From Trinickia dinghuensis (GTDB lineage: Bacteria; Pseudomonadota; Gammaproteobacteria; Burkholderiales; Burkholderiaceae): 64,000 bases of DNA. The DNA lies in contig NZ_QRGA01000008.1 of NCBI RefSeq assembly GCF_003367175.1, positions 1 through 64,000 on the forward strand, written 5' to 3'. Within the stretch, counting starts at the first letter, position 1, and every line of letters starts with the position of its first letter. The translations under genes were made by a program, and so were the position numbers. The notes under the pieces were generated by a model. The model worked only from the letters and a program-made list of their open reading frames with translations, was not told where the DNA came from and ran no database searches. This document shows, in pieces, positions 1-64,000 of the stretch.

Positions 1-235
1 CGTCCGCCCAATCCTTTTTCGACATGCCCGGTTGTATTTGCACATTCCCGGAACCCGTCGGCAATGCCGGGACCTTGAAACTCTTGGTGGGGTTTGAGTT
101 CTTGCCGTTATTGCTCGTGCTTTGCGCGTTGGCCGCGCTCGACGCGAAGCCGCTGGAAAGCGAAATCGTTAACAGCGCTGCGATTGCCAATGGGGCGAAT
201 TGGCGATGACGAGAGGTAATGTCGCGAACAGGCAT
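1..235 (-). CDS. Secreted hypothetical protein, 5' part only
   Basis: The gene runs off the left edge, so only the first 78 codons are seen. Reading begins MPVRDITSRHRQFAPLAI and continues into a hydrophobic stretch (AIAALLTISLSS) and an A-x-A-type cleavage region (SAANAQS), which together look like a Sec signal peptide. An AAGGAG ribosome-binding site lies 6 nt before the ATG at 235, which fixes the start. After the signal the chain is rich in Ser, Asn and Thr. I do not recognise the family. Confidence 0.6.
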   Translation of the reverse strand, partial: MPVRDITSRHRQFAPLAIAALLTISLSSGFASSAANAQSTSNNGKNSNPTKSFKVPALPTGSGNVQIQPGMSKKDWAD

Positions 236-571
236 AGCCGGCTCCTTGTGCTCATCCGCATGCGGTCTGAGCGGCGAACAGGGTTTTGGGGATGCAACGG
301 CCCGCCTGGATGTTCGGGGGGAACGTCCCGGGAGGCATTCTCACGTTTGATGGCACGGGGCGAATAGGACGAAGGGGGTCGTGCGCTATTCGCAATCCTG
401 CGTAATCAGCATGCACGGTTAAGCGAGTTCGCGGGCGATCAGATCGCACGAATATGTAGGGCGCCGCACACGGGTTTGGTGTGGTTGCTGATAGAGCAGT
501 TCATATGTTGATAATTTCTTATTCAGAATTGACCGGAGCTCCCCTCTGAAATGCACACCGATGCATCGAGC
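236..571. other. Intergenic region without a supported gene
   Basis: This stretch lies between the end of the minus-strand fluoride operon and the upstream side of the partial secreted gene, so it should hold the promoter of the latter. I see no convincing reading frame and no clear promoter match. Confidence 0.4.
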
Positions 572-596
572 CGAGAACGTCGTTCCGACGTTCTCG
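572..596 (-). terminator. Perfect hairpin at the end of the minus-strand operon
   Basis: An 11-bp perfect stem (CGAGAACGTCG at 572-582 with its complement at 586-596, 3-nt loop) starts 10 nt beyond the stop codon of the last operon gene. No T-run follows on either strand. It may be a terminator of weak intrinsic type or an mRNA 3'-end stabiliser. Confidence 0.5.
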
Positions 597-606
597 AAAG
601 GGCTCT

Positions 607-1329
607 TCAAATCAATCCATCGAGTAGACTTGCTTGTAGCTGTCCCCACCCGGCGCACCAGCCGATTGCAGCTATCAGGGCACCTCGGTCTTCGGGGGTA
701 TCGGTGTCGCGGCAGTCCCATCGAAACGCATTCTCGAAGTTCGCCAAATGTGCCCCGATTGCCTCAACGTAGGCATGCTGTGATTGGACTTCGCCCGCGT
801 GCGGCTGTCCCAGGGCATCGATCAGATGGGCACGGCACAGCACGGGGCCAGCATTTCCCGTGCATCGCCCGCAAACGAAGGGGAGCCAGCCGCTGCGGTT
901 CTCAACGGCAAAGCGCCTTGCGTTGCTTGAATCTCGCCCCTGTGCAAGCCGCTCGAGCGGAGCGCTTGCGGCAGAATGCTCATCGTACTGAAGATCGCAC
1001 ATGTGGCACGGTCCTGTCTCACGCAGCATAAAGCGGCAAGCATTCGCCGGCATGAGACTGTGGACCCCACGATCATCGAGCACTTTTGTGGCGCGCTGTA
1101 TCAGCGCGCGGTAAAGGATCGAGCAACCATGAATGAGGTGCGGCCGGAACGCCGCTTCGACGACGAAAAATGCCAGACTGTGACGAGCACAAAGCCCCCA
1201 ATGTGCGTTCAACCGCTGCCGAACGTCGGGGTCCATGATACTGCCCTGAATGAACCACCACAGGAAGTCGACTTCCCCATCTGAAAGCTCCGGCCCTCGT
1301 TTGCTGTCTGCTATTTCGCGGTTTTGCAT
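607..1329 (-). CDS. Cys/His-rich protein, last gene of fluoride operon
   Basis: 240 aa. It contains pairs of metal-binding-type residues: LCARH near residue 46, PCHMC near 106, CGRC near 152 and LCRAH near 163. The pattern of alternating CxxC and LCxxH motifs resembles DUF6062-type proteins, but this is pattern memory and not a search. The gene starts 12 nt after the HAD-fold gene and is transcribed in the same direction, so it should be the fourth gene of the operon that begins with a fluoride riboswitch near 5112. Function is unknown; zinc or iron binding is likely. No strong ribosome-binding site precedes the ATG, which suggests coupling to the gene before it. Confidence 0.75.
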   Translation of the reverse strand: MQNREIADSKRGPELSDGEVDFLWWFIQGSIMDPDVRQRLNAHWGLCARHSLAFFVVEAAFRPHLIHGCSILYRALIQRATKVLDDRGVHSLMPANACRFMLRETGPCHMCDLQYDEHSAASAPLERLAQGRDSSNARRFAVENRSGWLPFVCGRCTGNAGPVLCRAHLIDALGQPHAGEVQSQHAYVEAIGAHLANFENAFRWDCRDTDTPEDRGALIAAIGWCAGWGQLQASLLDGLI

Positions 1330-1341
1330 GACAGTCGCCGA

Positions 1342-1815
1342 TTAACCCCTCAGCGAAGCGACGAGCCGCTTCGGCTTCAAGAGCAGTCCGAGTGCGTCCA
1401 CCCCGTGATGGACTACGATGTCCGCGCTCTCAATCGCGTCGATAGCTGCACCTTCGGACCCGAGGATAGCGATTCCAAGGGCAGCCAGCTTGAGCATTGC
1501 TGCGTCGTTGCGGCCGTTGCCAATCACGACCACTCGATCCGCGCCAAGGATCTCAACGTACCGGCGCTTTGCCGCGCGTTGCTGCGCACCGTCGGGCAAA
1601 CATACAAGCTCAACCGGCCAACCGGCGAGATGGTCGTGAGCGTCACCGTAAGTATTGCCCGTGACGATATGGAGCCTGAGTTGCGGCGCGAGAGCGGAGA
1701 GCCGCTCCTTCACCCCGTCGAGCGGCTTTCCGTCAATGGCAAGGCTGCCGTTATAGTCCGCTACGAGATGGTCGAGCGTAAGGTCGCCGAACCCGGGAAT
1801 ATCGATTGTAATCAC
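1342..1815 (-). CDS. HAD-fold soluble P-type-ATPase-like protein
   Basis: 157 aa from a GTG at 1815. This start is preferred over an ATG at 1860 because GGAGG (1820-1824) sits 4 nt before it and because family members begin with an I-x-I-D-I-P-G stretch. The nucleophile motif is DYNGS near residue 20, a form seen in the soluble P-type-ATPase-like HAD group (COG4087), followed by a VTGNT motif II and GNGRNDAAM motif IV. Members are small phosphatase-like proteins of unknown substrate. It is the third gene of the fluoride-switch operon, between a MutS-like ATPase and a Cys/His-rich protein. A phosphatase role is inferred from the fold only. Confidence 0.8.
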   Translation of the reverse strand: MITIDIPGFGDLTLDHLVADYNGSLAIDGKPLDGVKERLSALAPQLRLHIVTGNTYGDAHDHLAGWPVELVCLPDGAQQRAAKRRYVEILGADRVVVIGNGRNDAAMLKLAALGIAILGSEGAAIDAIESADIVVHHGVDALGLLLKPKRLVASLRG

Positions 1816-1843
1816 GACACCTCCAAAGGAACAATCGGGCGCG

Positions 1844-3400
1844 TTATTCGACACTTGCACGCCCAGCTTCGAGGGCGGCCGATGTGCTCACGGCCGGTTC
1901 GACTTCGCGCTCTACGAATATCCGCCTATAGAGGTCTTCGCCGTAGCTAGTTTGCAGCGGCGCGGCCTCGATCAATTTAAACGTTCGTGTGCCGTCAGTG
2001 CGTCGGTCGGCCCGTAGAAAGAGAGCGGCCGGATCGCGTTGCCCGTGCAATTCATCCGCGAGCGCATAGAGGTGCGTCACAAGCACGATCTTCACGCGCT
2101 TTTGCAGCAACGCAGCAATGATTTGCAAAGCGATCTTGGCGCCTTCGCGCTCATTCGTCGCGGCAAACGACTCGTTTGAGAGAAAAAGAGCGTTCTCGCG
2201 CATGTGGTCGACGATCTCACTCATGCGCCCGAGTTCCTCGTCTAGCTTACCGCCCTGCATCGTCGAATCCTCTTCACGCTTGTAATGGGTGAATATCCCG
2301 TCGCAGACGTTCGCGGCAAATGACCTGGCTGCGACAAACATGCCCGCTTGCATCATGAGTTGGGCAAGGCCAACGCCGCGCAGGAACGTTGACTTGCCGC
2401 CCTCGTTCGCGCCAGTAACGACGACCAGCGCCTTTCCATCTGCCTTTGCGTCGTTACCGACCGGCGCAGTAGATAGATGCAATGCCAAGCTGACATCGCA
2501 AAGCTCCTCAGCCACATACGTTCTAGAATTTGCCGGGTGTGGCGCAGGAAAGCACACGAAAACGCCACGCCGCTCAAGCTCGTGACGCAGATTCAGGCAA
2601 CCAATATAGAACGCAGTTTCCTCGCGCAGCATCGAGAAGAAGCTCAGGATATGGTCGGCCGACTGTGAAAGCGCGTTAGCGACCAGGCGAACGCCGCGTG
2701 CCTCGAGCTCGGACAGTGCTCTTGCGCCAGCCTCGTCGCGATCGGCGATTCGAAACGTCAACGCCGGCGCACGCCTGGCGAACAGCCGCCTGAGTAGATT
2801 TGGGTCCGGCTCGTGAGGCTTGCGCAAGACGTGAAGGATTCCTTTGTTTCCGTGTCCCAGGTGCGCACTGATAAGCGTGCCGTTTCGAAGCTTGAGCTCT
2901 TTCAGGCAGTGCTCGATTTCCCTAAAATAGTCGTCCGACAGCTCGCGGCTGATCATCGCGAAGAATTGCTCGAAGCCATTGGAGCGGAAACTGCCTGTAT
3001 GGAAGTCGGCAACCTCACGCAACTTGTGAAGCACGACGAGGAAGGCCTGCACGAGATCACGCGCGCCATGCAGTACCATCCCCGGCGACGACGCAAAAAT
3101 GCTGTGAAATGTGTGCCGCTCTGTCTCGAGCGCTTCCACCGCAATCCCGTAGAGACTTCGTGCAACGTCTTCGTGTTCGATGCAGTCGGCTAGCACCTCT
3201 TGGCGGTGGCGAATTTCCCCGAGGTCGGTCAAACTCGCCGGGACGACTTGCTTCGCGATCTCGTACAGGTATGCATCCCCCTGCGACATGGCTCGGTAGA
3301 CGATCTCGAGGGAAAGATCCTGTGTCAGTGCGGTCTCATTCCAGAGCCGAGCGCGCCGCAGGTCAAAGTCGCGGCTGCAATGGAGCAGATGCGCCTTCAT
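1844..3400 (-). CDS. MutS-like ABC ATPase, second of a tandem pair
   Basis: 518 aa. The C-terminal half carries the MutS ATPase domain: Walker A TGANEGGKST near residue 331, and a Walker B-like LFLSNESFAATN segment. The N-terminal half is helical and corresponds to the MutS core/lever region, while the mismatch-recognition domain I of true MutS (with its F-x-E motif) is absent and the chain is much shorter than the roughly 850 aa of MutS. Its ATG overlaps the stop of the upstream MutS-like gene (ATGA), so the two are translationally coupled and may form a heterodimer. MutS-like genes are known neighbours of fluoride riboswitches; how they help against fluoride is not known. Confidence 0.85.
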   Translation of the reverse strand: MKAHLLHCSRDFDLRRARLWNETALTQDLSLEIVYRAMSQGDAYLYEIAKQVVPASLTDLGEIRHRQEVLADCIEHEDVARSLYGIAVEALETERHTFHSIFASSPGMVLHGARDLVQAFLVVLHKLREVADFHTGSFRSNGFEQFFAMISRELSDDYFREIEHCLKELKLRNGTLISAHLGHGNKGILHVLRKPHEPDPNLLRRLFARRAPALTFRIADRDEAGARALSELEARGVRLVANALSQSADHILSFFSMLREETAFYIGCLNLRHELERRGVFVCFPAPHPANSRTYVAEELCDVSLALHLSTAPVGNDAKADGKALVVVTGANEGGKSTFLRGVGLAQLMMQAGMFVAARSFAANVCDGIFTHYKREEDSTMQGGKLDEELGRMSEIVDHMRENALFLSNESFAATNEREGAKIALQIIAALLQKRVKIVLVTHLYALADELHGQRDPAALFLRADRRTDGTRTFKLIEAAPLQTSYGEDLYRRIFVEREVEPAVSTSAALEAGRASVE

Positions 3401-4932
3401 AGTCCGAGCCTCTCCTTGAGCCGGTCGTAGGTAAGACCGTAGTGCCGTGCGATCGACATCGCGTACGCCTCGGAACCCGCGTCACGTCGCCGAATTCGGT
3501 ACGTTCGGATTTCCGGTGCCGCGGGATCGATCTCGCTCACCATACTGACTGCTTCGCCGGACAGCCGCGCGAGTTCCTCTATAAATGTCACGCAAACGCA
3601 CAAGGCACCGAGCTCGATAATTTGGCCGATGATGCGTTTGCTGAGAAACAGGGCGTCTGCCAGCGTCGTCGAGCTGAAGATCTCGTTCATGATGATGACG
3701 CTGTCGGACGTCGCCTGCGTCAAAATTCCGTGCATGCGGTAAAGATCATCACGCAGTTTGCCCCGCATGTCCTTCGTGCTCTCTTCTCGCTCGAAGTGCG
3801 TAAAGAGTGCATTACACAGAAAGAGCCGAGCATTGTGCCCGGGTACGGGACAGCCAAGCCGAGTCAGGTAGTGAAGCTGACCGAACATCCGAGCGAAGGT
3901 CGTCTTGCCTCCGTTGTTTGGCCCAGACACGATCAGAAGGTGCTCGCCTTCGTTCAAGTGCAGCCCGTTGCAGACCACGCGCGCGTTATCCGTAGCCAGC
4001 TTGTGCGCTAGAACGAGATCGTAGGTCTCGTCGCAATGTGCGGCTTTGCTCGTGTCAGTAACCAGCGGATAGGAGAATTCGAGACCCTGCTCGCGGCACG
4101 GACCAACATAAGCGCCGTAGGCGAGATAGAACTGAATTTCGCGATCAAACGTTGCGATCGTTGCATCCAGATAGTCGGCATGCTGTTCGTGAAAAGCCGC
4201 GAGTTTTGAGAAGGGCTGCGGAGAGAGCCTGGCAACAAATTGGAGCACCTGCGCTTCCACGTGGTTCATTTGAGGTTGCTCACGAACTGCTTCACAGCGC
4301 TCCTTGGTAGCCCCCAGCTTGAATCTGTCGAAGATGCCGAGCACCTTGGCGCTGTAGTCGCTTTCGCTGTCGTACCGGCGCACTGTGACCGTGCTGCCTT
4401 TGACCAGCGTGCAATATTGGATTGAGGCGAGTTCGCGTTTGACGTCGTCCGCATCGCGCACAAGCGCCTGAAACGCTTCAGAGGCGAGATAACTCGTCAG
4501 ATGCTGGAGAAACTCGCGAAAGCCTTTTGATCGAGGCTCGCACGCATGCAACTCTCTGGCGAAGGTGCCTAGCGTCATGCTGTACGCGATTGTGGATTCG
4601 AGGAACCACCATTGCTTTTGCAGGCTGTAATAGAGCTTTTCACCCTCTGCCCGCAAAGCGCGCATCTTGCGCATTCCGTCGGTCAGTAACTTGACGGAAT
4701 CGTGCACAACCGGGTTCTCGAGATCACGCATGATCTCGTGGCGGTAGACGATGGCGCCTACGCGCGAAAGCGGCGTATAAAAGAACGACGCCAAGTCATA
4801 TTCCGCGTAGCCCCGCGTCGCCTCGGCCACCATCTGGTCTAGATTTAGGTCGCCGAAAAAGTCAGGCTCGCCAGCTTGGTTTCCACTCGGCCTATCTTCG
4901 GGGGTCTCGAACAGGATGCTGTGAAAGGTCAT
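3397..4932 (-). CDS. MutS-like ABC ATPase, first of a tandem pair
   Basis: 511 aa from the ATG at 4932, chosen because GAGGGAG stands just upstream; an in-frame extension to 5031 would run into the riboswitch leader. Walker A is SGPNNGGKTT near residue 336, and a Walker B/signature region (IIMNEIFSSTT) follows. Like its partner it has the MutS core and ATPase parts but no mismatch-recognition or connector domain. It is the first gene behind the minus-strand fluoride riboswitch. The last four bases overlap the start of the second MutS-like gene. Confidence 0.86.
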   Translation of the reverse strand: MTFHSILFETPEDRPSGNQAGEPDFFGDLNLDQMVAEATRGYAEYDLASFFYTPLSRVGAIVYRHEIMRDLENPVVHDSVKLLTDGMRKMRALRAEGEKLYYSLQKQWWFLESTIAYSMTLGTFARELHACEPRSKGFREFLQHLTSYLASEAFQALVRDADDVKRELASIQYCTLVKGSTVTVRRYDSESDYSAKVLGIFDRFKLGATKERCEAVREQPQMNHVEAQVLQFVARLSPQPFSKLAAFHEQHADYLDATIATFDREIQFYLAYGAYVGPCREQGLEFSYPLVTDTSKAAHCDETYDLVLAHKLATDNARVVCNGLHLNEGEHLLIVSGPNNGGKTTFARMFGQLHYLTRLGCPVPGHNARLFLCNALFTHFEREESTKDMRGKLRDDLYRMHGILTQATSDSVIIMNEIFSSTTLADALFLSKRIIGQIIELGALCVCVTFIEELARLSGEAVSMVSEIDPAAPEIRTYRIRRRDAGSEAYAMSIARHYGLTYDRLKERLGL

Positions 4933-5030
4933 GCGAACTCCCTCTTCACTTCGAGCTGTTAAGCGAAGTCGAGAAGGAGTGCACGTTTGACGATGGCGCC
5001 CGCTTACGAAGACGGCGGAACTAGCTGGCA

Positions 5031-5112
5031 TACGCCTACGGCGCCCGATCCCGGGCTCGCAGGCATCATTAGCCCCCTTGAGGGGCGGTTATGGGAGGAA
5101 TGCCATCTCCTG
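5031..5112 (-). promoter_or_regulatory. Fluoride riboswitch (crcB motif) for the MutS-like operon
   Basis: Read on the minus strand from 5112, the leader has GGAGATGGCATTCCTCC, then an ACCGCCC..GGGGC hairpin, then TAATGATGCCTGC. This is the conserved crcB-motif architecture known from the Pseudomonas syringae fluoride aptamer. Directly after the aptamer, CGCAGGC (5058-5064) can pair with GCCTACG (5034-5040) as an alternative helix, allowing one G-U pair. No T-run is present, so control may act on translation or through Rho. The first gene starts about 100 nt downstream at 4932. Confidence 0.92.
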
Positions 5113-5122
5113 TGTTCCGATC

Positions 5123-5151
5123 AGTTTATGCCACGGGCGCGGACCGTTCAA
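5123..5151 (-). promoter_or_regulatory. Sigma-70-type promoter for the MutS-like operon
   Basis: On the minus strand TTGAAC (5146-5151) and TAAACT (5123-5128) are separated by 17 nt. The predicted start of transcription lies a few bases before the fluoride aptamer, the same layout as the promoters of the other switches in this region. Confidence 0.6.
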
Positions 5152-5219
5152 CCACGATCACCGACCGTTTAGCCAGCAGGGCGCCGCTGGGATGCAGTGG
5201 CGCTGTCTGCAAGAGAATG

Positions 5220-5249
5220 TTGCGGCGCAGAAACGTTTTCGCGTAGAAT
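5220..5249 (+). promoter_or_regulatory. Sigma-70-type promoter for the CLC-F gene
   Basis: TTGCGG (5220-5225) and TAGAAT (5244-5249) with an 18-nt spacer. Transcription would begin at about 5256, right at the first base of the fluoride aptamer. Confidence 0.6.
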
Positions 5250-5256
5250 CCGCCGC

Positions 5257-5337
5257 TGGAGATGGCATTCCTCCCTATAACCGCTGGGCTTCCAGCTGAT
5301 GATGCCTACGAATTCCTGGGTGCAGGAGGTCGTAGGC
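5257..5337 (+). promoter_or_regulatory. Fluoride riboswitch (crcB motif) for the CLC-F operon
   Basis: The aptamer covers about 5257-5309: GGAGATGGCATTCCTCC, ACCGCTGG..CCAGC hairpin and TGATGATGCCTAC. Immediately after, GCCTACGA (5304-5311) has a perfect complement TCGTAGGC (5330-5337), an alternative helix that would consume the 3' end of the aptamer. The downstream gene is a fluoride antiporter, a classic target of this riboswitch class. Confidence 0.95.
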
Positions 5338-5394
5338 CGTCCGTAGAGCGGCGTTCTGCCGCCCAGGTTTGATGTTCTGTCAAATCTGAACAAT

Positions 5395-6687
5395 ATGAAG
5401 AAAATTAGCTCCCTCGAGCAAGTGGCAATGGTGTCGTACCTTTGCCGATGGCTCGTACTTTCGTGCGGCTTGGGCGCGCTTGCGGGTTCCGCGTCTGCCC
5501 TCTTTCTCGCCTCACTAGATCTAGCAACGGAAACTCGCTCTCACAATCCGTGGCTGCTCGCGCTACTTCCGATCGCGGGCTTCGCGACAGGCTGGGTGTA
5601 CCACCGTGTGGGCAAATCCGTAGAGGGCGGAAACAACCTGCTGATCGACGAAATCCATGATCCGCAGAAAATCGTGCCGAAGCGCATGGCACCGCTCGTC
5701 CTCGTGGCCACCGTCATTACGCATCTGTTCGGGGGCTCGGCGGGTCGAGAAGGTACGGCCGTACAAATGGGCGGCGCGATCGCCGATCGAATCACGCACG
5801 CGTGCGGGCTAGACCGCGAGGATCGGCGAATCTTGTTGATGGGCGGAATCGCCGCTGGTTTCTCGTCGGTATTCGGAACGCCACTCGCAGGCGCCGTCTT
5901 CGGACTTGAGGTGCTCGCGATCGGTCGCATTCGCTACGATGCCCTGCTGACCTGCGTCATGTCCGCAGTCGCAGCTGACCAAGTGTGTCGTCTCTGGGGC
6001 ATCCATCACACCGTTTATTTCGTTCCGTCAGTCCCCGCCGTCTCGATGACGGGGCTCGGCTCGGTGTTGCTTGCCGGAATCGCCTTCGGCGTCGTCGGCA
6101 TGCTGTTCGCCGACTCGACGCACGCGCTTGCGGCATTTCTGAAGCGGACGATCAGCTACGGACCGATGCGCGCTTTCACGGGGGGCGTCATTGTCGCTGT
6201 CGCGGCAACGGTGCTCAACGTGCCCCAGTACCTGGGACTAGGCATCCCAACGATCGAAGCAGCCTTTCACGACCCACTTCCGGTCTACGACTTCCTCGGT
6301 AAGTTCGGCTTCACCGCGGTCACGCTGGCCTCGGGATTCAAGGGTGGAGAGGTAACGCCATTGTTTTATATCGGGGCGACACTCGGTAACGCACTCGGCC
6401 ACGTGCTTGCACTTCCCATTCCCGTGCTTGCAGGGCTGGGCTTCGTTGCGGTATTTGCCGGCGCGGCGAATACGCCGATCGCTTCAACGATCATGGCGAT
6501 CGAACTTTTCGGTGCGGACATCGGCGTCTATGCCGCGATTGCCTGCGTGGTCGCCTATCTCTTCTCGGGGCATACGGGCATCTATCGCGCACAGCGTGTC
6601 GGACATGCGAAACACCCCTTGCTACCCAACGGCATGCGTCTTTCCGACTTAGCGGCCTTGCGGCGCCGTCTGCCGGAACGCACTTAG
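5395..6687 (+). CDS. clcF: CLC-F type fluoride/proton antiporter
   Basis: 430 aa, polytopic inner-membrane CLC protein. The fluoride-specific CLC clade is indicated by GGNNLLIDE (about residues 78-86) in place of the usual GSGIP selectivity motif, by GREGTAVQMGG (about 118) and by GGEVTPLFYIGA further on. There is no C-terminal CBS domain, as expected for CLC-F. It exports F- in exchange for H+. The gene follows a fluoride riboswitch and is itself followed by a DUF190-like gene after 45 nt. The ATG at 5395 has no strong ribosome-binding site; a second ATG at 5428 is possible. Older annotations call this family EriC-F or 'chloride channel'. Confidence 0.93.
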   Translation: MKKISSLEQVAMVSYLCRWLVLSCGLGALAGSASALFLASLDLATETRSHNPWLLALLPIAGFATGWVYHRVGKSVEGGNNLLIDEIHDPQKIVPKRMAPLVLVATVITHLFGGSAGREGTAVQMGGAIADRITHACGLDREDRRILLMGGIAAGFSSVFGTPLAGAVFGLEVLAIGRIRYDALLTCVMSAVAADQVCRLWGIHHTVYFVPSVPAVSMTGLGSVLLAGIAFGVVGMLFADSTHALAAFLKRTISYGPMRAFTGGVIVAVAATVLNVPQYLGLGIPTIEAAFHDPLPVYDFLGKFGFTAVTLASGFKGGEVTPLFYIGATLGNALGHVLALPIPVLAGLGFVAVFAGAANTPIASTIMAIELFGADIGVYAAIACVVAYLFSGHTGIYRAQRVGHAKHPLLPNGMRLSDLAALRRRLPERT

Positions 6688-6732
6688 CCATTTTCGATGT
6701 GATTCGTAACACCGATTTCTGAACAATTCAAA

Positions 6733-7074
6733 ATGACCAAACTTACAGCACTTCGTCTCTATTTCCATCAGTCCGCCAAGGCGCGTCCGACTCGCCTTTG
6801 GCATCGGATCGCGCGGCAGAGTCTTGCACACCACCTATTGGGCCACGCGAAGCGAGCCGGCATTGAGCAGGCGGTGCTTCATCGAGTGCATGCCGGGTAC
6901 CTTGCCGGCGATCGACTGCATCACGAACACGTGGAGAATGGCCATCACCGCTTCCCACACTGCATCGAACTCATCGACCTTGAGAACAAGCTACAGGATT
7001 TCTGGCAGGCACATCGTAACGATCTGCACGACGTGAGAGCGATCTTTTTGCCGTGCGAACTTGCACGAGACTAG
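6733..7074 (+). CDS. DUF190-like (PII-like) small protein
   Basis: 113 aa. The pattern LRLYF near the start, then AxxxGIEQAVLHRVHAGY in the middle and a C-terminal VRAIFLP strand matches the ferredoxin-like PII-type fold of DUF190 proteins, though it is more divergent than the two other copies in this window. DUF190 genes commonly neighbour crcB/fluoride genes. It lies 45 nt after the fluoride antiporter on the same strand and should be co-transcribed under the same riboswitch. A ligand-sensing or antiporter-regulating role is inferred only from the PII-like fold. Confidence 0.72.
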   Translation: MTKLTALRLYFHQSAKARPTRLWHRIARQSLAHHLLGHAKRAGIEQAVLHRVHAGYLAGDRLHHEHVENGHHRFPHCIELIDLENKLQDFWQAHRNDLHDVRAIFLPCELARD

Positions 7075-7188
7075 CACCAAACTCCCCTCCAGCTGTTGCC
7101 GGTCGCTGCCTTCGCGCCCGGCTACAGCCGGCGACCCGATGGCCCGTACCGGGGAACAAACAGTGCAGGAATACCGTTCAGGCCGTGT

Positions 7189-7280
7189 TAGACTTTATTC
7201 AGGAGATGGCATTCCTCCTTTCAACCGCCGGCCACGCCGGCTGATGATGCCTACGAGTTCCCGGTCGGGAGGTCGTAGGC
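7189..7280 (+). promoter_or_regulatory. Promoter -10 and fluoride riboswitch for ppa-eno operon
   Basis: A TAGACT -10 element (7189-7194) stands 7 nt before the aptamer; its -35 is weak. The aptamer (7201-7254) reads GGAGATGGCATTCCTCC, CCGCCGGC..GCCGG hairpin and TGATGATGCCTAC. GCCTACGA (7249-7256) pairs perfectly with TCGTAGGC (7273-7280), the same alternative helix as in the antiporter leader. The first gene starts at 7442. Confidence 0.93.
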
Positions 7281-7441
7281 TGTCTAAGCGCCCTGCTGCC
7301 CGGATTTGACATTGTTCGAATCGGGTTTCTGCAACTTCACTTTCAGAAGCTCACCAAGCTCGCACATGCGGCGCGGCGGTCGCTCGTCACTGCACGGCCC
7401 GCATACCCGAGCTTCATTCTCAACCGCGTACGGAGTGCCGA
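7281..7441 (+). other. Leader between riboswitch and first gene
   Basis: About 160 nt of untranslated leader follow the alternative helix. I see no open frame with a ribosome-binding site and no second RNA motif in it. Confidence 0.4.
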
Positions 7442-7774
7442 ATGAAAGGAAGTCAACTGACCGTATACGCAGCGAACCAGAGTCACCGTAAAGCGCACAT
7501 GACTGTCGTCGAATGGATTCTCGATGAAGCAAGACAGGCCGGAATTCAAGGAGCGACTGTGATGGAGGCTACACAAGGCATCGACTCGCACGGCCGGTAT
7601 CATGCAGCGCGCTTCTTCGATCTCGTCGACCAGCCGGTGGCAGTGACCGTCGCCACCGAGGACGAAAAGGCGGACGCGCTCCTCGCAAGGCTTCGCGCGG
7701 GCGGCGTGCGGCTCTTCTACACACGCTGTCCCATTGAGTACGAAACGATCGGAAGCACTGAGGACATGCCATGA
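7442..7774 (+). CDS. DUF190 PII-like protein
   Basis: 110 aa. It has the DUF190 layout: KGSQLTVYAANQSHRK start, then WILDEARQAGIQGATVMEATQGI, a histidine-containing HAARFFDLVDQP segment and LFYTRCPIEYETIG at the end. The family has a PII/ferredoxin-like fold and is often encoded with fluoride genes; its molecular role is not established. It is the first gene behind its riboswitch, and its stop overlaps the ATG of the pyrophosphatase gene (ATGA). Confidence 0.9.
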   Translation: MKGSQLTVYAANQSHRKAHMTVVEWILDEARQAGIQGATVMEATQGIDSHGRYHAARFFDLVDQPVAVTVATEDEKADALLARLRAGGVRLFYTRCPIEYETIGSTEDMP

Positions 7775-8304
7775 ATTTCCTTGAGATTCCGGCCGGCGAC
7801 GATCCTCCGCACGAGGTCAACGCAATCGTCGAAATTCCGGCGCAAAGCGAACCCGTGAAATACGAGGCCGACAAGAAGCTGGGGCTGCTGCGTGTCGATC
7901 GCATCATGAGCGCCGGGATGCGCTATCCACAGAACTACGGATTCATCCCTCGCACGCTCGCGCGCGACGGCGATCCACTCGACATTATCGTGCTCGCGCC
8001 ATTCGCGCTCGAACGCCTGTCGTTGATTGCCTGCCGACCAGTGGGTCTACTCGACATGACCGACCAAGCGGGTCCCGACGAAAAAGTGATCGCGGTCCCG
8101 ATCGATTCCGTCTGCCCGGCGACAAAGTCCATTCGGCGATTGGCCGACGTCGGCGACTATGTGCTCGACCAGCTTAGATTCTTTTTTGAACACTATAAGG
8201 TCCTCGAGCCAGGCAAGTGGGTGAAGTTCGAAGGCTGGGGGGACGTCGAAGAGGCGAGTAGCGCGATCCTCACGGCCATGAGGGCATTCTGTACCCACGA
8301 GTGA
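7771..8304 (+). CDS. ppa: Inorganic pyrophosphatase, family I
   Basis: 177 aa, usual length for bacterial family I enzymes. The signature DGDPLDIIV (metal-binding aspartates) lies near residues 66-74, preceded by [15 protein letters not shown] and [11 protein letters not shown]. It hydrolyses PPi to 2 Pi in the cytoplasm with Mg2+. Fluoride is a classic inhibitor of such enzymes, so a copy induced by fluoride could compensate for the inhibited housekeeping enzyme. Its start overlaps the preceding DUF190 stop, and enolase follows after about 67 nt. Confidence 0.94.
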
Positions 8305-8371
8305 CAACGGACGATGGCAACAGCGCCTGTCGCGTAACCGATCATCCGGCCCCGTGCAAAGGAGCATGACG

Positions 8372-9685
8372 ATGAGCAACGCCACTGCAATCGACAGCAT
8401 CTTCGCGGATGAAATACTCGACTCCCGCGGCAATCCAACAGTCGAGGTCACGGTCACACTCGCGGACGGCACCTGCGCTAGCGCCGCGGTGCCCTCCGGT
8501 GCGTCCACCGGAGAGTTCGAGGCGGTCGAGCTACGTGACGGCGACGTTGCGCGCTACGGCGGCAAAGGAGTACTTGGGGCCTTGAGCAACGTCAATGGAC
8601 CGATTGCAGAAGCACTTGTTGGACTGTCAGTCGACGATCAGCGGTATATCGATCGAACGCTGATAAATCTCGATGGCACGGGCTCGAAGAGCCGACTCGG
8701 TGCCAACGCAATTCTCGGCGCGTCGCTCGTCTGCGCAAAGGCTGCCGCACTCACGTGCGGCTTGCCGCTGTTTCGCTATTTGGGTGGAACCAACGCGCAT
8801 GTACTTCCCGTACCAATGTTCAACGGCGGCAAACACGCGCACGGCGGACCAGACATGCAGGAATTCAAGCTGGTGCCCCTCGGCGCGCCAACTTTCCGCG
8901 AAGCACTGCGCTACGGCTCGGAAACGTATCACGCGCTCGCGACTGTCCTCGCCGAACAGGCTGCACCCGCCAATGTCGGCGACGAAGGCGGATTCGTCCC
9001 GAAACTACCGTCCAATGCGGCGGCGATGGACGCGATCATGCGAGCAATCGAAAGAGCCGGCTATCGGCCTGGCGAGGACATCGCTATCGGCCTGGACCCG
9101 GCGGCTAGCTCCTTCTATGACGGCGAACACTACCGCCTGGAACGAGACGGCAAAGTGCTGTCGACGCCAGATATGATCGCCTACTGGGAGGACTGGCTCT
9201 CGCGTTATCCGATCATCTCTCTGGAAGATCCGCTCGCCGACAGCGACTGGAGCGGCTTTGCCGCACTGACCACCCGGCTAGGCAAGCGCGTGCAGGTGGT
9301 AGGTGACGACTTGTTCGTGACCAATCGCGAGTTCTTGCGGCGCGGAATCCGAGAAGGATGCTGCAACAGCATCCTGATCAAGCTCAATCAGATCGGCACT
9401 GTCACGGAGACGCTCGATACGGCGAGGCTCGCGCTGTCTTCTGCATACGCCTGCCTGGTTTCCCACCGGTCCGGGGAAACGGAAGACACCAGCATCGCCG
9501 ATCTCGCCGTCGCGCTCAATTGCGGTCAGATCAAGTCGGGCGCCCCTGCACGCGGGGAGAGGGTCGCCAAGTACAACCGGCTACTTGCGATCGAACGTAT
9601 GCTCGGCGATCAGGCGATATATGCCGGCCGGGAGGCGTTCGGACATCTCCGACAGGAAGAGCGGCCCCCTGCCGGCACGCTCTAA
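8372..9685 (+). CDS. eno: Enolase, fluoride-operon copy
   Basis: 437 aa from the ATG at 8372, chosen over upstream GTG/ATG codons because AAGGAG (8359-8364) is correctly spaced for it. Family marks: [10 protein letters not shown] at the start, [15 protein letters not shown], the metal-site regions [22 protein letters not shown] and GDDLFVTN, catalytic lysine region [13 protein letters not shown] and the [10 protein letters not shown] loop. It converts 2-phosphoglycerate to phosphoenolpyruvate. Enolase is strongly inhibited by fluoride with phosphate, which explains its place behind a fluoride riboswitch. This is probably a second copy besides a housekeeping eno outside the window. Confidence 0.94.
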
Positions 9686-9893
9686 GCAATACCTCGGCGC
9701 GATCGGCCTGTTCAGCACCGTGGCGCAGGTCACATGAGAACGGGCTATTGCAACGCAACATGAATAATTATTTGAATTCCATGCACTAAACTTCCCGTAT
9801 ACCCCGTCGGGGCGGGCAATTGACACGGGCATGTCACAGGGGCGAAGCCAATAACGCTCCACGCGAGCCGGTACGGTACGGCGGAGGTGAGCA

Positions 9894-10262
9894 ATGAATG
9901 GCTATCAGTTGACGTTTTATACAGAGCAGAACCGCCGGCACGGCAATCAAACCGTCTGCGATTGGTTGCTCCATGAAGTGCGCAAGCTTGGCATCCGCGG
10001 TGCGACCGTCTTGAGTGCCTCGGAGGGTATCGGCCATGCGGGCGCTCATCATGCTGCCCACATGTTGAGCATTGCGGACCAGCCCATCCAAATCATCCTC
10101 GCGCTCACCGAAGACGAAGCCGAGCGGATTCTGACGACGGTGCGCGCAGAGAAGGTGCATGTGTTTTACACACGCTTCCCGATTGAATTTGGCGTGATCG
10201 GCGAGGAGCAGCCCACGAAGCAATCGAAGCATTTTTCGCTGTTCGGGCGCTCTGCGCATTAG
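9894..10262 (+). CDS. DUF190 PII-like protein
   Basis: 122 aa with a good GGAGG site 6 nt before the ATG. NGYQLTFYTEQNRRHGNQ, WLLHEVRKLGIRGATVLSASEGIGH and VFYTRFPIEFGVIG are the standard DUF190 blocks. It lies 208 nt after enolase; it may belong to the same transcript or have its own promoter. This is the third DUF190-type gene of the region. No function beyond association with fluoride genes is claimed. Confidence 0.88.
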   Translation: MNGYQLTFYTEQNRRHGNQTVCDWLLHEVRKLGIRGATVLSASEGIGHAGAHHAAHMLSIADQPIQIILALTEDEAERILTTVRAEKVHVFYTRFPIEFGVIGEEQPTKQSKHFSLFGRSAH

Positions 10263-10276
10263 GAAATTCGCGGACT

Positions 10277-10400
10277 TTGCTTACGCGGCCGCGTTTCCTA
10301 TACTCCAGTCTGGCTTTGTGGAGATGGCATTCCTCCCTAACCGCCGCTAGCGACTGAGCGGCTGATGATGCCTACTAGGTCCCCGGGTGCTTCGGGGCCG
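10277..10400 (+). promoter_or_regulatory. Promoter and fluoride riboswitch for the Ehr complex operon
   Basis: The promoter is TTGCTT (10277-10282), 16 nt, TATACT (10299-10304). The aptamer (10319-10375) reads GGAGATGGCATTCCTCC, CCGCCGCT..AGCGG hairpin and TGATGATGCCTAC. After it comes a strong GGTCCCCG..CGGGGCC hairpin inside a CTAC..GTAG pairing. The first gene starts at 10471. Formate-hydrogenlyase-type operons are a reported fluoride-riboswitch context. Confidence 0.93.
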
Positions 10401-10470
10401 GTAGACATTTTTTGCCGGCTCGATTTGACGAGCTTCCCGGGCATATCGTTGCCCAGAAGAACGAGAGAAC

Positions 10471-11421
10471 ATGGGAAGCATGCGCGAGGTGGCTCTCCAG
10501 GTCGCCCAGGTTCTAACTGTCGTCATACTGTCGCCGCTCCTATCCGGCGTTATCGCCCAGTGGGAAGAGCGCGTGCAACGGGCACGCGGTCCTGGCGTCG
10601 TTCAACCCTACCGTGACCTGTGGAAGCTTTTCCACAAACAACTCGTCGTTCCCCAAACCGCATCGTGGATCTATTGGAGCGCGCCCGTCATCGCGTTTAC
10701 GTGCATGTTGACGGTGCCGATCCTCATCCCGGTGCTTACAGACTTTCCACTGCCGCTATCCAACATGGGCGACATCCTCGGCGGCGGACTGATTCTCACG
10801 CTAGGGTCATTCGTCATCACGCTTGCCGGCCTCGATTCGGGAAGCGCCTATGGGGGCATCGGCTCGAGCCGCGCTGTGATGCTCAGCATTCTCGCTGAAC
10901 CCACACTGATCCTTGTGCTCGTCGGCATTACGCTACTCGCGAAATCGATGCTGCCGTTCGTCGTCAACCACCTGCTCGTCGCCCAGCCGTCCGTCTATTG
11001 GAGCCCAGCGCATCTGTTCCTCGTCCTCGCCTTCTTCGTGCTCATCCTTGTCGAGACAGACCGACTGCCGATCCATTCAAGCACGCACATCGAGGTGTAC
11101 ATGATCGAGGAAGCCCGCATTCTCGAATATTCCGGCCCGCTCCTCGCCTTGCTCAAATGGGCGTCGATGATGAAGCAGTTCATTCTGTACGTGATCTTCT
11201 GCAACGTGCTGACGCTCCCGTGGGGGCTCTCGCATCACGGAGTGGCGATCGGCGCCTTGGCGGCAGCGATCGCGCTCTTCCTGAAGATGCTCGCGGTCGC
11301 CCTTGTCGTCGTCGGGATCGAGACCGCGCAATCGAGATTGCGATTCTTTAGGTACCAAGAGCCGCTCGCGGCCTCGTTCATGCTTGCGGTGCTCGCAATC
11401 GCCGCCAATCAGCTACGGTGA
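10471..11421 (+). CDS. Ehr complex subunit, HyfC/HycD/NuoH-like
   Basis: 316 aa, about eight membrane segments. It resembles the NuoH/HycD quinone-module anchor subunit: ARGPGVVQPYRDLWKLFHKQ near residue 40 and the acidic loop LVETDRLPIHSSTHIEVYMIEEA in the second half are conserved family regions. It is the first gene of a six-gene operon (10471-17874) behind a fluoride riboswitch. In complex I-like machines this subunit links the peripheral redox arm to the ion channels. Confidence 0.88.
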   Translation: MGSMREVALQVAQVLTVVILSPLLSGVIAQWEERVQRARGPGVVQPYRDLWKLFHKQLVVPQTASWIYWSAPVIAFTCMLTVPILIPVLTDFPLPLSNMGDILGGGLILTLGSFVITLAGLDSGSAYGGIGSSRAVMLSILAEPTLILVLVGITLLAKSMLPFVVNHLLVAQPSVYWSPAHLFLVLAFFVLILVETDRLPIHSSTHIEVYMIEEARILEYSGPLLALLKWASMMKQFILYVIFCNVLTLPWGLSHHGVAIGALAAAIALFLKMLAVALVVVGIETAQSRLRFFRYQEPLAASFMLAVLAIAANQLR

Positions 11422-11427
11422 TCCGTC

Positions 11428-12108
11428 ATGCTGCTCGCTCACTTGAGTCCGCTCGCCGCCTCGCTCTTCAGCCTGTTGGCAATTGGCAGCCTGCTGCTCG
11501 CATTCGTCATGCTCGGGTCGCATTGGCTCAAAAACTACCTGCTCGCTTTCACCGCTGAATCGTGGCTCATCGCCCTGCTCTCGGCCGCGGTTGGCTACTA
11601 CGGTGGCTACCCCGAACTCTATCTGATTGCGGCCCTCACTGCGTTCTTTCGCGGGCTGATTCTCCCGTACCTGATCTGGCGGATCATTATTCGCCTCAAT
11701 GTGGAGCGAGAGCTACACGTCGTGCTACAACCCAGCTCGTGCATGGTGTTAGGTGCTCTGCTCGTGCTCTTCGCATTTGTCGTCTCCGACCACCTTGGCG
11801 ACACGCTCGGCCTCGGCGGCACCATTGTCGTACTGGCGCTGACCGTGATGCTTTCGATGAAGCTGATTGGCTTCCTGATGCTAGCCGTGCGGCACGAGGC
11901 CGTTAGCCAAGTGTTGGGCCTGTTGCTTCTGGAGAACGGGATATTTCTTGGCTCCCAAATCCTTGTGCCAGGCATGCCGATGCTCATCGAACTCGTACTG
12001 CTATTCGACTTGCTTGTCATCGTCGTCAGCTTCGGCGTGCTCGTGCGCTATCTCCTTGTACACGTGGGCAGCACAAGCAGCCGGCAACTCAGGCGTCTCG
12101 TGGGGTAA
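11428..12108 (+). CDS. Ehr complex subunit, HyfE-like membrane protein
   Basis: 226 aa, nearly all hydrophobic, about seven membrane helices. Position between the NuoH-like and the NuoN/MrpD-like genes and overall length match HyfE of hydrogenase-4, which is a NuoK-related subunit. Only 6 nt separate it from the previous gene and 2 nt from the next. Direct sequence motifs are weak, so the assignment rests largely on context. Confidence 0.8.
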   Translation: MLLAHLSPLAASLFSLLAIGSLLLAFVMLGSHWLKNYLLAFTAESWLIALLSAAVGYYGGYPELYLIAALTAFFRGLILPYLIWRIIIRLNVERELHVVLQPSSCMVLGALLVLFAFVVSDHLGDTLGLGGTIVVLALTVMLSMKLIGFLMLAVRHEAVSQVLGLLLLENGIFLGSQILVPGMPMLIELVLLFDLLVIVVSFGVLVRYLLVHVGSTSSRQLRRLVG

Positions 12109-12110
12109 CC

Positions 12111-13586
12111 ATGCTCGAAACGCCGACCTACACGATCGTCATCGCACCCATCGCCGCGGCCGGTGTTTGCGCCTTGGGTGCGGGTCCCCGCGTGGCCGAA
12201 TATGCGAATCTCGCAGCATCTATCGTTTGTCTCATTGCAGCAATCTTGCTCGCATATGGCGTAGGTGAACCCACGACGATGATGTCGGACTATGTGCTCG
12301 TCGACGCGTTCGGCACCTGGACGCTCGTGTGTACCGCGCTCGTCTATTGCTTCGCATCGATCTACGCGATCGGCTACATGCGGCTTCTCACGGAACACCA
12401 CGATCGGCTGCCCAAGTTCTACGCACTCTTTGCACTCTTCGCCGCCACGATGATTGCGGGTCCGTTGATGAACAACATTGGCGTCTACTGGATCGCGATC
12501 GAACTGACGACGCTCGTCAGCACTTTTCTTGTCGGTTTCGAGCGAGACGAAGAAGCCATCGAGGCTGCTTGGAAGTACATCATCGTGGTCTCAGCCGGTA
12601 TCAGCCTTGCTCTGCTTGGCACCGTATTGTTCTATTGGGCGGGCAGTCTCGTGATCGGTCCGACCTACGACGCTACCTGGGCGACTTTGCGTCACGCCGC
12701 CCCGCAGATGAATCCCGCGCTCACTCGCATGGCGTTCCTCCTCGTGCTCGTCGGCTACGGAACCAAGGCAGGCCTCGCGCCGATGCACACGTGGTTGCCC
12801 GACGCGCACAGTGAAGGCCCCGCACCCGTCTCCGCGATGCTGTCGGGCGCGTTGCTAAACACGGCGATGCTCGGCATCGCACGGTATCTGACGATCACGG
12901 ATGCAGCCGGCCTGCCCGGCATTCCACGTACTGTCCTCGTTGCCATCGGAGCGTTCTCGCTATTGGTCGCGGCACTTTTCATCGTCAAGCAACAGGGCAT
13001 CAAACGTCTGATGGCCTATTCAAGCGTCGAGCACATGGGCGTGCTTGCACTCGGGTTGGGCTTCGGAGGACCGCTCGCCATCGCCGCCGTTCTTTACCAC
13101 ATGCTCAATCACTCGCTTGCCAAGTCCCTGATGTTCTTCGGTGCAGGCAACGTGATGCGGGTGTTCGGCACCAAGCGCATCGACGAAATCCGCGGCGTAT
13201 GGCAGCGCTTCCCCACGACGGGTATGCTCTGGCTCGCGGGCGCCGTGGCGATAACGGGCGCGCCACCGTTCGGATTGTTCCTTAGCGAGCTCACGCTAAT
13301 GCGCGCCGGTTTCGCCACGCCCAATGCCTGGGCCGTCGTCGTGCTTATGCTGCTGCTGATCGTGATCTTCGTCGGCTTTCTGAATCATTTTCGGGCGATG
13401 TTCATGGACGACCGGCCCGTGCCCCAGGTGCAGGCACCTCACCCTGCCATTCACGCGAGCATGTGGATGACCGCACCGATGTGGTTCGCGCTGATCCCTA
13501 TCTTCGTGCTCGGCGTTTGGTGGCCCGCAGGCCTCTGGCACTTCTTCACGAAGGTCGCGGCAGATCTCGGGGGGGCCGGGAAATGA
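12111..13586 (+). CDS. Ehr complex antiporter-like subunit, HyfF/NuoN-like
   Basis: 491 aa, about 14 membrane helices. The proton-conducting antiporter family motif is clear: GYGTKAGLAPMHTWLPDAHS followed by GPAPVSAMLSGALLNTAML, and KRLMAYSSVEHMG with a LYHMLNHSLAKSLMFF helix. The lysines in KAG and in HSLAKS are the channel residues of NuoL/M/N and Mrp subunits. Its stop overlaps the start of the large-subunit gene (ATGA). It should move H+ or Na+ across the inner membrane, driven by the redox arm encoded next. Confidence 0.9.
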   Translation: MLETPTYTIVIAPIAAAGVCALGAGPRVAEYANLAASIVCLIAAILLAYGVGEPTTMMSDYVLVDAFGTWTLVCTALVYCFASIYAIGYMRLLTEHHDRLPKFYALFALFAATMIAGPLMNNIGVYWIAIELTTLVSTFLVGFERDEEAIEAAWKYIIVVSAGISLALLGTVLFYWAGSLVIGPTYDATWATLRHAAPQMNPALTRMAFLLVLVGYGTKAGLAPMHTWLPDAHSEGPAPVSAMLSGALLNTAMLGIARYLTITDAAGLPGIPRTVLVAIGAFSLLVAALFIVKQQGIKRLMAYSSVEHMGVLALGLGFGGPLAIAAVLYHMLNHSLAKSLMFFGAGNVMRVFGTKRIDEIRGVWQRFPTTGMLWLAGAVAITGAPPFGLFLSELTLMRAGFATPNAWAVVVLMLLLIVIFVGFLNHFRAMFMDDRPVPQVQAPHPAIHASMWMTAPMWFALIPIFVLGVWWPAGLWHFFTKVAADLGGAGK

Positions 13587-15070
13587 GAAACTGCGCAATC
13601 GCTCAAATGTCCGTCCGGGAGGTCGACGGAGCAATCACCCGCCTGCTCGCGAGTGGCGGGCGGCTACAAATGGCCTATGCGTGGTTTCGCGATCCGGACG
13701 CGGCACAGTTGCGATACATCGCAAGCACACCGGGTCGACGCGAGTTCACAGGATGGCAGCTCGACGTCGGGATCGACGCGATACCAAGTCTCGCCGGACA
13801 ATGCCCGCTCGCGGGTTGGTACGAACGCGAAATCATGGAGATGAGTGGCATCGCCTTCTCCGGGCACCCCGAACCCGAGCGCCTCGTGACGGCGCATTTG
13901 CCGCCCGCTGGGCGCGGACCGCTTGAACCTCCCGATGCGACGCGGCCAGGTGTAGCCGGTACACTTGCCGCGCCGCGCCTTCCGCAGGTCTCGGGCAAAC
14001 ACGTCCAGTTGCTGCCGTTCGGTCCCGTGCGGGCCGACGTGCTCGAGTCTGCGCAGTTCATCTTCTACTACGTCGGCGAAGGCATTCTCCACTATCACCC
14101 GAATCTCTTCTTCAAGCACCGGGGCATGGAGAAACAGTTCGAAGGCGCGAGTTGCGACGAGGGCGCGCTGCTGGCGGAACGTGTGTCGGGTATCGACACA
14201 GTCGCGCATGCGCTCGCCTACGCTCATGCGGTCGAAGACGCGACGGATTGCGACGTGCCGCCCCGCGCGCGCTGGCTGCGCGTGATCGCCGCCGAGCTCG
14301 AGCGGATCTACAACCACCTGCATTACCTTGGCCATCTTTGCCACACGACGACGCTCAAGGTCGGCGAAGCGCAAGGCAAGCTGCTCGAGGAACGCGCGAA
14401 GCAGATCGCCGCCCAGGCTTGCGGAAGCCGCCTGCTGCGCAACGTCGTGAAGCCCGGCGGCGTACGGCGTGATCTCGATCTCTTCGTGATCGCAAAGGGC
14501 CTCGACGCGCTGAAACCGGATCTCGAACGGTACGCAGAGCTGCTCGAACAGACGCCGAGTCATCTCGACCGGCTGCTCTCGACCGGGCTCCTCAGCCGCA
14601 CCCTGGCATTCGACCAGGGCGCGACGGGGCCGGTGGAGCGGGCCTCGGGCATCGATCGCGATCTGCGCCGCGACCACCCTTACGCAGCCTACGACGCGCT
14701 TCGGCCGTCAGTCGCGGTCGAGCCGGGCGGTGATGCGCACGCGCGCATGAAAGTGCGAATCGCGGAACTGCGAGTGAGCATGGCGCTGATCGACGACGCG
14801 CTTGGCAGCAAGGCTCCGGACGGCCCGCTATCGGTGCGCTGCGTCGGCAACGCACATGCCGATGGACTCGGGTGGGCGGAGTCGTCGCGCGGCACGGCGA
14901 TGTATGCACTGCACCTGGACGGGCGATCGCGCATCGCGCGCGCGAAGATCAAGGAGCCGTCGTTCTCGAACTGGCGCGTCTTTCCGTTCACGGTGCATGA
15001 CAGCAACATGATGGACTACGCGATCAACGAAGCGAGTTTCGGATTGACGATTTCGGGCTGTGCCCGATAG
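13583..15070 (+). CDS. Ehr complex large subunit, NiFe site lost
   Basis: 495 aa from the ATG at 13583, which overlaps the preceding stop. The N-terminal third is NuoC/HycE-N-like (GWYEREIMEMSGIAF), the rest NuoD/hydrogenase-large-subunit-like (FFKHRGMEKQF, ELERIYNHLHYLGHL, REFLR-type helices). In true hydrogenases the first NiFe motif is CGIC; here it is SGID (residues 202-205). The second motif DPCxxC is also missing: the chain ends SFGLTISGCAR. All four NiFe ligands are therefore not available, so the protein cannot carry a normal hydrogenase centre. This is the defining trait of Ehr complexes. Confidence 0.9.
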   Translation: MRNCAIAQMSVREVDGAITRLLASGGRLQMAYAWFRDPDAAQLRYIASTPGRREFTGWQLDVGIDAIPSLAGQCPLAGWYEREIMEMSGIAFSGHPEPERLVTAHLPPAGRGPLEPPDATRPGVAGTLAAPRLPQVSGKHVQLLPFGPVRADVLESAQFIFYYVGEGILHYHPNLFFKHRGMEKQFEGASCDEGALLAERVSGIDTVAHALAYAHAVEDATDCDVPPRARWLRVIAAELERIYNHLHYLGHLCHTTTLKVGEAQGKLLEERAKQIAAQACGSRLLRNVVKPGGVRRDLDLFVIAKGLDALKPDLERYAELLEQTPSHLDRLLSTGLLSRTLAFDQGATGPVERASGIDRDLRRDHPYAAYDALRPSVAVEPGGDAHARMKVRIAELRVSMALIDDALGSKAPDGPLSVRCVGNAHADGLGWAESSRGTAMYALHLDGRSRIARAKIKEPSFSNWRVFPFTVHDSNMMDYAINEASFGLTISGCAR

Positions 15071-15080
15071 GACGACTGCC

Positions 15081-15893
15081 ATGCCGCTATGGACCTGGTT
15101 CGGCTTGAAAGAAGGCAGCGCCAGCACTGACTGGCCGCTGCGCGGCGACGCGCATGGCCAAGACGGCGTGCTCGGCATGCCGCGATACGAGCCCGCCCGA
15201 TGCCGAGACGATTGCAGCGCGTGCGCGGATGCCTGCATGACGCAGGCGATCGCGCTCGAAGCCGGCAGCGGCGTTGAAAAGGCGCGGCCCCGAGTGGACT
15301 GGGGGCGCTGCATTGTCTGCCAGCGCTGTACGGAAGTGTGTCCAACCGGCGCGTTCATGCCGTCGAACGACTGGGCGGTCGCAGTCACGCACCGTGCCGA
15401 GCTCGTCTGGAATCCAGCCCCGGCGCACGAAGTACCGGCCGAATCGTCACGCCACGCGGCCGCGCCGTTCAGACGCAGCATCCACGTTCGCCACGTCGAT
15501 GCCGGTTCGTGCAATGGCTGCGAGTCTGAGCTCCAGGCTCTCAACAACCCCTTTTACAACCTGCACCGGCTCGGCATCTTCTTCACGGCTTCGCCGCGCT
15601 TTGCCGACGTCCTGCTCGTCACCGGTTCGGTCACCCACGCGATGCGCGAAGTGTTGCTCACGACTTACAAGGCCATGCCTGAGCCCAAATGGGTTGTCGC
15701 GACCGGCACCTGTGCCGTATCGGGCGGTGTGACGGCCGGAAACTACGCGTGCGGCGAGGGGCTCGACGGTGTTCTACCCGTCGACGTGTACCTCCCCGGA
15801 TGCCCGCCCAATCCCGCGGCCATCATCCACGCACTGCAGTTGATTGCGGGACGCTCGCGCGAGCGCATGCAAGGAGGACGAATTGAGCGCTGA
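15081..15893 (+). CDS. Ehr complex ferredoxin - NuoB fusion subunit
   Basis: 270 aa from the ATG at 15081 (AGGA 8 nt upstream; a GTG at 15060 is an alternative). Residues 41-52 (C41, C45, C48, C52) and 77-87 (C77, C80, C83, C87) form two 4Fe-4S ferredoxin motifs like HyfH/NuoI. Residues about 135-250 form a HyfI/NuoB domain with C144 and C147 (CNGCE), C211 (GTCA) and C241 (PGCPP), the complete ligand set of the proximal 4Fe-4S cluster. In hydrogenase-4 these two parts are separate proteins, so a fusion is notable. The intact clusters imply that electron transfer is retained although the NiFe site is lost. Confidence 0.88.
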   Translation: MPLWTWFGLKEGSASTDWPLRGDAHGQDGVLGMPRYEPARCRDDCSACADACMTQAIALEAGSGVEKARPRVDWGRCIVCQRCTEVCPTGAFMPSNDWAVAVTHRAELVWNPAPAHEVPAESSRHAAAPFRRSIHVRHVDAGSCNGCESELQALNNPFYNLHRLGIFFTASPRFADVLLVTGSVTHAMREVLLTTYKAMPEPKWVVATGTCAVSGGVTAGNYACGEGLDGVLPVDVYLPGCPPNPAAIIHALQLIAGRSRERMQGGRIER

Positions 15894-17874
15894 CCTCATC
15901 CTCGCGACCGCGATCGCCTGGGTCGCCGCATTCGTTCTTTCGCCCATGCAGGTAGCGCACGCGGTCGGCCGATGGCTGCTCGCCGCCGGCTGCGTGCTTG
16001 CGGTGGCAGCCTGCCTCGCGGCGTTGCCGAACGCGACAGCACATGTCGCGCTGCCCGTCGCCCTCGCTTCGCAGCCCGTAACGTTCCAGATCGAACCGTC
16101 TGGCCTATGGCTGATGGGATTCGGGCTGGCGCCCGCGGCATTCGCCTGCTGGCTCGGTTCTCCGCTTGCCCAGCGGTCGGGCAAATGGCAGGCCGGCGCG
16201 GCGCTGAGCCTTCTCGGCGCGCTCGGCGTATTCGGCCTGCAAGACGGCATGTCGCTGCTTGTCGCCTGGGAAGCCATGAGCCTCGGAGGCGCGCTCATGC
16301 TGGCCGGGGAAGATGCGCAATCGACCGGCGGCCGGTCCGTGCTCCTGATGCTGTCGTTGCTCGAAGTCGGCGCGGTCGCACTCGTCTTCGCGATCGTGCT
16401 GCTCGACCGCGTCACGGGCGGGGTCGGCTTCGACGTCTTCGCAGCGCGTGCGCCGCACGCGTCGACCGCCGCCATCTGGCTAGCGGGCGTCGCACTGCTC
16501 GTCGGCTTCGGAGCGAAGCTCGGCCTCGTTCCGTTCTATGAGTGGTTCCCCCGCGCCTATTCGAGCGGCAGCGGCGCGAGCGGCGCGGTGTTCTCCGGGG
16601 TTGTGCTCAACGCCGCCTACTACGCGTTGAGCCATAGCTGGAACGCGTGGCTCGGCATCGGAATGCACGGCAATGCCGCCTTCGGACTCGGAATCCTGGC
16701 GCTCGCGACGGGCGTCTCGAGCGCTGTGCTCGCGATACTCTATGCGTTCCAACAGGATGACTGGCGCACACTGCTCAGCTACTCATCCGCTGAAAATGCG
16801 TCGGTCTCGGTCGCGATGCTCGGCGCCACACAGCTTTTTCGTAGCAGCGGCCTGGACGACCTGGCCGGGCTCGCCTGGACCGTCGCGCTGCTGCATCTCG
16901 CCGGCCATTCGCTCGCAAAGGGTGCGCTCTTCCTCGTCGCGGACGGTGTTCGTGCATCGACGGCCCGCTACGACATCATTCCGCGCGGTTGGCTGCGCAC
17001 GAGCGGCTTCATGCTCGGGCTCGGCGCGGTGTTCGCCGCAATGAGCCTCGCGTCGGTACCGCCTCAGGCCGGCTTCGTCAGCGAGTGGTACGTGTTCCAG
17101 TCGGTGTTTCAGGGTTTTCATCTGCCGTCGTTCACCGGTCGGCTCGTGCTCGTGCTGGCCGGCGCCGGGCTGGCGCTCGCCGCCGCCGTCGCGCTCGCGA
17201 CGTTCGTCAAGCTCCTGGGGCTCGGACTCCTCGGCATCCCCGACGTGGGCTACGTGCAGCCCATCCCGCGCCGCTTCGCCGTGGCTGCCGGCACATTGGG
17301 CCTTGGCGTGCTTGCCGTCGCGGTGGGCGCGCCGCTCTGGCTCGATGCGCTCGCGGGCGGCGCGCAAGCGCTCTTTCACGCAAACAGCCCGCAGGCGATG
17401 GTATCCGGATGGCTGCTTGTGCCGCTCACCGACAAGTTCGCGTTCATCTCCCCGTCGAAGCTCGTGATCGCGATGCCGCTCCTCGCGCTAGTGCCGCTCG
17501 CGATGCTGGCACTCGCGAAGCGCTACCCGGTACGGCGCGCACCCGTGTGGTTCGGCGGAACAGCAGACACAGACCACGACGCGATGACAACGCCGCTGAC
17601 CTTCTCCAATGCGATGCGCACGTTCTACAGCTTCGTCTATCTGCCGGTGACGAGCACCGAGCGTGAGCACGAGCAGCGCGAGTACTTCATCAAGCGGCTC
17701 GTCTTTTCGCACGGCGTCACGGATCTGTTCGAACGGCATCTGTTCCAGCCCATCGTCCGGTCCGTCACCTCGTGTGCCGGGAAACTCCGTGCACTGCAGT
17801 CAGGCAACCTCAATTTCTACCTCGCCCTGATCGGTGGGCTGCTCGTCGCGATCCTCGCGCTCACGCTCATCTAG
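15883..17874 (+). CDS. Ehr complex antiporter-like subunit, HyfB/NuoL-like
   Basis: 663 aa from a TTG at 15883, chosen because AAGGAGG lies directly upstream and the next gene's stop overlaps it by 11 nt. About 16 membrane helices. GFGAKLGLVPFYEWFPRAYSSGSGASGAVFSGVVLNAAYY and LLHLAGHSLAKGALFLVADGV are the channel helices of the NuoL/HyfB/MrpA family, with the usual lysines. It is the second antiporter-like subunit of the complex and ends the six-gene block. Confidence 0.88.
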   Translation: MSADLILATAIAWVAAFVLSPMQVAHAVGRWLLAAGCVLAVAACLAALPNATAHVALPVALASQPVTFQIEPSGLWLMGFGLAPAAFACWLGSPLAQRSGKWQAGAALSLLGALGVFGLQDGMSLLVAWEAMSLGGALMLAGEDAQSTGGRSVLLMLSLLEVGAVALVFAIVLLDRVTGGVGFDVFAARAPHASTAAIWLAGVALLVGFGAKLGLVPFYEWFPRAYSSGSGASGAVFSGVVLNAAYYALSHSWNAWLGIGMHGNAAFGLGILALATGVSSAVLAILYAFQQDDWRTLLSYSSAENASVSVAMLGATQLFRSSGLDDLAGLAWTVALLHLAGHSLAKGALFLVADGVRASTARYDIIPRGWLRTSGFMLGLGAVFAAMSLASVPPQAGFVSEWYVFQSVFQGFHLPSFTGRLVLVLAGAGLALAAAVALATFVKLLGLGLLGIPDVGYVQPIPRRFAVAAGTLGLGVLAVAVGAPLWLDALAGGAQALFHANSPQAMVSGWLLVPLTDKFAFISPSKLVIAMPLLALVPLAMLALAKRYPVRRAPVWFGGTADTDHDAMTTPLTFSNAMRTFYSFVYLPVTSTEREHEQREYFIKRLVFSHGVTDLFERHLFQPIVRSVTSCAGKLRALQSGNLNFYLALIGGLLVAILALTLI

Positions 17875-17952
17875 CAAAAGATGGATCATGCCGATACCAC
17901 CAGGCTCCATGAATCGCCGCGAAGCAGGTCCTTGTCGGCGAGGTGACGACGG

Positions 17953-19125
17953 ATGAATCACATGGCAGACCACCGAGGACGGCAGGCCATGCATTTCGTG
18001 CTGCTGGTGGGTGCGTTGAGCTTCTTCGCTGACTTCACCTACGAGGGCGCGCGCAGCGTACTGGGGCCGTTTCTAGGCTCGGTTGGCGCATCGGCTACGA
18101 TCATCGGGATCGTGGCTGGGTTCGGCGAGCTGGCGGGCTACGGGCTGCGCGTCGTGTCGGGTACCGCAGCCGACGCGACGCGACGCTTCTGGCCCATCGC
18201 GATCGTCGGCTATATCGTGCAGATGACGGCGGTGCCAACCTTGACGCTCGTGCATAGTTGGCAGGCCGCCGCGCTCCTGATCATCCTCGAGCGCATCGGC
18301 AAAGCGATACGCAATCCGCCACGCGACGTCATGCTGTCGTACGCGGCGCAACGCATCGGAGGGTATGGCTGGGCGTTCGGCATCCACGAGGCCTTCGACC
18401 AGATGGGGGCGATGATCGGACCGCTCGTCGTCGCGGCCGTGATCGCCCGAGGCGGCCAGTACGGGATGGCATTCGCGATGCTCGCCATTCCGGCCGCCGC
18501 CAATCTCTGCTTGCTCGCGATCGCCCGCTTCGTCTTTCCGCGGCCGCAAGACATGGGACACGACCATGAGGAGACGAACTCTCGGGAAGGGTTTTCATCG
18601 CGGTACTGGGTCTATCTCGTCGGCGCGGGCCTCGTTGCTGCGGGCTTTGCGGATTATTCGCTGATCGCATACCACTGGGCTCGCACCCATGTGCTCTCGA
18701 CGAACTGGATTCCCGTCTTCTACGCGATAGCCATGGCGACGAGCGGGACCGCGTCGCTCGCACTCGGACGGCTATTCGACCGCTTTGGCTTCCGCCTGCT
18801 CATTTTCCTGACGATAGCAACGATGTTCTTCGCACCGCTCGTCTTCCTGGGACATGATCCGCGATGGGCGCTGGCGGGCGCAGTGCTCTGGGGAATGGGG
18901 ATGGGCGTGCACGAATCGATCATCCCCGCCGCCGTCGCGCCGATGGTCGCCACGGCGAAGCGCGCGTCGGCGTTCGGGACTTTCACCGCAGCCTACGGCG
19001 CGTGCTGGTTCATTGGCAGCGCCCTCATCGGCTGGATTTATGACCGCTCCGTCGGCGAGGCCGTCCTCTTTTGCGTCGCCTCGCAAGCTGCGGCCATTCC
19101 CCTGTTCATCTGGGTCGGCAGATAG
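17953..19125 (+). CDS. Major facilitator superfamily transporter
   Basis: 390 aa, about 12 membrane helices in two halves. A loop motif of the RIGKAIRNPPRD type follows helix 4 and GRLFDRFGFR is the equivalent in the second half. It lies 78 nt after the Ehr operon and may share its transcript. The substrate cannot be deduced. A second ATG (MADHRG) three codons downstream is possible. A fluoride aptamer begins about 20 nt after its stop, and that aptamer's probable promoter lies inside this gene's last codons. Confidence 0.85.
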   Translation: MNHMADHRGRQAMHFVLLVGALSFFADFTYEGARSVLGPFLGSVGASATIIGIVAGFGELAGYGLRVVSGTAADATRRFWPIAIVGYIVQMTAVPTLTLVHSWQAAALLIILERIGKAIRNPPRDVMLSYAAQRIGGYGWAFGIHEAFDQMGAMIGPLVVAAVIARGGQYGMAFAMLAIPAAANLCLLAIARFVFPRPQDMGHDHEETNSREGFSSRYWVYLVGAGLVAAGFADYSLIAYHWARTHVLSTNWIPVFYAIAMATSGTASLALGRLFDRFGFRLLIFLTIATMFFAPLVFLGHDPRWALAGAVLWGMGMGVHESIIPAAVAPMVATAKRASAFGTFTAAYGACWFIGSALIGWIYDRSVGEAVLFCVASQAAAIPLFIWVGR

Positions 19126-19213
19126 CGCTAAAATGGCAAAACTGATGGAGATGGCATTCTCCCAAATCGCCCGCCTGGGCTGATGATGCCTACCGGCCTG
19201 GAATGAAGGCCGG
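19105..19213 (+). promoter_or_regulatory. Orphan fluoride riboswitch with promoter
   Basis: TTCATC (19105-19110), 18 nt, TAAAAT (19129-19134) form a weak promoter inside the end of the MFS gene. The aptamer (19147-19193) reads GGAGATGGCATTCTCCC, GCCCGCC..GGGC hairpin and TGATGATGCCTAC. Right after it CCGGCCT (19193-19199) pairs with AGGCCGG (19207-19213). No fluoride-type gene follows: the next strong gene is a defence-type STAND ATPase at 19613. The switch probably lost its gene when the accessory region was inserted. Confidence 0.88.
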
Positions 19214-19300
19214 CTCGGGCCACCAATATTACAATTTCATTTCTCCATGACCGTCCTCTCTTTGATGGACTGCCGCATTCTCGGCGTGCGACTTTCTAGC

Positions 19301-19612
19301 CTAATAAATTTCGACTGCCCCGCTGATCCACTTCCGCTTCCCGTCCTCCCTTGCCCACCTAGATCCATCGAACGTTTTCTTGGACGGCTCAAAGCCAAAT
19401 ACAGCAAACCGCGCGCCCTTGCCCGTAAAATGCGAGGCAGATTCCGAGTCAACAACAAGACCGATGCCACACTCTGAGGCTGACCAAGCGACACGATTCG
19501 TCGCCATACCTCGTGCCCAAGACATTGCGCTTGCGACCTCGTGCGCCCATGCGGCGACGCTCGCCCCCTGGATTCGTGAACGAGAAGAGCCTTTCGAAGG
19601 AAAGACCGTTCA
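19301..19612 (-). pseudogene. Possible C-terminal gene fragment
   Basis: An open frame on the minus strand runs from just after a TGA near 19615 to a stop at 19301. It has an ATG only at 19525 (74 aa) but reads in a protein-like way upstream of it too (HEVASAMSWARG, then TFDGSRWAREDGKRKW near the end). No family is recognised. It would be a truncated 3' end at the island junction. The opposite strand has a competing open frame, so confidence is low. Confidence 0.25.
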
Positions 19613-22600
19613 GTGACCTCCGATACGAGCTCCGCTCCACTCACGGCCGACACCCGCCGACAGGCGATCGATTCGTTACGGGGCTACGACTACCAAATTT
19701 GGCGGTCAGTCGAGGCTTGGACGAAACTCGGCGCCGGTCAATTGCTTTACCTGGAAGGTGCGGAAGACTTTGACGTCGTAGACGAAAACGGCGAGACCAG
19801 CACATCTCAGATCAAAAACTCCGGCAAGAACATCTCGCTCGGGTCCAACGACGTCCGCGAAGCCATCGAGAATTTCTGGGCGCACGTCGAGCGCAACCCA
19901 AGCCGGCCGATCAGAATGCGCTTCGTCACGCGAGGTGACGTTGGCTCGGAGAAAGGCGATCCGTTCCAAGGCGTGAAGGGAATAGATCTTTGGCGAATGG
20001 CGGCCGAGGGCGACGACGATGCCGCGTCACGCGTTGCTCGCCATCTGAGTTCAACCTTGCAGCCCCCAACCTTACGACGCTTTCTTGACTCCGCCGCCGC
20101 GACCGAGTTGCGTTCAAAGCTCTTCGAGCGCATCGATTGGGCGACAAAGGAACCCTCGACGGACTCGGTTCAGCTCGCCGTGGAGCGGGCGGCAATCGAT
20201 TTGGGCGACGAGCGGGACATCGACCACAACGAGTCGCTGAAAGCTGTCGACGGACTTCTCGCCCATTGCGTCGAAACGATCAAGCATCGCGACGTCAACC
20301 TACGCTCCCTGACCAGAGCAGATCTGCTCAGGGTATTTGAGGCCAAGACGAGCATGATGCTCCCCTTGACGCGAGACCTCGTCTCTCTAATGGGGCGAGC
20401 ACTGGCAGCCGAGCAAGGCGCGATGCCAGGGCAACTGCCCTCGGTCTCTTTCTCGTCCCCCGCCATGTTGGGCGTCGAACCGCCACTTCCGCGGTTCTGC
20501 TTGCCTCGTCGATCGCTGGTCGATGCAATCGCGCAACGAGGCGGCCCCGCGCTTATTGTCGGCTCCGAAGGGCGAGGAAAGACCACCGCGGCGAGCTTGG
20601 TCGCAAAAGAACTTGGCGGCGTCGATTGCTGGGTCGATTTGTCGGCATTTGACACGTCGGTGCTGCCTTCGGCATTCGACCGTTTGCTTCTGGCGATTCG
20701 CGACCTGCCCTCCCGAGCAGTGGTTGTTGTGGACGATTTTCCGGTCGCAACCACCATTACGCAAGCGGTGTGGACGCGATTCAGCGCGGTGGCCGAGCAG
20801 TGCGCGCGACGCGAACAATTTTTGATTCTCACGGCGAAAGGGGTTCATCCTGAGGCAGTCGATCCTCGGCTGCGGACGGCTGGCATCCATATTCATGCAC
20901 TGCCCGACCTTTCACGGGAAGAGATCCGCGAGTTCGTGTCTGCGCTCGGCTGCCCTAGCGACCAGAGCTCACAATTTGCTGCGGCAATTCTTGCGCGAAG
21001 CGGCGGCGGGCATCCGAAACTCGTGCATCTGCTGGGTCTCGAATTGCAGGACGCTGATTGGCACAATACACCCGCCACAGTGATGGAAAACCCGCCAGCA
21101 AGCATTGAACAGGCGCGTGCGTTCGCTCGACGCGAGGCAGCGAGCACGCTTCCCGACACAGACCTTGACCTTCTTTACTCGCTCAGTCTCGCTCTCAGCT
21201 CTTTAGACCGCGAGGCGGTCTTGTTCATTGGAGAGGAGTTCGTCGGCCTGCGCTCGCCAGGAGATGCGCTTGATCGCCTGGTCGGCCGATGGGTCGAAAC
21301 GCAGTCATCTCATGAATACAAAATCACAGCGCTCCTCACTCAACAGGCCAAGTCGGTGTGGTCCCCCAAGAAGGTCGCACAAGCGCACGAATGCATCTTC
21401 GATGCGCTCGTGGCCCGTAGGTCTGTTTCGATGGACAAGGCTTTCGCGCTCTTCATGCACGCGTGGGAAAGCGGAGACGACAGACGCCTTTCGTCGTTTT
21501 TGTCCTCCCTGATCGACGAGAAGTGGGTGCTACGCGGTGCCGCCGCGGATTTTATAACCCCGATTGTCTTTGTGGCGCGTGGAGATAGCGCGAATACGGG
21601 GGTGTTCGACGCGCAGACGATCGCTCTCTTGAGGCTGACACAATTTCGAATCGCAAAGCAGTGGGCCACAACCGAACTTCCTCGCCTTGCCACGGAATGG
21701 GAAAACTCCATAGCGCGCATAGAAGATTCTAAGCAGCGAGGGGCAAACCAGTTCATGTGGGCCATGTCGGTGGCCGATTCGCCGGATCAGTCATTCGGGG
21801 CGAGAACCGTTGTTCATGCGCTTGAAGAGATCAATCGGTTGGAGTCCGCCATTCCCGACGCGCCGATCGGTGAAGGGTTGACCGCCGAGCTATGCCCTGG
21901 TGGGATAACGAAAGACGCCGATTTGATCGCCTCCTTATTTGGCTTCAATTTCGCCCGCTGCAAAGATGTGGACCAGTTGCGAGAATTTATTGACGCGCTT
22001 GAAGCAACAACTCCCGCGGCTCGAGATCGGATGCTGAAAGCGTTCACCATCCCCATGTTCAGCAGAAACCATTTGTTCGTGCAGGGGCCATGGAAAAACG
22101 AGGCAAATCGAGAGGCGCCTCGCTGGCTGCTCGCCGAAGAGACGCTGCTCAGAATGCTTTCGCTTGCGGGACAATGGAACGCGAAGGCGATGGGGGTTTC
22201 CGCCGCCAGATTGCTGTCGGTCCTTTACGAAGACCACTTGTCTCGCGGCGCAGACGCCCTCGCATGCCTCCGAACGGCCATCGAGAGCTTTGGCGACGCT
22301 CCCGTCTTGATAGCGCAGGAAGCGTCCGTCTACTTTGGGAGAAAGGATTTCAAACAAGCATTGAATTTGTGGAAAGGGTCGCTATGGCGCCCCTCGTCCT
22401 CGAATGCCGATCTCGAACGCGACCCCCATGTTTTACGCAAAGCGGGCTACGCTGCGGGAACCTTGGGGGACTTTGGCGCAGCATCGGAGTGGTTCGAGAT
22501 CGCGTCGCGAAGCGCGAGCGAAAGCTCAATGCCAGCGATGACGGGAGGCGCGCTCTTCGACGCTGCATATTGCGCGTTCAAAGACGGGGCACGCTCTCGA

Positions 22601-23722
22601 GTGGTTGCGCTTATCGTCGCGGGGCTGTCAGCGTTCGAGCGAGACTTTGACCCAGCCAAACAATTCGACCTGTTTGCCGCCAAAAAGCTCGGCGGCCACG
22701 TGCTCCGCTGGATTGTGGAACAGCTTCGCGGCAAGTTCGAATCTGAACCGATTTCCGAACCTCAGATCGGCCAGTGCAGCAACCCGCACCGCAACAAATC
22801 CATCGCTGAACTGCCCAAACTGCCGTCAGATATGGCGGCGGCGTTTGTGATCGAAATTGCATCGTTGCTGCGCGTCGAAAGCGACGGCGTCAATGCACTT
22901 CGCTCCACGCTGTCCCAGTCGAGGGTGTTGGCAGCCGGATTCCAGTATTGGAACCTCCGCTGCAATGAGCTATTCGACCGCGGCCAATTCGAACAGTTGT
23001 CAGACGGACTCTACGGCCTGAGCGAATACTTTTGGCGGCATCGAGCGCAACAGAGGAACGAAATCGCCTCATTGACGGACGCTCTCGCGCCATTTGAGGG
23101 CGAAGTGCTAGATGTTGATCGGTCCGCGCCCATGGGCATGGAATCGGTGTTCTGCCTCGCCCTGTTCATCCGAGCCCTTTCGGGCGGCTCCGTCGAGGAG
23201 CTCGCCGCTGCCTGGATCGCCGACCTCGGTGGTCTACCCCATGGCGCGGCGCTTCTCGGCGAAGCGCGCGAGGCGCTGCGAGCGATCTCCGTCGACCCAG
23301 TCGACGCGACGAAGCTAGTCATGACCACCGACGCAAAGCAGATCGACAGATTGGGCGCTGTTTTCCGCCTCCTCATGGAAAGCCAACGCAGCCCTGAGAC
23401 AACGGCAAGGTGCCAAATTCGAACTCTGAATTGGCTATCAACGTTGCCGAGCAAAGTTTTTCTCGACTCGGCGTTCAAACCTCTCGCCAAAGTGTTCTCG
23501 AGCATGTGGCGAGAGCACGCGCGCACTCCGGCGTTGCTGCGATCGCCAAGCCTCTCGGTCCCATTGCTGCAAGAAGCCGTTCGCGAAGACGGGAACGCCC
23601 CTCAGCAACTTGGACAACTGCTCAGAGCCGCCTCGCTAGCTACGGGGGCGCATCTTCCACAACCGCTGCTTGATCAACTGAACAACGCGGCGACGCTTCA
23701 TCGAGCGCGTTTGCCGTGGTAG
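19613..23722 (+). CDS. Large STAND-type ATPase with Cap4/DUF4297-like nuclease end
   Basis: 1369 aa from a GTG at 19613. Residues about 15-110 look like the DUF4297/Cap4 nuclease: RGYDYQIWRSVEAW, then LEGAEDFDVVDE and STSQIKNSG, which give the E..D..QxK active-site pattern of PD-(D/E)XK enzymes. A P-loop VGSEGRGKTTAAS sits at about residue 315, with a VVVVDDF Walker B about 60 residues later, typical of STAND NTPases. The remaining 800 residues are helical, TPR-like repeats that would act as a sensor. Nuclease-STAND-sensor order is that of Avs-like antiphage proteins. No partner gene is adjacent. The specific sensor target is unknown. Confidence 0.85.
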   Translation: MTSDTSSAPLTADTRRQAIDSLRGYDYQIWRSVEAWTKLGAGQLLYLEGAEDFDVVDENGETSTSQIKNSGKNISLGSNDVREAIENFWAHVERNPSRPIRMRFVTRGDVGSEKGDPFQGVKGIDLWRMAAEGDDDAASRVARHLSSTLQPPTLRRFLDSAAATELRSKLFERIDWATKEPSTDSVQLAVERAAIDLGDERDIDHNESLKAVDGLLAHCVETIKHRDVNLRSLTRADLLRVFEAKTSMMLPLTRDLVSLMGRALAAEQGAMPGQLPSVSFSSPAMLGVEPPLPRFCLPRRSLVDAIAQRGGPALIVGSEGRGKTTAASLVAKELGGVDCWVDLSAFDTSVLPSAFDRLLLAIRDLPSRAVVVVDDFPVATTITQAVWTRFSAVAEQCARREQFLILTAKGVHPEAVDPRLRTAGIHIHALPDLSREEIREFVSALGCPSDQSSQFAAAILARSGGGHPKLVHLLGLELQDADWHNTPATVMENPPASIEQARAFARREAASTLPDTDLDLLYSLSLALSSLDREAVLFIGEEFVGLRSPGDALDRLVGRWVETQSSHEYKITALLTQQAKSVWSPKKVAQAHECIFDALVARRSVSMDKAFALFMHAWESGDDRRLSSFLSSLIDEKWVLRGAAADFITPIVFVARGDSANTGVFDAQTIALLRLTQFRIAKQWATTELPRLATEWENSIARIEDSKQRGANQFMWAMSVADSPDQSFGARTVVHALEEINRLESAIPDAPIGEGLTAELCPGGITKDADLIASLFGFNFARCKDVDQLREFIDALEATTPAARDRMLKAFTIPMFSRNHLFVQGPWKNEANREAPRWLLAEETLLRMLSLAGQWNAKAMGVSAARLLSVLYEDHLSRGADALACLRTAIESFGDAPVLIAQEASVYFGRKDFKQALNLWKGSLWRPSSSNADLERDPHVLRKAGYAAGTLGDFGAASEWFEIASRSASESSMPAMTGGALFDAAYCAFKDGARSRVVALIVAGLSAFERDFDPAKQFDLFAAKKLGGHVLRWIVEQLRGKFESEPISEPQIGQCSNPHRNKSIAELPKLPSDMAAAFVIEIASLLRVESDGVNALRSTLSQSRVLAAGFQYWNLRCNELFDRGQFEQLSDGLYGLSEYFWRHRAQQRNEIASLTDALAPFEGEVLDVDRSAPMGMESVFCLALFIRALSGGSVEELAAAWIADLGGLPHGAALLGEAREALRAISVDPVDATKLVMTTDAKQIDRLGAVFRLLMESQRSPETTARCQIRTLNWLSTLPSKVFLDSAFKPLAKVFSSMWREHARTPALLRSPSLSVPLLQEAVREDGNAPQQLGQLLRAASLATGAHLPQPLLDQLNNAATLHRARLPW

Positions 23723-23944
23723 TCCGTCGGTAGCGGCCATCGCCTCGAGGTTGTATCTGCCGCCCATCCCTTCCTTGACGCCGGGCGTCATACCGTTCCA
23801 GCGCCTTCCATCCCTCCCCAGAATCTCGCTGAACGTGTAGCGACCGCAGAGGCAGCATGCGAAAACTGCCAATGTTGACAGGGTGGCCCCGGGAAAACCC
23901 GCTGTGCTACATTCCTCCGACAAAAAACAGAGAGGGCATGCAAT
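23723..23944 (+). other. Intergenic region before the type VI effector set
   Basis: About 220 nt without a supported gene; it must contain the promoter for the PAAR gene, but no clear consensus is seen. Confidence 0.4.
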
Positions 23945-24493
23945 ATGGATTTTGCATTCATTCGCGAGGGCGACACGACCTCGCACGGCGGTCGCGTGCT
24001 TGCGTGTTCGCCGGAGAATAAGTCGGACGGCGTCCCCCTCGCGCTCTTGGGCGACAAGGTGTCGTGCCCCAAGTGCGGTGGGGTCTATCCGATCGTCGGG
24101 GTCAAGAATCTCGGCGTGACGTTCGATGGTCGGCCCGTCGCCTCCGAAGGCGATATAACCGCATGTGGGGCCACGCTCATCGCATCGCAAAACAATACAA
24201 CGGCCGAACCAACTAGCGGTGGTTCGACTGGCGGTGGTTCGACTGGCGGTGGATCAATCGGCGGCGGGAAAAGCGTTCTATCCGAGACGAACCCGCAAAC
24301 GCCTTATCGCGGGCGCTTTCAGGTGCTCGATGACATCACGCGCAAGCCCGTCACGGGACACCCGTACACGGTCAGGTCGTCGGACGGTCGCGTGATCCAA
24401 GGCAAGACGGACGGGAACGGGTTCACAGAATGGCTTGAGGGACATGACGCTTCGTCGCTGATGTTCAGCCATCCCGGGAGCGAGGGAGCATGA
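23945..24493 (+). CDS. PAAR-domain protein of type VI secretion
   Basis: 182 aa. Residues 1-90 form a PAAR domain (FIREGDTTSHGGRVL, LLGDKVSCPKCGGVYPI, VASEGDITACGATLI), the cone that caps the VgrG spike. A flexible linker of three GGSTG-type repeats (about residues 92-110; tandem 15-bp DNA repeats near 24218-24265) leads to a small beta domain (YRGRFQVLDDITRKPVTGHPY and GKTDGNGFTEWL) seen in PAAR-linked adaptors. It should deliver the nuclease encoded next. The last four bases overlap the start of that gene. Confidence 0.9.
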   Translation: MDFAFIREGDTTSHGGRVLACSPENKSDGVPLALLGDKVSCPKCGGVYPIVGVKNLGVTFDGRPVASEGDITACGATLIASQNNTTAEPTSGGSTGGGSTGGGSIGGGKSVLSETNPQTPYRGRFQVLDDITRKPVTGHPYTVRSSDGRVIQGKTDGNGFTEWLEGHDASSLMFSHPGSEGA

Positions 24494-25254
24494 GCGACTA
24501 CGGTCCGGGCTCCATGACCGGTGGGGTCTCGCCCGACGGTCAAACGACCCCGGTAGGCGTCAGCGGTCGTTTGTCGAAGAAAGATCGCATGGTTCTTTGC
24601 CAGGTGCTTTGCCAGTGCAAACAGATCGGCGTTGCGACGCGTAACGGCCGAATCCAGCGCCAACGATGCGTTCAGCAGCGGTTGGACTTCGCGAACGAGA
24701 CTTCGCAGATGGAAACCGGCGCACCGACCGAGTACAAGCCTGAACAGACCTACAACATGAAAGCGGTACCTCCGGAGCCGGTGACGGACCCGGATGATCC
24801 GCTGCTTCCGCATTCTGACATCCGCCAGTGGATCAACGACTACTGGCCGGGCGGCAGCAAGAAGTACAAAGCGGGGCAAGGCAATCTTCGCCGGCCGGAT
24901 GTTGTGGTCGTCAACGACCCCACGCAGCCGCCTGTCCAGTCAAACATTAAAATGGTGGTCGAATATAAGTTCCCACCGGACGATTTCTCTCGCGATCAGC
25001 GGCAGGACTACATCGAAATAGCGGGCTCAGAATCGAAGTTCATGAGACTTGGTCCTGCAGAGTGCGGATGCGGTGACGACGACCAGAACGGTCAGGAATC
25101 GACCCAACGTCAGTCGAAGTCATCGACGTCCGACCTAGACGACCTTGCCGGCCAAAGCGGCCAAAGCGGCGGAAGCGGCGGCAGCTCGCTCCCAGGTGGC
25201 GGCAGTCTTCCGCTGCCGCCACCGGGAAGGCTTCCTCCTGGCATATTGCCTTGA
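24490..25254 (+). CDS. Putative type VI effector nuclease, VRR-NUC type
   Basis: 254 aa. RRPDVVVVND (about residue 137) followed by IKMVVEYKFPPDD and SRDQRQDYIEIAG matches the VRR-NUC fold with D..ExK active site, as in TseV-type effectors. The C-terminal 60 residues are Gly/Ser/Pro-rich and probably disordered. It is translationally coupled to the PAAR gene and is followed by a DUF3396 gene, the usual immunity partner, so it is very likely an antibacterial DNase carried on the PAAR tip. Confidence 0.82.
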   Translation: MSDYGPGSMTGGVSPDGQTTPVGVSGRLSKKDRMVLCQVLCQCKQIGVATRNGRIQRQRCVQQRLDFANETSQMETGAPTEYKPEQTYNMKAVPPEPVTDPDDPLLPHSDIRQWINDYWPGGSKKYKAGQGNLRRPDVVVVNDPTQPPVQSNIKMVVEYKFPPDDFSRDQRQDYIEIAGSESKFMRLGPAECGCGDDDQNGQESTQRQSKSSTSDLDDLAGQSGQSGGSGGSSLPGGGSLPLPPPGRLPPGILP

Positions 25255-25276
25255 CGGCGTGATGGAACGATGAGAC

Positions 25277-26491
25277 ATGAATGAAGAGCAGATGAAAGCC
25301 TGGGTCGCCGATCCGAATCGCGCAGACACACTGCCGTTTGGCTTCTACGAGCCGGCCTATCGCAAGGGAATCACCGGCGCGGCGCTCGTGGTGCGCGGCG
25401 TTGTCTACTTTCGCAACGGTCACACGCGTGCCGTGCGCGCCGCACTCGTGAAGTGCTTCGAGCAGTACAACGGGACGATCACCGAATACACCCAAGCGCT
25501 GGCCCGTGCGCTCGAGGAAAAGCCGCAGAAGGACGGCCCGCTGCGCTGGTTCTATTCGGAAGGCGAGCAGCCGATGCCGATCGACAAGGCTCCAAGACTG
25601 GACATCCTGACGACGACAGTGCCCGCGGACGAGGCGTTGGTCGTGCAAATGACGAGCGCCGACCACAAGCTTGCGACGGGTTTCTACGATTTCGGCGTGT
25701 TCACGGTAGCCGATTGGAAAGCTACTCTCTCCGGCAATCTGGACGTGCTTGATTTCACTTTCCCCCGTGCTTTCCTCGAGCACCGGCCGGGGGTATTCCA
25801 GGCGTTGTTTGCTGCGTTCTGTGAAGTCCTGCCGACGGTTCACGGGCACGCCGGCTTTGCGGTGAACCTGCCGCCGATGGAGCAAGAAGCAAACGAGGCG
25901 ACGGAGTATTTCTTCGCTCGTCGGTACGGCCCCGGAATCGACGTTGGCGATCCGATGGGTTATAGCACGGTGAGATTGGCCGGCAAGATCAAAACCGTGG
26001 ATTGGATCGTTGCCCTGAATGCAGACCTCGTGCGCGCGGCCGGAGGACCGGCCTCATGGACGTTGCCTCCCGACTGGTTCGTTCGTCAACCGTTGGGCAC
26101 TGATGGTTTGATCATCCAAGCAGGTGCCGCGCCCCAATCCGGCGTTTCGGACGGACCTGGCAAGTCGCCGCTGCCGCCGCCCGCGTACGTCCTGCTCAAC
26201 GCAGCGCTGCGCCCGATCATCGCCGAGGACATGGACATTCTCCAGCGCGGAACGCTCGACAGTACCGCCCCGCTACTGAACACCTCGGTAGCGACCGAAG
26301 CCTGGCTGAAGCGCTTCGACCTGCCGCCCGACCAGGTGACCGAACAATGGCGCGAGCTGCACAAAACACCGACGGTCGGTAGCAGCAAGGCGGCGGTCGC
26401 CACCAACCTCTTGCGGCTTCGAAAGGCCATGGGACTGCCCGAGCCCGTGCCGTCGAACGGGTTCGGATACGACGGTGGCTCGCCGGGCTAA
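25277..26491 (+). CDS. DUF3396 immunity protein for the VRR-NUC effector
   Basis: 404 aa. The DUF3396 core (GFYEPAYRKGITGAALVVRGVVYF, PMEQEANEATEYFFARRYGPGID, INTVKTVDW-like strand) occupies about the first 280 residues. This family is known as immunity for VRR-NUC type VI effectors. After a GKSPLPPP linker there is an extra C-terminal segment (about 315-375) with STAPLLNTSVATEAWL and ELHKTP that recurs in a separate gene at 31992-32387. It is 22 nt after the effector gene on the same strand. Confidence 0.85.
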   Translation: MNEEQMKAWVADPNRADTLPFGFYEPAYRKGITGAALVVRGVVYFRNGHTRAVRAALVKCFEQYNGTITEYTQALARALEEKPQKDGPLRWFYSEGEQPMPIDKAPRLDILTTTVPADEALVVQMTSADHKLATGFYDFGVFTVADWKATLSGNLDVLDFTFPRAFLEHRPGVFQALFAAFCEVLPTVHGHAGFAVNLPPMEQEANEATEYFFARRYGPGIDVGDPMGYSTVRLAGKIKTVDWIVALNADLVRAAGGPASWTLPPDWFVRQPLGTDGLIIQAGAAPQSGVSDGPGKSPLPPPAYVLLNAALRPIIAEDMDILQRGTLDSTAPLLNTSVATEAWLKRFDLPPDQVTEQWRELHKTPTVGSSKAAVATNLLRLRKAMGLPEPVPSNGFGYDGGSPG

Positions 26492-26698
26492 CAGACGTTC
26501 AGTTCATCGCAAAAACGGGACCGCGAGACTCCGTTGTCGTTTACGTGTTGCCCGCTCGGAACCTGCCATCTGAGCACAGGCTGGTCTGGTGGTGCGTCAG
26601 TTGCACTACGTCGCTCGTCCTCCCGCCTGGCCGGTTGCCGTACGCGGTCGCTATACTCTGTAGACAACAAAGAAAGACCATTGAGAACGGGAGCAGGG

Positions 26699-27703
26699 AT
26701 GGAGGACCAACAACGCAAGTACCTGGACCTGGCGACATGCCTGACGGCGTTCATGATGAGCACCCTGCTCCTCGCCGGGTGCGGTGACCGCTCCGTCTCC
26801 GGGTCGTACGTGTCCCACTTCGGCAACCAAGTGGACCTCCTCCAAATCACCGAAACGCCCGACCACCGCTTTACCGGCACGCTCCGCCATGCCGGGCTGA
26901 AGAACGACGGCACCTTGTCGTCGAACAGCGCCAACGTGTCGGGGTCGGTCGACGGGAACAGCATCACTCTCACCGTCTTGGAAACGCCCCTGCCCATTAG
27001 GCAGAACTTCAGCGGGACCGTGACCGGAAGCGGGATCGACCTCACGGTGGGCAACGGTGCCCAGACCGGTGTCGAGCACTTCGCCACGGGCCAGCCCTCC
27101 GATTTCGACACGGTGGTCGCCCAGCTCAACCAGGCTGGCCAGCCGATCATCGCCGCGCGCCAGCGGGGCCAGCGGGTTGAACAGCTCAACCGACAGTTGA
27201 ACGCCCTGACCGACAGCCTGAACCGCTTCGTCGCCAGCGCGCACCAGCACCTCGAACGCCTGCCCCGTGCCCAAGCCTACTACCAGCACGCCGTGACCGT
27301 CGAGCAGGCGAAGCTCGATCGCGCGCAGCGCCTCGAAGCCATCGGCAACGGTGTGGCGCAGGGCCAGGCCGGGGTCATCGTCGGTCAGATGGGCGTCGAC
27401 AAGTCCCAGATCTCGATCGCGGACGATTCGTTCGACCGGGCCCAGAACGACGAAGCGACGGCGGAGAACGCCCTCAACGCCCGCATCGCCCAGTGGCATG
27501 GCACCTGCCTCGACGGAAACACCGTGAAGGCCGGCGACGTGATCCCAGACATGGGGCCGTGCAAGGGCCTCGCTCGTGCCGTCGCTGCGTATAAGGCGGT
27601 GCTGCCCCCACTGCACAACGCGTTCGCGGCAGCCGCGCAGGCCAAGGCCCATGGCCACGCGCAGCTCGCCTCCATCTGGCAAACTGCGGACAACCTGCAC
27701 TGA
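26699..27703 (+). CDS. Lipoprotein with long helical C-terminal part
   Basis: 334 aa from the ATG at 26699. An N-terminal hydrophobic stretch ends in the lipobox LLLAGC, so it is a Lgt/LspA-processed lipoprotein. Residues about 30-120 look like beta strands, and 120-290 are helical and Gln/Ala-rich (RQRGQRVEQLNRQLNALTDSL, EQAKLDRAQRLEAIG), suggesting coiled coils. No named family is recognised. A TATACT sequence about 50 nt upstream could be its -10. A long open frame on the opposite strand is a GC artefact. Confidence 0.75.
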   Translation: MEDQQRKYLDLATCLTAFMMSTLLLAGCGDRSVSGSYVSHFGNQVDLLQITETPDHRFTGTLRHAGLKNDGTLSSNSANVSGSVDGNSITLTVLETPLPIRQNFSGTVTGSGIDLTVGNGAQTGVEHFATGQPSDFDTVVAQLNQAGQPIIAARQRGQRVEQLNRQLNALTDSLNRFVASAHQHLERLPRAQAYYQHAVTVEQAKLDRAQRLEAIGNGVAQGQAGVIVGQMGVDKSQISIADDSFDRAQNDEATAENALNARIAQWHGTCLDGNTVKAGDVIPDMGPCKGLARAVAAYKAVLPPLHNAFAAAAQAKAHGHAQLASIWQTADNLH

Positions 27704-27717
27704 ACCACGCCCTGCGG

Positions 27718-27880
27718 AGGAAGCTGCGGAAGGCTACGCCTACGTGATGTCGAACAAGGCGATGCCCGGCCTGGTCAAGGTCTGCTTCACCACCGGAACG
27801 CGCGACACACGTGCCCGACGCACGCGCGGTCGAACGGGAGGCCCACCTTCGCCTGCGCAAGCACCGTGACCTGTTCACCC
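27718..27880 (+). pseudogene. T5orf172-type gene remnant
   Basis: EGYAYVMSNKAMPGLVKVCFT (27724-27790, in one frame) is the start of a T5orf172/GIY-YIG-like domain; DARAVEREAHLRLRKHRD (27811-27868, in another frame) is its later part. About 30 codons that normally join them are missing and the frame changes, so the gene is broken. It begins directly after the lipoprotein stop. Confidence 0.6.
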
Positions 27881-27888
27881 GGCCCGCG

Positions 27889-28056
27889 CCACGACGTGAG
27901 CGCCTGATGGCCGCGCTGGACGCCGTGAACGACCGCTTCGGACACGGGACCCTGCGGGTCGGGAACGTCGAGGGTCGCCAGGCGTGGCACATGAGCCAGA
28001 ACGCACAGGCGCCCACCTACACCACCGAGTGGGAGGGGTTGCCCACCGAGCGATGA
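27889..28056 (+). pseudogene. UmuC C-terminal (DUF4113) fragment
   Basis: RERLMAALDAVNDRFGHGTL, then AWHMSQNAQAPTYTTEWEGL, ends in a TGA at 28056. This is the C-terminal tail seen in UmuC-type translesion polymerases (LMxALDxxNxRFGRGT..SPxYTTxWDELP). The polymerase body is absent. The tail is joined in frame to the T5orf172 remnant by deletion. A second copy of the last codons lies at 28907-28954. Confidence 0.6.
28017..28038 (+). repeat. 22-bp direct repeat, left copy
   Basis: The 22 bases beginning CTACACCACCGAG are identical to 28915-28936. They encode YTTEWEG of the UmuC tail. The two copies flank the UPF0489 gene and look like an attachment-site or duplication footprint. Confidence 0.75.
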
Positions 28057-28074
28057 GCAGGTCGCCGGTACCGC

Positions 28075-28863
28075 TCAGGTCAAGGCGGTCTGCATGTGCT
28101 GCTGCATCCGCGTCAGCAGCGATTGCCCCGTGATCTTCGAGCCGGAGCACCGCAGAGATTTCACGCATCCCACTTCGATCGCGATCGCGATCGTGATCGC
28201 GAGCGCGCCTTGCACGAGCCGGTAGAACGTCGCCGCGTCGTTCGGGTCGATCGCCTTCTCCGAGTGAAAGTAATCGAGGTCGATGTCGAGGATGTAGGGT
28301 GCCGCTTCGACGCCCGGCACTTCGCGCGCCTGCGCCATGGTGTTGAGCTTGCCCAGTTCGTGTTCGAGGTAGGTCGATTCGAGCACCTGATCGACGCGCG
28401 TCCGCACACAACGGTGGTCGTGGATGGGCTTCGTGCAGCCAATCGCGTCGCAGCCCGAGCACGTCTCGTAGACCTGCGCGTCCGCGCGGTTCTCGCCGGA
28501 CAGGTTCACCACGAACGCGCGGGACACGATCCCCGCCTGGATCGCAGTCCGGATGTGCTCGTCGTGCTTAAGGTTGGCGATCGCAGCCACCACGGTGTCC
28601 TCGTCGTTCCAGTCGATCGCCGCGATCATCCCGGGTAGCATCGTTTGCATCGCCGCCTGGTTGTCGTTGCCCACCCCCTTGTGGGTCGCCCAAAAGCGAT
28701 GGTTGAAGAAGGGTGCCTTCGTGTCGATGTGGTGGTCGAGCGTGAGCAGCGCCAGTGCGCTGCCCTGGCTGCGCCGCACCTCCGCCCAGCCCAGCAAGAC
28801 GTGATGGTGCGATTCGACGATGTAGACGTCCTTGCCGCCGATGGTGACCTTCTGGTGAGACAT
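28075..28863 (-). CDS. UPF0489 (arginase-fold-like) protein
   Basis: 262 aa from the ATG at 28863 (MSHQKVTIGG). ESHHHVLLGWAEVR, LLTLDHHIDTKAPFF and YILDIDLDYFHSE are the hallmark UPF0489 motifs; the DHHxD and DxDLDYF residues resemble the metal ligands of arginase/deacetylase folds. The family is found in bacteria and eukaryotes and its activity is unknown. The gene is opposite in direction to its neighbours and sits exactly between two copies of a UmuC-tail repeat, so it seems to be inserted cargo. Confidence 0.8.
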   Translation of the reverse strand: MSHQKVTIGGKDVYIVESHHHVLLGWAEVRRSQGSALALLTLDHHIDTKAPFFNHRFWATHKGVGNDNQAAMQTMLPGMIAAIDWNDEDTVVAAIANLKHDEHIRTAIQAGIVSRAFVVNLSGENRADAQVYETCSGCDAIGCTKPIHDHRCVRTRVDQVLESTYLEHELGKLNTMAQAREVPGVEAAPYILDIDLDYFHSEKAIDPNDAATFYRLVQGALAITIAIAIEVGCVKSLRCSGSKITGQSLLTRMQQHMQTALT

Positions 28864-28906
28864 GTTGCGATGCCTGGCCGTTGAGGGGGCACCAGCATAC
28901 AACGAG

Positions 28907-28954
28907 GTGATGGGCTACACCACCGAGTGGGAGGGGCTTCCGACGGCGCGGTGA
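28907..28954 (+). pseudogene. Second UmuC-tail fragment
   Basis: The short frame VMGYTTEWEGLPTAR followed by TGA repeats the final codons of the UmuC tail at 28017-28056. It is only about 15 codons and has no start of its own. Confidence 0.5.
28915..28936 (+). repeat. 22-bp direct repeat, right copy
   Basis: Identical to 28017-28038; beyond the 22 bases the two copies diverge (TTGCCC versus CTTCCG). It bounds the UPF0489 gene on its right side. Confidence 0.75.
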
Positions 28955-28994
28955 CGTGCTACTGTTCGCCGATCACAACGGTACGGGGAACGCC

Positions 28995-29669
28995 ATGGAC
29001 GTGGCCTGGTTTCTGAACCGCCGCCTGGATTTCATCCGGCAGCTTTACGCCCGGTCGTCGGCGCCCTTCGTCGATCGTCGGACCAAGATCGAGAACGAGG
29101 AAGAGCCCTTTGTGCCTCCGTACTCGGAGGACCCGGAGCCCGCGTTCATGCTCGAATGGCAGGAGGCCAACGATTCGATCGACGTCCTAGGCCATGCGTG
29201 TCTGTGCATGCTCGCGTCGGCGTTGCAGGCATATCTGCAAACGCGCGTCAGGCTCCACTGCGAGGAGCTGAGCGCCGAGGACCGCAAACGCGTGTTCCGG
29301 AAAGGCTGGGTCCGGGGCTACGACCTGATCTTCACCGAGGCGTTCAAGATCCCGTTCGCCGACGGCCCAGTGCCCATCGCCGTCCTGGAAGACGTCGTGC
29401 TAACGCGCAACAGCATCCAGCACGACCTTGAGATCACCACCAACAGGCCCAAGCACGCCGACCGGAAACCGGGCACCGCGCGCTCGGTGTTCCTGGACGC
29501 CCGCGAGGTGGAGCTGCTCGATCGCATGGACCCGGACGCGCAGACCTGGTTGGCGCCGCCCACCGTGCACGTTAGCCAAGCCTCGCTCGAAGCCACGATC
29601 AACACCGTGGAGCGCTTCGTCGCTTGGCTCAACGCGGCCATCGAAGAGAAGCTGTACGGCCAGTGCTGA
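28995..29669 (+). CDS. Hypothetical protein with HEPN-like RxxxxH motif
   Basis: 224 aa from the ATG at 28995, with GGGGA 7 nt upstream. The chain is mostly helical. VLTRNSIQHDLE near residue 140 has the R-x4-H spacing that marks HEPN ribonuclease-type domains, with an upstream helix of conserved hydrophobics (LGHACLCMLASALQAYLQTRV). HEPN assignment is an inference from this one motif. The gene lies next to the retron, 220 nt before its candidate RNA, and could be an independent toxin-like defence gene. Confidence 0.65.
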   Translation: MDVAWFLNRRLDFIRQLYARSSAPFVDRRTKIENEEEPFVPPYSEDPEPAFMLEWQEANDSIDVLGHACLCMLASALQAYLQTRVRLHCEELSAEDRKRVFRKGWVRGYDLIFTEAFKIPFADGPVPIAVLEDVVLTRNSIQHDLEITTNRPKHADRKPGTARSVFLDAREVELLDRMDPDAQTWLAPPTVHVSQASLEATINTVERFVAWLNAAIEEKLYGQC

Positions 29670-29889
29670 GGACAGAGCCGAAATACCCGCGCCGATCGCT
29701 TGGGCACCGTCCGTACCGGCGCCTTCTGCTCGTTGGCCAGTCCCCACTCCTTGGCCTTCGGCTTGACCTCGCGAGGCGACGGTACTTCCAGCGCTCGTCG
29801 ACTCAGAAAACGTTGGACCACTGTCCACCCGCATAATCCGCCCCACGCAGTCGACAGCGCATTGCCGTGAACTGAAACTACAGCTTACA

Positions 29890-30040
29890 ATCGGATGCCG
29901 CCCCTGAACGGAGCTTAACCAGGTCCGCGTTTAACGCAGACTTTCCACGAGGCATCCCCGAGCGTACCGTACATGATCGCTCGTCCGATTTGCGGCGATG
30001 TGTGTTTACAGGAGAAAGACGGATAAGGGGCGGCACTCAC
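29890..30040 (+). ncRNA. Candidate retron msr-msd RNA
   Basis: A perfect 10-bp inverted repeat, TGCCGCCCCT (29896-29905) and AGGGGCGGCA (30026-30035), bounds a 140-nt unit that ends 17 nt before the reverse transcriptase start. This is the a1/a2 arrangement of retron RNAs. An AGC (29912-29914) just after a1 could supply the branching G (29913). Inside are a hairpin GTCCGCG..CGCAGAC (29923-29941), msr-like, and a CGAGCG..CGCTCG stem (29959-29964 with 29978-29983) nested in GCATC..GATGT (29952-29956 with 29997-30001), msd-like. Confidence 0.7.
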
Positions 30041-30052
30041 TAACGGGGAAAC

Positions 30053-31879
30053 ATGGTCGCCATTCCGAGTGCCGACGAACTCGCAGAAGCCATGCTGCGC
30101 AACCATGTGACATGGTTCTCCCGCAATGCGCTGGGCGTCGATTATGAAAACCTGAAGCGGATGATTTACCCGCGGCCGCCGTATAAGCACTTCACGATCA
30201 CGAAGCGCAACGGCAGCCCTCGGGTCATTTCGGAACCACGCAAGCGCCTGAAAATCATCCAGGAGCGCATCCTGGCCTTTCTCGAACCCCGGTCGGGTCC
30301 GTTAAAGCCCGCCGTGCACGGGTTCGTACCAAAGCGAAGCATCCTCACCAACGCACGGGTGCACTGTTCGCCAAAGAACCACCACATCCTGAACCTCGAT
30401 CTGCAAGAGTTCTTCCCGAGCATCACGTTCTATCGGGTGCGTGGCGTATTGCGCAAGCATCCGTTCAATCTGTCCCATCACGTCGCAACGGTCATCGCGC
30501 AGATCTGCACACTGGATGGCGCGCTGCCGCAAGGCGCGCCAACATCACCGTTCCTTTCCAATCTTGTGTGCCGGTCGATGGATCGCGATCTGACCGATCT
30601 CGCCCGTCGCAATCTTGCACGTTACACGCGCTACGCCGACGATCTGACGTTCTCATTTCCGTTGAAAAAAACGTCGAACCTGCCGGCCGCCGTGTGCGTC
30701 ATCGACGAAGACGGAGGAATCACGCTTGGGGCCGAACTGCACGACCTGATCACCAACAAGCACCATTTCGCGATCAATGCTGCCAAAACCCGGTTGAGCG
30801 ATCGCGGACGTCGTATGGAAGTCACGGGGCTAACGATCAACAAGTTTCCCAACGTACCTCGGATTTTCATCGACCGTATCCGCGGCGCGTTGAACGCCTG
30901 GGAGCGCAACGGGTACGACGCGGCCGAAAAGGGATGGCAAGAGCGCATCGTGAAATCAGCAACCGGCCCGTACGAGAAAAAACCCTGGAAGCGCCAAACT
31001 CGCAGTGGCAGTGCTCCAAAACTCAAAAACGTCCTGTGGGGCAAGCTGTTGTACTTGAAGATGGTTCGAGGGGACGACGATCTGATCTACACCAGGTTGG
31101 CAGAGCGCTACAACGCGGCCGTTCTCAAGGAGATGGCGGCGGGTCCGTTCTCAGCGCGAGAACTGCCGGTACAGCCGGTTGTCCGCGACTACAAGACGGC
31201 GCGCGAGGCTGTGTTCGTCGTTGAGTGGCTGGCGGACTACCATAGTTCGCCCGGTCATCATGAGTGCCCCATCGAAGCGCAAGGGACCGCCTTTGCGTAT
31301 CGAGAACTCAACTTGCTCGTCACGTGCGACCACGTGCTGGTGGGAAAGGCCGAGTTTGCAGGCATGGAAGTCCCCGCGGATTTCGACGCGCCCGAGGTCG
31401 TGAACAAAATGCTGACGGTCGTGCGCCCCGAAACCCACGAATCATGGGCCGCTCGTGTCGTCTATCGTAACAAGCAGTTCGATTTTGCGATTCTTCAGTT
31501 CGACGAGCCGCCACCTCATCATCGGTTTTTCTCGGCCATGGAGGCGCCGATTGCGCCTCATGCGGACGGCGTTCTCATCGGCTTTCCCGCCTACAAGAAC
31601 TGGAACTTGCCGGACATCAACCCACAGAAAGTACTCAACCGCACTGAGCCGAACGCCGGCATGGTCAGTTTCACCATCGCAAACTCAGGCAGCATCCGCC
31701 CAGGCAACAGCGGCGGACCGTTTACGGACGACCGATTGCGCGTCGCCGGGATGGCCCAACGCGGCGCTTACATGGGCGTCGGACACGACGAATGTCTGTG
31801 CTTCGAAGTGATGGACAAGTTCATTGGCGAATGGAAGGCCAAGAGCGCCGCGGCTGCGGTCGTTCCTGCTGCGCCGTAG
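30053..31879 (+). CDS. Retron reverse transcriptase fused to trypsin-like protease
   Basis: 608 aa. The RT part (about 1-320) has LNLDLQEFFPSI, PQGAPTSPFLSN, the catalytic YADD (about 195), and both retron signatures: NAxxH as NARVH (about 100) and VTG (about 258). The C-terminal part (about 390-600) is a trypsin-like protease with His in TCDH (about 426), Asp in FDFAIL and Ser in RPGNSGGPF (about 552), so the triad is complete. RT-protease fusion is an architecture reported among retrons (type XI in the published scheme, from memory). The candidate msr-msd lies just upstream. Retrons guard against phage; here the protease is the likely effector. Confidence 0.92.
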   Translation: MVAIPSADELAEAMLRNHVTWFSRNALGVDYENLKRMIYPRPPYKHFTITKRNGSPRVISEPRKRLKIIQERILAFLEPRSGPLKPAVHGFVPKRSILTNARVHCSPKNHHILNLDLQEFFPSITFYRVRGVLRKHPFNLSHHVATVIAQICTLDGALPQGAPTSPFLSNLVCRSMDRDLTDLARRNLARYTRYADDLTFSFPLKKTSNLPAAVCVIDEDGGITLGAELHDLITNKHHFAINAAKTRLSDRGRRMEVTGLTINKFPNVPRIFIDRIRGALNAWERNGYDAAEKGWQERIVKSATGPYEKKPWKRQTRSGSAPKLKNVLWGKLLYLKMVRGDDDLIYTRLAERYNAAVLKEMAAGPFSARELPVQPVVRDYKTAREAVFVVEWLADYHSSPGHHECPIEAQGTAFAYRELNLLVTCDHVLVGKAEFAGMEVPADFDAPEVVNKMLTVVRPETHESWAARVVYRNKQFDFAILQFDEPPPHHRFFSAMEAPIAPHADGVLIGFPAYKNWNLPDINPQKVLNRTEPNAGMVSFTIANSGSIRPGNSGGPFTDDRLRVAGMAQRGAYMGVGHDECLCFEVMDKFIGEWKAKSAAAAVVPAAP

Positions 31880-31991
31880 GCGACCAAGCGACACGAAGCA
31901 GTACCTGCCCGTCGACCCGACACATGGCGGTGACGGGTCCCTCATCCTGACCGGCGTGCTACATTCCCCGACAAAGCAACGGGGGATCAAC

Positions 31992-32387
31992 GTGCGAAGT
32001 TTCAACAGTGTAGTGGCCGAAGCACGGCTGGTCGTCAATCCGGCCGAGACGGTGGTCAGGTATCTTGAAGACCGCGGCGCGCAGGTCGCAAAGCAGCCGT
32101 TCAGCGATACGGCTGACGAGCAATTCGAACAGGCGCTGTTGGAACGGCATGATCCCCTGATTGACCTCGCCCTTGCTCGATGGTGCTGTCACCTTCCGAC
32201 GGGGCGAGCCTTGCTTGCCGCCAACGCTGGCGATAGCGCACATGCCCTCGCCAACAGTACAGCGCCCTTGCTCAATACGACCGTGGCAAGCGAGACATGG
32301 TTGCGGCGCTTCAACGTGCCAGACGACGAACTGAGCGGATACTGGGTCGAGTTGCATAAGACGCCAAAGCTCCCGCCGTCATCGTAA
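31992..32387 (+). CDS. Unknown protein sharing a C-terminal module with the DUF3396 protein
   Basis: 131 aa from a GTG at 31992 with GGGGGA 5 nt before it. The N-terminal part is acidic and unrecognised. Residues about 88-128 (STAPLLNTTVASETWLRRF, then YWVELHKTP) are strongly similar to the tail of the DUF3396 protein that ends at 26491. It lies 112 nt after the RT-protease gene on the same strand and could be a retron accessory protein, or simply a neighbour. Confidence 0.6.
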   Translation: MRSFNSVVAEARLVVNPAETVVRYLEDRGAQVAKQPFSDTADEQFEQALLERHDPLIDLALARWCCHLPTGRALLAANAGDSAHALANSTAPLLNTTVASETWLRRFNVPDDELSGYWVELHKTPKLPPSS

Positions 32388-32545
32388 TCGCTGCGCAACA
32401 TCAACGACACCGCGTGGGCCACCCTCCGCTCCACGACGATCTTCGCGGCAACGGCTTTGGCCGCTTCCTCGCCCTGCCGCCGCACCACGGCCTAGACTCA
32501 GGATTCCAGCTTCCAGTTCACGATCCGTCGACGAGTAGCTCAAAG

Positions 32546-32568
32546 CGATGTACGATTGACGTACATCG
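32546..32568. promoter_or_regulatory. Perfect palindrome, probable operator
   Basis: CGATGTACG (32546-32554) and CGTACATCG (32560-32568) are a perfect 9-bp inverted repeat with a 5-nt centre, 70 nt before the HigA-like gene. Such palindromes are the usual autoregulatory operators of HigA/XRE proteins. Confidence 0.6.
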
Positions 32569-32637
32569 TCCATCTACCGTCGCACCGCCGAAGCAATGGC
32601 TGCGAACGGCGATGGCTGATCGACTTCGAGGCAAAAT

Positions 32638-32961
32638 ATGGCCACAGTGGCCCATCATCCGGGCGAGGTCCTGGCCCAACAGCTTGAAGCAGTCGGCGTG
32701 TCGCCGACTGAGCTAGCGCGCCAACTCGACGTCCCCGCCAATCGGATTACTCAGATTGTTAAGGGCAAGCGCGGAATCACGGGTGACTCGGCACTGCGGC
32801 TTGCCCACTGGTTCGGCAACGAGCCTCACTTCTGGATGGACTTGCAAGCGCGGTACGATCTAAATCTCGCTGAAGCTGAGTCAGGGCAAGCCATAAGGGC
32901 GCTTCCCACGGGCCCAAGTGCTCGCCGTCACAAGACCAACAAACACGTGCAGGGCGCGTAG
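32638..32961 (+). CDS. HigA-like HTH regulator
   Basis: 107 aa. HHPGEVLAQQLEAVGVSPTE, LARQLDVPANRITQIVKGKR and ALRLAHWFGNEPHFWMDLQ are the standard HigA/VapI antitoxin blocks. No HigB toxin is encoded upstream: only about 70 nt lie between the palindrome and the start. It is followed after 81 nt by the nuclease gene of an ABC-three-component system, so it may regulate that operon. GAGG stands 6 nt before the ATG. Confidence 0.88.
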   Translation: MATVAHHPGEVLAQQLEAVGVSPTELARQLDVPANRITQIVKGKRGITGDSALRLAHWFGNEPHFWMDLQARYDLNLAEAESGQAIRALPTGPSARRHKTNKHVQGA

Positions 32962-33042
32962 AGAAGGACCAATGACAGGGACGAGCAAAGCCTTTTGCCG
33001 TGTCAAAATCGACGCTGAGCGCGCTTTCGAGGAGGCAGTCGC

Positions 33043-34038
33043 ATGACTGGCGCCCCGGCGGACATCACGTTCCACTATCCACCAGAGCTATTCAACCTGT
33101 TAGTGGACGTTTTACCACTTCTCAACCGCTCTAAGCGCGATGTGCTGGTGTTCTTTCGTGGTGCGGGTGTGCCTGACAGCAGGACCGCAGACATTGCCGC
33201 TCGTCTGCGAGCTACCCCGAAGGACGTCAATAAATACGACATGGTTCGAACAGTGCTCGAGCGCCTCAACGCAAAGGGTGAGTCAGCCCTCCGCGAGCGC
33301 CGTGAAGTGCTGCGACGTGTCGTGGATTTCACCAACTTCGATACATGCTGGCCAGACGATCAGCTCAAGGCTAAGGGACTCGTTGCCAGTATTCGAGAGG
33401 TCGTCAACCAAAAGGACGCCTTTACGCGCATGAACAATGCTCGTGAGGAAGAACGTCAAGCGCGTCTCGCCGAGACGCAAAGAGTTGCCGCCGAGAAGCG
33501 CGAACGAAGCTCGAAGATCGAGACTGCCAAGCAGGAGCTCTACTCGCTCTTCGGCGCCGCGATCACTGCACAGGAGCGAGGCAAGAAGCTGGAGACGGCG
33601 CTCAATAATCTCTTCCAGGCTTACGGCGTTCTCGTTCATAAAGCCTTCCATCTGGTCGGCGAAGCCGGGGAAGGGATCGTCGAGCAGATTGACGGCGTGA
33701 TCGAACTTGCTGGCGTTCTGTACTTCGTTGAAATGAAGTGGTACCGCAATCCGGTCGGCAAGCCCGAGATTTTAGAGCACCTTGTCCGCCTCATATCGCG
33801 TGCCGAGGTCCGGGGCATCTTCATCTCTGCCAGCGACTACACGGAACCCGCGATTCACACGGTACGTGAGTTTCTGCAGCATAAGGTTCTGGTGCTCGCT
33901 ACCCTCCAAGAGATCGTGCGCCTACTCGAGCAGCAGCAAGACCTCGCGGAGTTGCTAGCGAAGAAAGTCCAAGCCGCTCAGATACACAAGAATCCGTACT
34001 TCCAGCCCCTTGATGTCCGGGCGGGAGGCACGACATGA
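33043..34038 (+). CDS. Mrr-like restriction endonuclease
   Basis: 331 aa. A central coiled coil (about 125-180, rich in E, R, K) is followed by an Mrr-like nuclease domain: GEGIVEQIDGVIELAGVLYF then VEMKWYRNP (about 205-235), giving the D..ExK active site, and GIFISASDYTEPA in the later strand-helix. Its stop overlaps the start of the next gene (ATGA). It would be an additional nuclease in the ABC-three-component operon that follows. Confidence 0.82.
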   Translation: MTGAPADITFHYPPELFNLLVDVLPLLNRSKRDVLVFFRGAGVPDSRTADIAARLRATPKDVNKYDMVRTVLERLNAKGESALRERREVLRRVVDFTNFDTCWPDDQLKAKGLVASIREVVNQKDAFTRMNNAREEERQARLAETQRVAAEKRERSSKIETAKQELYSLFGAAITAQERGKKLETALNNLFQAYGVLVHKAFHLVGEAGEGIVEQIDGVIELAGVLYFVEMKWYRNPVGKPEILEHLVRLISRAEVRGIFISASDYTEPAIHTVREFLQHKVLVLATLQEIVRLLEQQQDLAELLAKKVQAAQIHKNPYFQPLDVRAGGTT

Positions 34039-35123
34039 CAACCAGTTGGAAGGACATCGCCGCGCCCGGTGGACCTGTTGGCAAAGTAACTGCGTCCCAG
34101 GTGATTCACGGGCCATCCATACCACCACAACAGCGGCTTCTCACCTACTCGCCGGATCAATGGGAAGACTTCGTGCATGAGTGGGTCCACTACTGCCTCA
34201 AGCAGTCGTACACGCAGGTGCAGCGCTTTTCCGGCTCCGGCGACATGGGCATCGACGTTGTCGGCTTCGTGGACGATCAGCGCCTCAAAGGTGTGTGGGA
34301 CAACTACCAGTGCAAGCACTACGACCATGGCCTGACGCCAGGAGATGTCTGGCCCGAGTTTGGCAAGATCATCTGGTATTCCTTCAAGGGCGAGTATGCG
34401 ATCCCGCGGCACTACTTCTTTGTGTCACCGTGGGGCGCCGGCACCAAGCTGAGCCGTCTGTTGAGTGACGCCGCGAAGCTCCGCGAGGAACTGATCGCGA
34501 ACTGGGACAAGAACGTAAAGGGCGCGATTACAAGTACGCAGGAAATCTCGCTTGATTCAGCGCTGCGCGCCTACGTCGATACTTTCGACTTTTCGATCTT
34601 CGCCGCGAAGACCTCACTCCAGCTTGTCGACGATCACCGCACGACGCCGGTACATGCCGCGCGGTTCGGTGGGGGGCTACCGCCACGGCCTATAGCAGGG
34701 AAACCTCCTGCCGACGTTGCGTCTGCTGAGAGCCGTTATGTCACGCAGTTGCTCAGTGCATACGGCGAGCACACCGGAACGCCCATAGCCGATCCGTCCG
34801 GGCTCGCGCAGCCCAAACTCAAGGAACACTTTCGTCGCCAACGTGAAGCGTTTTATGAGGCGGAGTCTTTGCGCGTCTTCGCACGCGACACGGTTCCATC
34901 AGGTACGTTCGAATCGTTGCAGGACGATATCTACGACGGTGTGATTGATACGCACGATGCCGACCATGTTGATGGCTTTCAGAAGGTATGCGCCGTCACG
35001 AAGGCTGCGCGCGAAATGCAGATCACAGCTAACGCCTTGATCTCCTGCACGAACCCCAAGGATCGGGACGGCATCTGCCACCAGCTCGTGAATGAGGAGC
35101 GCCTGCAGTGGGCACGCTCATGA
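34035..35123 (+). CDS. ABC-three-component system nuclease/effector protein
   Basis: 362 aa. The N-terminal domain has SPDQWEDFVHEWVHY, GSGDMGIDVVGFVDD and YQCKHYDH, the G-D-x-G-I-D..QCK pattern of Mrr/restriction-endonuclease-fold proteins. The C-terminal third (LKEHFRRQREAFYEAESLRV, DDIYDGVID, ICHQLVNEERLQW) is the ABC-3C C-terminal domain. Both ends overlap neighbouring genes by four bases. Confidence 0.85.
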   Translation: MTTSWKDIAAPGGPVGKVTASQVIHGPSIPPQQRLLTYSPDQWEDFVHEWVHYCLKQSYTQVQRFSGSGDMGIDVVGFVDDQRLKGVWDNYQCKHYDHGLTPGDVWPEFGKIIWYSFKGEYAIPRHYFFVSPWGAGTKLSRLLSDAAKLREELIANWDKNVKGAITSTQEISLDSALRAYVDTFDFSIFAAKTSLQLVDDHRTTPVHAARFGGGLPPRPIAGKPPADVASAESRYVTQLLSAYGEHTGTPIADPSGLAQPKLKEHFRRQREAFYEAESLRVFARDTVPSGTFESLQDDIYDGVIDTHDADHVDGFQKVCAVTKAAREMQITANALISCTNPKDRDGICHQLVNEERLQWARS

Positions 35124-35614
35124 GTCAAAGACGGAAACCCGTCACTTTCAACGGCCCCCTTGAAGCCGGAATCCGCGCTGTCGCCCTCCTCGGTGCTGCT
35201 TATCCGCAGTCCTACGATCTCCAGCGGCTTGTCGCATTTGACTATCTTCTGGTACATACGGCTGACGTTGGCGGACCGGACAATCTCCATCCATCGACGC
35301 CTATGCACTCTGCCGAGCTTCTGGTACGCCGCAAGCTCGTCGAGCAGGCACTACTTCTAATGATGACCCGAGACCTTGTCGAGCGCGAAGTCACACCGGA
35401 CGGAATCAAGTACGTGGCAGGCGAGAACGCCGCCACGTTCCTTTCGTCCGTCTCGTCGCACTATCTACTCGCCCTTAAAGATCGCGCGTCGTGGCTGGTC
35501 GAGGTACTTGGCGAGCACACGGATAACGACTTCCAAGCGGTAATGCGTCGCTTCTTTGACAGATGGGTCGAGGAGTTCCAACAGGTCGAGCAAAGCCTTG
35601 GAGGCAACGCATGA
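35120..35614 (+). CDS. ABC-three-component system middle component
   Basis: 164 aa from the ATG at 35120 that overlaps the preceding stop. NGPLEAGIRAVALLGAAYP, DLQRLVAFDYLLVHTADVGGP and LHPSTPMHSAELLVRR are typical of the small middle component, which is a winged-helix-like protein. It joins the effector and the SMC-like ATPase of the system. Confidence 0.82.
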   Translation: MSQRRKPVTFNGPLEAGIRAVALLGAAYPQSYDLQRLVAFDYLLVHTADVGGPDNLHPSTPMHSAELLVRRKLVEQALLLMMTRDLVEREVTPDGIKYVAGENAATFLSSVSSHYLLALKDRASWLVEVLGEHTDNDFQAVMRRFFDRWVEEFQQVEQSLGGNA

Positions 35615-37488
35615 CGGCAGCGACGCCTGGCTTCCGCTTACGCTTCCTCGGATTCTTTGGTCCGCAGAAGCAACCAGCGACGGTGACCTTCGGCGCAGGC
35701 TTGAATGTCATCTACGGCGCGTCGAACACCGGAAAATCGTTCATCGTCGAGGCCATCGATTTCATGCTTGGTGGCAAGCCGCCTTTGCGTGACATCCCCG
35801 AACGGGTCGGCTACGACCTCGTCCTGTTGGGCCTTGAGACGCTCGATGGCCAGTCATTTACGCTTTGGCGCAGCATGGACGGCGGCGGTTTTCGACTCTA
35901 CGAAGGGCTGCATCAGACGCCACCTGCGACCGACGCCCCATACAAGCAGCTCGACGAACAACATAGCGACAGGAACGACGCGAATCTTTCTTCCTTCCTG
36001 CTGAGTCTTTGCGGCCTCGGAGGCAAACGAGTACGCAAGAACTCCCGCAACGAAACCAACAGTCTGAGCTTTCGCAACATTGCGCGCTTGATGATCGTCA
36101 ACGAGACTGAGATCACACAGCAAAGTTCTCCGCTCTTTGATGGTAATCCCATCGCCAACACGCCGAACCTCGCAACGTTCAAGCTACTGCTAACAGGTAC
36201 GGACGACTCGGCGCTGGTCGCCAGCAATAAGCGCGAGCCTGAGGATCTATCCCGTGAAGCCCAGTTGCAGCTTCTTGACCAACTTCTTGGCGATTACCGG
36301 GACCGACTCAAAGAGTTGACGAGGAGCCCCAAGGAGTTGGAAGAGCAGCTTGAGAAGATCGACACATCGCTGCGCCAGCAAGCCGCTCAGGTTAACACCA
36401 CTGAAGCGGAGTTTCAGCATGCCGCCGGGAAACGACGTGAACTGCGCAAGAAGCTGGAGGAGAGCCGCGAGCGCAGAACAGAGGTCGGCGCGATGCTCGA
36501 GCGGTTCAGCCTTCTCGACAGGCACTATGCATCCGACATTGAGCGGCTGCGCGCTGTCGAGGAGGGCGGGACGCTGTTTAATGTCCTGGGCTCCGGGCAT
36601 TGCCCTCTATGCGGAGCATCGCCGGCGCATCACCGCGCTGACGCCGAATGCGACGGAAACATTAACGCCGTAGTACAGGCGGCGCGCACGGAAATCGCCA
36701 AGATTGAGATCTTGCGCGGTGAACTCTCGGTGACCGTGCATAGTCTTGAGCGCGAAGCCGCCAGCTTTGACAGCAAAATGCCCGCTGCTGTTCGCGAGCT
36801 CGCGTCAATCTCCGAGTCGGTTGAAGAGCTTATCGCACCCAAGCTTTCGAACCTCCGTAAGTCCTATTCTGAATTTGCCGACAAACGCGCCGAGGTGCGT
36901 GAGGCACTGGGACTCTACGCCACAGTACAAGACATCGAGCGCCGCCGCATTGACCTCGAAAGCGGCGCCGAGGAGGAGAAAGCTGGCGCCCTTGCCAGCG
37001 CCGACATCCCCACTACCGTTGCCCACAGTTTTGCCAAGACCGTGGAGGGCATCCTCGCCGGTTGGCACTTCCCGGAAACCGGCGATGTTTACTTCGACTC
37101 CAAGACACGCGACATCGTTATCGCCGGGAAGTCACGCAGTGCTTTCGGCAAGGGGCTTCGTGCCATCACACACGCGGCATTCACACTTGGGTTGCTAGCT
37201 TTCTGCCGCGAGCGCCAAACACCACACACGAGATTCGTCGTCCTCGATTCGCCGCTGCTCGCCTATCGGGAACCCGATGGTACGGAAGACGATTTAGCTG
37301 GCACCGACCTTCAGGAGCAGTTCTATTCGTACCTAGAGACATTGTCCGCCGATACGCAGGTCATCGTGATCGAGAACACTGATCCGCCCGACGCAATTAT
37401 GAAGCTCGAGCAATCGCTGATGTTCGGTAAGAATCCGCACCATGGGCGGTATGGCTTGTTCCCGCATCCGATGGCGCCCACAGAGTAG
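35611..37488 (+). CDS. ABC-three-component system SMC-like ATPase
   Basis: 625 aa from the ATG at 35611, overlapping the preceding stop (ATGA). Walker A is YGASNTGKSFIVEAIDFML (about 34-42). Long coiled coils flank a zinc-hook-like CPLCGASPAHHRADAEC at about residue 331. The C-terminal ATPase half contains a FVVLDSPLLA Walker B. It is a Rad50/SMC-type motor that would sense DNA structures and license the nuclease partners. It ends the four-gene overlapping operon. Confidence 0.88.
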   Translation: MTAATPGFRLRFLGFFGPQKQPATVTFGAGLNVIYGASNTGKSFIVEAIDFMLGGKPPLRDIPERVGYDLVLLGLETLDGQSFTLWRSMDGGGFRLYEGLHQTPPATDAPYKQLDEQHSDRNDANLSSFLLSLCGLGGKRVRKNSRNETNSLSFRNIARLMIVNETEITQQSSPLFDGNPIANTPNLATFKLLLTGTDDSALVASNKREPEDLSREAQLQLLDQLLGDYRDRLKELTRSPKELEEQLEKIDTSLRQQAAQVNTTEAEFQHAAGKRRELRKKLEESRERRTEVGAMLERFSLLDRHYASDIERLRAVEEGGTLFNVLGSGHCPLCGASPAHHRADAECDGNINAVVQAARTEIAKIEILRGELSVTVHSLEREAASFDSKMPAAVRELASISESVEELIAPKLSNLRKSYSEFADKRAEVREALGLYATVQDIERRRIDLESGAEEEKAGALASADIPTTVAHSFAKTVEGILAGWHFPETGDVYFDSKTRDIVIAGKSRSAFGKGLRAITHAAFTLGLLAFCRERQTPHTRFVVLDSPLLAYREPDGTEDDLAGTDLQEQFYSYLETLSADTQVIVIENTDPPDAIMKLEQSLMFGKNPHHGRYGLFPHPMAPTE

Positions 37489-37531
37489 CGCGCATCCCTC
37501 GATGCTGACTTGTACTATTGCAAGACGTGCC

Positions 37532-38413
37532 TCAGTCCGCTCCTGGAAGGCCATTAAATTCTTTTTGTGCAATGTCGCGAAGACGATTTCGCTTTGCCAA
37601 TATATTGCGAAAGTAGTCGATCTCAAGCGCCACAGCCTCTTGGTAGAGAAGATGCCGTTCTCCGGAAATTTCCTCCTCTATCGCGACGGTCATCGTCTGC
37701 TCGCTCCCAGAATCGGATTTTTTGATGAGGTGGTTTGTCACGAAAAAATGAAGCTGTGCTGTTGAATCGCCTTTCCTCCTGATTCGCTGCCGAGACAGCT
37801 CGAAGTTCTGGCTTTTCTTAACAGCGCGGGCAAGCACCGAATCGTCTTTCGGCCCGCAGCCGGTGACTTGCTGATTTCCGGCCATGTACAACAAGGCATA
37901 GGGCACGTTGGAAGTGCTTACTTCCCGATAGAGATAGCCTTCCTGCTCGTGGAATTGTTCGAGCATCGACGCGAACAGCCAGTCTGACACCGACGCGCCG
38001 AGAAATCGTTCGACCATGTAGTGAACCGCATCGGCATGATTCACGAGTATGTCGATGATGCCGGCCGTAATCGCTCCGGGTCGTCGGGTTTTGTTTCGGC
38101 CGTTAAACGATTTGGGGTCCGCGAGAGAGCACTCGTCGTATGCATCCTTATCGAACTTGCCGATGCCCTCAATGTTCCCAACAGCGTGCTTGGCGTACAA
38201 CGGCAAGCTCTTTCCGCCGGCGTCTACCTTGCGGTCAACGTCTAAGTTGACGATGTGCACCGGGTTCTCGCACTCCGGACAGACCGCATAGTGCATCGTC
38301 TTGCCGGCACGGCTCTGATACCAAGGATATTGCTTGCCTGTCGCAAAATGGAAGCCCGTCTCCGTAAGCTTCTGGTATTCGTGCTCTCCCTGCCGCAACT
38401 TGAAAACGTTCAT
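37532..38413 (-). CDS. Unknown protein, third gene of the Gabija-like operon
   Basis: 293 aa from the ATG at 38413 (AGGTGA 8 nt upstream; another ATG at 38425). YAVCPECENPVHIVNLD near residue 45 is a single CxxC knuckle. Later parts (GAITAGIIDILVNHADAVHYMVERF) suggest a helical core. I do not recognise a family. It starts 56 nt after the UvrD-like gene on the same strand and converges with the ABC-three-component operon. It may be an accessory of the Gabija-like pair or a separate defence gene. Confidence 0.7.
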   Translation of the reverse strand: MNVFKLRQGEHEYQKLTETGFHFATGKQYPWYQSRAGKTMHYAVCPECENPVHIVNLDVDRKVDAGGKSLPLYAKHAVGNIEGIGKFDKDAYDECSLADPKSFNGRNKTRRPGAITAGIIDILVNHADAVHYMVERFLGASVSDWLFASMLEQFHEQEGYLYREVSTSNVPYALLYMAGNQQVTGCGPKDDSVLARAVKKSQNFELSRQRIRRKGDSTAQLHFFVTNHLIKKSDSGSEQTMTVAIEEEISGERHLLYQEAVALEIDYFRNILAKRNRLRDIAQKEFNGLPGAD

Positions 38414-38469
38414 CGCTACATTCACCTGTCAATCGTCGCTTTCGTTGAATGCCCCCACCGATTCATCGC

Positions 38470-40137
38470 TTATGGGAGGCTGAGAAACGGCGTGGCATAG
38501 GCCATGAATTCGTTGTGAGTCGTTCTATTTTCCTGCCATCGGTAGGGATTCGACGGAGGCATTTGTCGGCGATCGCTTACGGTCAAGACAAGACGACTCT
38601 TCGCCCGAGAGACCGCCACAAAAAAAGCACATCGCTCTGCATCTGCGTTGCCCCAGAACGTTTGGTTTTCGACACCGAGAATGACCACCGAATCGAATTC
38701 GAGCCCTTTGCTCTTGTGTATGGTGAGGATTCGTACTGCCTGATCGTCGGAAAAACGCTCTAGTGCCTTCGGCAAGTCAGGCTCGATCTTCAGCAGTTCT
38801 TCGATCCGAACCTTGGTGTCAGCAATGACCTCCTTCAATCGAGCCGTGGACTCGTAGTCCGGCGAAAGTGCTGACAGGGTCTCGATCCCCACATGGCGCA
38901 AGAATTCACGTACGGACTCCCACCAATCCGTTGCAGGCTCGCCCAACGATTCGACAAGAACAGCCTTTTTCCGCTGCTCCGCTATGAAGCGCTGGGTGTT
39001 TCGCCGCATGTTGGCCTGGACGTCTTCATCACCGAAAGGAATCAACTGGTCCATTAGACGAATCCAAGCCTTGGGCGCGCGCTGCCCGTACAGACAGGAC
39101 AGGTAGTCAACGATGAGTCTTGCGGCTGGCTCTACCGAAATGTCCTGGATCTGCTGCTCATTTCGGAATGGGATATTTCGCCGCTCCATCGCTGCCATCA
39201 GATGGTCGGCATACAGGTCGGGTTGTCGGGCGACCAGAATTGCGATTTCCGACGGTACAAGCTTGTCATGATTGATCCAGCCGTCAATTGCGTTAGCCAC
39301 AAACTCAGCTTCCTGCTGGCTGTCCGGAAAACGCCACGCGAAGATGAGCCCCTCCTCACCTCCAAGTTGCTCATCGGGCATAACAGAAGATGGGTCCATC
39401 ACACGGATGATCTCGTTCTGCATGCGCAACAGGCGGGGCTTCGAACGGAAGTTGCGGTACATGTTGAGCGGCACCGCACCAAAGTCTGTTGCAAAGGTCT
39501 GGAAGATACCGTCTAGAGCGCCCGCCCATCCCATAATCTTCTGTTTCGTGTCTCCGACCGCCGTAAGGCGGATGGCCGTTCTTTGAAAGGCAATCTTCAC
39601 CAACTCGTACTGGTGGTTAGTGCAGTCCTGAAACTCGTCCAAGAAGACGTCGCTGTAGGTCTGACGGACAGCACGACGGGCAACGGCCGAGATTCTCAAA
39701 ATCTGGGTAGCCAGAGGCACCAGATCCGTGAATTCGATCTGGCGTCGCGCGACTCGCTGGCCACCAATCCGGTAATCGACATCAAGGGCATCTTGCCCGG
39801 TTAGCACCGGACGAAACCGATCAATTATCCGCTTCGCAAAGGCATGGAAGGTGTAGCTGTCGAACCGCGCGGCCATATCTGAACCGCACCGGCACTTCAC
39901 ACGCTCCTTCAGGTTTTTACTGGCGTCAACTTTGAACGAGATAGCCAGTATCCGCTTTGGATAGGGGCAGGTTCCGGTACGCAACAGGAAGTCGGCGCGC
40001 TGTGCCAGCATTTCTGTCTTGCCCGCCCCCGGCCCCGCTGTCAGGGCAAGGCAGCGTTCCGCTTCCATCGCCGCGCGCCAGGCGTTGGGTTCGAGCGTCA
40101 GCCCATCTGCTGGATGCCAGGTGTCCGCTGCGATCAC
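38470..40137 (-). CDS. UvrD-like helicase, GajB-type
   Basis: 555 aa. Walker A AGPGAGKTEMLAQR (about 34), FLDEFQDCTNHQYE Walker B (about 175), GDTKQKIMGWAGA and LTIHKSKGLEFDSVVI are superfamily 1 helicase motifs of the UvrD/PcrA group. Length matches GajB of Gabija systems. Its start overlaps the end of the OLD-family gene (40134-40137), the classic gajA-gajB arrangement. Confidence 0.87.
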   Translation of the reverse strand: MIAADTWHPADGLTLEPNAWRAAMEAERCLALTAGPGAGKTEMLAQRADFLLRTGTCPYPKRILAISFKVDASKNLKERVKCRCGSDMAARFDSYTFHAFAKRIIDRFRPVLTGQDALDVDYRIGGQRVARRQIEFTDLVPLATQILRISAVARRAVRQTYSDVFLDEFQDCTNHQYELVKIAFQRTAIRLTAVGDTKQKIMGWAGALDGIFQTFATDFGAVPLNMYRNFRSKPRLLRMQNEIIRVMDPSSVMPDEQLGGEEGLIFAWRFPDSQQEAEFVANAIDGWINHDKLVPSEIAILVARQPDLYADHLMAAMERRNIPFRNEQQIQDISVEPAARLIVDYLSCLYGQRAPKAWIRLMDQLIPFGDEDVQANMRRNTQRFIAEQRKKAVLVESLGEPATDWWESVREFLRHVGIETLSALSPDYESTARLKEVIADTKVRIEELLKIEPDLPKALERFSDDQAVRILTIHKSKGLEFDSVVILGVENQTFWGNADAERCAFFVAVSRAKSRLVLTVSDRRQMPPSNPYRWQENRTTHNEFMAYATPFLSLP

Positions 40138-42038
40138 TCTGGCAACTCCTCCAGCTTGGCGATCACCGCGTCCGCCAGGCGACTCAGAGACTCAGGCATG
40201 TCAGCGAGGAGTTCTTCGTCGCTCAGTTGGGCCAATGCGTCGATGTGGGCTGCCGGCTTGCTACCTAGCTTGAAGCGCTTGTGATAGGTGCCGAACAGGC
40301 CGAGCTCGTTCGCATTGTATTGGCTGGCATCGTGGTGGCTGTCGCCGAGGACGGCCTTGATGGTGGGCTCACTCGGTGGATTCGATTCAACGCCATACTC
40401 ATCCGGATAGGAAAGAAGCATCGCGAAGTCGAGGTCCATCGGAAAAGAGAAAAAGACTCCGCGTGCTTCAAGCGCCTCGATGTACCACGGGTACTTTCGG
40501 ACCTTATTTTTGTCTGAATTCCACTTGGGAATTCCGTAATTTTCAGGAAGGACGTCTTTGGCTCGGTACTCCGATAACTGATCGTTGGCATATTTGAATC
40601 GTCCCCATCCACCTTGATACCGGGCGACATCCAAATCGAGCAAGGTGAGATGCGGGATTTCGAGCGCGGAGAGCAGGCGCCAGAAGTGGTTGACATGCCG
40701 GCCTCCGAGTGGCGCGACAGTCACTGCGGACTCGTCCACCGGGACGCCCTTGGCACGCAGGATTCGGGGCAAGACGATTTCTTCGCTGTCACCTTCTCCC
40801 AGGATGACCAACCGGGAAAAGTAGATTTCAGGGTACGCTTGTACAGCCTCCCGAACGAACTTGTGTGCCTCGTCCGTTTTCTTGGGCATTCGAATGCGCG
40901 TGATCTTTGTCGTACGTTCATCCGTGAGTCGCAGGTAGCGAATGTGCTGCGGGTCGACTCGCCTCAGCATGGAGGGCGCGTGCGTGGCGATGAGGGCCTG
41001 CGCGTCCTCGTTTCCCGTCATGGCCACCAACGCATTCACGATCCTTCCCAGGTAATGCGGCGACAGGCTGTTTTCGGGCTCCTCGAGCGCAACGATCGTA
41101 AATACGGGCGGACGCAGCTTATCCGGGTCGAATGAATCGTCCTCGCCGGCGAGGACGGCGCGCCCAATGGACTGGGCTGAGAGCACCAGAGACAAGTAGA
41201 GCATGGACTTCTGACCATCGCTCAGTCTAGAGAAATCGACTAGTTCTTCGTCGTGTCCGGGCGAGAAGGAGACAGACAAATGTCGTAGAAGGGCCTCAAT
41301 TTCGGATGCGACAAAGGTGATATGGGGATCGGCAAAGAAACTGCCTTTGTGCAATGTACCCCAGGTCGTCTTCAAGCTCTCGCTCAAAGCCGCAATGGAG
41401 GGGTTTGCGGCGAGACTTTCACTAATCTGGTCCGTGAAGCCTTTGACTTCCTCGCGCTCGTTTTCCCAGTTAACTGCTCTCAGCATCCGCCCAAGCAACG
41501 CACTTGTACTGTACGCAATGTGTTCCGCAGGATCGCGGCGCGCAGGCAGGTAGTGAACCTGCACGTGATTTCTTTCGGCTCGTGGAACCTGGGCAGTCGT
41601 CAGGGGAGACCCGTCACCATTCAGATCCAGCACATAGACCAAGGTTTCCTCGATATCGCCATCCACTCCCATTGTGGCACTCAGCCGATACCGAACTCGC
41701 GGTAAGCCATCAGCGGTGTCCAAGCGCATGTGGCTGAAGTGCGGTGCCACCGTCGAATTTTCGCCATCTTCATCGAGTTCAGGGAAGACAAAATCAGCTT
41801 CGATCCAGAGTTGTCTTTCGTCCGGAACAGCATCCTCGTCGTATGGAACGTGAAAATCCGAGCGCTGAATCCGTCTCAATGAGGGATCGAAGGCGAACAG
41901 ACGGCATAGAGCCTGAAGTGCCGCCGTCTTGCACGAGCCGTTGGGCCCGATCAAGTATGTAATGTCGTTGAAGGTCAGTTCAGTTGCGTCTGGTCCGAAT
42001 GACAGAAAACCGGACAGCCGGATGCTCTGTAGTTTCAT
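40134..42038 (-). CDS. OLD-family ATPase/TOPRIM nuclease, GajA-type
   Basis: 634 aa from the ATG at 42038 (MKLQSIRLSGFLSFG); an extension to 42113 is less likely. Walker A GPNGSCKTAALQAL (about 31), ABC signature LSDGQKSML, Walker B VALEEPENSLSPHYLGRI, then a TOPRIM domain with LVILGEGDSEE and LLDLDVARYQGG. The E and DxD residues are the metal ligands of OLD nucleases. With the UvrD-like gene overlapping downstream it forms a Gabija-like antiphage pair. Confidence 0.87.
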   Translation of the reverse strand: MKLQSIRLSGFLSFGPDATELTFNDITYLIGPNGSCKTAALQALCRLFAFDPSLRRIQRSDFHVPYDEDAVPDERQLWIEADFVFPELDEDGENSTVAPHFSHMRLDTADGLPRVRYRLSATMGVDGDIEETLVYVLDLNGDGSPLTTAQVPRAERNHVQVHYLPARRDPAEHIAYSTSALLGRMLRAVNWENEREEVKGFTDQISESLAANPSIAALSESLKTTWGTLHKGSFFADPHITFVASEIEALLRHLSVSFSPGHDEELVDFSRLSDGQKSMLYLSLVLSAQSIGRAVLAGEDDSFDPDKLRPPVFTIVALEEPENSLSPHYLGRIVNALVAMTGNEDAQALIATHAPSMLRRVDPQHIRYLRLTDERTTKITRIRMPKKTDEAHKFVREAVQAYPEIYFSRLVILGEGDSEEIVLPRILRAKGVPVDESAVTVAPLGGRHVNHFWRLLSALEIPHLTLLDLDVARYQGGWGRFKYANDQLSEYRAKDVLPENYGIPKWNSDKNKVRKYPWYIEALEARGVFFSFPMDLDFAMLLSYPDEYGVESNPPSEPTIKAVLGDSHHDASQYNANELGLFGTYHKRFKLGSKPAAHIDALAQLSDEELLADMPESLSRLADAVIAKLEELPE

Positions 42039-42113
42039 ACGCCCCACACCCCGTTTCGACAAAGCGTTTTCGTAAACATAGCTGATAAACCGACTGTAGC
42101 ATCTGTCTCGCAA

Positions 42114-42348
42114 TTGGTACTACATTTGCGCGCCGCCAGCACCTGACGACACTCACCATCCGCGCAACTGGAGCCGAGCCGCAGCCGTATCGAAGTTCAA
42201 GACCCAGGTAGGCCCACCTTTTCGAACGCTGCCTGCGCCCGACTATTCAAGAATATTTGAGCCCTATATCACCTCCGAGAGCACGGCCAGTAATGGCCAC
42301 TCCGTCTGTGCACCTCCGCACCGACGAACCTGCCTCAGGAGTCCGGTG
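42114..42348 (+). other. Intergenic region between Gabija-like operon and mobile-element block
   Basis: Two divergent operons start here, so promoters for both are expected. I see no clear gene and no well-matched promoter. Confidence 0.35.
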
Positions 42349-42492
42349 ATGCTCTCCCCTCTCGATTTTCTAATCTCTTTTGCGATCGCCTTCCTCTGTG
42401 GCGCGATGGTGGCCGCGTGTCATTGCCGCCATGTCTGCAAGGTCAGGCGCGAAGCTTATGCCCGTGCATCCGAGACACCGGTCCATGCATGA
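42349..42492 (+). CDS. Small membrane protein
   Basis: 47 aa, start ATG at 42349 with AGGAG (42337-42341) 7 nt upstream. Residues 6-24 form one hydrophobic segment (FLISFAIAFLCGAMVAA) followed by CHCRHVCKVRR, a Cys- and base-rich end. It overlaps the next gene by 8 nt, which supports coupled translation. No family recognised. Confidence 0.6.
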   Translation: MLSPLDFLISFAIAFLCGAMVAACHCRHVCKVRREAYARASETPVHA

Positions 42493-42970
42493 TCGTAGCC
42501 CGTTCCGCCCCTACGACGACGGTGACTACGATGAAGACCCGGCGTGGCAATCCGCACTCGATCGGCTTCGCCACGGACATCGACCGCCGGAACACGACGA
42601 TGGCGAATCGCCACGCTACCGTCCCGATCAAGGGAGCCCGGTGTGGCCGTGCCCGTCCTGCGCATCGTTCCACACCGAGCCACGCCACCTCGCACGACGT
42701 ATCTGTAGTGCTGTCGGCGCAGCGGCGGGCGCCACGAGCGGCGCTGCCGCCATGCTGTCCGGCGCGGAAACCGGCGCTGTCGTTGGCACGCTCGGAGGGC
42801 CGATCGGCACGATATGCGGTGGCATCGCTGGCGCGGTTCTCGCGGGCCTCGTCGCCGGCGCGGCAGGCTGCGCGACCGGCGCGGCCTTCGGCGACGCGCT
42901 CGATCAGCGCGTCTTCAACGGTTTGCGGTGTCTCGCCTGCGGATTCGTCTTCTCCACCCGTCCTGGCTGA
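42485..42970 (+). CDS. Glycine-zipper-type protein with Cys pairs
   Basis: 161 aa. The first 55 residues are polar; PCPSCASFHTEPRHLAR forms a first Cys pair. A long Ala/Gly-rich stretch with GxxxG spacing (about 75-140) resembles glycine-zipper membrane domains, and LRCLACGF near the end gives a second Cys pair. The paired cysteines could make a zinc ribbon split by the zipper insert. It opens the mobile-element block. Confidence 0.65.
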   Translation: MHDRSPFRPYDDGDYDEDPAWQSALDRLRHGHRPPEHDDGESPRYRPDQGSPVWPCPSCASFHTEPRHLARRICSAVGAAAGATSGAAAMLSGAETGAVVGTLGGPIGTICGGIAGAVLAGLVAGAAGCATGAAFGDALDQRVFNGLRCLACGFVFSTRPG

Positions 42971-43007
42971 CGCTTCATCCCTTCCTTCCGATTCATTCCT
43001 TTCACAT

Positions 43008-43030
43008 AGCCCGGCCCGCGCCGGGCTTTA
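43008..43030 (+). terminator. Rho-independent terminator
   Basis: AGCCCGGC (43008-43015) pairs with GCCGGGCT (43020-43027) over a 4-nt loop and is followed by TTTA. It separates the glycine-zipper gene from the DUF932 gene. Confidence 0.65.
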
Positions 43031-43057
43031 TGCACCTATTTCACAGGAGTCCCCAAA

Positions 43058-44029
43058 GTGCACCTTGTACAGAACATGGCCTATGTAGGCTCAACTCCCT
43101 GGCACGGCCTCGGCCATCAGCTCGCCCCGAAACAACCGCTCGAAGTTTGGGCACGTGCTGCGGGGATGGACTGGAGCATCGAAGAAGCCGAAGTGCGTTT
43201 CGTCGCCGCCGGCAACCACAATCTCGGCTCAATCCATGCCTTCCCCGAACAGAAAGTGCTCTATCGCTCGGACACCAAGGCCCCCCTATCCGTTGTCTCT
43301 GCCCGCTACCAAGTCGTACAGCCGTCCGAGATATTGGAGTTCTACCGCGATCTCACAGAAGTGGGTGGCTTTCAGCTCGAAACCGCGGGCGTGCTGAAGG
43401 AAGGCCGCAAGCTCTGGGCGTTAGCCCGAACCGGGCAGAGTGCGACGCTCAAGGGAAAAGATCAGGTCAACGGTTACCTTCTGTTGGCGACCGCGTGCGA
43501 CGGAACCCTCGCCACCACCGCTCAGTTCACCTCGGTTCGCGTTGTCTGCAACAACACGTTGCAAATTGCCTTGGGGGGAGACAACGTCGGCACGGTCAAG
43601 GTCCCGCATCGTTCGCAGTTCGACGCTCAAGCCGTCAAACGCCAGCTCGGCATTGCGATCTCCTCGTGGGACAGGTTCATCGCGAGAACGAAAGCACTGG
43701 CCGAACACAAGGTATCGGACACGGCCGCCGAAGCGTTCCTTCGACGCGTGCTCACCTACTCGACCGCCAACGTCGCGGATCGTGAAGTCCTCTCCGTGAA
43801 TGAGCGCGCCATCAAGGCGGTCGGGCAGCTTTACGCCGGGCGCGGCAAGGGAGCCGAACTTTCTTCGGCGAGTGGCACGGCGTGGGGGTTGCTCAACGCA
43901 GTGACAGAGTACGTCGATCACCACCGCCGCGCGCGAAGCGACGATCACCGTCGCGACGCGGCGTGGTTCGGGCAAGGTGCAAACATCAAGCAACGTGCGT
44001 GGGATGAAGCGCTCAAGCTCGTCGTGTGA
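43058..44029 (+). CDS. DUF932 protein (plasmid/ICE type)
   Basis: 323 aa from a GTG at 43058 with AGGAG about 8 nt upstream. MAYVGSTPWHGLG at the start and LARTGQSATLKGKDQVNGYL with RVVCNNTLQIAL are hallmarks of the DUF932 phage/plasmid-like family. Such proteins accompany recombination modules of integrative conjugative elements and large plasmids; their activity is not known. Followed by a YqaJ-type exonuclease gene. Confidence 0.85.
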   Translation: MHLVQNMAYVGSTPWHGLGHQLAPKQPLEVWARAAGMDWSIEEAEVRFVAAGNHNLGSIHAFPEQKVLYRSDTKAPLSVVSARYQVVQPSEILEFYRDLTEVGGFQLETAGVLKEGRKLWALARTGQSATLKGKDQVNGYLLLATACDGTLATTAQFTSVRVVCNNTLQIALGGDNVGTVKVPHRSQFDAQAVKRQLGIAISSWDRFIARTKALAEHKVSDTAAEAFLRRVLTYSTANVADREVLSVNERAIKAVGQLYAGRGKGAELSSASGTAWGLLNAVTEYVDHHRRARSDDHRRDAAWFGQGANIKQRAWDEALKLVV

Positions 44030-44106
44030 GCCTGCGACCTCCCGTTCCCCTTCACCCTCGGCCTGGTCAGGTTCTCCTGCCGGGCCGCTTTGTTTTGAGA
44101 GGCACT

Positions 44107-45102
44107 ATGAGTGCAGGCCAACCCGACGGGCCACGTATGCGCCGACCGGCGCTCAAACTCGTCAAAACGCAGGAATTGAGCCGGGACGACTGGCTCGCCG
44201 TTCGTCGCACCGGCATCGGCGGATCAGATGCCGCCGCGGCAGTAGGACTTAATCCGTACATGAGCACATTGGAGCTATGGCTCGACAAAACGGGACGAGC
44301 CGAAAGCATGCCCCGCCCGGCTCCAGACGACACGACATCGCCCACTTATTGGGGGACGCTGCTCGAGCCAATCGTTGCCGCGTCCTACACCAAGCAAACC
44401 GGCAACCGGGTTCGACGCATCAACGCCGTGCTGCGGCACCCCACGATCCCTTTCATGCTCGCGAATCTCGATCGTGAAGTAGTGGGGTGCCGCGATGTCT
44501 CCATTTTGGAATGCAAAACGGCGGGGGAGTTCGGTACGCGGCTCTGGCGAGAAGGTGTCCCGGAGTACGTGCAGATCCAAGTGCAGCACCAACTGGCCGT
44601 CACCGGTAAAACAGCGGCGCATGTCGCCGTCTTGCTTTGCGGCCAGGCGCTGGAGGTTTATCGAATCGAACGCGACGACGCATTGATCGGCCGGCTCGTC
44701 GAACTCGAAGCGCGCTTTTGGCGTTACGTCGAATCGGATACGCCACCGCCTGCGGACGGGTCCGAATCTGCGGACCGAGCACTACGCCATCTCTATCCGG
44801 GTAATGGAGACACGGTCGATTTCACAGACGACCGGCAACTCTCGTCGGTATTCGCTGACCTCGTTGCTGTACGCGAGCAGATCGAAGCGCACCAAGCAAT
44901 CGAAGCACAGTTAAAGCAGACCATCCAACAAGCGATGGGCGAAGCAACACGTGCCGTGTTCGAGACCGGTGCGGTCTCGTTCAAGCGCAGCCGCGATTCG
45001 TCCACAGTCGACCTGAAACGGCTGCTCGCTGAACACCCCGAGTTGGAACAGCAATACGCCGATTCGAAACCCGGTTCTCGGCGCTTTCTCATCTCCGCTT
45101 GA
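44107..45102 (+). CDS. YqaJ-type viral recombinase/exonuclease
   Basis: 331 aa from the ATG at 44107. RTGIGGSDAAAAVGLNPYMS, YWGTLLEPIVAASY, LANLDREVVG and SILECKTA with YVQIQVQHQLAVTG are the conserved lambda-exonuclease/YqaJ blocks; E..D..ExK is complete. It processes double-strand ends 5'-3' for single-strand annealing. A coiled-coil tail (about 255-300) follows. It is typical of mobile-element recombination operons. Confidence 0.87.
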   Translation: MSAGQPDGPRMRRPALKLVKTQELSRDDWLAVRRTGIGGSDAAAAVGLNPYMSTLELWLDKTGRAESMPRPAPDDTTSPTYWGTLLEPIVAASYTKQTGNRVRRINAVLRHPTIPFMLANLDREVVGCRDVSILECKTAGEFGTRLWREGVPEYVQIQVQHQLAVTGKTAAHVAVLLCGQALEVYRIERDDALIGRLVELEARFWRYVESDTPPPADGSESADRALRHLYPGNGDTVDFTDDRQLSSVFADLVAVREQIEAHQAIEAQLKQTIQQAMGEATRAVFETGAVSFKRSRDSSTVDLKRLLAEHPELEQQYADSKPGSRRFLISA

Positions 45103-45143
45103 CTCCCACTTCTCCCAACTTTCTTCCTTTTCTGAGGACCACC

Positions 45144-46061
45144 ATGCTCAAGGGTCTGGCTATTACCCCGCCCGTCGTCGGGCGGATTTCAATCGGACGC
45201 ATTGTCGAGAGGGCCGGCAAGCGACTGCCCGAGAAAGACGATCAGTTCACCCTCACTACCCAAGTTCAACAACGCGGCGAGTGGCTGCTCCACCCACTCA
45301 ATGAGCAACTGCGCAAAGCGACTCCGGGCAAGCTGCGCGCGATTCCAGTTCGGGTGCTCTTCAACGATCCGGATCTGAACCTGCGGGCCGACTACAGCCT
45401 GTTCGATCGCGACACCGGCCGGCCCGTGTGCGTCGGCGACGGCCAAACTTGCAAGCGCGCGACCGACAAGGGTATCGAGACGCTACCCTGCGTTTCGCCC
45501 GACGGCTGCACGTTCGGCCAACAAGGCGGCTGCAAGCCGTATGCGCGGCTGAACGTGCTGATCGGCGACGAGGATGAAATGGACAGCTTTCTGTTCAGGA
45601 CTAGCGGCTTTAACAGCATCCGCACGCTCGCAGCGCGCTTGCATTACTTCGCTGCGGTGTCCAGCAACCTTCTCGCCTGCCTGCCACTCGAACTAAAGCT
45701 GCGCGGAAAAAGTACAGCACAAAGCTATAGGACGCCGATCTACTACGTCGATCTGTCGGTCCGTGCTGGCAGCACGCTTGAGGAAGCGCTAACGCAGGCG
45801 CGCGAACTCGATGCTAGACGTAAATCCGCAGGGTTCGACCAGGCTGCGCTCGATGCAGTTGCGCGTCTCGGATTTGCCAGCGGAGCGTTCGAGGACAGCG
45901 CTGAGGAGCAGGCGGCGGTGGCGGAAGAATTCTATCCGTCAGCGGAACCGACGAAATCGAGCAGCGAACCTTCGCCCACCGAGACCGGATCGGCCGCTCG
46001 ACCAACGCTGCGCGAAAAGCTCGAGCGGCAGGCGGTGCTGCTCGGCGGAGCGGCGGCATGA
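45144..46061 (+). CDS. Recombination-directionality-factor-like protein
   Basis: 305 aa from the ATG at 45144 with GAGGA upstream. MLKGLAITPPVVGRISIGRI at the start, Cys-rich CKRATDKGIETLPC..CTFGQQGGCK in the middle and TSGFNSIRTLAARL match the mobile-element family labelled 'hydrolase or metal-binding protein' and related to gp3-type recombination directionality factors. The cysteines could bind zinc. The C-terminal 60 residues are low complexity. Overlaps the next gene by four bases. Confidence 0.75.
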   Translation: MLKGLAITPPVVGRISIGRIVERAGKRLPEKDDQFTLTTQVQQRGEWLLHPLNEQLRKATPGKLRAIPVRVLFNDPDLNLRADYSLFDRDTGRPVCVGDGQTCKRATDKGIETLPCVSPDGCTFGQQGGCKPYARLNVLIGDEDEMDSFLFRTSGFNSIRTLAARLHYFAAVSSNLLACLPLELKLRGKSTAQSYRTPIYYVDLSVRAGSTLEEALTQARELDARRKSAGFDQAALDAVARLGFASGAFEDSAEEQAAVAEEFYPSAEPTKSSSEPSPTETGSAARPTLREKLERQAVLLGGAAA

Positions 46062-47110
46062 CGACGCAGCGCTGGGCCTTGGCCCTAGCAGTCACGGCCA
46101 CAGGCACGGCCGTCACGCTGTCCATCCTGTCGGGATGGCAGCGCGGCGGCACTTTGCCGGAGCGACTAGTGTGGGTCGCGATTGGAGTCGTCCTCGTCGT
46201 GACCGCCCATCTGTTACCGGCGCTCGCGCACGCAACTGCCCCACGGCTTCGGGTCGTCGCCACCGGATTGTGGCTGGGCTGTATGGGGGCAACCGTGTTC
46301 GGTCACGCGACGTTTTTTCTCTTGGCGCAGATGCACGCTGGTGAACGGCGTGCTGCGTCGGTCTCAGTGCGAGTGTTGCCGGCCGGTCGCAGTCTTACGG
46401 TCGTCGTGGCGGAGCGCGCGGTCGTAGAGACACAGCTCGCTTCCGCCAACGTTCGGCGTTGTGCGGGCTACTGCCCGAGCCTGCGTGCACGTCGCGCGTC
46501 GCTCGCTGCGCGACGCGATGCGCTGGACGCCGAAGCCGGCGACATTCGGCGTCGTGAAGCTCAGGAGGACCGAGTCACGACCCAACGTGACGCACTACTC
46601 GCCGATCCGGTCGCATCGCGACTTGCGGCGTTACTCGGCACGACTGCCTCGCGCGTCGATCTGCTGTCGGGACTGATGTTCGCCGCAGTCGTGGAGGGGG
46701 TCGCTTGCCTACTTTGGGTGCTCGCACTAGGGGCGTCGCCGTTACCGGTCCCGGCACCAGTCGTGAGCGAGTCGACGCTAACAGCAGTCGAGCCGGTACC
46801 CGCCGTGACTGCCGTAACCGAACCCGTAGTAGCGGACGCTGCGGCAAGTCACATCGACGAGACTGCGAGTCACGAAAGCGGATCGCGCAGTCAAAACAGC
46901 ATGACTCCTAGTCGCACCCCGCGTGATGATCCGCTTACGCCGCCACCGGACGTCGGCTCCCCCGGTGACGACGTGACTCAGCTTGCCCAGGACATTGCTG
47001 CGGGTCGTCTGCGCCCCACCGTCGCGGAGATTCGACGCCGTCTTGGATGTTCGCAGGCAAAAGCTACTGCACTGCGCCGCCAACTCGTCGCACGCCACAC
47101 GGCGGCATAG
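46058..47110 (+). CDS. Membrane protein of mobile-element type
   Basis: 350 aa. Three N-terminal membrane segments (about 5-25, 35-55, 70-90), a charged coiled-coil-like region (about 120-185), another membrane segment (about 205-225), a long Pro/Thr/Val-rich linker and a C-terminal helix-turn-helix-like stretch (IRRRLGCSQAKATALRRQL). No named family. Context: between the directionality-factor-like gene and a strong terminator. Confidence 0.7.
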   Translation: MTTQRWALALAVTATGTAVTLSILSGWQRGGTLPERLVWVAIGVVLVVTAHLLPALAHATAPRLRVVATGLWLGCMGATVFGHATFFLLAQMHAGERRAASVSVRVLPAGRSLTVVVAERAVVETQLASANVRRCAGYCPSLRARRASLAARRDALDAEAGDIRRREAQEDRVTTQRDALLADPVASRLAALLGTTASRVDLLSGLMFAAVVEGVACLLWVLALGASPLPVPAPVVSESTLTAVEPVPAVTAVTEPVVADAAASHIDETASHESGSRSQNSMTPSRTPRDDPLTPPPDVGSPGDDVTQLAQDIAAGRLRPTVAEIRRRLGCSQAKATALRRQLVARHTAA

Positions 47111-47136
47111 ACGCCGGGCCTTGCGCCCGGCGTTTT
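47111..47136 (+). terminator. Rho-independent terminator
   Basis: ACGCCGGGC (47111-47119) pairs with GCCCGGCGT (47125-47133), 5-nt loop, followed by TTTT. It begins right after the stop codon of the membrane-protein gene. Confidence 0.8.
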
Positions 47137-47165
47137 CTCTTTAACCGTCTGCCATATGGAAAGTC

Positions 47166-47975
47166 ATGGATACAACCACCGACCTCGTCAAAAGCGTCAG
47201 CATTGCCAATCTCGCCAACCAGCGCGTCGCAGTCGTCGAGCGCGTACACGCCGCGCTCGATCTGCTCGCCGAGGCCGAACAGATCGCAGGGGCGGCTCAC
47301 CTCGGTTTTCCACGACTGGTACTCGACGATGCGTACGCCTGTCGCGGCAGGCCGTCCGTTACCGGTGAGTATGCAAAGCGCGACGAGGCTGAGGGCGCCA
47401 TCGTCCGCGTGATCGACGTGCGCGGCTGGAGCTATCTGCTGTCCGAGTCGGGTTTGCGCACCTTCATGGATGCCCAAGCCCGAGAGCAATGGGATCGACA
47501 GCTTTCCGAAGGCGATGTGCCCGAACTCACGACGGCCAATATCGAAGCGACGTTCGCACAACTGTACGGCGCGCGCAGCGATATGTTCGAGCGCGGCGTT
47601 ATCCAATGTTTCAGGCGACTGTCCTGGGATTACAAGACCAATCGGCCGTTCAAGTTCGGCAAGCGAATCATCGTGAAACGCCTGCTGTCGGACGGCTGCA
47701 CGAATCATCGCGTCACCGACGAACTGGACGACCTCGTGCGCGCGTTCTGCATACTCGACGGCAAGCCCGAGCCGGATCACCGGCTCGGGGCTTATGCCCT
47801 CGTCTCGGACGCTCGGCAAGCAAGACTCGCCGAAGCCGAACACACCTATTTCAACCTACGTTGGTTCAAGAACGGCAACGGGCATCTGACGTTCGCACGG
47901 GCCGATCTGGTTGAGCGCATGAACCGCATCCTCGCGAAACACTACCCGAACGCACTCGCCGCCGAAACGCGGTAG
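47166..47975 (+). CDS. DUF4942 protein
   Basis: 269 aa. LANQRVAVVERVHAALDLLA at the start, WSYLLSESGLRTFMDAQARE, then MFERGVIQCFRRLSWDYKTN and FNLRWFKNGNGHLTF near the end are DUF4942 blocks. These proteins occur on conjugative elements and plasmids and have no assigned activity. It starts its own unit behind a terminator. Confidence 0.83.
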   Translation: MDTTTDLVKSVSIANLANQRVAVVERVHAALDLLAEAEQIAGAAHLGFPRLVLDDAYACRGRPSVTGEYAKRDEAEGAIVRVIDVRGWSYLLSESGLRTFMDAQAREQWDRQLSEGDVPELTTANIEATFAQLYGARSDMFERGVIQCFRRLSWDYKTNRPFKFGKRIIVKRLLSDGCTNHRVTDELDDLVRAFCILDGKPEPDHRLGAYALVSDARQARLAEAEHTYFNLRWFKNGNGHLTFARADLVERMNRILAKHYPNALAAETR

Positions 47976-48109
47976 CTCGCTGGCTTCTGACGCTGCGTAC
48001 GCTGCCAGCACACGCGCATCCCGTATCACCCTTTTCCGATTGATTTCAACGCTCACGCATCCGGCAGGACCGGAGGCTAGTGCTCGACCGTTTCCAGGAG
48101 AAATTTATC

Positions 48110-48409
48110 TTGAATCTTCCTTCGATTCATCACACCGGTCCGCGTTTCAAGCTCGGCCGCATCCTTGCCACGCCCGGCGCGCTGGAAGTCATCGCCGAGG
48201 CGCGCATTTCGATTGTCGACCTGCTGATTAGGCACCTGCGCGGCGACTGGGGTGAGCTGTCCGATTCCGATCGTCAACAGAACGAACAAGCGATCGTTGC
48301 CGGACAGCGCATCGTATCGGGCTATGTTCTGGCCGGTGGCCGCACTGTCTTGCTCATTACCGAAGCAGACCGCTACGCGACGACGTTCCTGCTGCCAGGC
48401 GAGTACTAA
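48110..48409 (+). CDS. Small mobile-element protein of unknown function
   Basis: 99 aa from a TTG at 48110, preferred because AGGAG (48096-48100) is 9 nt upstream; a GTG at 48080 has its AGGAGG-like site too close. RFKLGRILATPGALEVI, LLIRHLRGDWGEL and GGRTVLLITEADRYATTFLLPGEY are conserved-looking blocks of a small plasmid protein family. Ends 1 nt before the next start. Confidence 0.72.
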   Translation: MNLPSIHHTGPRFKLGRILATPGALEVIAEARISIVDLLIRHLRGDWGELSDSDRQQNEQAIVAGQRIVSGYVLAGGRTVLLITEADRYATTFLLPGEY

Positions 48410-48410
48410 C

Positions 48411-49064
48411 ATGCTGATCCAGAAATTTCATCCGGCGCTACGGCCCGGCCAGCAGTTGGTCCTCGCCCACTCCGGCGTCCCGCTCTTTAGCCGCCAGGGT
48501 CATTGGGACAGCGGCAGTGCGCTGCATTGCGTGGCGATGGCGCTTGCGCTGCTGGGCAAGCTGACCGATCCGGTCGCGCTTTCTCGAAGCGACACCGGTC
48601 CGGAAGCGGCTTTTTGGGATCGGGCATGGTCGTACTACCTGCACGGTCTCACGCTCTCGGAATTTGAAAGCTTCGTCTGGGAATTGAATCTGGGCGTGCG
48701 GCCGGTTGCGTTACCCGACGGCCGAGGCTCAATTCTTCACTTTAGTGAACGTGAACTGCAGTGGGGAAGGCCCGCCATCGTCGGCTGGCGTCGCCGCCGC
48801 GTTCGCGATGTGCACGCAGCGCTGGTTGTCGGCATCGAGGGGCGGCAACACAAGCGAACCTTTGAGCCCCACGCTCTGCTACTGCTCGATCCGGCCGCGG
48901 CTGAACCAAGGCTCGCGGCGTGCAACGCGCGCTTGCTCTTCGATCGTAAGCGTCCAACGTACGTGACTGAGACTGAAGCCTATCCGGTTACGCTCGATAC
49001 CGCTGTCTCGATCCGGGTGATCGCCAAGCCGCCGCCCGCCGTTATCTCAGGCGGTTGCGCTTGA
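48411..49064 (+). CDS. Papain/C39-peptidase-like protein
   Basis: 217 aa. QGHWDSGSALHCVAMALALLG has the Q/H..C-helix form of C39-like cysteine peptidases, and RDVHAALVVGIEG, followed by LLLLDPAA, provides a histidine strand and a downstream Asp/Asn-type position. Fold assignment is an inference; the active site would be Cys (about 45), His (about 143) and Asp. It overlaps 23 nt with the convergent XRE gene. Confidence 0.6.
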   Translation: MLIQKFHPALRPGQQLVLAHSGVPLFSRQGHWDSGSALHCVAMALALLGKLTDPVALSRSDTGPEAAFWDRAWSYYLHGLTLSEFESFVWELNLGVRPVALPDGRGSILHFSERELQWGRPAIVGWRRRRVRDVHAALVVGIEGRQHKRTFEPHALLLLDPAAAEPRLAACNARLLFDRKRPTYVTETEAYPVTLDTAVSIRVIAKPPPAVISGGCA

Positions 49065-49371
49065 TCTCAGGAGGAGTCGCAGCATTGGCACGGCGCTCTC
49101 CAGTAGGTTTCAGCGATACGCCGTCCAACGGCGCGAAAAGCTCGGCGAGCGTGATGTTCAGCGAGTAGCAGATATTCGCGAGCGCCTCGATGGTCGGATT
49201 GGCAATCCCGCGCTCGATTGTCGAGATGTAGGTGCGGTCGATGTGCGCCTCGAACGCGAGCGTTTCCTGCGATTTCTCTGCTTCGTGCCGGCATTGCTTG
49301 ACGCGTTTGCCGAGGGCAACGGAGATCGGCGCCGGCGGGACACGGGATGAGGAAGAGCGCTTGGCAGTCAT
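49042..49371 (-). CDS. XRE-family transcriptional regulator
   Basis: 109 aa from the ATG at 49371; further in-frame starts at 49389 and 49419 cannot be excluded, and none has a clear ribosome-binding site. GKRVKQCRHEAEKSQETLAF, then HIDRTYISTIERGIANPTIE and LANICYSLNITLAELF form a classic XRE helix-turn-helix. It probably controls the mobile-element block or itself. Confidence 0.85.
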   Translation of the reverse strand: MTAKRSSSSRVPPAPISVALGKRVKQCRHEAEKSQETLAFEAHIDRTYISTIERGIANPTIEALANICYSLNITLAELFAPLDGVSLKPTGERRANAATPPEIKRNRLR

Positions 49372-49560
49372 GCCGAGCAGGATGCCCATCTGTCGACTAA
49401 TTCTCGACGCTGTATACACTTCAAATAACGTAGTGTTTACTCTTCATTTTTTGCCGACACGAGCCGATATAGCGCTCTGAGGGCGTACCCCCCAGGGTTG
49501 ACTCGCGCCCTATTTTGTCGAGTAAACACGACAATTATTTTTGAAAGGAAATCGGAAGAA

Positions 49561-51510
49561 ATGAACAACAAGCGTCCCACCCGAGGAATTCGAATCGCGC
49601 TCGGCGCGTCCCTCAGTTCTCTTACCCTACTTGCCGCATGCGGCGGCGGCACGTCCTCCACGGGTTCTCAACCCAGCCAACAAGCAGCAACCTCCATCGG
49701 CGGCACCGTTGCGATCGGGACGGCGCTTGCCGGCGCGACCGTCACGGTCATCGACGCCAATGGCAAGACGGCCACGGGAACGTCGAACGCGGACGGCAGC
49801 TACACCGTCTCAGTGCAAGGATTGACCGCTCCGCTCGTACTGGAAGCGCAAGACCCGTCGGGAGCATCCAGTCTCCTCTATTCGGTCGTGCCGACACTCA
49901 CCTCGAGCAGTACCTCGCTGACCGCAAACGTCACCCCACTCACCACGGCGGTCGCGGCGCTGATGATGGCCTCGGGCAATCCGGCGGATCTCCTGACAAG
50001 TCCTTCAACCGTTACGCCGGCTAATGTCTCGAACGCGGAGAAGGTACTCGACCAAGCATTGGGTCCGATCCTCAGTGCGAACAACGTGGCAAGTACCCTC
50101 GATCCGATCGCGACAGCCTTCACGGCGAACCAAACTGGCCTTGACGCCGTTATCGATTCCGTTTCGGTGACGGCCTCGACCAAGGGAACGGGTCTTCAGA
50201 TTACGAGCCTCGCCGATCCGAACACGGCCATCCAGCTCAATAGCTCGACGTCGGTATCGACTACCTTATCTGCGCCCTCGCAACCGGCCAACTACCTGGC
50301 GAGCTTCCAAGCCTCGATCAGCCAGTGCATGACCGATGTGCAAGGTGGAGCGAGCATCACGAGCGCCGCCGCGTGTACGCAGGCGATCGACGCCAACTAT
50401 CTGAACCAAGGCTTCTCGACGCCGCAAGCGCGGCACCCCCAACCGTATGTTGCGGGAGTTAAGCTAACGGGCATCAAGACGTTGGCGATGCTGCCCGCGG
50501 GCACGATCCCGAACACCACGGGGCCTGTCGCGCTCATCTACATGCTGTACACGAACGCTTCGGGTCAGCCCGGCTTTGTTTCAGACTTCGTGCAGCAGAC
50601 GGCGAACGGTTGGCAGTTGATCGGCAATCAGGAGCAATACGACCTTTACATCGCTTCGTTCGTGGGTCGTTTGCAATATGTCGATCAGGCGGACGCAGCG
50701 AATAACCGCTACGAATCGGGGCTGCGTTTCCTGATCCCGACTACCGTGACAGTAAATGGCAACTCGACGGTCGTTGGCTCCGCACTGGTGACGGGCCCCG
50801 GCTTGCCGGCGAACGGGGTTTGGCTGGTGCTCAGCGGCCACGGTGCCTATCTGACATTCCCGGCAACGGCGCGCACGGTTCCGATGTATTGCCCCGGCCT
50901 CCCGGTAAGCACGACGTGCACAATGTCCGAGGGCACGAGTTCCGAATATAAGTGGGCATGGTCGCCGATCTCGGGTAGCGGCGTGACGGTACCGAGCACG
51001 TCGGACTATGCATCGCAGTCTAGCGATCCGAGCACCATCCAACAGTTCGGAGCGTATGCGGTGACGCTGTATAACCCGAGTCAGCAACAGATCGGCACGC
51101 CTCAGACCGTGGTCAACATCGCTGCGATTCAAGCTCCGCAAGCTGGGGCTCAGGTGGCTTGGCAAACGCTGGGAACCGATGTCATCAGCAACTTCCTGAC
51201 GACCGGCGGATCGGCCACAGGCGCGGGCGTCTCAAGTCTCTCGCTCGATTGGACAGAATCAGCTCTCAATCCGATCACGCCGACGTCAATCTTGACGGGC
51301 GAGGTGACTCAAGCGCCGAATTCCGTTGCGACGCTCGGTTTTGACTACTACAGCAGCCCAGCTATCGGTCAAAGCGGCACGAACTATTCGGCGACGGATA
51401 CGAATCTGCTCACGGAAAATCCGTTGCCATCCGATTCGCGTCGTCTGATCGCGCTACTCGAACAGGTCGACGGCGACTTCTACGTCAACACCTGGCAGTA
51501 CAAGAACTGA
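49561..51510 (+). CDS. Surface lipoprotein with carboxypeptidase-regulatory-like domain
   Basis: 649 aa from the ATG at 49561 (AAAGGAAA..GGAAG upstream). Lipobox LLAAC at about residue 22-26. A transthyretin-like domain follows (GGTVAIGTALAGATVTVID, ATGTSNADGSYTVSVQGL; about 45-100), then Ser/Thr-rich beta-type sequence without cysteines except a few late ones (CPGLPVSTTC). This layout is common in Burkholderiaceae outer-membrane lipoproteins. Function unknown. Confidence 0.82.
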   Translation: MNNKRPTRGIRIALGASLSSLTLLAACGGGTSSTGSQPSQQAATSIGGTVAIGTALAGATVTVIDANGKTATGTSNADGSYTVSVQGLTAPLVLEAQDPSGASSLLYSVVPTLTSSSTSLTANVTPLTTAVAALMMASGNPADLLTSPSTVTPANVSNAEKVLDQALGPILSANNVASTLDPIATAFTANQTGLDAVIDSVSVTASTKGTGLQITSLADPNTAIQLNSSTSVSTTLSAPSQPANYLASFQASISQCMTDVQGGASITSAAACTQAIDANYLNQGFSTPQARHPQPYVAGVKLTGIKTLAMLPAGTIPNTTGPVALIYMLYTNASGQPGFVSDFVQQTANGWQLIGNQEQYDLYIASFVGRLQYVDQADAANNRYESGLRFLIPTTVTVNGNSTVVGSALVTGPGLPANGVWLVLSGHGAYLTFPATARTVPMYCPGLPVSTTCTMSEGTSSEYKWAWSPISGSGVTVPSTSDYASQSSDPSTIQQFGAYAVTLYNPSQQQIGTPQTVVNIAAIQAPQAGAQVAWQTLGTDVISNFLTTGGSATGAGVSSLSLDWTESALNPITPTSILTGEVTQAPNSVATLGFDYYSSPAIGQSGTNYSATDTNLLTENPLPSDSRRLIALLEQVDGDFYVNTWQYKN

Positions 51511-51679
51511 TCGCATCGGTTCGTTGTACGTCGCGCTGGTTATTAACGCGGACGGTCCGGCTGGCTCCCATTAGGCTTACCGGACTGCATCGTCTTAGTG
51601 GCCGACGCAACGTCGGCTCGCTTAACCCAAAGCGCTCTCATGCTCCGGCATAGCCCTCGGATCAAGCCGGAGCGTCTTT

Positions 51680-51707
51680 GCCGACCAGCCCATCGGTCGG
51701 CTTTTTT
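51680..51707 (+). terminator. Rho-independent terminator
   Basis: GCCGACC (51680-51686) pairs with GGTCGGC (51695-51701), 8-nt loop, followed by six T residues. It separates the two lipoprotein genes. Confidence 0.85.
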
Positions 51708-51776
51708 ATACCTGCTCTCCGACCAGCGCCGGACTCCATGCTTCCTACTTCACTCACGACAACGGGAAACAAAATC

Positions 51777-52442
51777 ATGAAAAGCACGCGCAGCACAAGA
51801 TTCGCACTGCTCGCCATATGTATCGCAACGACCGCCATGCTTTCAGCCTGCGGGCACAGCGCCCCTTCTGAAAACGACGCGAAACAAGCGATCGTCAATG
51901 CGCTGGGCGACTGCAAGTACTTCCAGCTTGAAGACTTCAAGAAGGTGAATGGTACGCCCCAGGGTGACGATCACTACCTCATCGACGTGAAGTACACGGT
52001 CTCTATGAAGCCGACGCCCGAAATCAAGGCCTATGCCAGCGGGAAATACGTTAAGGAGGTTGACAACCTGAAGACGCAGCTCGCGCATGCGCATGAAGTC
52101 GAGAACGCGTGGAAAGCCGATGAGCAGGCTTGGATACAAGCGAATCCGGGCCAGGATGCAGCAGCGTACGAAGTTGCCCACCAGGACGGCTGGGCAGAAT
52201 ACCAAAAGGTCATGCCGCTGCTTCTCAGCGGCGACCAGCTCGTGAACAATGCTCCGCGGACAGCCAAGGCGGCGATGGAGCGCGCCATGCGGCAAACGTG
52301 TCCGAACGTCAGTACAACACTGCTCGACAATTTCTTCAACGGAAACGAATCCGTCGAGCAGTACGACGATGGGCTGGAAGAAACGTTCAGCGGCAAAATA
52401 GCGATGACGAAAACGGACAACGGCTGGCAAGAGGATCGCTGA
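51777..52442 (+). CDS. Lipoprotein of unknown function
   Basis: 221 aa from the ATG at 51777. Signal MKSTRSTRFALLAICIATT ends in lipobox MLSAC. The mature part has a conserved-looking KQAIVNALGDCKYFQLEDFK start and a helical acidic middle (WKADEQAWIQANPGQDAAAY). No family recognised; a role in the envelope is inferred from the lipobox. It lies between two strong terminators and is a single-gene unit. Confidence 0.78.
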   Translation: MKSTRSTRFALLAICIATTAMLSACGHSAPSENDAKQAIVNALGDCKYFQLEDFKKVNGTPQGDDHYLIDVKYTVSMKPTPEIKAYASGKYVKEVDNLKTQLAHAHEVENAWKADEQAWIQANPGQDAAAYEVAHQDGWAEYQKVMPLLLSGDQLVNNAPRTAKAAMERAMRQTCPNVSTTLLDNFFNGNESVEQYDDGLEETFSGKIAMTKTDNGWQEDR

Positions 52443-52503
52443 AGCCTCACGCCTCGAAAGCTCGCGGAGCACCCACCTTGGCAGAAAGCCCGCATACTGA
52501 GGC

Positions 52504-52546
52504 GCGCCGTAAGGTGTGCCTCATCCGCGGCGCACTTTCTTTTTTT
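52504..52546 (+). terminator. Rho-independent terminator
   Basis: GCGCCG (52504-52509) pairs with CGGCGC (52528-52533), with an inner AGG..CCT pairing, and is followed by TTTCTTTTTTT. Confidence 0.75.
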
Positions 52547-52970
52547 GTTGGATCGCGTTGGAAAAGGCTGGATTACAGTGCAGCAACGGTTCCGGCATAC
52601 CCAACGTCGGCTTCGCGGCAACGCGACCCACGAGCGGACGTTTGTGCCTGCCGCGTCACGCCGCACCATGCATCGCCGAGTGATCCTCGCCACGGCGGCT
52701 TCGTGCAACATCACCACCGCACCGGCGCTCATCCGGTGTGTGATTCGACCGGCCATTCTCCGCCACCGCTGACCGTCCCTACCCATCAATCCCCATAGCC
52801 GTGCGACACTCCGGCCGCATCGGCGCACTCCGCGGTTTCCTCCAGCAAGGCTTGTTCAACGCATGCCGGCACGCGCCGCAGCATGTGCACAGTCATACCG
52901 ATATCGGCAGGCGCCGAACAACCCTCAACGATGCTAGTGTGTGTGCTGCTTGGACGCTTGATTGAGACAC
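52547..52970. other. Region without supported gene
   Basis: About 420 nt between a terminator and the end of the PIN-domain gene. A short minus-strand frame near 52795-52960 reads somewhat protein-like (VPACVEQALLEETAECADAA) but has no supported start. Confidence 0.4.
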
Positions 52971-54002
52971 CTACGTGTCCAGCATGTCCCATTCGTCCCC
53001 GAGAATCCATCGCAACGCCGAGAGCTTGCCGTTGATCATTCCCCACTCAAAGTCGTCCCATGGGCCGAGGTTCTGAATGCCGACCTCGTCCTCAGTCCTC
53101 TTTGCGGCAGCGAGTGCGCCTTCCCATACGGTATCGAGCGTCTGGTCTGCCCGGTACGGGTTCCGGCTGTAGTCCTTCTCCGAGACGACATGATGATTGC
53201 CAGTCTCAATCCCGTGGCGAAGGTTCCGGTGGCGGTTGTACCAGACCTGCCGGAACAACAGGTGTTCGGCTTCGAGGATCTCCGGTAGCCGCCGCGCTTC
53301 CTGTGAGTAATTGAACTCGAAGTCGTGTTCGCCAAGCAGATTGGGGCAGTAGTCCTTCAGGAATTCAACCATCGATATCCAGTAGGATGACTTCGGTTCA
53401 TCGAACAGGTGCACGAGGTCGGCGTGCGCTTTTCGAAAATCGCCGTTTGCATCGCTGAAGTCTTTCGTGTTGTGAGTGACGAACGCGCATGGTGCGTCCT
53501 CGGTCGCGCCAGTAACCACATCGACGTACATCTCGACGAGGATGGCGTCTCCCACATTGTTCTTCGCGCGGTGATAGGGAGCGTGCTTCGCGAGAGCGCG
53601 TTCGGTGACGCGCTGCTTGATCGTGTCGCTGATCGCGAGCGCGGGTGTGCTGCGTAGAAGCCTGTCGATGCGTTCGATCGAACCGCCTACCGCGTCGCCG
53701 TCAACACCGATCCGGTGGTCGACCTCGTTCAGTCCTGCCAGCAGTTCGGCTTTGCGGCCGTCCTCGCCAAACTGATTCACGGCCTGCCTGATCAACCGGA
53801 AATGCGACTGCAGACCGCGCCGGGCCTCGTCGATGATACGGGCCGTGTTTCTGTCGAATTCGTCCAGCACCTGCTGCGGCACGACCAGTTCGACATGGTC
53901 GTTCTCGATAAGGTCTTCGAGCGCACTGATGACTGGCTGCTCGCGATAGTCCTTCGCGAGGTCGAGCCAGACGCAGGTATCAACCAGAAGCCGTATAGCC
54001 AT
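52971..54002 (-). CDS. PIN-domain protein (DUF4935-like)
   Basis: 343 aa. RLLVDTCVWLDLAKDY at the start supplies the first PIN acidic residue; AKHAPYHRAKNNVGDAILVE and CAFVTHNTKDFSD give the remaining acidic residues. PIN folds are ribonucleases. The C-terminal 120 residues have no recognised domain. No antitoxin gene is adjacent, so this is more like the long solitary DUF4935/PIN proteins than a VapC toxin. Confidence 0.82.
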   Translation of the reverse strand: MAIRLLVDTCVWLDLAKDYREQPVISALEDLIENDHVELVVPQQVLDEFDRNTARIIDEARRGLQSHFRLIRQAVNQFGEDGRKAELLAGLNEVDHRIGVDGDAVGGSIERIDRLLRSTPALAISDTIKQRVTERALAKHAPYHRAKNNVGDAILVEMYVDVVTGATEDAPCAFVTHNTKDFSDANGDFRKAHADLVHLFDEPKSSYWISMVEFLKDYCPNLLGEHDFEFNYSQEARRLPEILEAEHLLFRQVWYNRHRNLRHGIETGNHHVVSEKDYSRNPYRADQTLDTVWEGALAAAKRTEDEVGIQNLGPWDDFEWGMINGKLSALRWILGDEWDMLDT

Positions 54003-54056
54003 GCCGCTCCTCTTTCGACGATGGAAAAACGGAAATTCTAAGGGACCGGAGACGTT

Positions 54057-54284
54057 TTACTGGCGCGTGGCGGCCAAACAACGGGCCGCCTGTACCGCCG
54101 CGGCCTTCGCCGCTTCGAGACCAGCAGTTCTCGAATAGCCAACAACTGCCGCCGACTGCAAGGCTACCGTGCAGATGTCTGCGGCGACAGCCGGCTTGTT
54201 GTCGGCACGGATGATTACGTTCGCTCGCTGCCGCCCCGGAGCCGCCGCCCAAATTTCGGCGACCGCAAGAACCGCTGCCGAAGT
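54057..54284 (-). pseudogene. Start-less 3' gene fragment
   Basis: 75 codons open from a TGA at 54285-54287 to the TAA at 54057, without ATG, GTG or TTG in a useful place. The reading AVLAVAEIWAAAPGRQRANV, IIRADNKPAVAADICTVAL, AGLEAAKAAAVQAARCLAA is clearly protein-like with GC-rich third positions. It looks like the C-terminal end of a truncated or frameshifted gene. Confidence 0.45.
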
Positions 54285-54341
54285 TCAACGGCCGTTAGTT
54301 CCCGTTCGCCTAACGAAATTGGCTTCAATTCACTGGCTTAG

Positions 54342-54536
54342 TCAATCTACGAGCGCAGCATCCGAAAAAGTCCAGACACCGTTGCGGATCTCAGGACACA
54401 GCCGGTAGAACGCACAGGGAGCCAGTCGCCAGTCTACGGTTGCACGGAGACGATGTTTCTCAGTCAGGTACCGCTGAAACTGCAGTTGGCTCTGACACAG
54501 CGTCGGCGGCGCTAGTATAGGTACATCAGCGCACGA
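54342..54536 (-). pseudogene. Start-less gene fragment
   Basis: 65 codons on the minus strand, beginning inside the end of the PD-(D/E)XK-like gene in another frame and stopping at 54342. LQFQRYLTEKHRLRATVDWR and CPEIRNGVWTFSDAALVD read like a real protein end. With the fragment at 54057-54284 it may be part of one broken gene. No start codon. Confidence 0.35.
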
Positions 54537-56124
54537 TCACGTTACCCGGGAACATTTTCGGGAGTTCGTCGTCGCCGTAGTCTGCGATGAAGCTAATCGA
54601 ACTCTCGATGAAGTCGGGTCTACCATGTTCGAGCGGCCGTGGATACATCCTGAAGAGTCGTCCAAAAGGGACGCGGATATTTGCAGAATGTGACGCATCC
54701 TCCTTTATCCATTTGGCAAAATTGAACGTCCGCATGTCTGCAATCGCGCTTCGCGCTCCTTCTTGATTCGCGATAAAGACAGCTCCAAATTCGCCAGGGG
54801 GAATTTGTTCGATAGCCTCACCCAGCACAGACATCGGTCCCCATGAGCGCTTCTTGACTGCCTGTTCGTTGGTGTTCACCCACCGAAGGCCGACTGGCTT
54901 CTCAGCAGCATCGGTCGTCGACTCCTCGTGATTTTCGACGCGACACACGAGACCATCCCATTCTGCGAGATCGGAATTCCAATCGAAGACCTCATCAAGC
55001 ATGATCGGCGAATACATGCGTGTACGGACGCCAATGGGCTTGAAATGAGGTAGCTCCGAATAGTCCCACGTTCCCCAAGGCTGAGTCTCGGGCGGCTGAG
55101 AGCCTAGTAGATGCCGGCATCTCAACAAATATTCAACTATTTCATCAATCGGTGCCGCTTGCGCCTCGACGGAAAGGTTCAGCGAAAACGTGCCCCACAT
55201 ACCTGCACTTCGCGCGCCAGCGTCGAGCTTGACGAAGAGCTCACGCATAATGAGCTCTTCTTTGATCTCATAACTCGTAAGCGCCCGCTTGCGCTTGCAT
55301 TCAATGACCAGCGGATAGGGATCGTGGCATCGCAGGTCTGGCGTTTTTCCGCCCTTCGGGTCGAGGAACTCAATAGAGCGCCCCATTACGGAGCAGCCCG
55401 CAGCCACCAGAAGTTCGAACATGGTCGAGTCCACCTCGTTCGGCGCTCCGTTCCAGAGCGAACGGATGCGCTTTCGGGCGCCCGGAATCTCCGACAGCAC
55501 GTCGATCCGGTGAGCAAGCCGTGCAATTTGAGGTATCAAGCTTGCGCCGGCAAACATGTCGTACGTTTGGCTTCCCGAAAGGAAGGTATCGCAGGTACGA
55601 ATGCACTGAGCGAAACGATGTATCCGCGGATTCTCGATTTCTGGGACAACCCCCTTGACGATTGAGAGTATGCCGTTCGTTCCCGCACCCCAGGGCAAAT
55701 CCAATTCCAGTTCGCGATATTCACGCAGCTTGGTCCCTGGTAGCAGCTTCAGAAGCTGCTCGTACGTTCGCTCAAGCAGAAGATCCACACGATCGTTCGC
55801 CGGCACCTGGTCTGCGGTCAACTGCTCGCGATGGTAGCGCGGCATTTCCTCACCGGACCTTCCCATGGACTCAAGGTCCGCATCCGTTACTTCGAGAAGT
55901 ACTTGCATCCTCTGGAGGATCTCAGCGCTGCGCTCATGGATGGCAAGTGTATCCTCTTCGACCTGTCGCATGGCGCGTTCGGTCTCGTCGGACGGATTTT
56001 GGGCGAAACTCCGCCTAACTTCAGCGAGCCGGGGCAGCATCGCTTTTATCTCAAGGTGGTTCGCATTCCACTCTGCTTCGAGCGCAGCAAGCGCAGACCT
56101 GTCTTCGTCATCCAGCTCTCTCAT
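54526..56124 (-). CDS. Putative PD-(D/E)XK nuclease-like protein
   Basis: 532 aa from the ATG at 56124 (AAGGA upstream; a TTG at 56145 is an alternative). The first 90 residues are coiled-coil. Around residues 260-275 GKTPDLRCHDPYPLVIECKRK gives the D..ExK pattern of PD-(D/E)XK nucleases with an upstream GCSVMGRSIEFL strand. No other domain recognised. It could be a restriction-type or phage-defence protein; no partner gene is evident. Confidence 0.7.
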   Translation of the reverse strand: MRELDDEDRSALAALEAEWNANHLEIKAMLPRLAEVRRSFAQNPSDETERAMRQVEEDTLAIHERSAEILQRMQVLLEVTDADLESMGRSGEEMPRYHREQLTADQVPANDRVDLLLERTYEQLLKLLPGTKLREYRELELDLPWGAGTNGILSIVKGVVPEIENPRIHRFAQCIRTCDTFLSGSQTYDMFAGASLIPQIARLAHRIDVLSEIPGARKRIRSLWNGAPNEVDSTMFELLVAAGCSVMGRSIEFLDPKGGKTPDLRCHDPYPLVIECKRKRALTSYEIKEELIMRELFVKLDAGARSAGMWGTFSLNLSVEAQAAPIDEIVEYLLRCRHLLGSQPPETQPWGTWDYSELPHFKPIGVRTRMYSPIMLDEVFDWNSDLAEWDGLVCRVENHEESTTDAAEKPVGLRWVNTNEQAVKKRSWGPMSVLGEAIEQIPPGEFGAVFIANQEGARSAIADMRTFNFAKWIKEDASHSANIRVPFGRLFRMYPRPLEHGRPDFIESSISFIADYGDDELPKMFPGNVIVR

Positions 56125-56145
56125 CGTCGTCCTTGTCGTCGGCAA

Positions 56146-56674
56146 GTCATGATGGATTGTCGGTGATTTGCCGATTGATGTCGAACGATCAACGGTGCGT
56201 ACGTGTGGCTATGGACAACCGGTGTGGGCTGCCAGAAAAGTTTGTCCTCAGAGTGGCCCCTTTAACTGCGCTAGTGGCGGGGCGTGTCCTCTATCTTGAT
56301 CGAGAAACCAAAGCCCCGGCAGCGCGATGTCAAGTTGTGGGGATGCACCTTGCGGATTCCAGCGGATGTGATGAGCCGGACCGACAACGCGATCACTGAG
56401 ATCGGCGTTCACAAAGATCTAGGCGGTAGGGGACCGCTTGCGGGGCACAGCAGACGCTTGAATGTCCAATGAGACTAGCAAGCCGGCGGCCGAACTTGGG
56501 CTGAATCCGGCCCGACGATGAGGTGCGCACCGCACCGTTGGAAAACGCGACGACGACAGATGCCGTCGCCCCTCTCCGGACCTTGAACTCGGCCTCATCT
56601 ACGGCTGCTTTGATGTGTTTAACGGCCATTCCCACATCCGAGTCGGCTGGCAAATCGTTGCCCGTGACTGATTT
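56146..56674. other. Region without clear gene
   Basis: A minus-strand frame between 56393 and 56890 reads partly protein-like (GMAVKHIKAAVDEAEFKVRR), but it overlaps another candidate on the plus strand and has no supported start. No promoter or repeat is obvious. Confidence 0.35.
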
Positions 56675-56902
56675 TTGCGGCTTCGGGAAAGCCGATTGGA
56701 TCTCGTCCTGACTTTCTACCGCTCCAATCCGCCATCGGGTGAGAGTCTTTCCTGTGCCGATGACCTCACCCGACTTACGAAGGGCGAGAGCGAACGATCG
56801 CTGGCCAAGTTGCTCGGGTGTGGCCGCGCTACAATCGGCCGACTGCGGCAGGCGTCGCCGGAGACTGCAGCCACTCTCACCGCGGAGCAAGCATGGGAAT
56901 AA
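56675..56902 (+). CDS. Small helix-turn-helix-like protein or fragment
   Basis: Up to 75 aa. GESERSLAKLLGCGRATIGR looks like a helix-turn-helix, and the stop overlaps the start of the kinase gene by 10 nt, which suggests coupling. The start is uncertain and no ribosome-binding site is seen, so it may be the end of a larger lost gene. Confidence 0.4.
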   Translation: MRLRESRLDLVLTFYRSNPPSGESLSCADDLTRLTKGESERSLAKLLGCGRATIGRLRQASPETAATLTAEQAWE

Positions 56903-57444
56903 CCCGCATCGAAACGGCAGACGTCGAGGCCTTCGAGCGCCGTGTGCGCGAAATTAGGCACGGCCTAATCACGTTTGACGGGTGCATGCAAGCCGGCAAG
57001 ACGGAACTGATGCGCGAGATCGCGCGTCGCCTCGGGGTGCAAGGGCTCGACCTCGATGATTTCGTCGAGCGTCAGCAGGGCGTGTTTGTCGAAGCCCTGC
57101 GGCTTCAAGAACTGACAGCCGCGATTGAGCAAGCGCGCGCGAAGTCCGGAGTCGTCCTGCTATCTGGCATTTGCATGCTCGAAGTCTTGGACCGGATTGG
57201 GCGCGAGTCTAACCTGACCGTGTACGTTCAAGCGAACAACCAGGATGGCACGCCCGACGACATCGACCTCATTGGAGCCGAAACCGGACGACGCCCAGAC
57301 TTGATCGAGTTTTTTGGCGAACTCGAGGACGAATGTTTCTCGTATCACGCACGGTATCGCCCGCGCAACGGCGCTGACGTACTATTCATCCGGCCCCTGG
57401 AACAAGAGCAGCCGACCAGAGTGACGCCGGCACACGAGCGCTAA
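56893..57444 (+). CDS. P-loop kinase-like protein
   Basis: 183 aa from the ATG at 56893. ITFDGCMQAGKTELMREIAR is a Walker A in a nucleoside/uridine-kinase-type context (about 32-45), followed by GLDLDDFVER, a typical substrate-site DxD. Ends 14 nt before the next gene on the same strand. Substrate unknown. Confidence 0.72.
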   Translation: MGITRIETADVEAFERRVREIRHGLITFDGCMQAGKTELMREIARRLGVQGLDLDDFVERQQGVFVEALRLQELTAAIEQARAKSGVVLLSGICMLEVLDRIGRESNLTVYVQANNQDGTPDDIDLIGAETGRRPDLIEFFGELEDECFSYHARYRPRNGADVLFIRPLEQEQPTRVTPAHER

Positions 57445-57458
57445 CGATTGGAAAGCCC

Positions 57459-58127
57459 ATGGCAACGGACGGAATAAAGAAAAGTGCTCGCAGCAAAGAG
57501 GACCTGCTGGTAGCCCTCTCCGAGCAAATCGAATTGTTGAAACTCGGGTGCCGGAACTTCGACTCGGGCAACGAGATTGAAGCCAAAAACATAGCAGTTC
57601 GCCTCAGAGTCCTCCTACACCAAACGAAGCAATCGCATGCCTTGCTCGAGCAACTCGGGGTGAGGAATGGGTATTTCGTCAATACGGCCCATCGCTTGAG
57701 ACCGGAGAATCGTGGCTCTGATTTCGCGCTGACCTCCGTTCTCCTCGATTCAATGTCCGGTGCAAAATACGTCCCGCTTCTGACCTCGCGAGTTGGGAGT
57801 GTACGGCCATCCAAGAGAGTGTTTTCTGATTGGTGGAATACCCCTGTTATCAAGGATCAACGCGGAAACACGTTCTGCCGCCGGGACTTGGTCCTTGCCG
57901 TGTCGAACCAAGATGGTGGCGCACACATCGACCCTACGATCGACGAAGCGTATAGGCGCCTGACGCGCGAAAACTCGCTGCTGGTATTCTTCAGTACCGG
58001 CCCTGGAACTGCGTACGCGATGGGCAATCCTGTGTTGGCAAGCATCAGGCAGATCGCCTACGAGGTAGGGGAAACGCTGCGGACAAAGACTCCAAGCGCC
58101 TCGGCTTTTGGTGGTGTCACTGAATAG
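57459..58127 (+). CDS. Unrecognised protein with GGAHIDP motif
   Basis: 222 aa. NEIEAKNIAVRLRVLLHQTK near residue 38 and LVLAVSNQDGGAHIDPTIDE near 145 are striking and probably conserved blocks, but I do not know the family. It seems to be in one unit with the P-loop kinase gene (14 nt gap). Confidence 0.7.
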   Translation: MATDGIKKSARSKEDLLVALSEQIELLKLGCRNFDSGNEIEAKNIAVRLRVLLHQTKQSHALLEQLGVRNGYFVNTAHRLRPENRGSDFALTSVLLDSMSGAKYVPLLTSRVGSVRPSKRVFSDWWNTPVIKDQRGNTFCRRDLVLAVSNQDGGAHIDPTIDEAYRRLTRENSLLVFFSTGPGTAYAMGNPVLASIRQIAYEVGETLRTKTPSASAFGGVTE

Positions 58128-58152
58128 ATGTCAAGTCGCAAAGGAGGCGCCC

Positions 58153-58356
58153 ATGGCGCCACCGATAATTGATCTGTCCGACCCTGAAATGGTCAAACGC
58201 GCACTGCTCGACGAGGATGCCGATGTCGGGGCCGAGTGCGCCGCGCATCTGGACGGCGAGCTCACAGAGCTCGCCGACGCGCTGGCGGTCTGTTTCCGGG
58301 TCATATCATCGAGGCCAATCGCTGCGACCCAGCGGTGTAGCAGCCGGGCATATTGA
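58153..58356 (+). CDS. Short protein, probably truncated by integrase remnant
   Basis: 67 aa from the ATG at 58153 with a strong AGGAGG site. The first 50 residues (MAPPIIDLSDPEMVKRALLD, AAHLDGELTELADALAV) are acidic and helical; the last part is read through the antisense of an integrase remnant, so the true C-terminus is probably lost. Confidence 0.5.
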   Translation: MAPPIIDLSDPEMVKRALLDEDADVGAECAAHLDGELTELADALAVCFRVISSRPIAATQRCSSRAY

Positions 58357-58600
58357 GCGTCGACAGGTTCGGTGCGTATGGCCCCGGCACGGGAACAGAA
58401 AATCCGTCGCCTTCACTCCGCGGGTTTCGATCCAGGCTCCGAGGCTCTCACAGGTCTGTTCCGCGATCTCGACTTGCACCGGCTGCGGGGTCTTCTGCTG
58501 CCCATCGGCAGCGCATACCAGCAAGTGCCACGATGAAGACGATCAAGGTCGTTGACAACAACCTGATCGATGTCGGGGATCAGCGCCATCTGTAGCATGC
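58298..58600 (-). pseudogene. Tyrosine-recombinase (integrase) remnant
   Basis: Three pieces in different frames on the minus strand resemble a phage-type integrase: IDQVVVNDLDRLHRG (about 58535-58585), QKTPQPVQVEIAEQTCESLG followed by AWIETRGVKATDFLFPCRG (58377-58510), and QYARLLHRWVAAIGLDDMTR (58298-58360). The C-terminal catalytic HxxR and Tyr are missing. This marks an old integration event. Confidence 0.65.
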
Positions 58601-58676
58601 CGTATGCGACTATTTCACGCCGCTGCAGCGTACAGTTCTGTAAGATCACCCATCTATTCGGATATTTTCAAGACGA

Positions 58677-59495
58677 ATGAAGACCACCACCCGCGCTCCG
58701 CTCGACACGGGAAACACGACTACTACGAGTCGCTTGCTACACGATCGCGTGCCGTCCGGATCAGGGATGTTTCTCGTGACTGCCAGGCGCAACGTGTCCG
58801 ACTGGTTTGAAATGAAACAGGAACTACCGCCTGCAATGTTTCACTCGCGGGCCGCCCTCGAAAGTTGGGCCCAGGGGAACGGCATCAATGTTCAGCCGTT
58901 CCCTAACGCGTCTTCTGACAAGACAGTCCTATTGCGCAAGCTAGGCAGCCAACCGGAATACGAAGCTCTCTGGGTCCGCGTGGACTTTCGTGAATACCGC
59001 AACGTGATGAAGAAGTACCTTCGGCGATTCTATCTCTCGAAAAAAGATCATCGCGGTAAGCAGCTTTCGAAGGATCGTCAGGTTTCAAACGAAGCGGTTT
59101 TGGAAGCCGCCGCCAAACATTTCGATGCCGACCACGTCATCGCTCGACATCGTCTCGGCAATCACCGCATCAACGGCTGGGTGATGCTGCTGCCTGTCCC
59201 CAAGGGCTCGAATCGTGGATTCGGCAGCAGGGTTGAGAAGTGGGCATCTCGGGTGGCAAAGGACGTCCCGACTATCGCCATCACTCCTTTGCTCCTTCTT
59301 AAGCTGTACGGCGTTACCTCACCACCGAAGGACAAGCTCAACTTCGACAAGTTTATGGAAATGCTCGCGATGACGATTGAACCCTTTTCGGGGAAGGAAG
59401 ACCTCGTCGAAGCCGTTCGCAGCGAAATCCTGGCGCAATGGCCCGAGTTGCAGCAAATCGAGAACTGTTCAGCCGCACTGCGGCGAAACCCGTAG
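58677..59495 (+). CDS. Unrecognised protein
   Basis: 272 aa with start ATG at 58677; no clear ribosome-binding site. Basic and mixed alpha/beta (VMKKYLRRFYLSKKDHRGKQ; HFDADHVIARHRLGNHRING; TIAITPLLLLKLYGV). The His-rich DHVIARHRLGNHRI stretch is the only possible functional site. No family recognised; flanked by mobile-element debris. Confidence 0.6.
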   Translation: MKTTTRAPLDTGNTTTTSRLLHDRVPSGSGMFLVTARRNVSDWFEMKQELPPAMFHSRAALESWAQGNGINVQPFPNASSDKTVLLRKLGSQPEYEALWVRVDFREYRNVMKKYLRRFYLSKKDHRGKQLSKDRQVSNEAVLEAAAKHFDADHVIARHRLGNHRINGWVMLLPVPKGSNRGFGSRVEKWASRVAKDVPTIAITPLLLLKLYGVTSPPKDKLNFDKFMEMLAMTIEPFSGKEDLVEAVRSEILAQWPELQQIENCSAALRRNP

Positions 59496-60045
59496 GACTT
59501 TCCTCACCTTGCCGGCTGTTGACGACGTCTGAAAAAAGCCCCCCAGCGGCTGACCCATTCAATTGCGTTTGATAGTGGCCGAGAGTGTTATACCAACGGC
59601 TTCGTGTTCCTATGCCAATCGCCGCACAAAAGCCGAACGCCGCGTAATCAGGATGTCCCGCGACAGGCCACGTTTTGCCATCGCTCGATGAGGAAATGTG
59701 CTCGCTCCGCATAGCCTTCTGTACAGCGTACATTGATGGACACCGCGTCCCTCCCCAGTATGGAGTTTCGCGAAGTGTGTCGGCTTTCCTGCCATTTAGT
59801 ACCGAGTACCGCCATTCAATACCCGGCGACCAGACCGTTCTGAGCCCGATTAGCCTGTGGCAAGCGTACTATACTGCGCACCCAAGATAGACATTCACCG
59901 TATTTTATTATCATGACTACCGGCATGAATGACTGTCCAGGCGGACCGTCCCTGCCAGGCTTTGATGCCTATCAGGAACAGTTTGTATTGTACTTCTCTA
60001 AGGAAAGTATCCCGGGATTGGCCTCCAGCCAAGTCCCGGTAGATC
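59496..60045. other. AT-richer region without supported gene
   Basis: Only short, overlapping, start-poor frames occur. A minus-strand piece near 59500-59600 hints at a worn transposase end, but no family could be fixed. Base composition is lower in GC than the left part of the window. Confidence 0.4.
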
Positions 60046-60280
60046 GAGTTTATATTCACCTCCGGCAGAAGCCTGCGGTTGCTATAAACTCTTAATAGTG
60101 CTGGTGAGGGGTTGTAAATGCCCCTCACCAGTTAAAGAGGAAGAGATTATATTCGCCTCACGGCTACTATAATCTCTTTAATAGATCGCTTCGCTTCGCT
60201 CGCTCACTATCACACAAACCCCTCCGTAGGTTCCCCTCACGCAATTTGCGTGAGAGAAAAGGTGATGCGACTGCATCACC
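60046..60280. repeat. Cluster of five palindromes in AT-rich DNA
   Basis: Arms: GAGTTTATA/TATAAACTC (60046-60054, 60083-60091) with an inner CCGGCAG..CTGCGG stem; CTGGTGAGGGG/CCCCTCACCAG (60101-60111, 60121-60131); AAGAGATTATA/TATAATCTCTT (60141-60151, 60168-60178); CTCACGCAA/TTGCGTGAG (60236-60254); GGTGATGC/GCATCACC (60261-60280). The first and third share an internal TATATTC-R-CCTC...CTATAA layout, so they are related elements. Could be an origin, a packaging/recombination site or a small-RNA repeat. Confidence 0.7.
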
Positions 60281-60872
60281 CGGGCCTATATGATAAGTAT
60301 CGAAAGCGATAAAATTTATTTAGAAACACGAATTCCTTCTGTACAGACTATCAGGCGTGAGCGCCCTATCGTCTGGACAGAAAGAATTCGTTGTGTGTTA
60401 TGTTTTTCTCCTGAGAGGAAAATCACACACGTTGTTCGAATGTTGCTCGCACAACGACACTGCGAGCGATGCGCCATTCAGAAGCGCGCACATCCCTCAA
60501 AAAGAACGCGTGGGGCGCGCCGGCAGTCGGCACGCAACGCACCTAACGGCCCGGAGCGCCGTTCCGTGCATCCGACGCAGTTGGCTTTACCCGATAGTCA
60601 CGAACCGCTTAGAAGGGTCATATTCGGACAAAATCAATATAGCCGATATTTTCTTCGACGATTTGTCCCAAAATTGGCACGTCTGTAAAGTTACGTGCCC
60701 TCGCCGAACCGCACGATGTACAAGCGGTTCAGCCGGCCCACCTCTGATTGCGTGCATCCGAGAAATGCGCGGATCGACACGAGATTGCGCTTTAGGCTAA
60801 GCAGTGTCGTGCAGTCGGTGGTATTCGATCTATACAATCGGTACACCGCGTAAGCTACAGAAGGAAATTGGT
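60281..60872. other. Region without supported gene
   Basis: Two overlapping plus-strand frames (starting at 60290 and 60357) are open but show no motif, no ribosome-binding site and no family resemblance, so I do not call either. Confidence 0.4.
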
Positions 60873-61481
60873 ATGACCGCGCGAGCCCCTGATGCCGACC
60901 GTTTGAACCATTTGCGATATGCCGTCATCCCTTACTACGTCCAGGGGGTCCGGGCGGGAATCTCTGCGTTAGATCTGAGCGCAAAGCACGACCCGCTCAC
61001 GCCCTTGGAGCTCCATCTCGATGGTGTCGAGGCTCCTGTCTATAGCACAATCTTGACGGCTCACACGCAAACCGCGTCATCGATTGCCGCACTCTATTCG
61101 CGCCTGCTACTCGAGTTCCTCGGGCTCAAAAGCACAGGCAAACCTTCGGCCCTGGTGACAATTCAGGGCCGAAAAAATGGTGACATCGGAATCGAGCATT
61201 ATGTTCGGGACGATGACTCCGCGCTGAGCAAGCTAGATCCGTCATGCGTGGACTACTTCGCTGACAGCTCGAATGTAGAGCGCGCGTGGATTGTGACGTG
61301 CGATTTTGCAGGGCAGAGACTCGCGCACGTTACGGACGACTACAAACTCGACGGCCTAGACGTAACGCCGATGCTCAGGCGCACATTCGAAACCATTCCG
61401 GAATTGGTATCGCACGCATTCTTCGCCGTCGCCAACACGCAGGCGATGAGAGCGCCCCCCCGCGATGATTTTGGGCTCTGA
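60873..61481 (+). CDS. Unrecognised protein
   Basis: 202 aa from the ATG at 60873 (MTARAPDADRLNHLRY), with GAAGGAAAT upstream. The middle (TILTAHTQTASSIAALYSRL, LLEFLGLK) is helical and the rest is beta/alpha (ALVTIQGRKNGDIGIEHYV; AWIVTCDFAGQRLAHVTDDY). No family recognised. It is followed at once by a terminator-type hairpin and stands alone in its direction. Confidence 0.65.
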   Translation: MTARAPDADRLNHLRYAVIPYYVQGVRAGISALDLSAKHDPLTPLELHLDGVEAPVYSTILTAHTQTASSIAALYSRLLLEFLGLKSTGKPSALVTIQGRKNGDIGIEHYVRDDDSALSKLDPSCVDYFADSSNVERAWIVTCDFAGQRLAHVTDDYKLDGLDVTPMLRRTFETIPELVSHAFFAVANTQAMRAPPRDDFGL

Positions 61482-61486
61482 GTGAC

Positions 61487-61513
61487 GAAAGGGCCCGTAA
61501 AGACGGGCCTTTC
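61487..61513 (+). terminator. Terminator-like hairpin
   Basis: GAAA-G-GGCCCGT (61487-61498) pairs with ACGGGCC-TTTC (61503-61513), 4-nt loop and one bulged G. It begins 6 nt after the stop of the preceding gene; there is only a short T-run. Confidence 0.6.
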
Positions 61514-61597
61514 GGGGATCGAAGATCATCAGGGAGCCTTTCGCGCTATGCGCGAGGAATTCCTTTCGGTAGCCTTCTACAACCCCGCTACCGCTCT

Positions 61598-62113
61598 TCA
61601 TCGCGGCTTATCGGCTACTCCCGGCACTGGTACCGTCTCAGCTTGCACCGTCGGCTGTCGCGACAGACCTCCTTGGAGCTCGCCCGTCTGCAGCCGACGG
61701 GCAAAGCTTTCCCCCATTCTCCCGTCGGGCGCACTTATGTCGGGAGCGTCATTTTTTGTCGCGACTGCCAGTTGTGAATCCACCGTCGTCCCCACGCCGG
61801 CTTTTCCTTCCTTACAACCCGCCTCAGCATCCACCAGTAAGCCGCCACAGTGCGGGCATGTTTCGGGGCGGTTTGAAGCTTTTTGCAACCCTATGGCTTC
61901 CTTCTGCATCCGATGTAGGGATGTCTTGAAACCACTAAACGACAGCTTCAGCCCGCGTCCAGCCAACGCGGCCCATATCTGGCGTTGGGTATAGCCTTGC
62001 ACTAGCAAGGCGTTTATTTCAACCTCAAGCCCTCGGAGCTGTGCAGCCGCGCTTCCTGGCTCCTCTCCGAGCTCAAGATCCCGCAGCGCTTCCAACAGTG
62101 ATGCTTTCGGCAT
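61598..62113 (-). CDS. Mobilisation-type HTH protein
   Basis: 171 aa. LEVEINALLVQGYTQRQIWA followed by ALAGRGLKLSFSGFKTSLHR is the helix-turn-helix block found in small accessory proteins of mobilisable islands and plasmids. CPHCGG near residue 87 is a single zinc-type pair and the C-terminal half is low complexity. Assignment to mobilisation is by resemblance only. Confidence 0.65.
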   Translation of the reverse strand: MPKASLLEALRDLELGEEPGSAAAQLRGLEVEINALLVQGYTQRQIWAALAGRGLKLSFSGFKTSLHRMQKEAIGLQKASNRPETCPHCGGLLVDAEAGCKEGKAGVGTTVDSQLAVATKNDAPDISAPDGRMGESFARRLQTGELQGGLSRQPTVQAETVPVPGVADKPR

Positions 62114-62122
62114 AGTGGCGAA

Positions 62123-62350
62123 TCAGTTAGCAATCCAGTGCAGCATTTTGAAGTGTAACGAAACTATCTGCAACTGACTGCAAGCCCGCCACTCAGGCCA
62201 CGGCTGGCCGCCCTGCGACGCCGGCCAGCGGTACGCACCCGCTTCCTGCGCGTCCTTCTCGTCAATGTTTGCAAACGTGATAACGCCGGCTTGAGTCGCG
62301 GTGGTTAGCTTGTCCTTGGCGAAGTAGCGCGGCGCACCCTCGATCATCAT
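62123..62350 (-). CDS. Small hypothetical protein
   Basis: 75 aa, transcribed in the same direction as and 9 nt upstream of the mobilisation-type gene. Sequence (APRYFAKDKLTTATQAGVIT, WPEWRACSQLQ) matches nothing I know. Two ATG codons at the start (62350, 62347) are equivalent choices. Confidence 0.4.
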   Translation of the reverse strand: MMIEGAPRYFAKDKLTTATQAGVITFANIDEKDAQEAGAYRWPASQGGQPWPEWRACSQLQIVSLHFKMLHWIAN

Positions 62351-62543
62351 TCAAGCACCACTATTCATCACACATCGAAGCCCTCACCGAGCAGGCGCCT
62401 CGCTCCGCCGGCCCGCGTCTCCGCTGGAGCGCTGTAATGGCCGTATTAAAGCCAAAGGGAAGCAACTTATCACCATTGGGGAACATTCTTGTCGGTGGCC
62501 CATCGAAGCGCTAAGATGCTCTCGACCCATCACTTTCAAGCTC

Positions 62544-64000
62544 ATGACTGTTGCCGACATCAATTCGAAACGGGATGTCCTACACCCGACCAAACGCAAA
62601 CGGCAGATGCCGCTTGACCCCGCCCACCAACTTTTGGCGGGCCGGCCGGCATCTAGTGTCGAAGAAAAGGTGTGGGGCGACTTGATACATCTGCCCACCG
62701 AGATCGCTCGCCGCTACGGTGCGGATCGATTCGATCTACTAATCTCTGTGCGCGTAATCGTGCAGTGCTTCGAGAAGCTTGCGCGCATACAACGCTGGCA
62801 ACCCGGTTTTTTTCTCGTATCCATTACTGAAAATGGCGATCGATATCTAGACGTAAAATTTCCAGGCACCTCAATATTGGAATTTTTTACAACATCTACC
62901 CGCGATAGAGTCTTATCTATCGGAATTAATTTCGCGAGTTGCGACATACATCCTTATTTTTCGCTCTTATGCGAAGTGTTCCAGCAGGGGACGAAATTTG
63001 AAATTGAGGGTTGGCAATACAAGGTAGAAGACATCGCCGACCGCTATTCTCTCGACCAATCGCGTTTTAAATTTCTGAACCATCCCCACGTCTACTACAT
63101 TTGCGATCATCTCAATAATTTTTTTGCTGCTCTGTACCAAATTACGCGAAACACACGGGAAAAAGCGAAATCGTTCCGCCGAACACCTACCGAAAACAGG
63201 CGCCGCTTGATGCAGTATGCTTGTCACTTGCTGGATGGCGAACCTCAGACTATGGTTGCCCACCTCACGATCCGTAGAGATACAAAGGTGATTGGTAGCG
63301 ATCCACCCATCCCTCGGAGTCGATCAGAGGAGTTACGAGCAAAGCTAACCAAGCACATTAAACGCGAAATCCCTAGGAGCGATTATCTCGGACATGCTAT
63401 TTTACTCAAGCATGACGCGATATTAGGATGCTGGCTGGAAGCGTTCGTATTTTTCACCAGCAATGCACTAATAGGAGATTCCGACCTAATGACAAAACTC
63501 GTCGGCCGCTGGAATGGGGAAATCGGTCCGAGCCGTGCGGGATGCGTTGGTGAAATGTTGTTTCGCACTCACTTCGGTGCAGACACGCGCTATCGCTCGA
63601 CTTTGGAGCGAATCGTTCTTGTATGTGAACCCGATTTTTATTCCCGAGTGTCCGCGGACGGCCTCCACCGCTTCTGGTGCACTCAGTCGCCAATCGGAAA
63701 GCTTACCCAGAGGACGCGACAAAGCAAACGTCGGGAAGCGCAAAAGAAAAGAGCTGCCAATGCCGAGAGATCGCCCATAAGCCGTCTCCATGAAATTGCG
63801 ATAGCCGACGACGATGAGCTTTTGCAGGGCGTCCGCTGGACGCAAAAGCGAGCGCAGCACGCCAACAAAATATCAACGAGGAACCGGAAAGCAGCGCAAA
63901 AGCGTTCGCCGCAAAAAGGCAGTTCCGATGCCTCGGCACCTGGGCATGCACCAACGTACATGACGGCAATCAGCTACGTATCGGTCGTCGCTGCCAATGA
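62544..64000 (+). CDS. Long AT-rich gene, open at right edge; YagK/YfjJ or inovirus Gp2-like
   Basis: 485 codons without a stop from the ATG at 62544 to the window end; the frame is open upstream of that ATG too, so the start is uncertain. The first 100 residues are basic. The central part has YLGHAILLKHDAILGCWLEA and SDLMTKLVGRWNGEIG, which resemble the Y-x-W-x-E..H-x-H and RW motifs of YagK/YfjJ-C and inovirus Gp2 replication-type proteins, though the usual His pair is not visible. From about residue 400 on the chain is Lys/Arg/Ala-rich. Codon use is much more AT-rich than in the left part of the window, a sign of transfer. Confidence 0.6.
   Translation, partial: MTVADINSKRDVLHPTKRKRQMPLDPAHQLLAGRPASSVEEKVWGDLIHLPTEIARRYGADRFDLLISVRVIVQCFEKLARIQRWQPGFFLVSITENGDRYLDVKFPGTSILEFFTTSTRDRVLSIGINFASCDIHPYFSLLCEVFQQGTKFEIEGWQYKVEDIADRYSLDQSRFKFLNHPHVYYICDHLNNFFAALYQITRNTREKAKSFRRTPTENRRRLMQYACHLLDGEPQTMVAHLTIRRDTKVIGSDPPIPRSRSEELRAKLTKHIKREIPRSDYLGHAILLKHDAILGCWLEAFVFFTSNALIGDSDLMTKLVGRWNGEIGPSRAGCVGEMLFRTHFGADTRYRSTLERIVLVCEPDFYSRVSADGLHRFWCTQSPIGKLTQRTRQSKRREAQKKRAANAERSPISRLHEIAIADDDELLQGVRWTQKRAQHANKISTRNRKAAQKRSPQKGSSDASAPGHAPTYMTAISYVSVVAAN

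Follow-up and report, generated by a model that had tools for sequence, protein, structure and literature searches.

The window, by which we mean the whole stretch of 64,000 nucleotides analysed here, does contain a type XI retron whose msr-msd RNA is well supported, and RT-protease fusions of this kind are already a named retron type (RT-Protease_XI in PADLOC). The retron is very probably a self-contained unit made up of one promoter, one structured RNA (approximately 29896–30035) and one RT-protease. The autonomous unit that is indicated consists of an RNA and one protein, and the small gene that follows them was removed as a false lead.

The protein is encoded by a single gene at 30053–31879 on the forward strand, whose 608-aa product joins a retron RT (Pfam match at residues 49–262) to a C-terminal trypsin-like domain (residues 411–567). 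The Pfam matches to RVT_1 (6.4e-20) and Trypsin_2 (6.9e-12), together with the PADLOC match to RT-Protease_XI (1.6e-159, residues 25–591), support the retron with RT-trypsin fusion that a preliminary description of this DNA had proposed. RT-Protease_XI is the best match by far, with 530 bits versus 347 for RT-TIR_XII; the next models, RT-TIR_XII and RT-Toprim_I-C, have their best stretches in the RT part, and membership of type XII (RT-TIR) or type I-C (RT-Toprim) was rejected because these stretches all stop by residue 359. The preliminary description had also listed YADD, NAxxH and VTG in the RT and a full triad in the protease, and all of these are indeed present: NARVH (residues 100–104), YADD (194–197) and VTG (257–259), which we take to be retron RT motifs, and H427/D477/S553, with the serine in GNSGGP. 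In an alignment of the window protein with 15 homologues that are 96% to 30% identical to it, none of the 16 proteins departs from N100, A101, H104, YADD, VTG or the triad, and each of them also matches RT-Protease_XI; two loci with broken reading frames (L005 and L030) were left out of this alignment and kept in the RNA counts. Compared with its two closest relatives, the fusion gene has dN/dS values of about 0.05 and 0.06, and its two halves separately give 0.04–0.08; judged from its sequence, the gene is intact and under purifying selection. Among solved proteins, the RT is closest to that of retron Ec67. For the protease half, a profile search gave matches to HtrA/DegP proteases (among 60 of 131 PDB sequences listed), and a search with this half alone gave no solved relative at E up to 1. 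The fusion is predicted to have protease activity.

The msr-msd RNA lies directly upstream on the same strand. Its a1 arm (29896–29905) and a2 arm (30026–30035) are perfect complements and correspond to the 10-bp pair that had been claimed upstream of the RT. The a1 arm is followed by a linker (29906–29922), the expected site of the branching G, in which CTTAA (29914–29918) is invariant, and then by the msr hairpin GUC C GCG UUUAA CGC A GAC (29923–29941) with six pairs, two of them showing compensatory changes. The rest of the msr and the msd template occupy 29942–30025, with a putative border between the two, and contain columns conserved in an alignment of nine sequences, namely GAGGCATCCCC at 29949–29959 and AGGAGAAAG at 30010–30018, just before a2. 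The latter was also considered as a ribosome-binding site and rejected in the window, since it ends 34 nt before the ATG and by inspection no ATG, GTG or TTG lies between. Taken alone, the window gives a modest signal: 4 of 100 dinucleotide shuffles reach a helix equal to or longer than the a1/a2 pair, the fold of 29885–30052 has a z of −1.0 and is no better than that of shuffles, and Rfam holds no match to the msr-msd RNA. The a1/a2 pair, weak in the window alone, becomes convincing because the comparison with related loci supports the pairing.

Nine close loci, presumably all Burkholderiaceae, were aligned (the window, L003, L004, L005, L007, L008, L046, L009 and L010). The a1/a2 helix and the msr hairpin together comprise 14 pairs, and all 126 of the 126 cells are paired. 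Changes on both sides occur at four of the 14 pairs (two in a1/a2 and two in the msr hairpin), a number reached by 2 of 500 shuffles, and the covariation score of the two helices is reached by none of 500; helix partners that were slid against each other are only 33–55% paired. The count of further pair types lies below that of the shuffles (8 versus a mean of 9.7). The covariance among homologous loci that the preliminary description had proposed to look for is seen in these compensatory changes.

Nine distant loci (L029, L030, L033, L034, L035 and the plasmid loci L047–L050), a Bacillus among them, have different arm sequences and helices of 7–14 bp in the same place upstream of the RT. In a blind search the best Watson-Crick helix upstream of the gene was a1/a2 in 16 of the 18 loci, with 7–14 pairs and spans of 120–159 nt, the exceptions being L009 and L030, whose helices contain G-U pairs; the Watson-Crick helix is individually significant (at most 5 of 100 shuffles) in only nine of the 18. 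A covariance model found matches in 6 of 299 family genomes, all 14–59 nt before a match to the RT-protease gene, and the genes concerned are the six full-length RT-protease genes found in these 299 genomes. All six matches are training members, and scoring, under strict filters, covered no more than the top ten candidates in each genome, so that the scan shows linkage rather than independent discovery; applied to the nine distant loci, the model had no reach. At the level of sequence, a covarying a1/a2 helix and msr hairpin are linked to the RT-protease gene. Conserved structure is found upstream of related RTs, and covariation, linkage and the helices at related loci together bear out the msr-msd assignment.

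The RNA is preceded by a conserved, putative sigma-70-like promoter on the same strand (29862–29891), composed of TTGCCG (29862–29867), an 18-nt spacer and TACAAT (29886–29891), which ends 4 nt before a1. The distance between TACAAT (TAAAAT in L009) and a1 is constant across the nine close loci, and a TTG-type hexamer stands 18 nt before it in eight of them, L007 having GTGACG; in L008 a spacing of 17 nt scores one higher than 18. The pattern is absent in the five distant loci that were scored (L029, L030, L033, L034 and L035). Within 28001–33500, the DNA that the window has in common with its closest relatives L003 and L004 by blastn runs from 29873 to 31851 or 31858, the sole further match being 39 bases of L004 near 28010; L003 and L004 have upstream DNA in common with each other, and the downstream ORFs vary between the homologues compared. 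As the DNA common to the closest relatives holds the RNA and the fusion gene only, these two are probably the whole system.

Among 24 genomes with matches, 18 were dropped because they match just the RT part or hold fragments (including L014 and L023), as were L032 and L036–L039, which match the RT part only, and 20 of 24 plasmid records with less than 80% cover; L006 and L045 were left out as being, by their length, the same contigs as L003 and L004. Viral contigs gave no relative, plasmids gave no DNA-level relative of 29600–30052, and five phage records gave matches, none of which spans over 80% of the query. Broken type XI genes occur in L005 (a frameshift, 725–2505) and L030 (an in-frame stop, 580–2190), fragments with stops are present in genomes G117 and G204, and the broken or fragmentary genes include L014 and L023. 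These broken and fragmentary genes may point to rapid gain and loss.

The host genome comprises 7.4 Mb in 49 contigs, and downstream of the retron it encodes Lamassu LmuA/C/B (34035–37488) followed by Gabija GajB/GajA (38470–41954). Defence genes were also found at all five further Burkholderiaceae loci (L073–L077), where 8 of 10 hand-picked large neighbours matched; they include Argonaute, Gabija-like genes, a Hachiman-like helicase with IetS, and type IV restriction. Given the defence genes beside the window retron and at all five further loci, an anti-phage function of the retron is likely.

Several other features of the window and of related loci are worth recording. An Mrr-like nuclease gene, Lamassu (LmuA, LmuC, LmuB) and Gabija (GajB, GajA) stand side by side in 33043–41954, with a gene lacking a family match between Lamassu and Gabija (37532–38425), and a HigA-family antitoxin gene (TIGR02607) is located at 32638–32961. 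On the other side of the retron, a PAAR protein, a VRR-NUC protein and a TsiV immunity gene form a row at 23945–26491 that constitutes a T6SS effector-immunity set. Another type XI retron, 53% identical and at locus L009/L072 (genome G189), has two similar neighbours: an ORF resembling by eye the PAAR protein of the window, at about 1 kb, and a gene that has the TsiV tail, at about 3 kb; perhaps the two retrons share an insertion hot spot. Further away there is a rich fluoride regulon with five fluoride riboswitches in about 14 kb (5053–19199), at 5053–5119 on the reverse strand and at 5249–5315, 7193–7260, 10311–10381 and 19138–19199 on the forward strand, and their neighbours are a CLC channel gene, two DUF190 genes, enolase, complex-I-like genes, an MFS transporter and a MutS-domain gene.

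Two expectations were not borne out, an invariant branching G and a predicted cDNA that folds better than shuffles. The candidate branching Gs in the window are 29906, 29910, 29911 and 29913, and across the nine aligned sequences the stretch from a1 to the msr hairpin has no invariant G; the branching G put forward earlier could for this reason not be confirmed. Folding of the msd into a DNA hairpin is a general feature of retrons, and to our knowledge such a hairpin is not a defining feature of type XI. With the 75 nt before a2 taken as the predicted cDNA, folding did not exceed that of shuffles at 17 of the 18 loci, L029 (z −3.2) being the exception, and a second check of six predicted cDNAs with a folding tool found none significant. 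What recurs at this place is a short motif: AGGAGAAAG or a near copy stands just before a2 at each of the nine close loci, and AAGAGAAA is shared by L029, L030, L033, L047 (as AAAGAGAAAA) and L048, five of the nine distant loci; it was not found in L034, L035, L049 and L050. Copying of AGGAGAAAG or AAGAGAAA would make the 5' part of the cDNA rich in pyrimidines. It is conceivable, though we consider it rather doubtful, that type XI msDNA is unusual in having little or no hairpin and, in many cases, a conserved pyrimidine-rich single-stranded 5' part, which the fused protease or the RT would read directly and which would keep the protease inactive. The motif read in this speculative manner would be the complement of AGGAGAAAG or AAGAGAAA, that is CTTTCTCCT or TTTCTCTT. 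If this were true, the alarm would be the loss of a short sequence-specific single strand and not of a hairpin.

The proposed course of events is as follows. The RT would prime on a G near the a1 end and copy approximately 70 nt of RNA into single-stranded DNA, and the RNA-cDNA hybrid would stay on the RT and hold the fused protease inactive, in the way that Retron-Eco2 restrains its Toprim domain. Damage to the cDNA by a phage would then free the protease, which would cleave proteins of the host or the phage, or else a pro-effector encoded at another site, so that the infected cell is stopped. That the protease is expected to be inactive until the cDNA is damaged follows from the analogy with Retron-Eco2, an RT-effector fusion that inhibits itself within an assembly of RNA and cDNA and is probably triggered by a phage nuclease (PMC12405507). 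On this analogy, gating of the protease by the cDNA appears reasonably probable. Both the target of the protease and the timing of cutting can now be tested directly with one 2-kb cassette.

The last step has a variant, compatible with the rest, in which the protease acts in trans to switch on a separate pro-effector, and the retron is only the trigger of a two-step killer. This is possible, if on balance unlikely; the invariant triad speaks for it, as does a precedent, since in some Hachiman and AVAST systems the defence enzyme has a fused trypsin-like domain that cleaves a pro-nuclease, the gene of which typically lies upstream (PMC12799240). In that precedent the protease is N-terminal, whereas that of type XI is C-terminal, and the gene upstream of the retron (28956–29669) has no Pfam, PADLOC or NCBIfam match. 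In an all-against-all comparison of the 18 loci (ORFs of at least 80 aa from a simple caller, with flanks of unequal length), no neighbour gene recurs beside more than three of them, and a recurring partner gene as the protease substrate was rejected on this count. The recurrent neighbours were prokaryotic Argonaute genes, near three of the 18 loci (L004/L077, L074 and, as an 81-aa piece near the contig start, L079), and Gabija-like genes (window, L075 and L050). With no recurring neighbour, the substrate is probably encoded elsewhere. A nearer candidate would be the small extra gene pointed out earlier behind the fusion (31992–32387, forward strand), acting as a third component, be it substrate, inhibitor or accessory of the protease. 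The ORF is open, on the same strand and only 112 nt behind the fusion gene, but its membership in the retron did not hold: blastn against homologous retron loci (nine, of which eight are distinct, with about 1.4–4 kb of downstream DNA each) found nothing matching it, and two of these loci have retron proteins that are 96% identical. The ORF has no Pfam, PADLOC or NCBIfam match, 31955–32253 is 88% identical in DNA to the start of an unrelated 455-aa ORF in L051, and residues 84–128 match the C-terminal ends of proteins that are for the most part about 400 aa long, among them the TsiV immunity protein of the window itself (25277–26491). The ORF is best read as a chimeric remnant in which the beginning of one gene has been joined to the tail of a TsiV-type immunity gene, and a role in the retron is extremely unlikely. 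Identity as a TsiV T6SS immunity protein was likewise rejected, as only the C-terminal tail is in common and Pfam gives no match.

It may also be asked whether the RNA is copied at all. The RT could resemble template-independent defence RTs and merely bind the a1/a2 RNA as a scaffold, in which case the lack of a conserved cDNA hairpin and of an invariant priming G would be natural. However, NAxxH and VTG, which are not known outside retrons, are invariant, the closest solved relatives are retron RTs, and a1/a2 with the msr hairpin matches the layout given for Eco2 (PMC12405507), which makes this reading very unlikely. Even less credible is that the window retron is a decayed, non-functional copy: decay does occur in the family, with broken genes at two of the 18 loci (L005 and L030) and the fragments in G117 and G204, but the window gene is intact, its dN/dS is low as given above and its helices are kept. 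A copied RNA and a functional RT-protease remain the preferred reading.

Mestre et al. in 2020 is reportedly the founding paper of the type XI retron class. Among the matches listed in the open-access literature, none appears to be an experimental study of an RT-protease (type XI) retron, most subscription papers being outside this scope, and a term search in PMC12548924 found none of 'type XI', 'protease', 'trypsin' and 'type XII'. Pairs of a trypsin-like protease and a pro-nuclease in Hachiman, AVAST, Lamassu and DRT likewise place a trypsin-like domain on a defence enzyme; they differ by the partner nuclease gene upstream and the N-terminal protease (PMC12799240), and no such partner stands out beside the type XI loci, at which neighbours were searched for MBL folds in part. 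Retron-Eco2 (Ec67; RT-Toprim, type I-C) has a Toprim RNase in place of the protease and a 67-base msd hairpin where none is predicted beyond chance here, yet it is alike in having its effector fused to the RT C-terminus and in its a1/a2 pair with one short msr stem-loop (PMC12405507). The closest counterpart is the type XI retrons themselves (PADLOC PDLC02959/PDLC02960), from which no difference of kind was found, the profile match starting at residue 25: they have the same single protein, a retron RT with a C-terminal trypsin-like protease, and for the RNA described here the borders, the promoter, the helices and a covariance model are now given.
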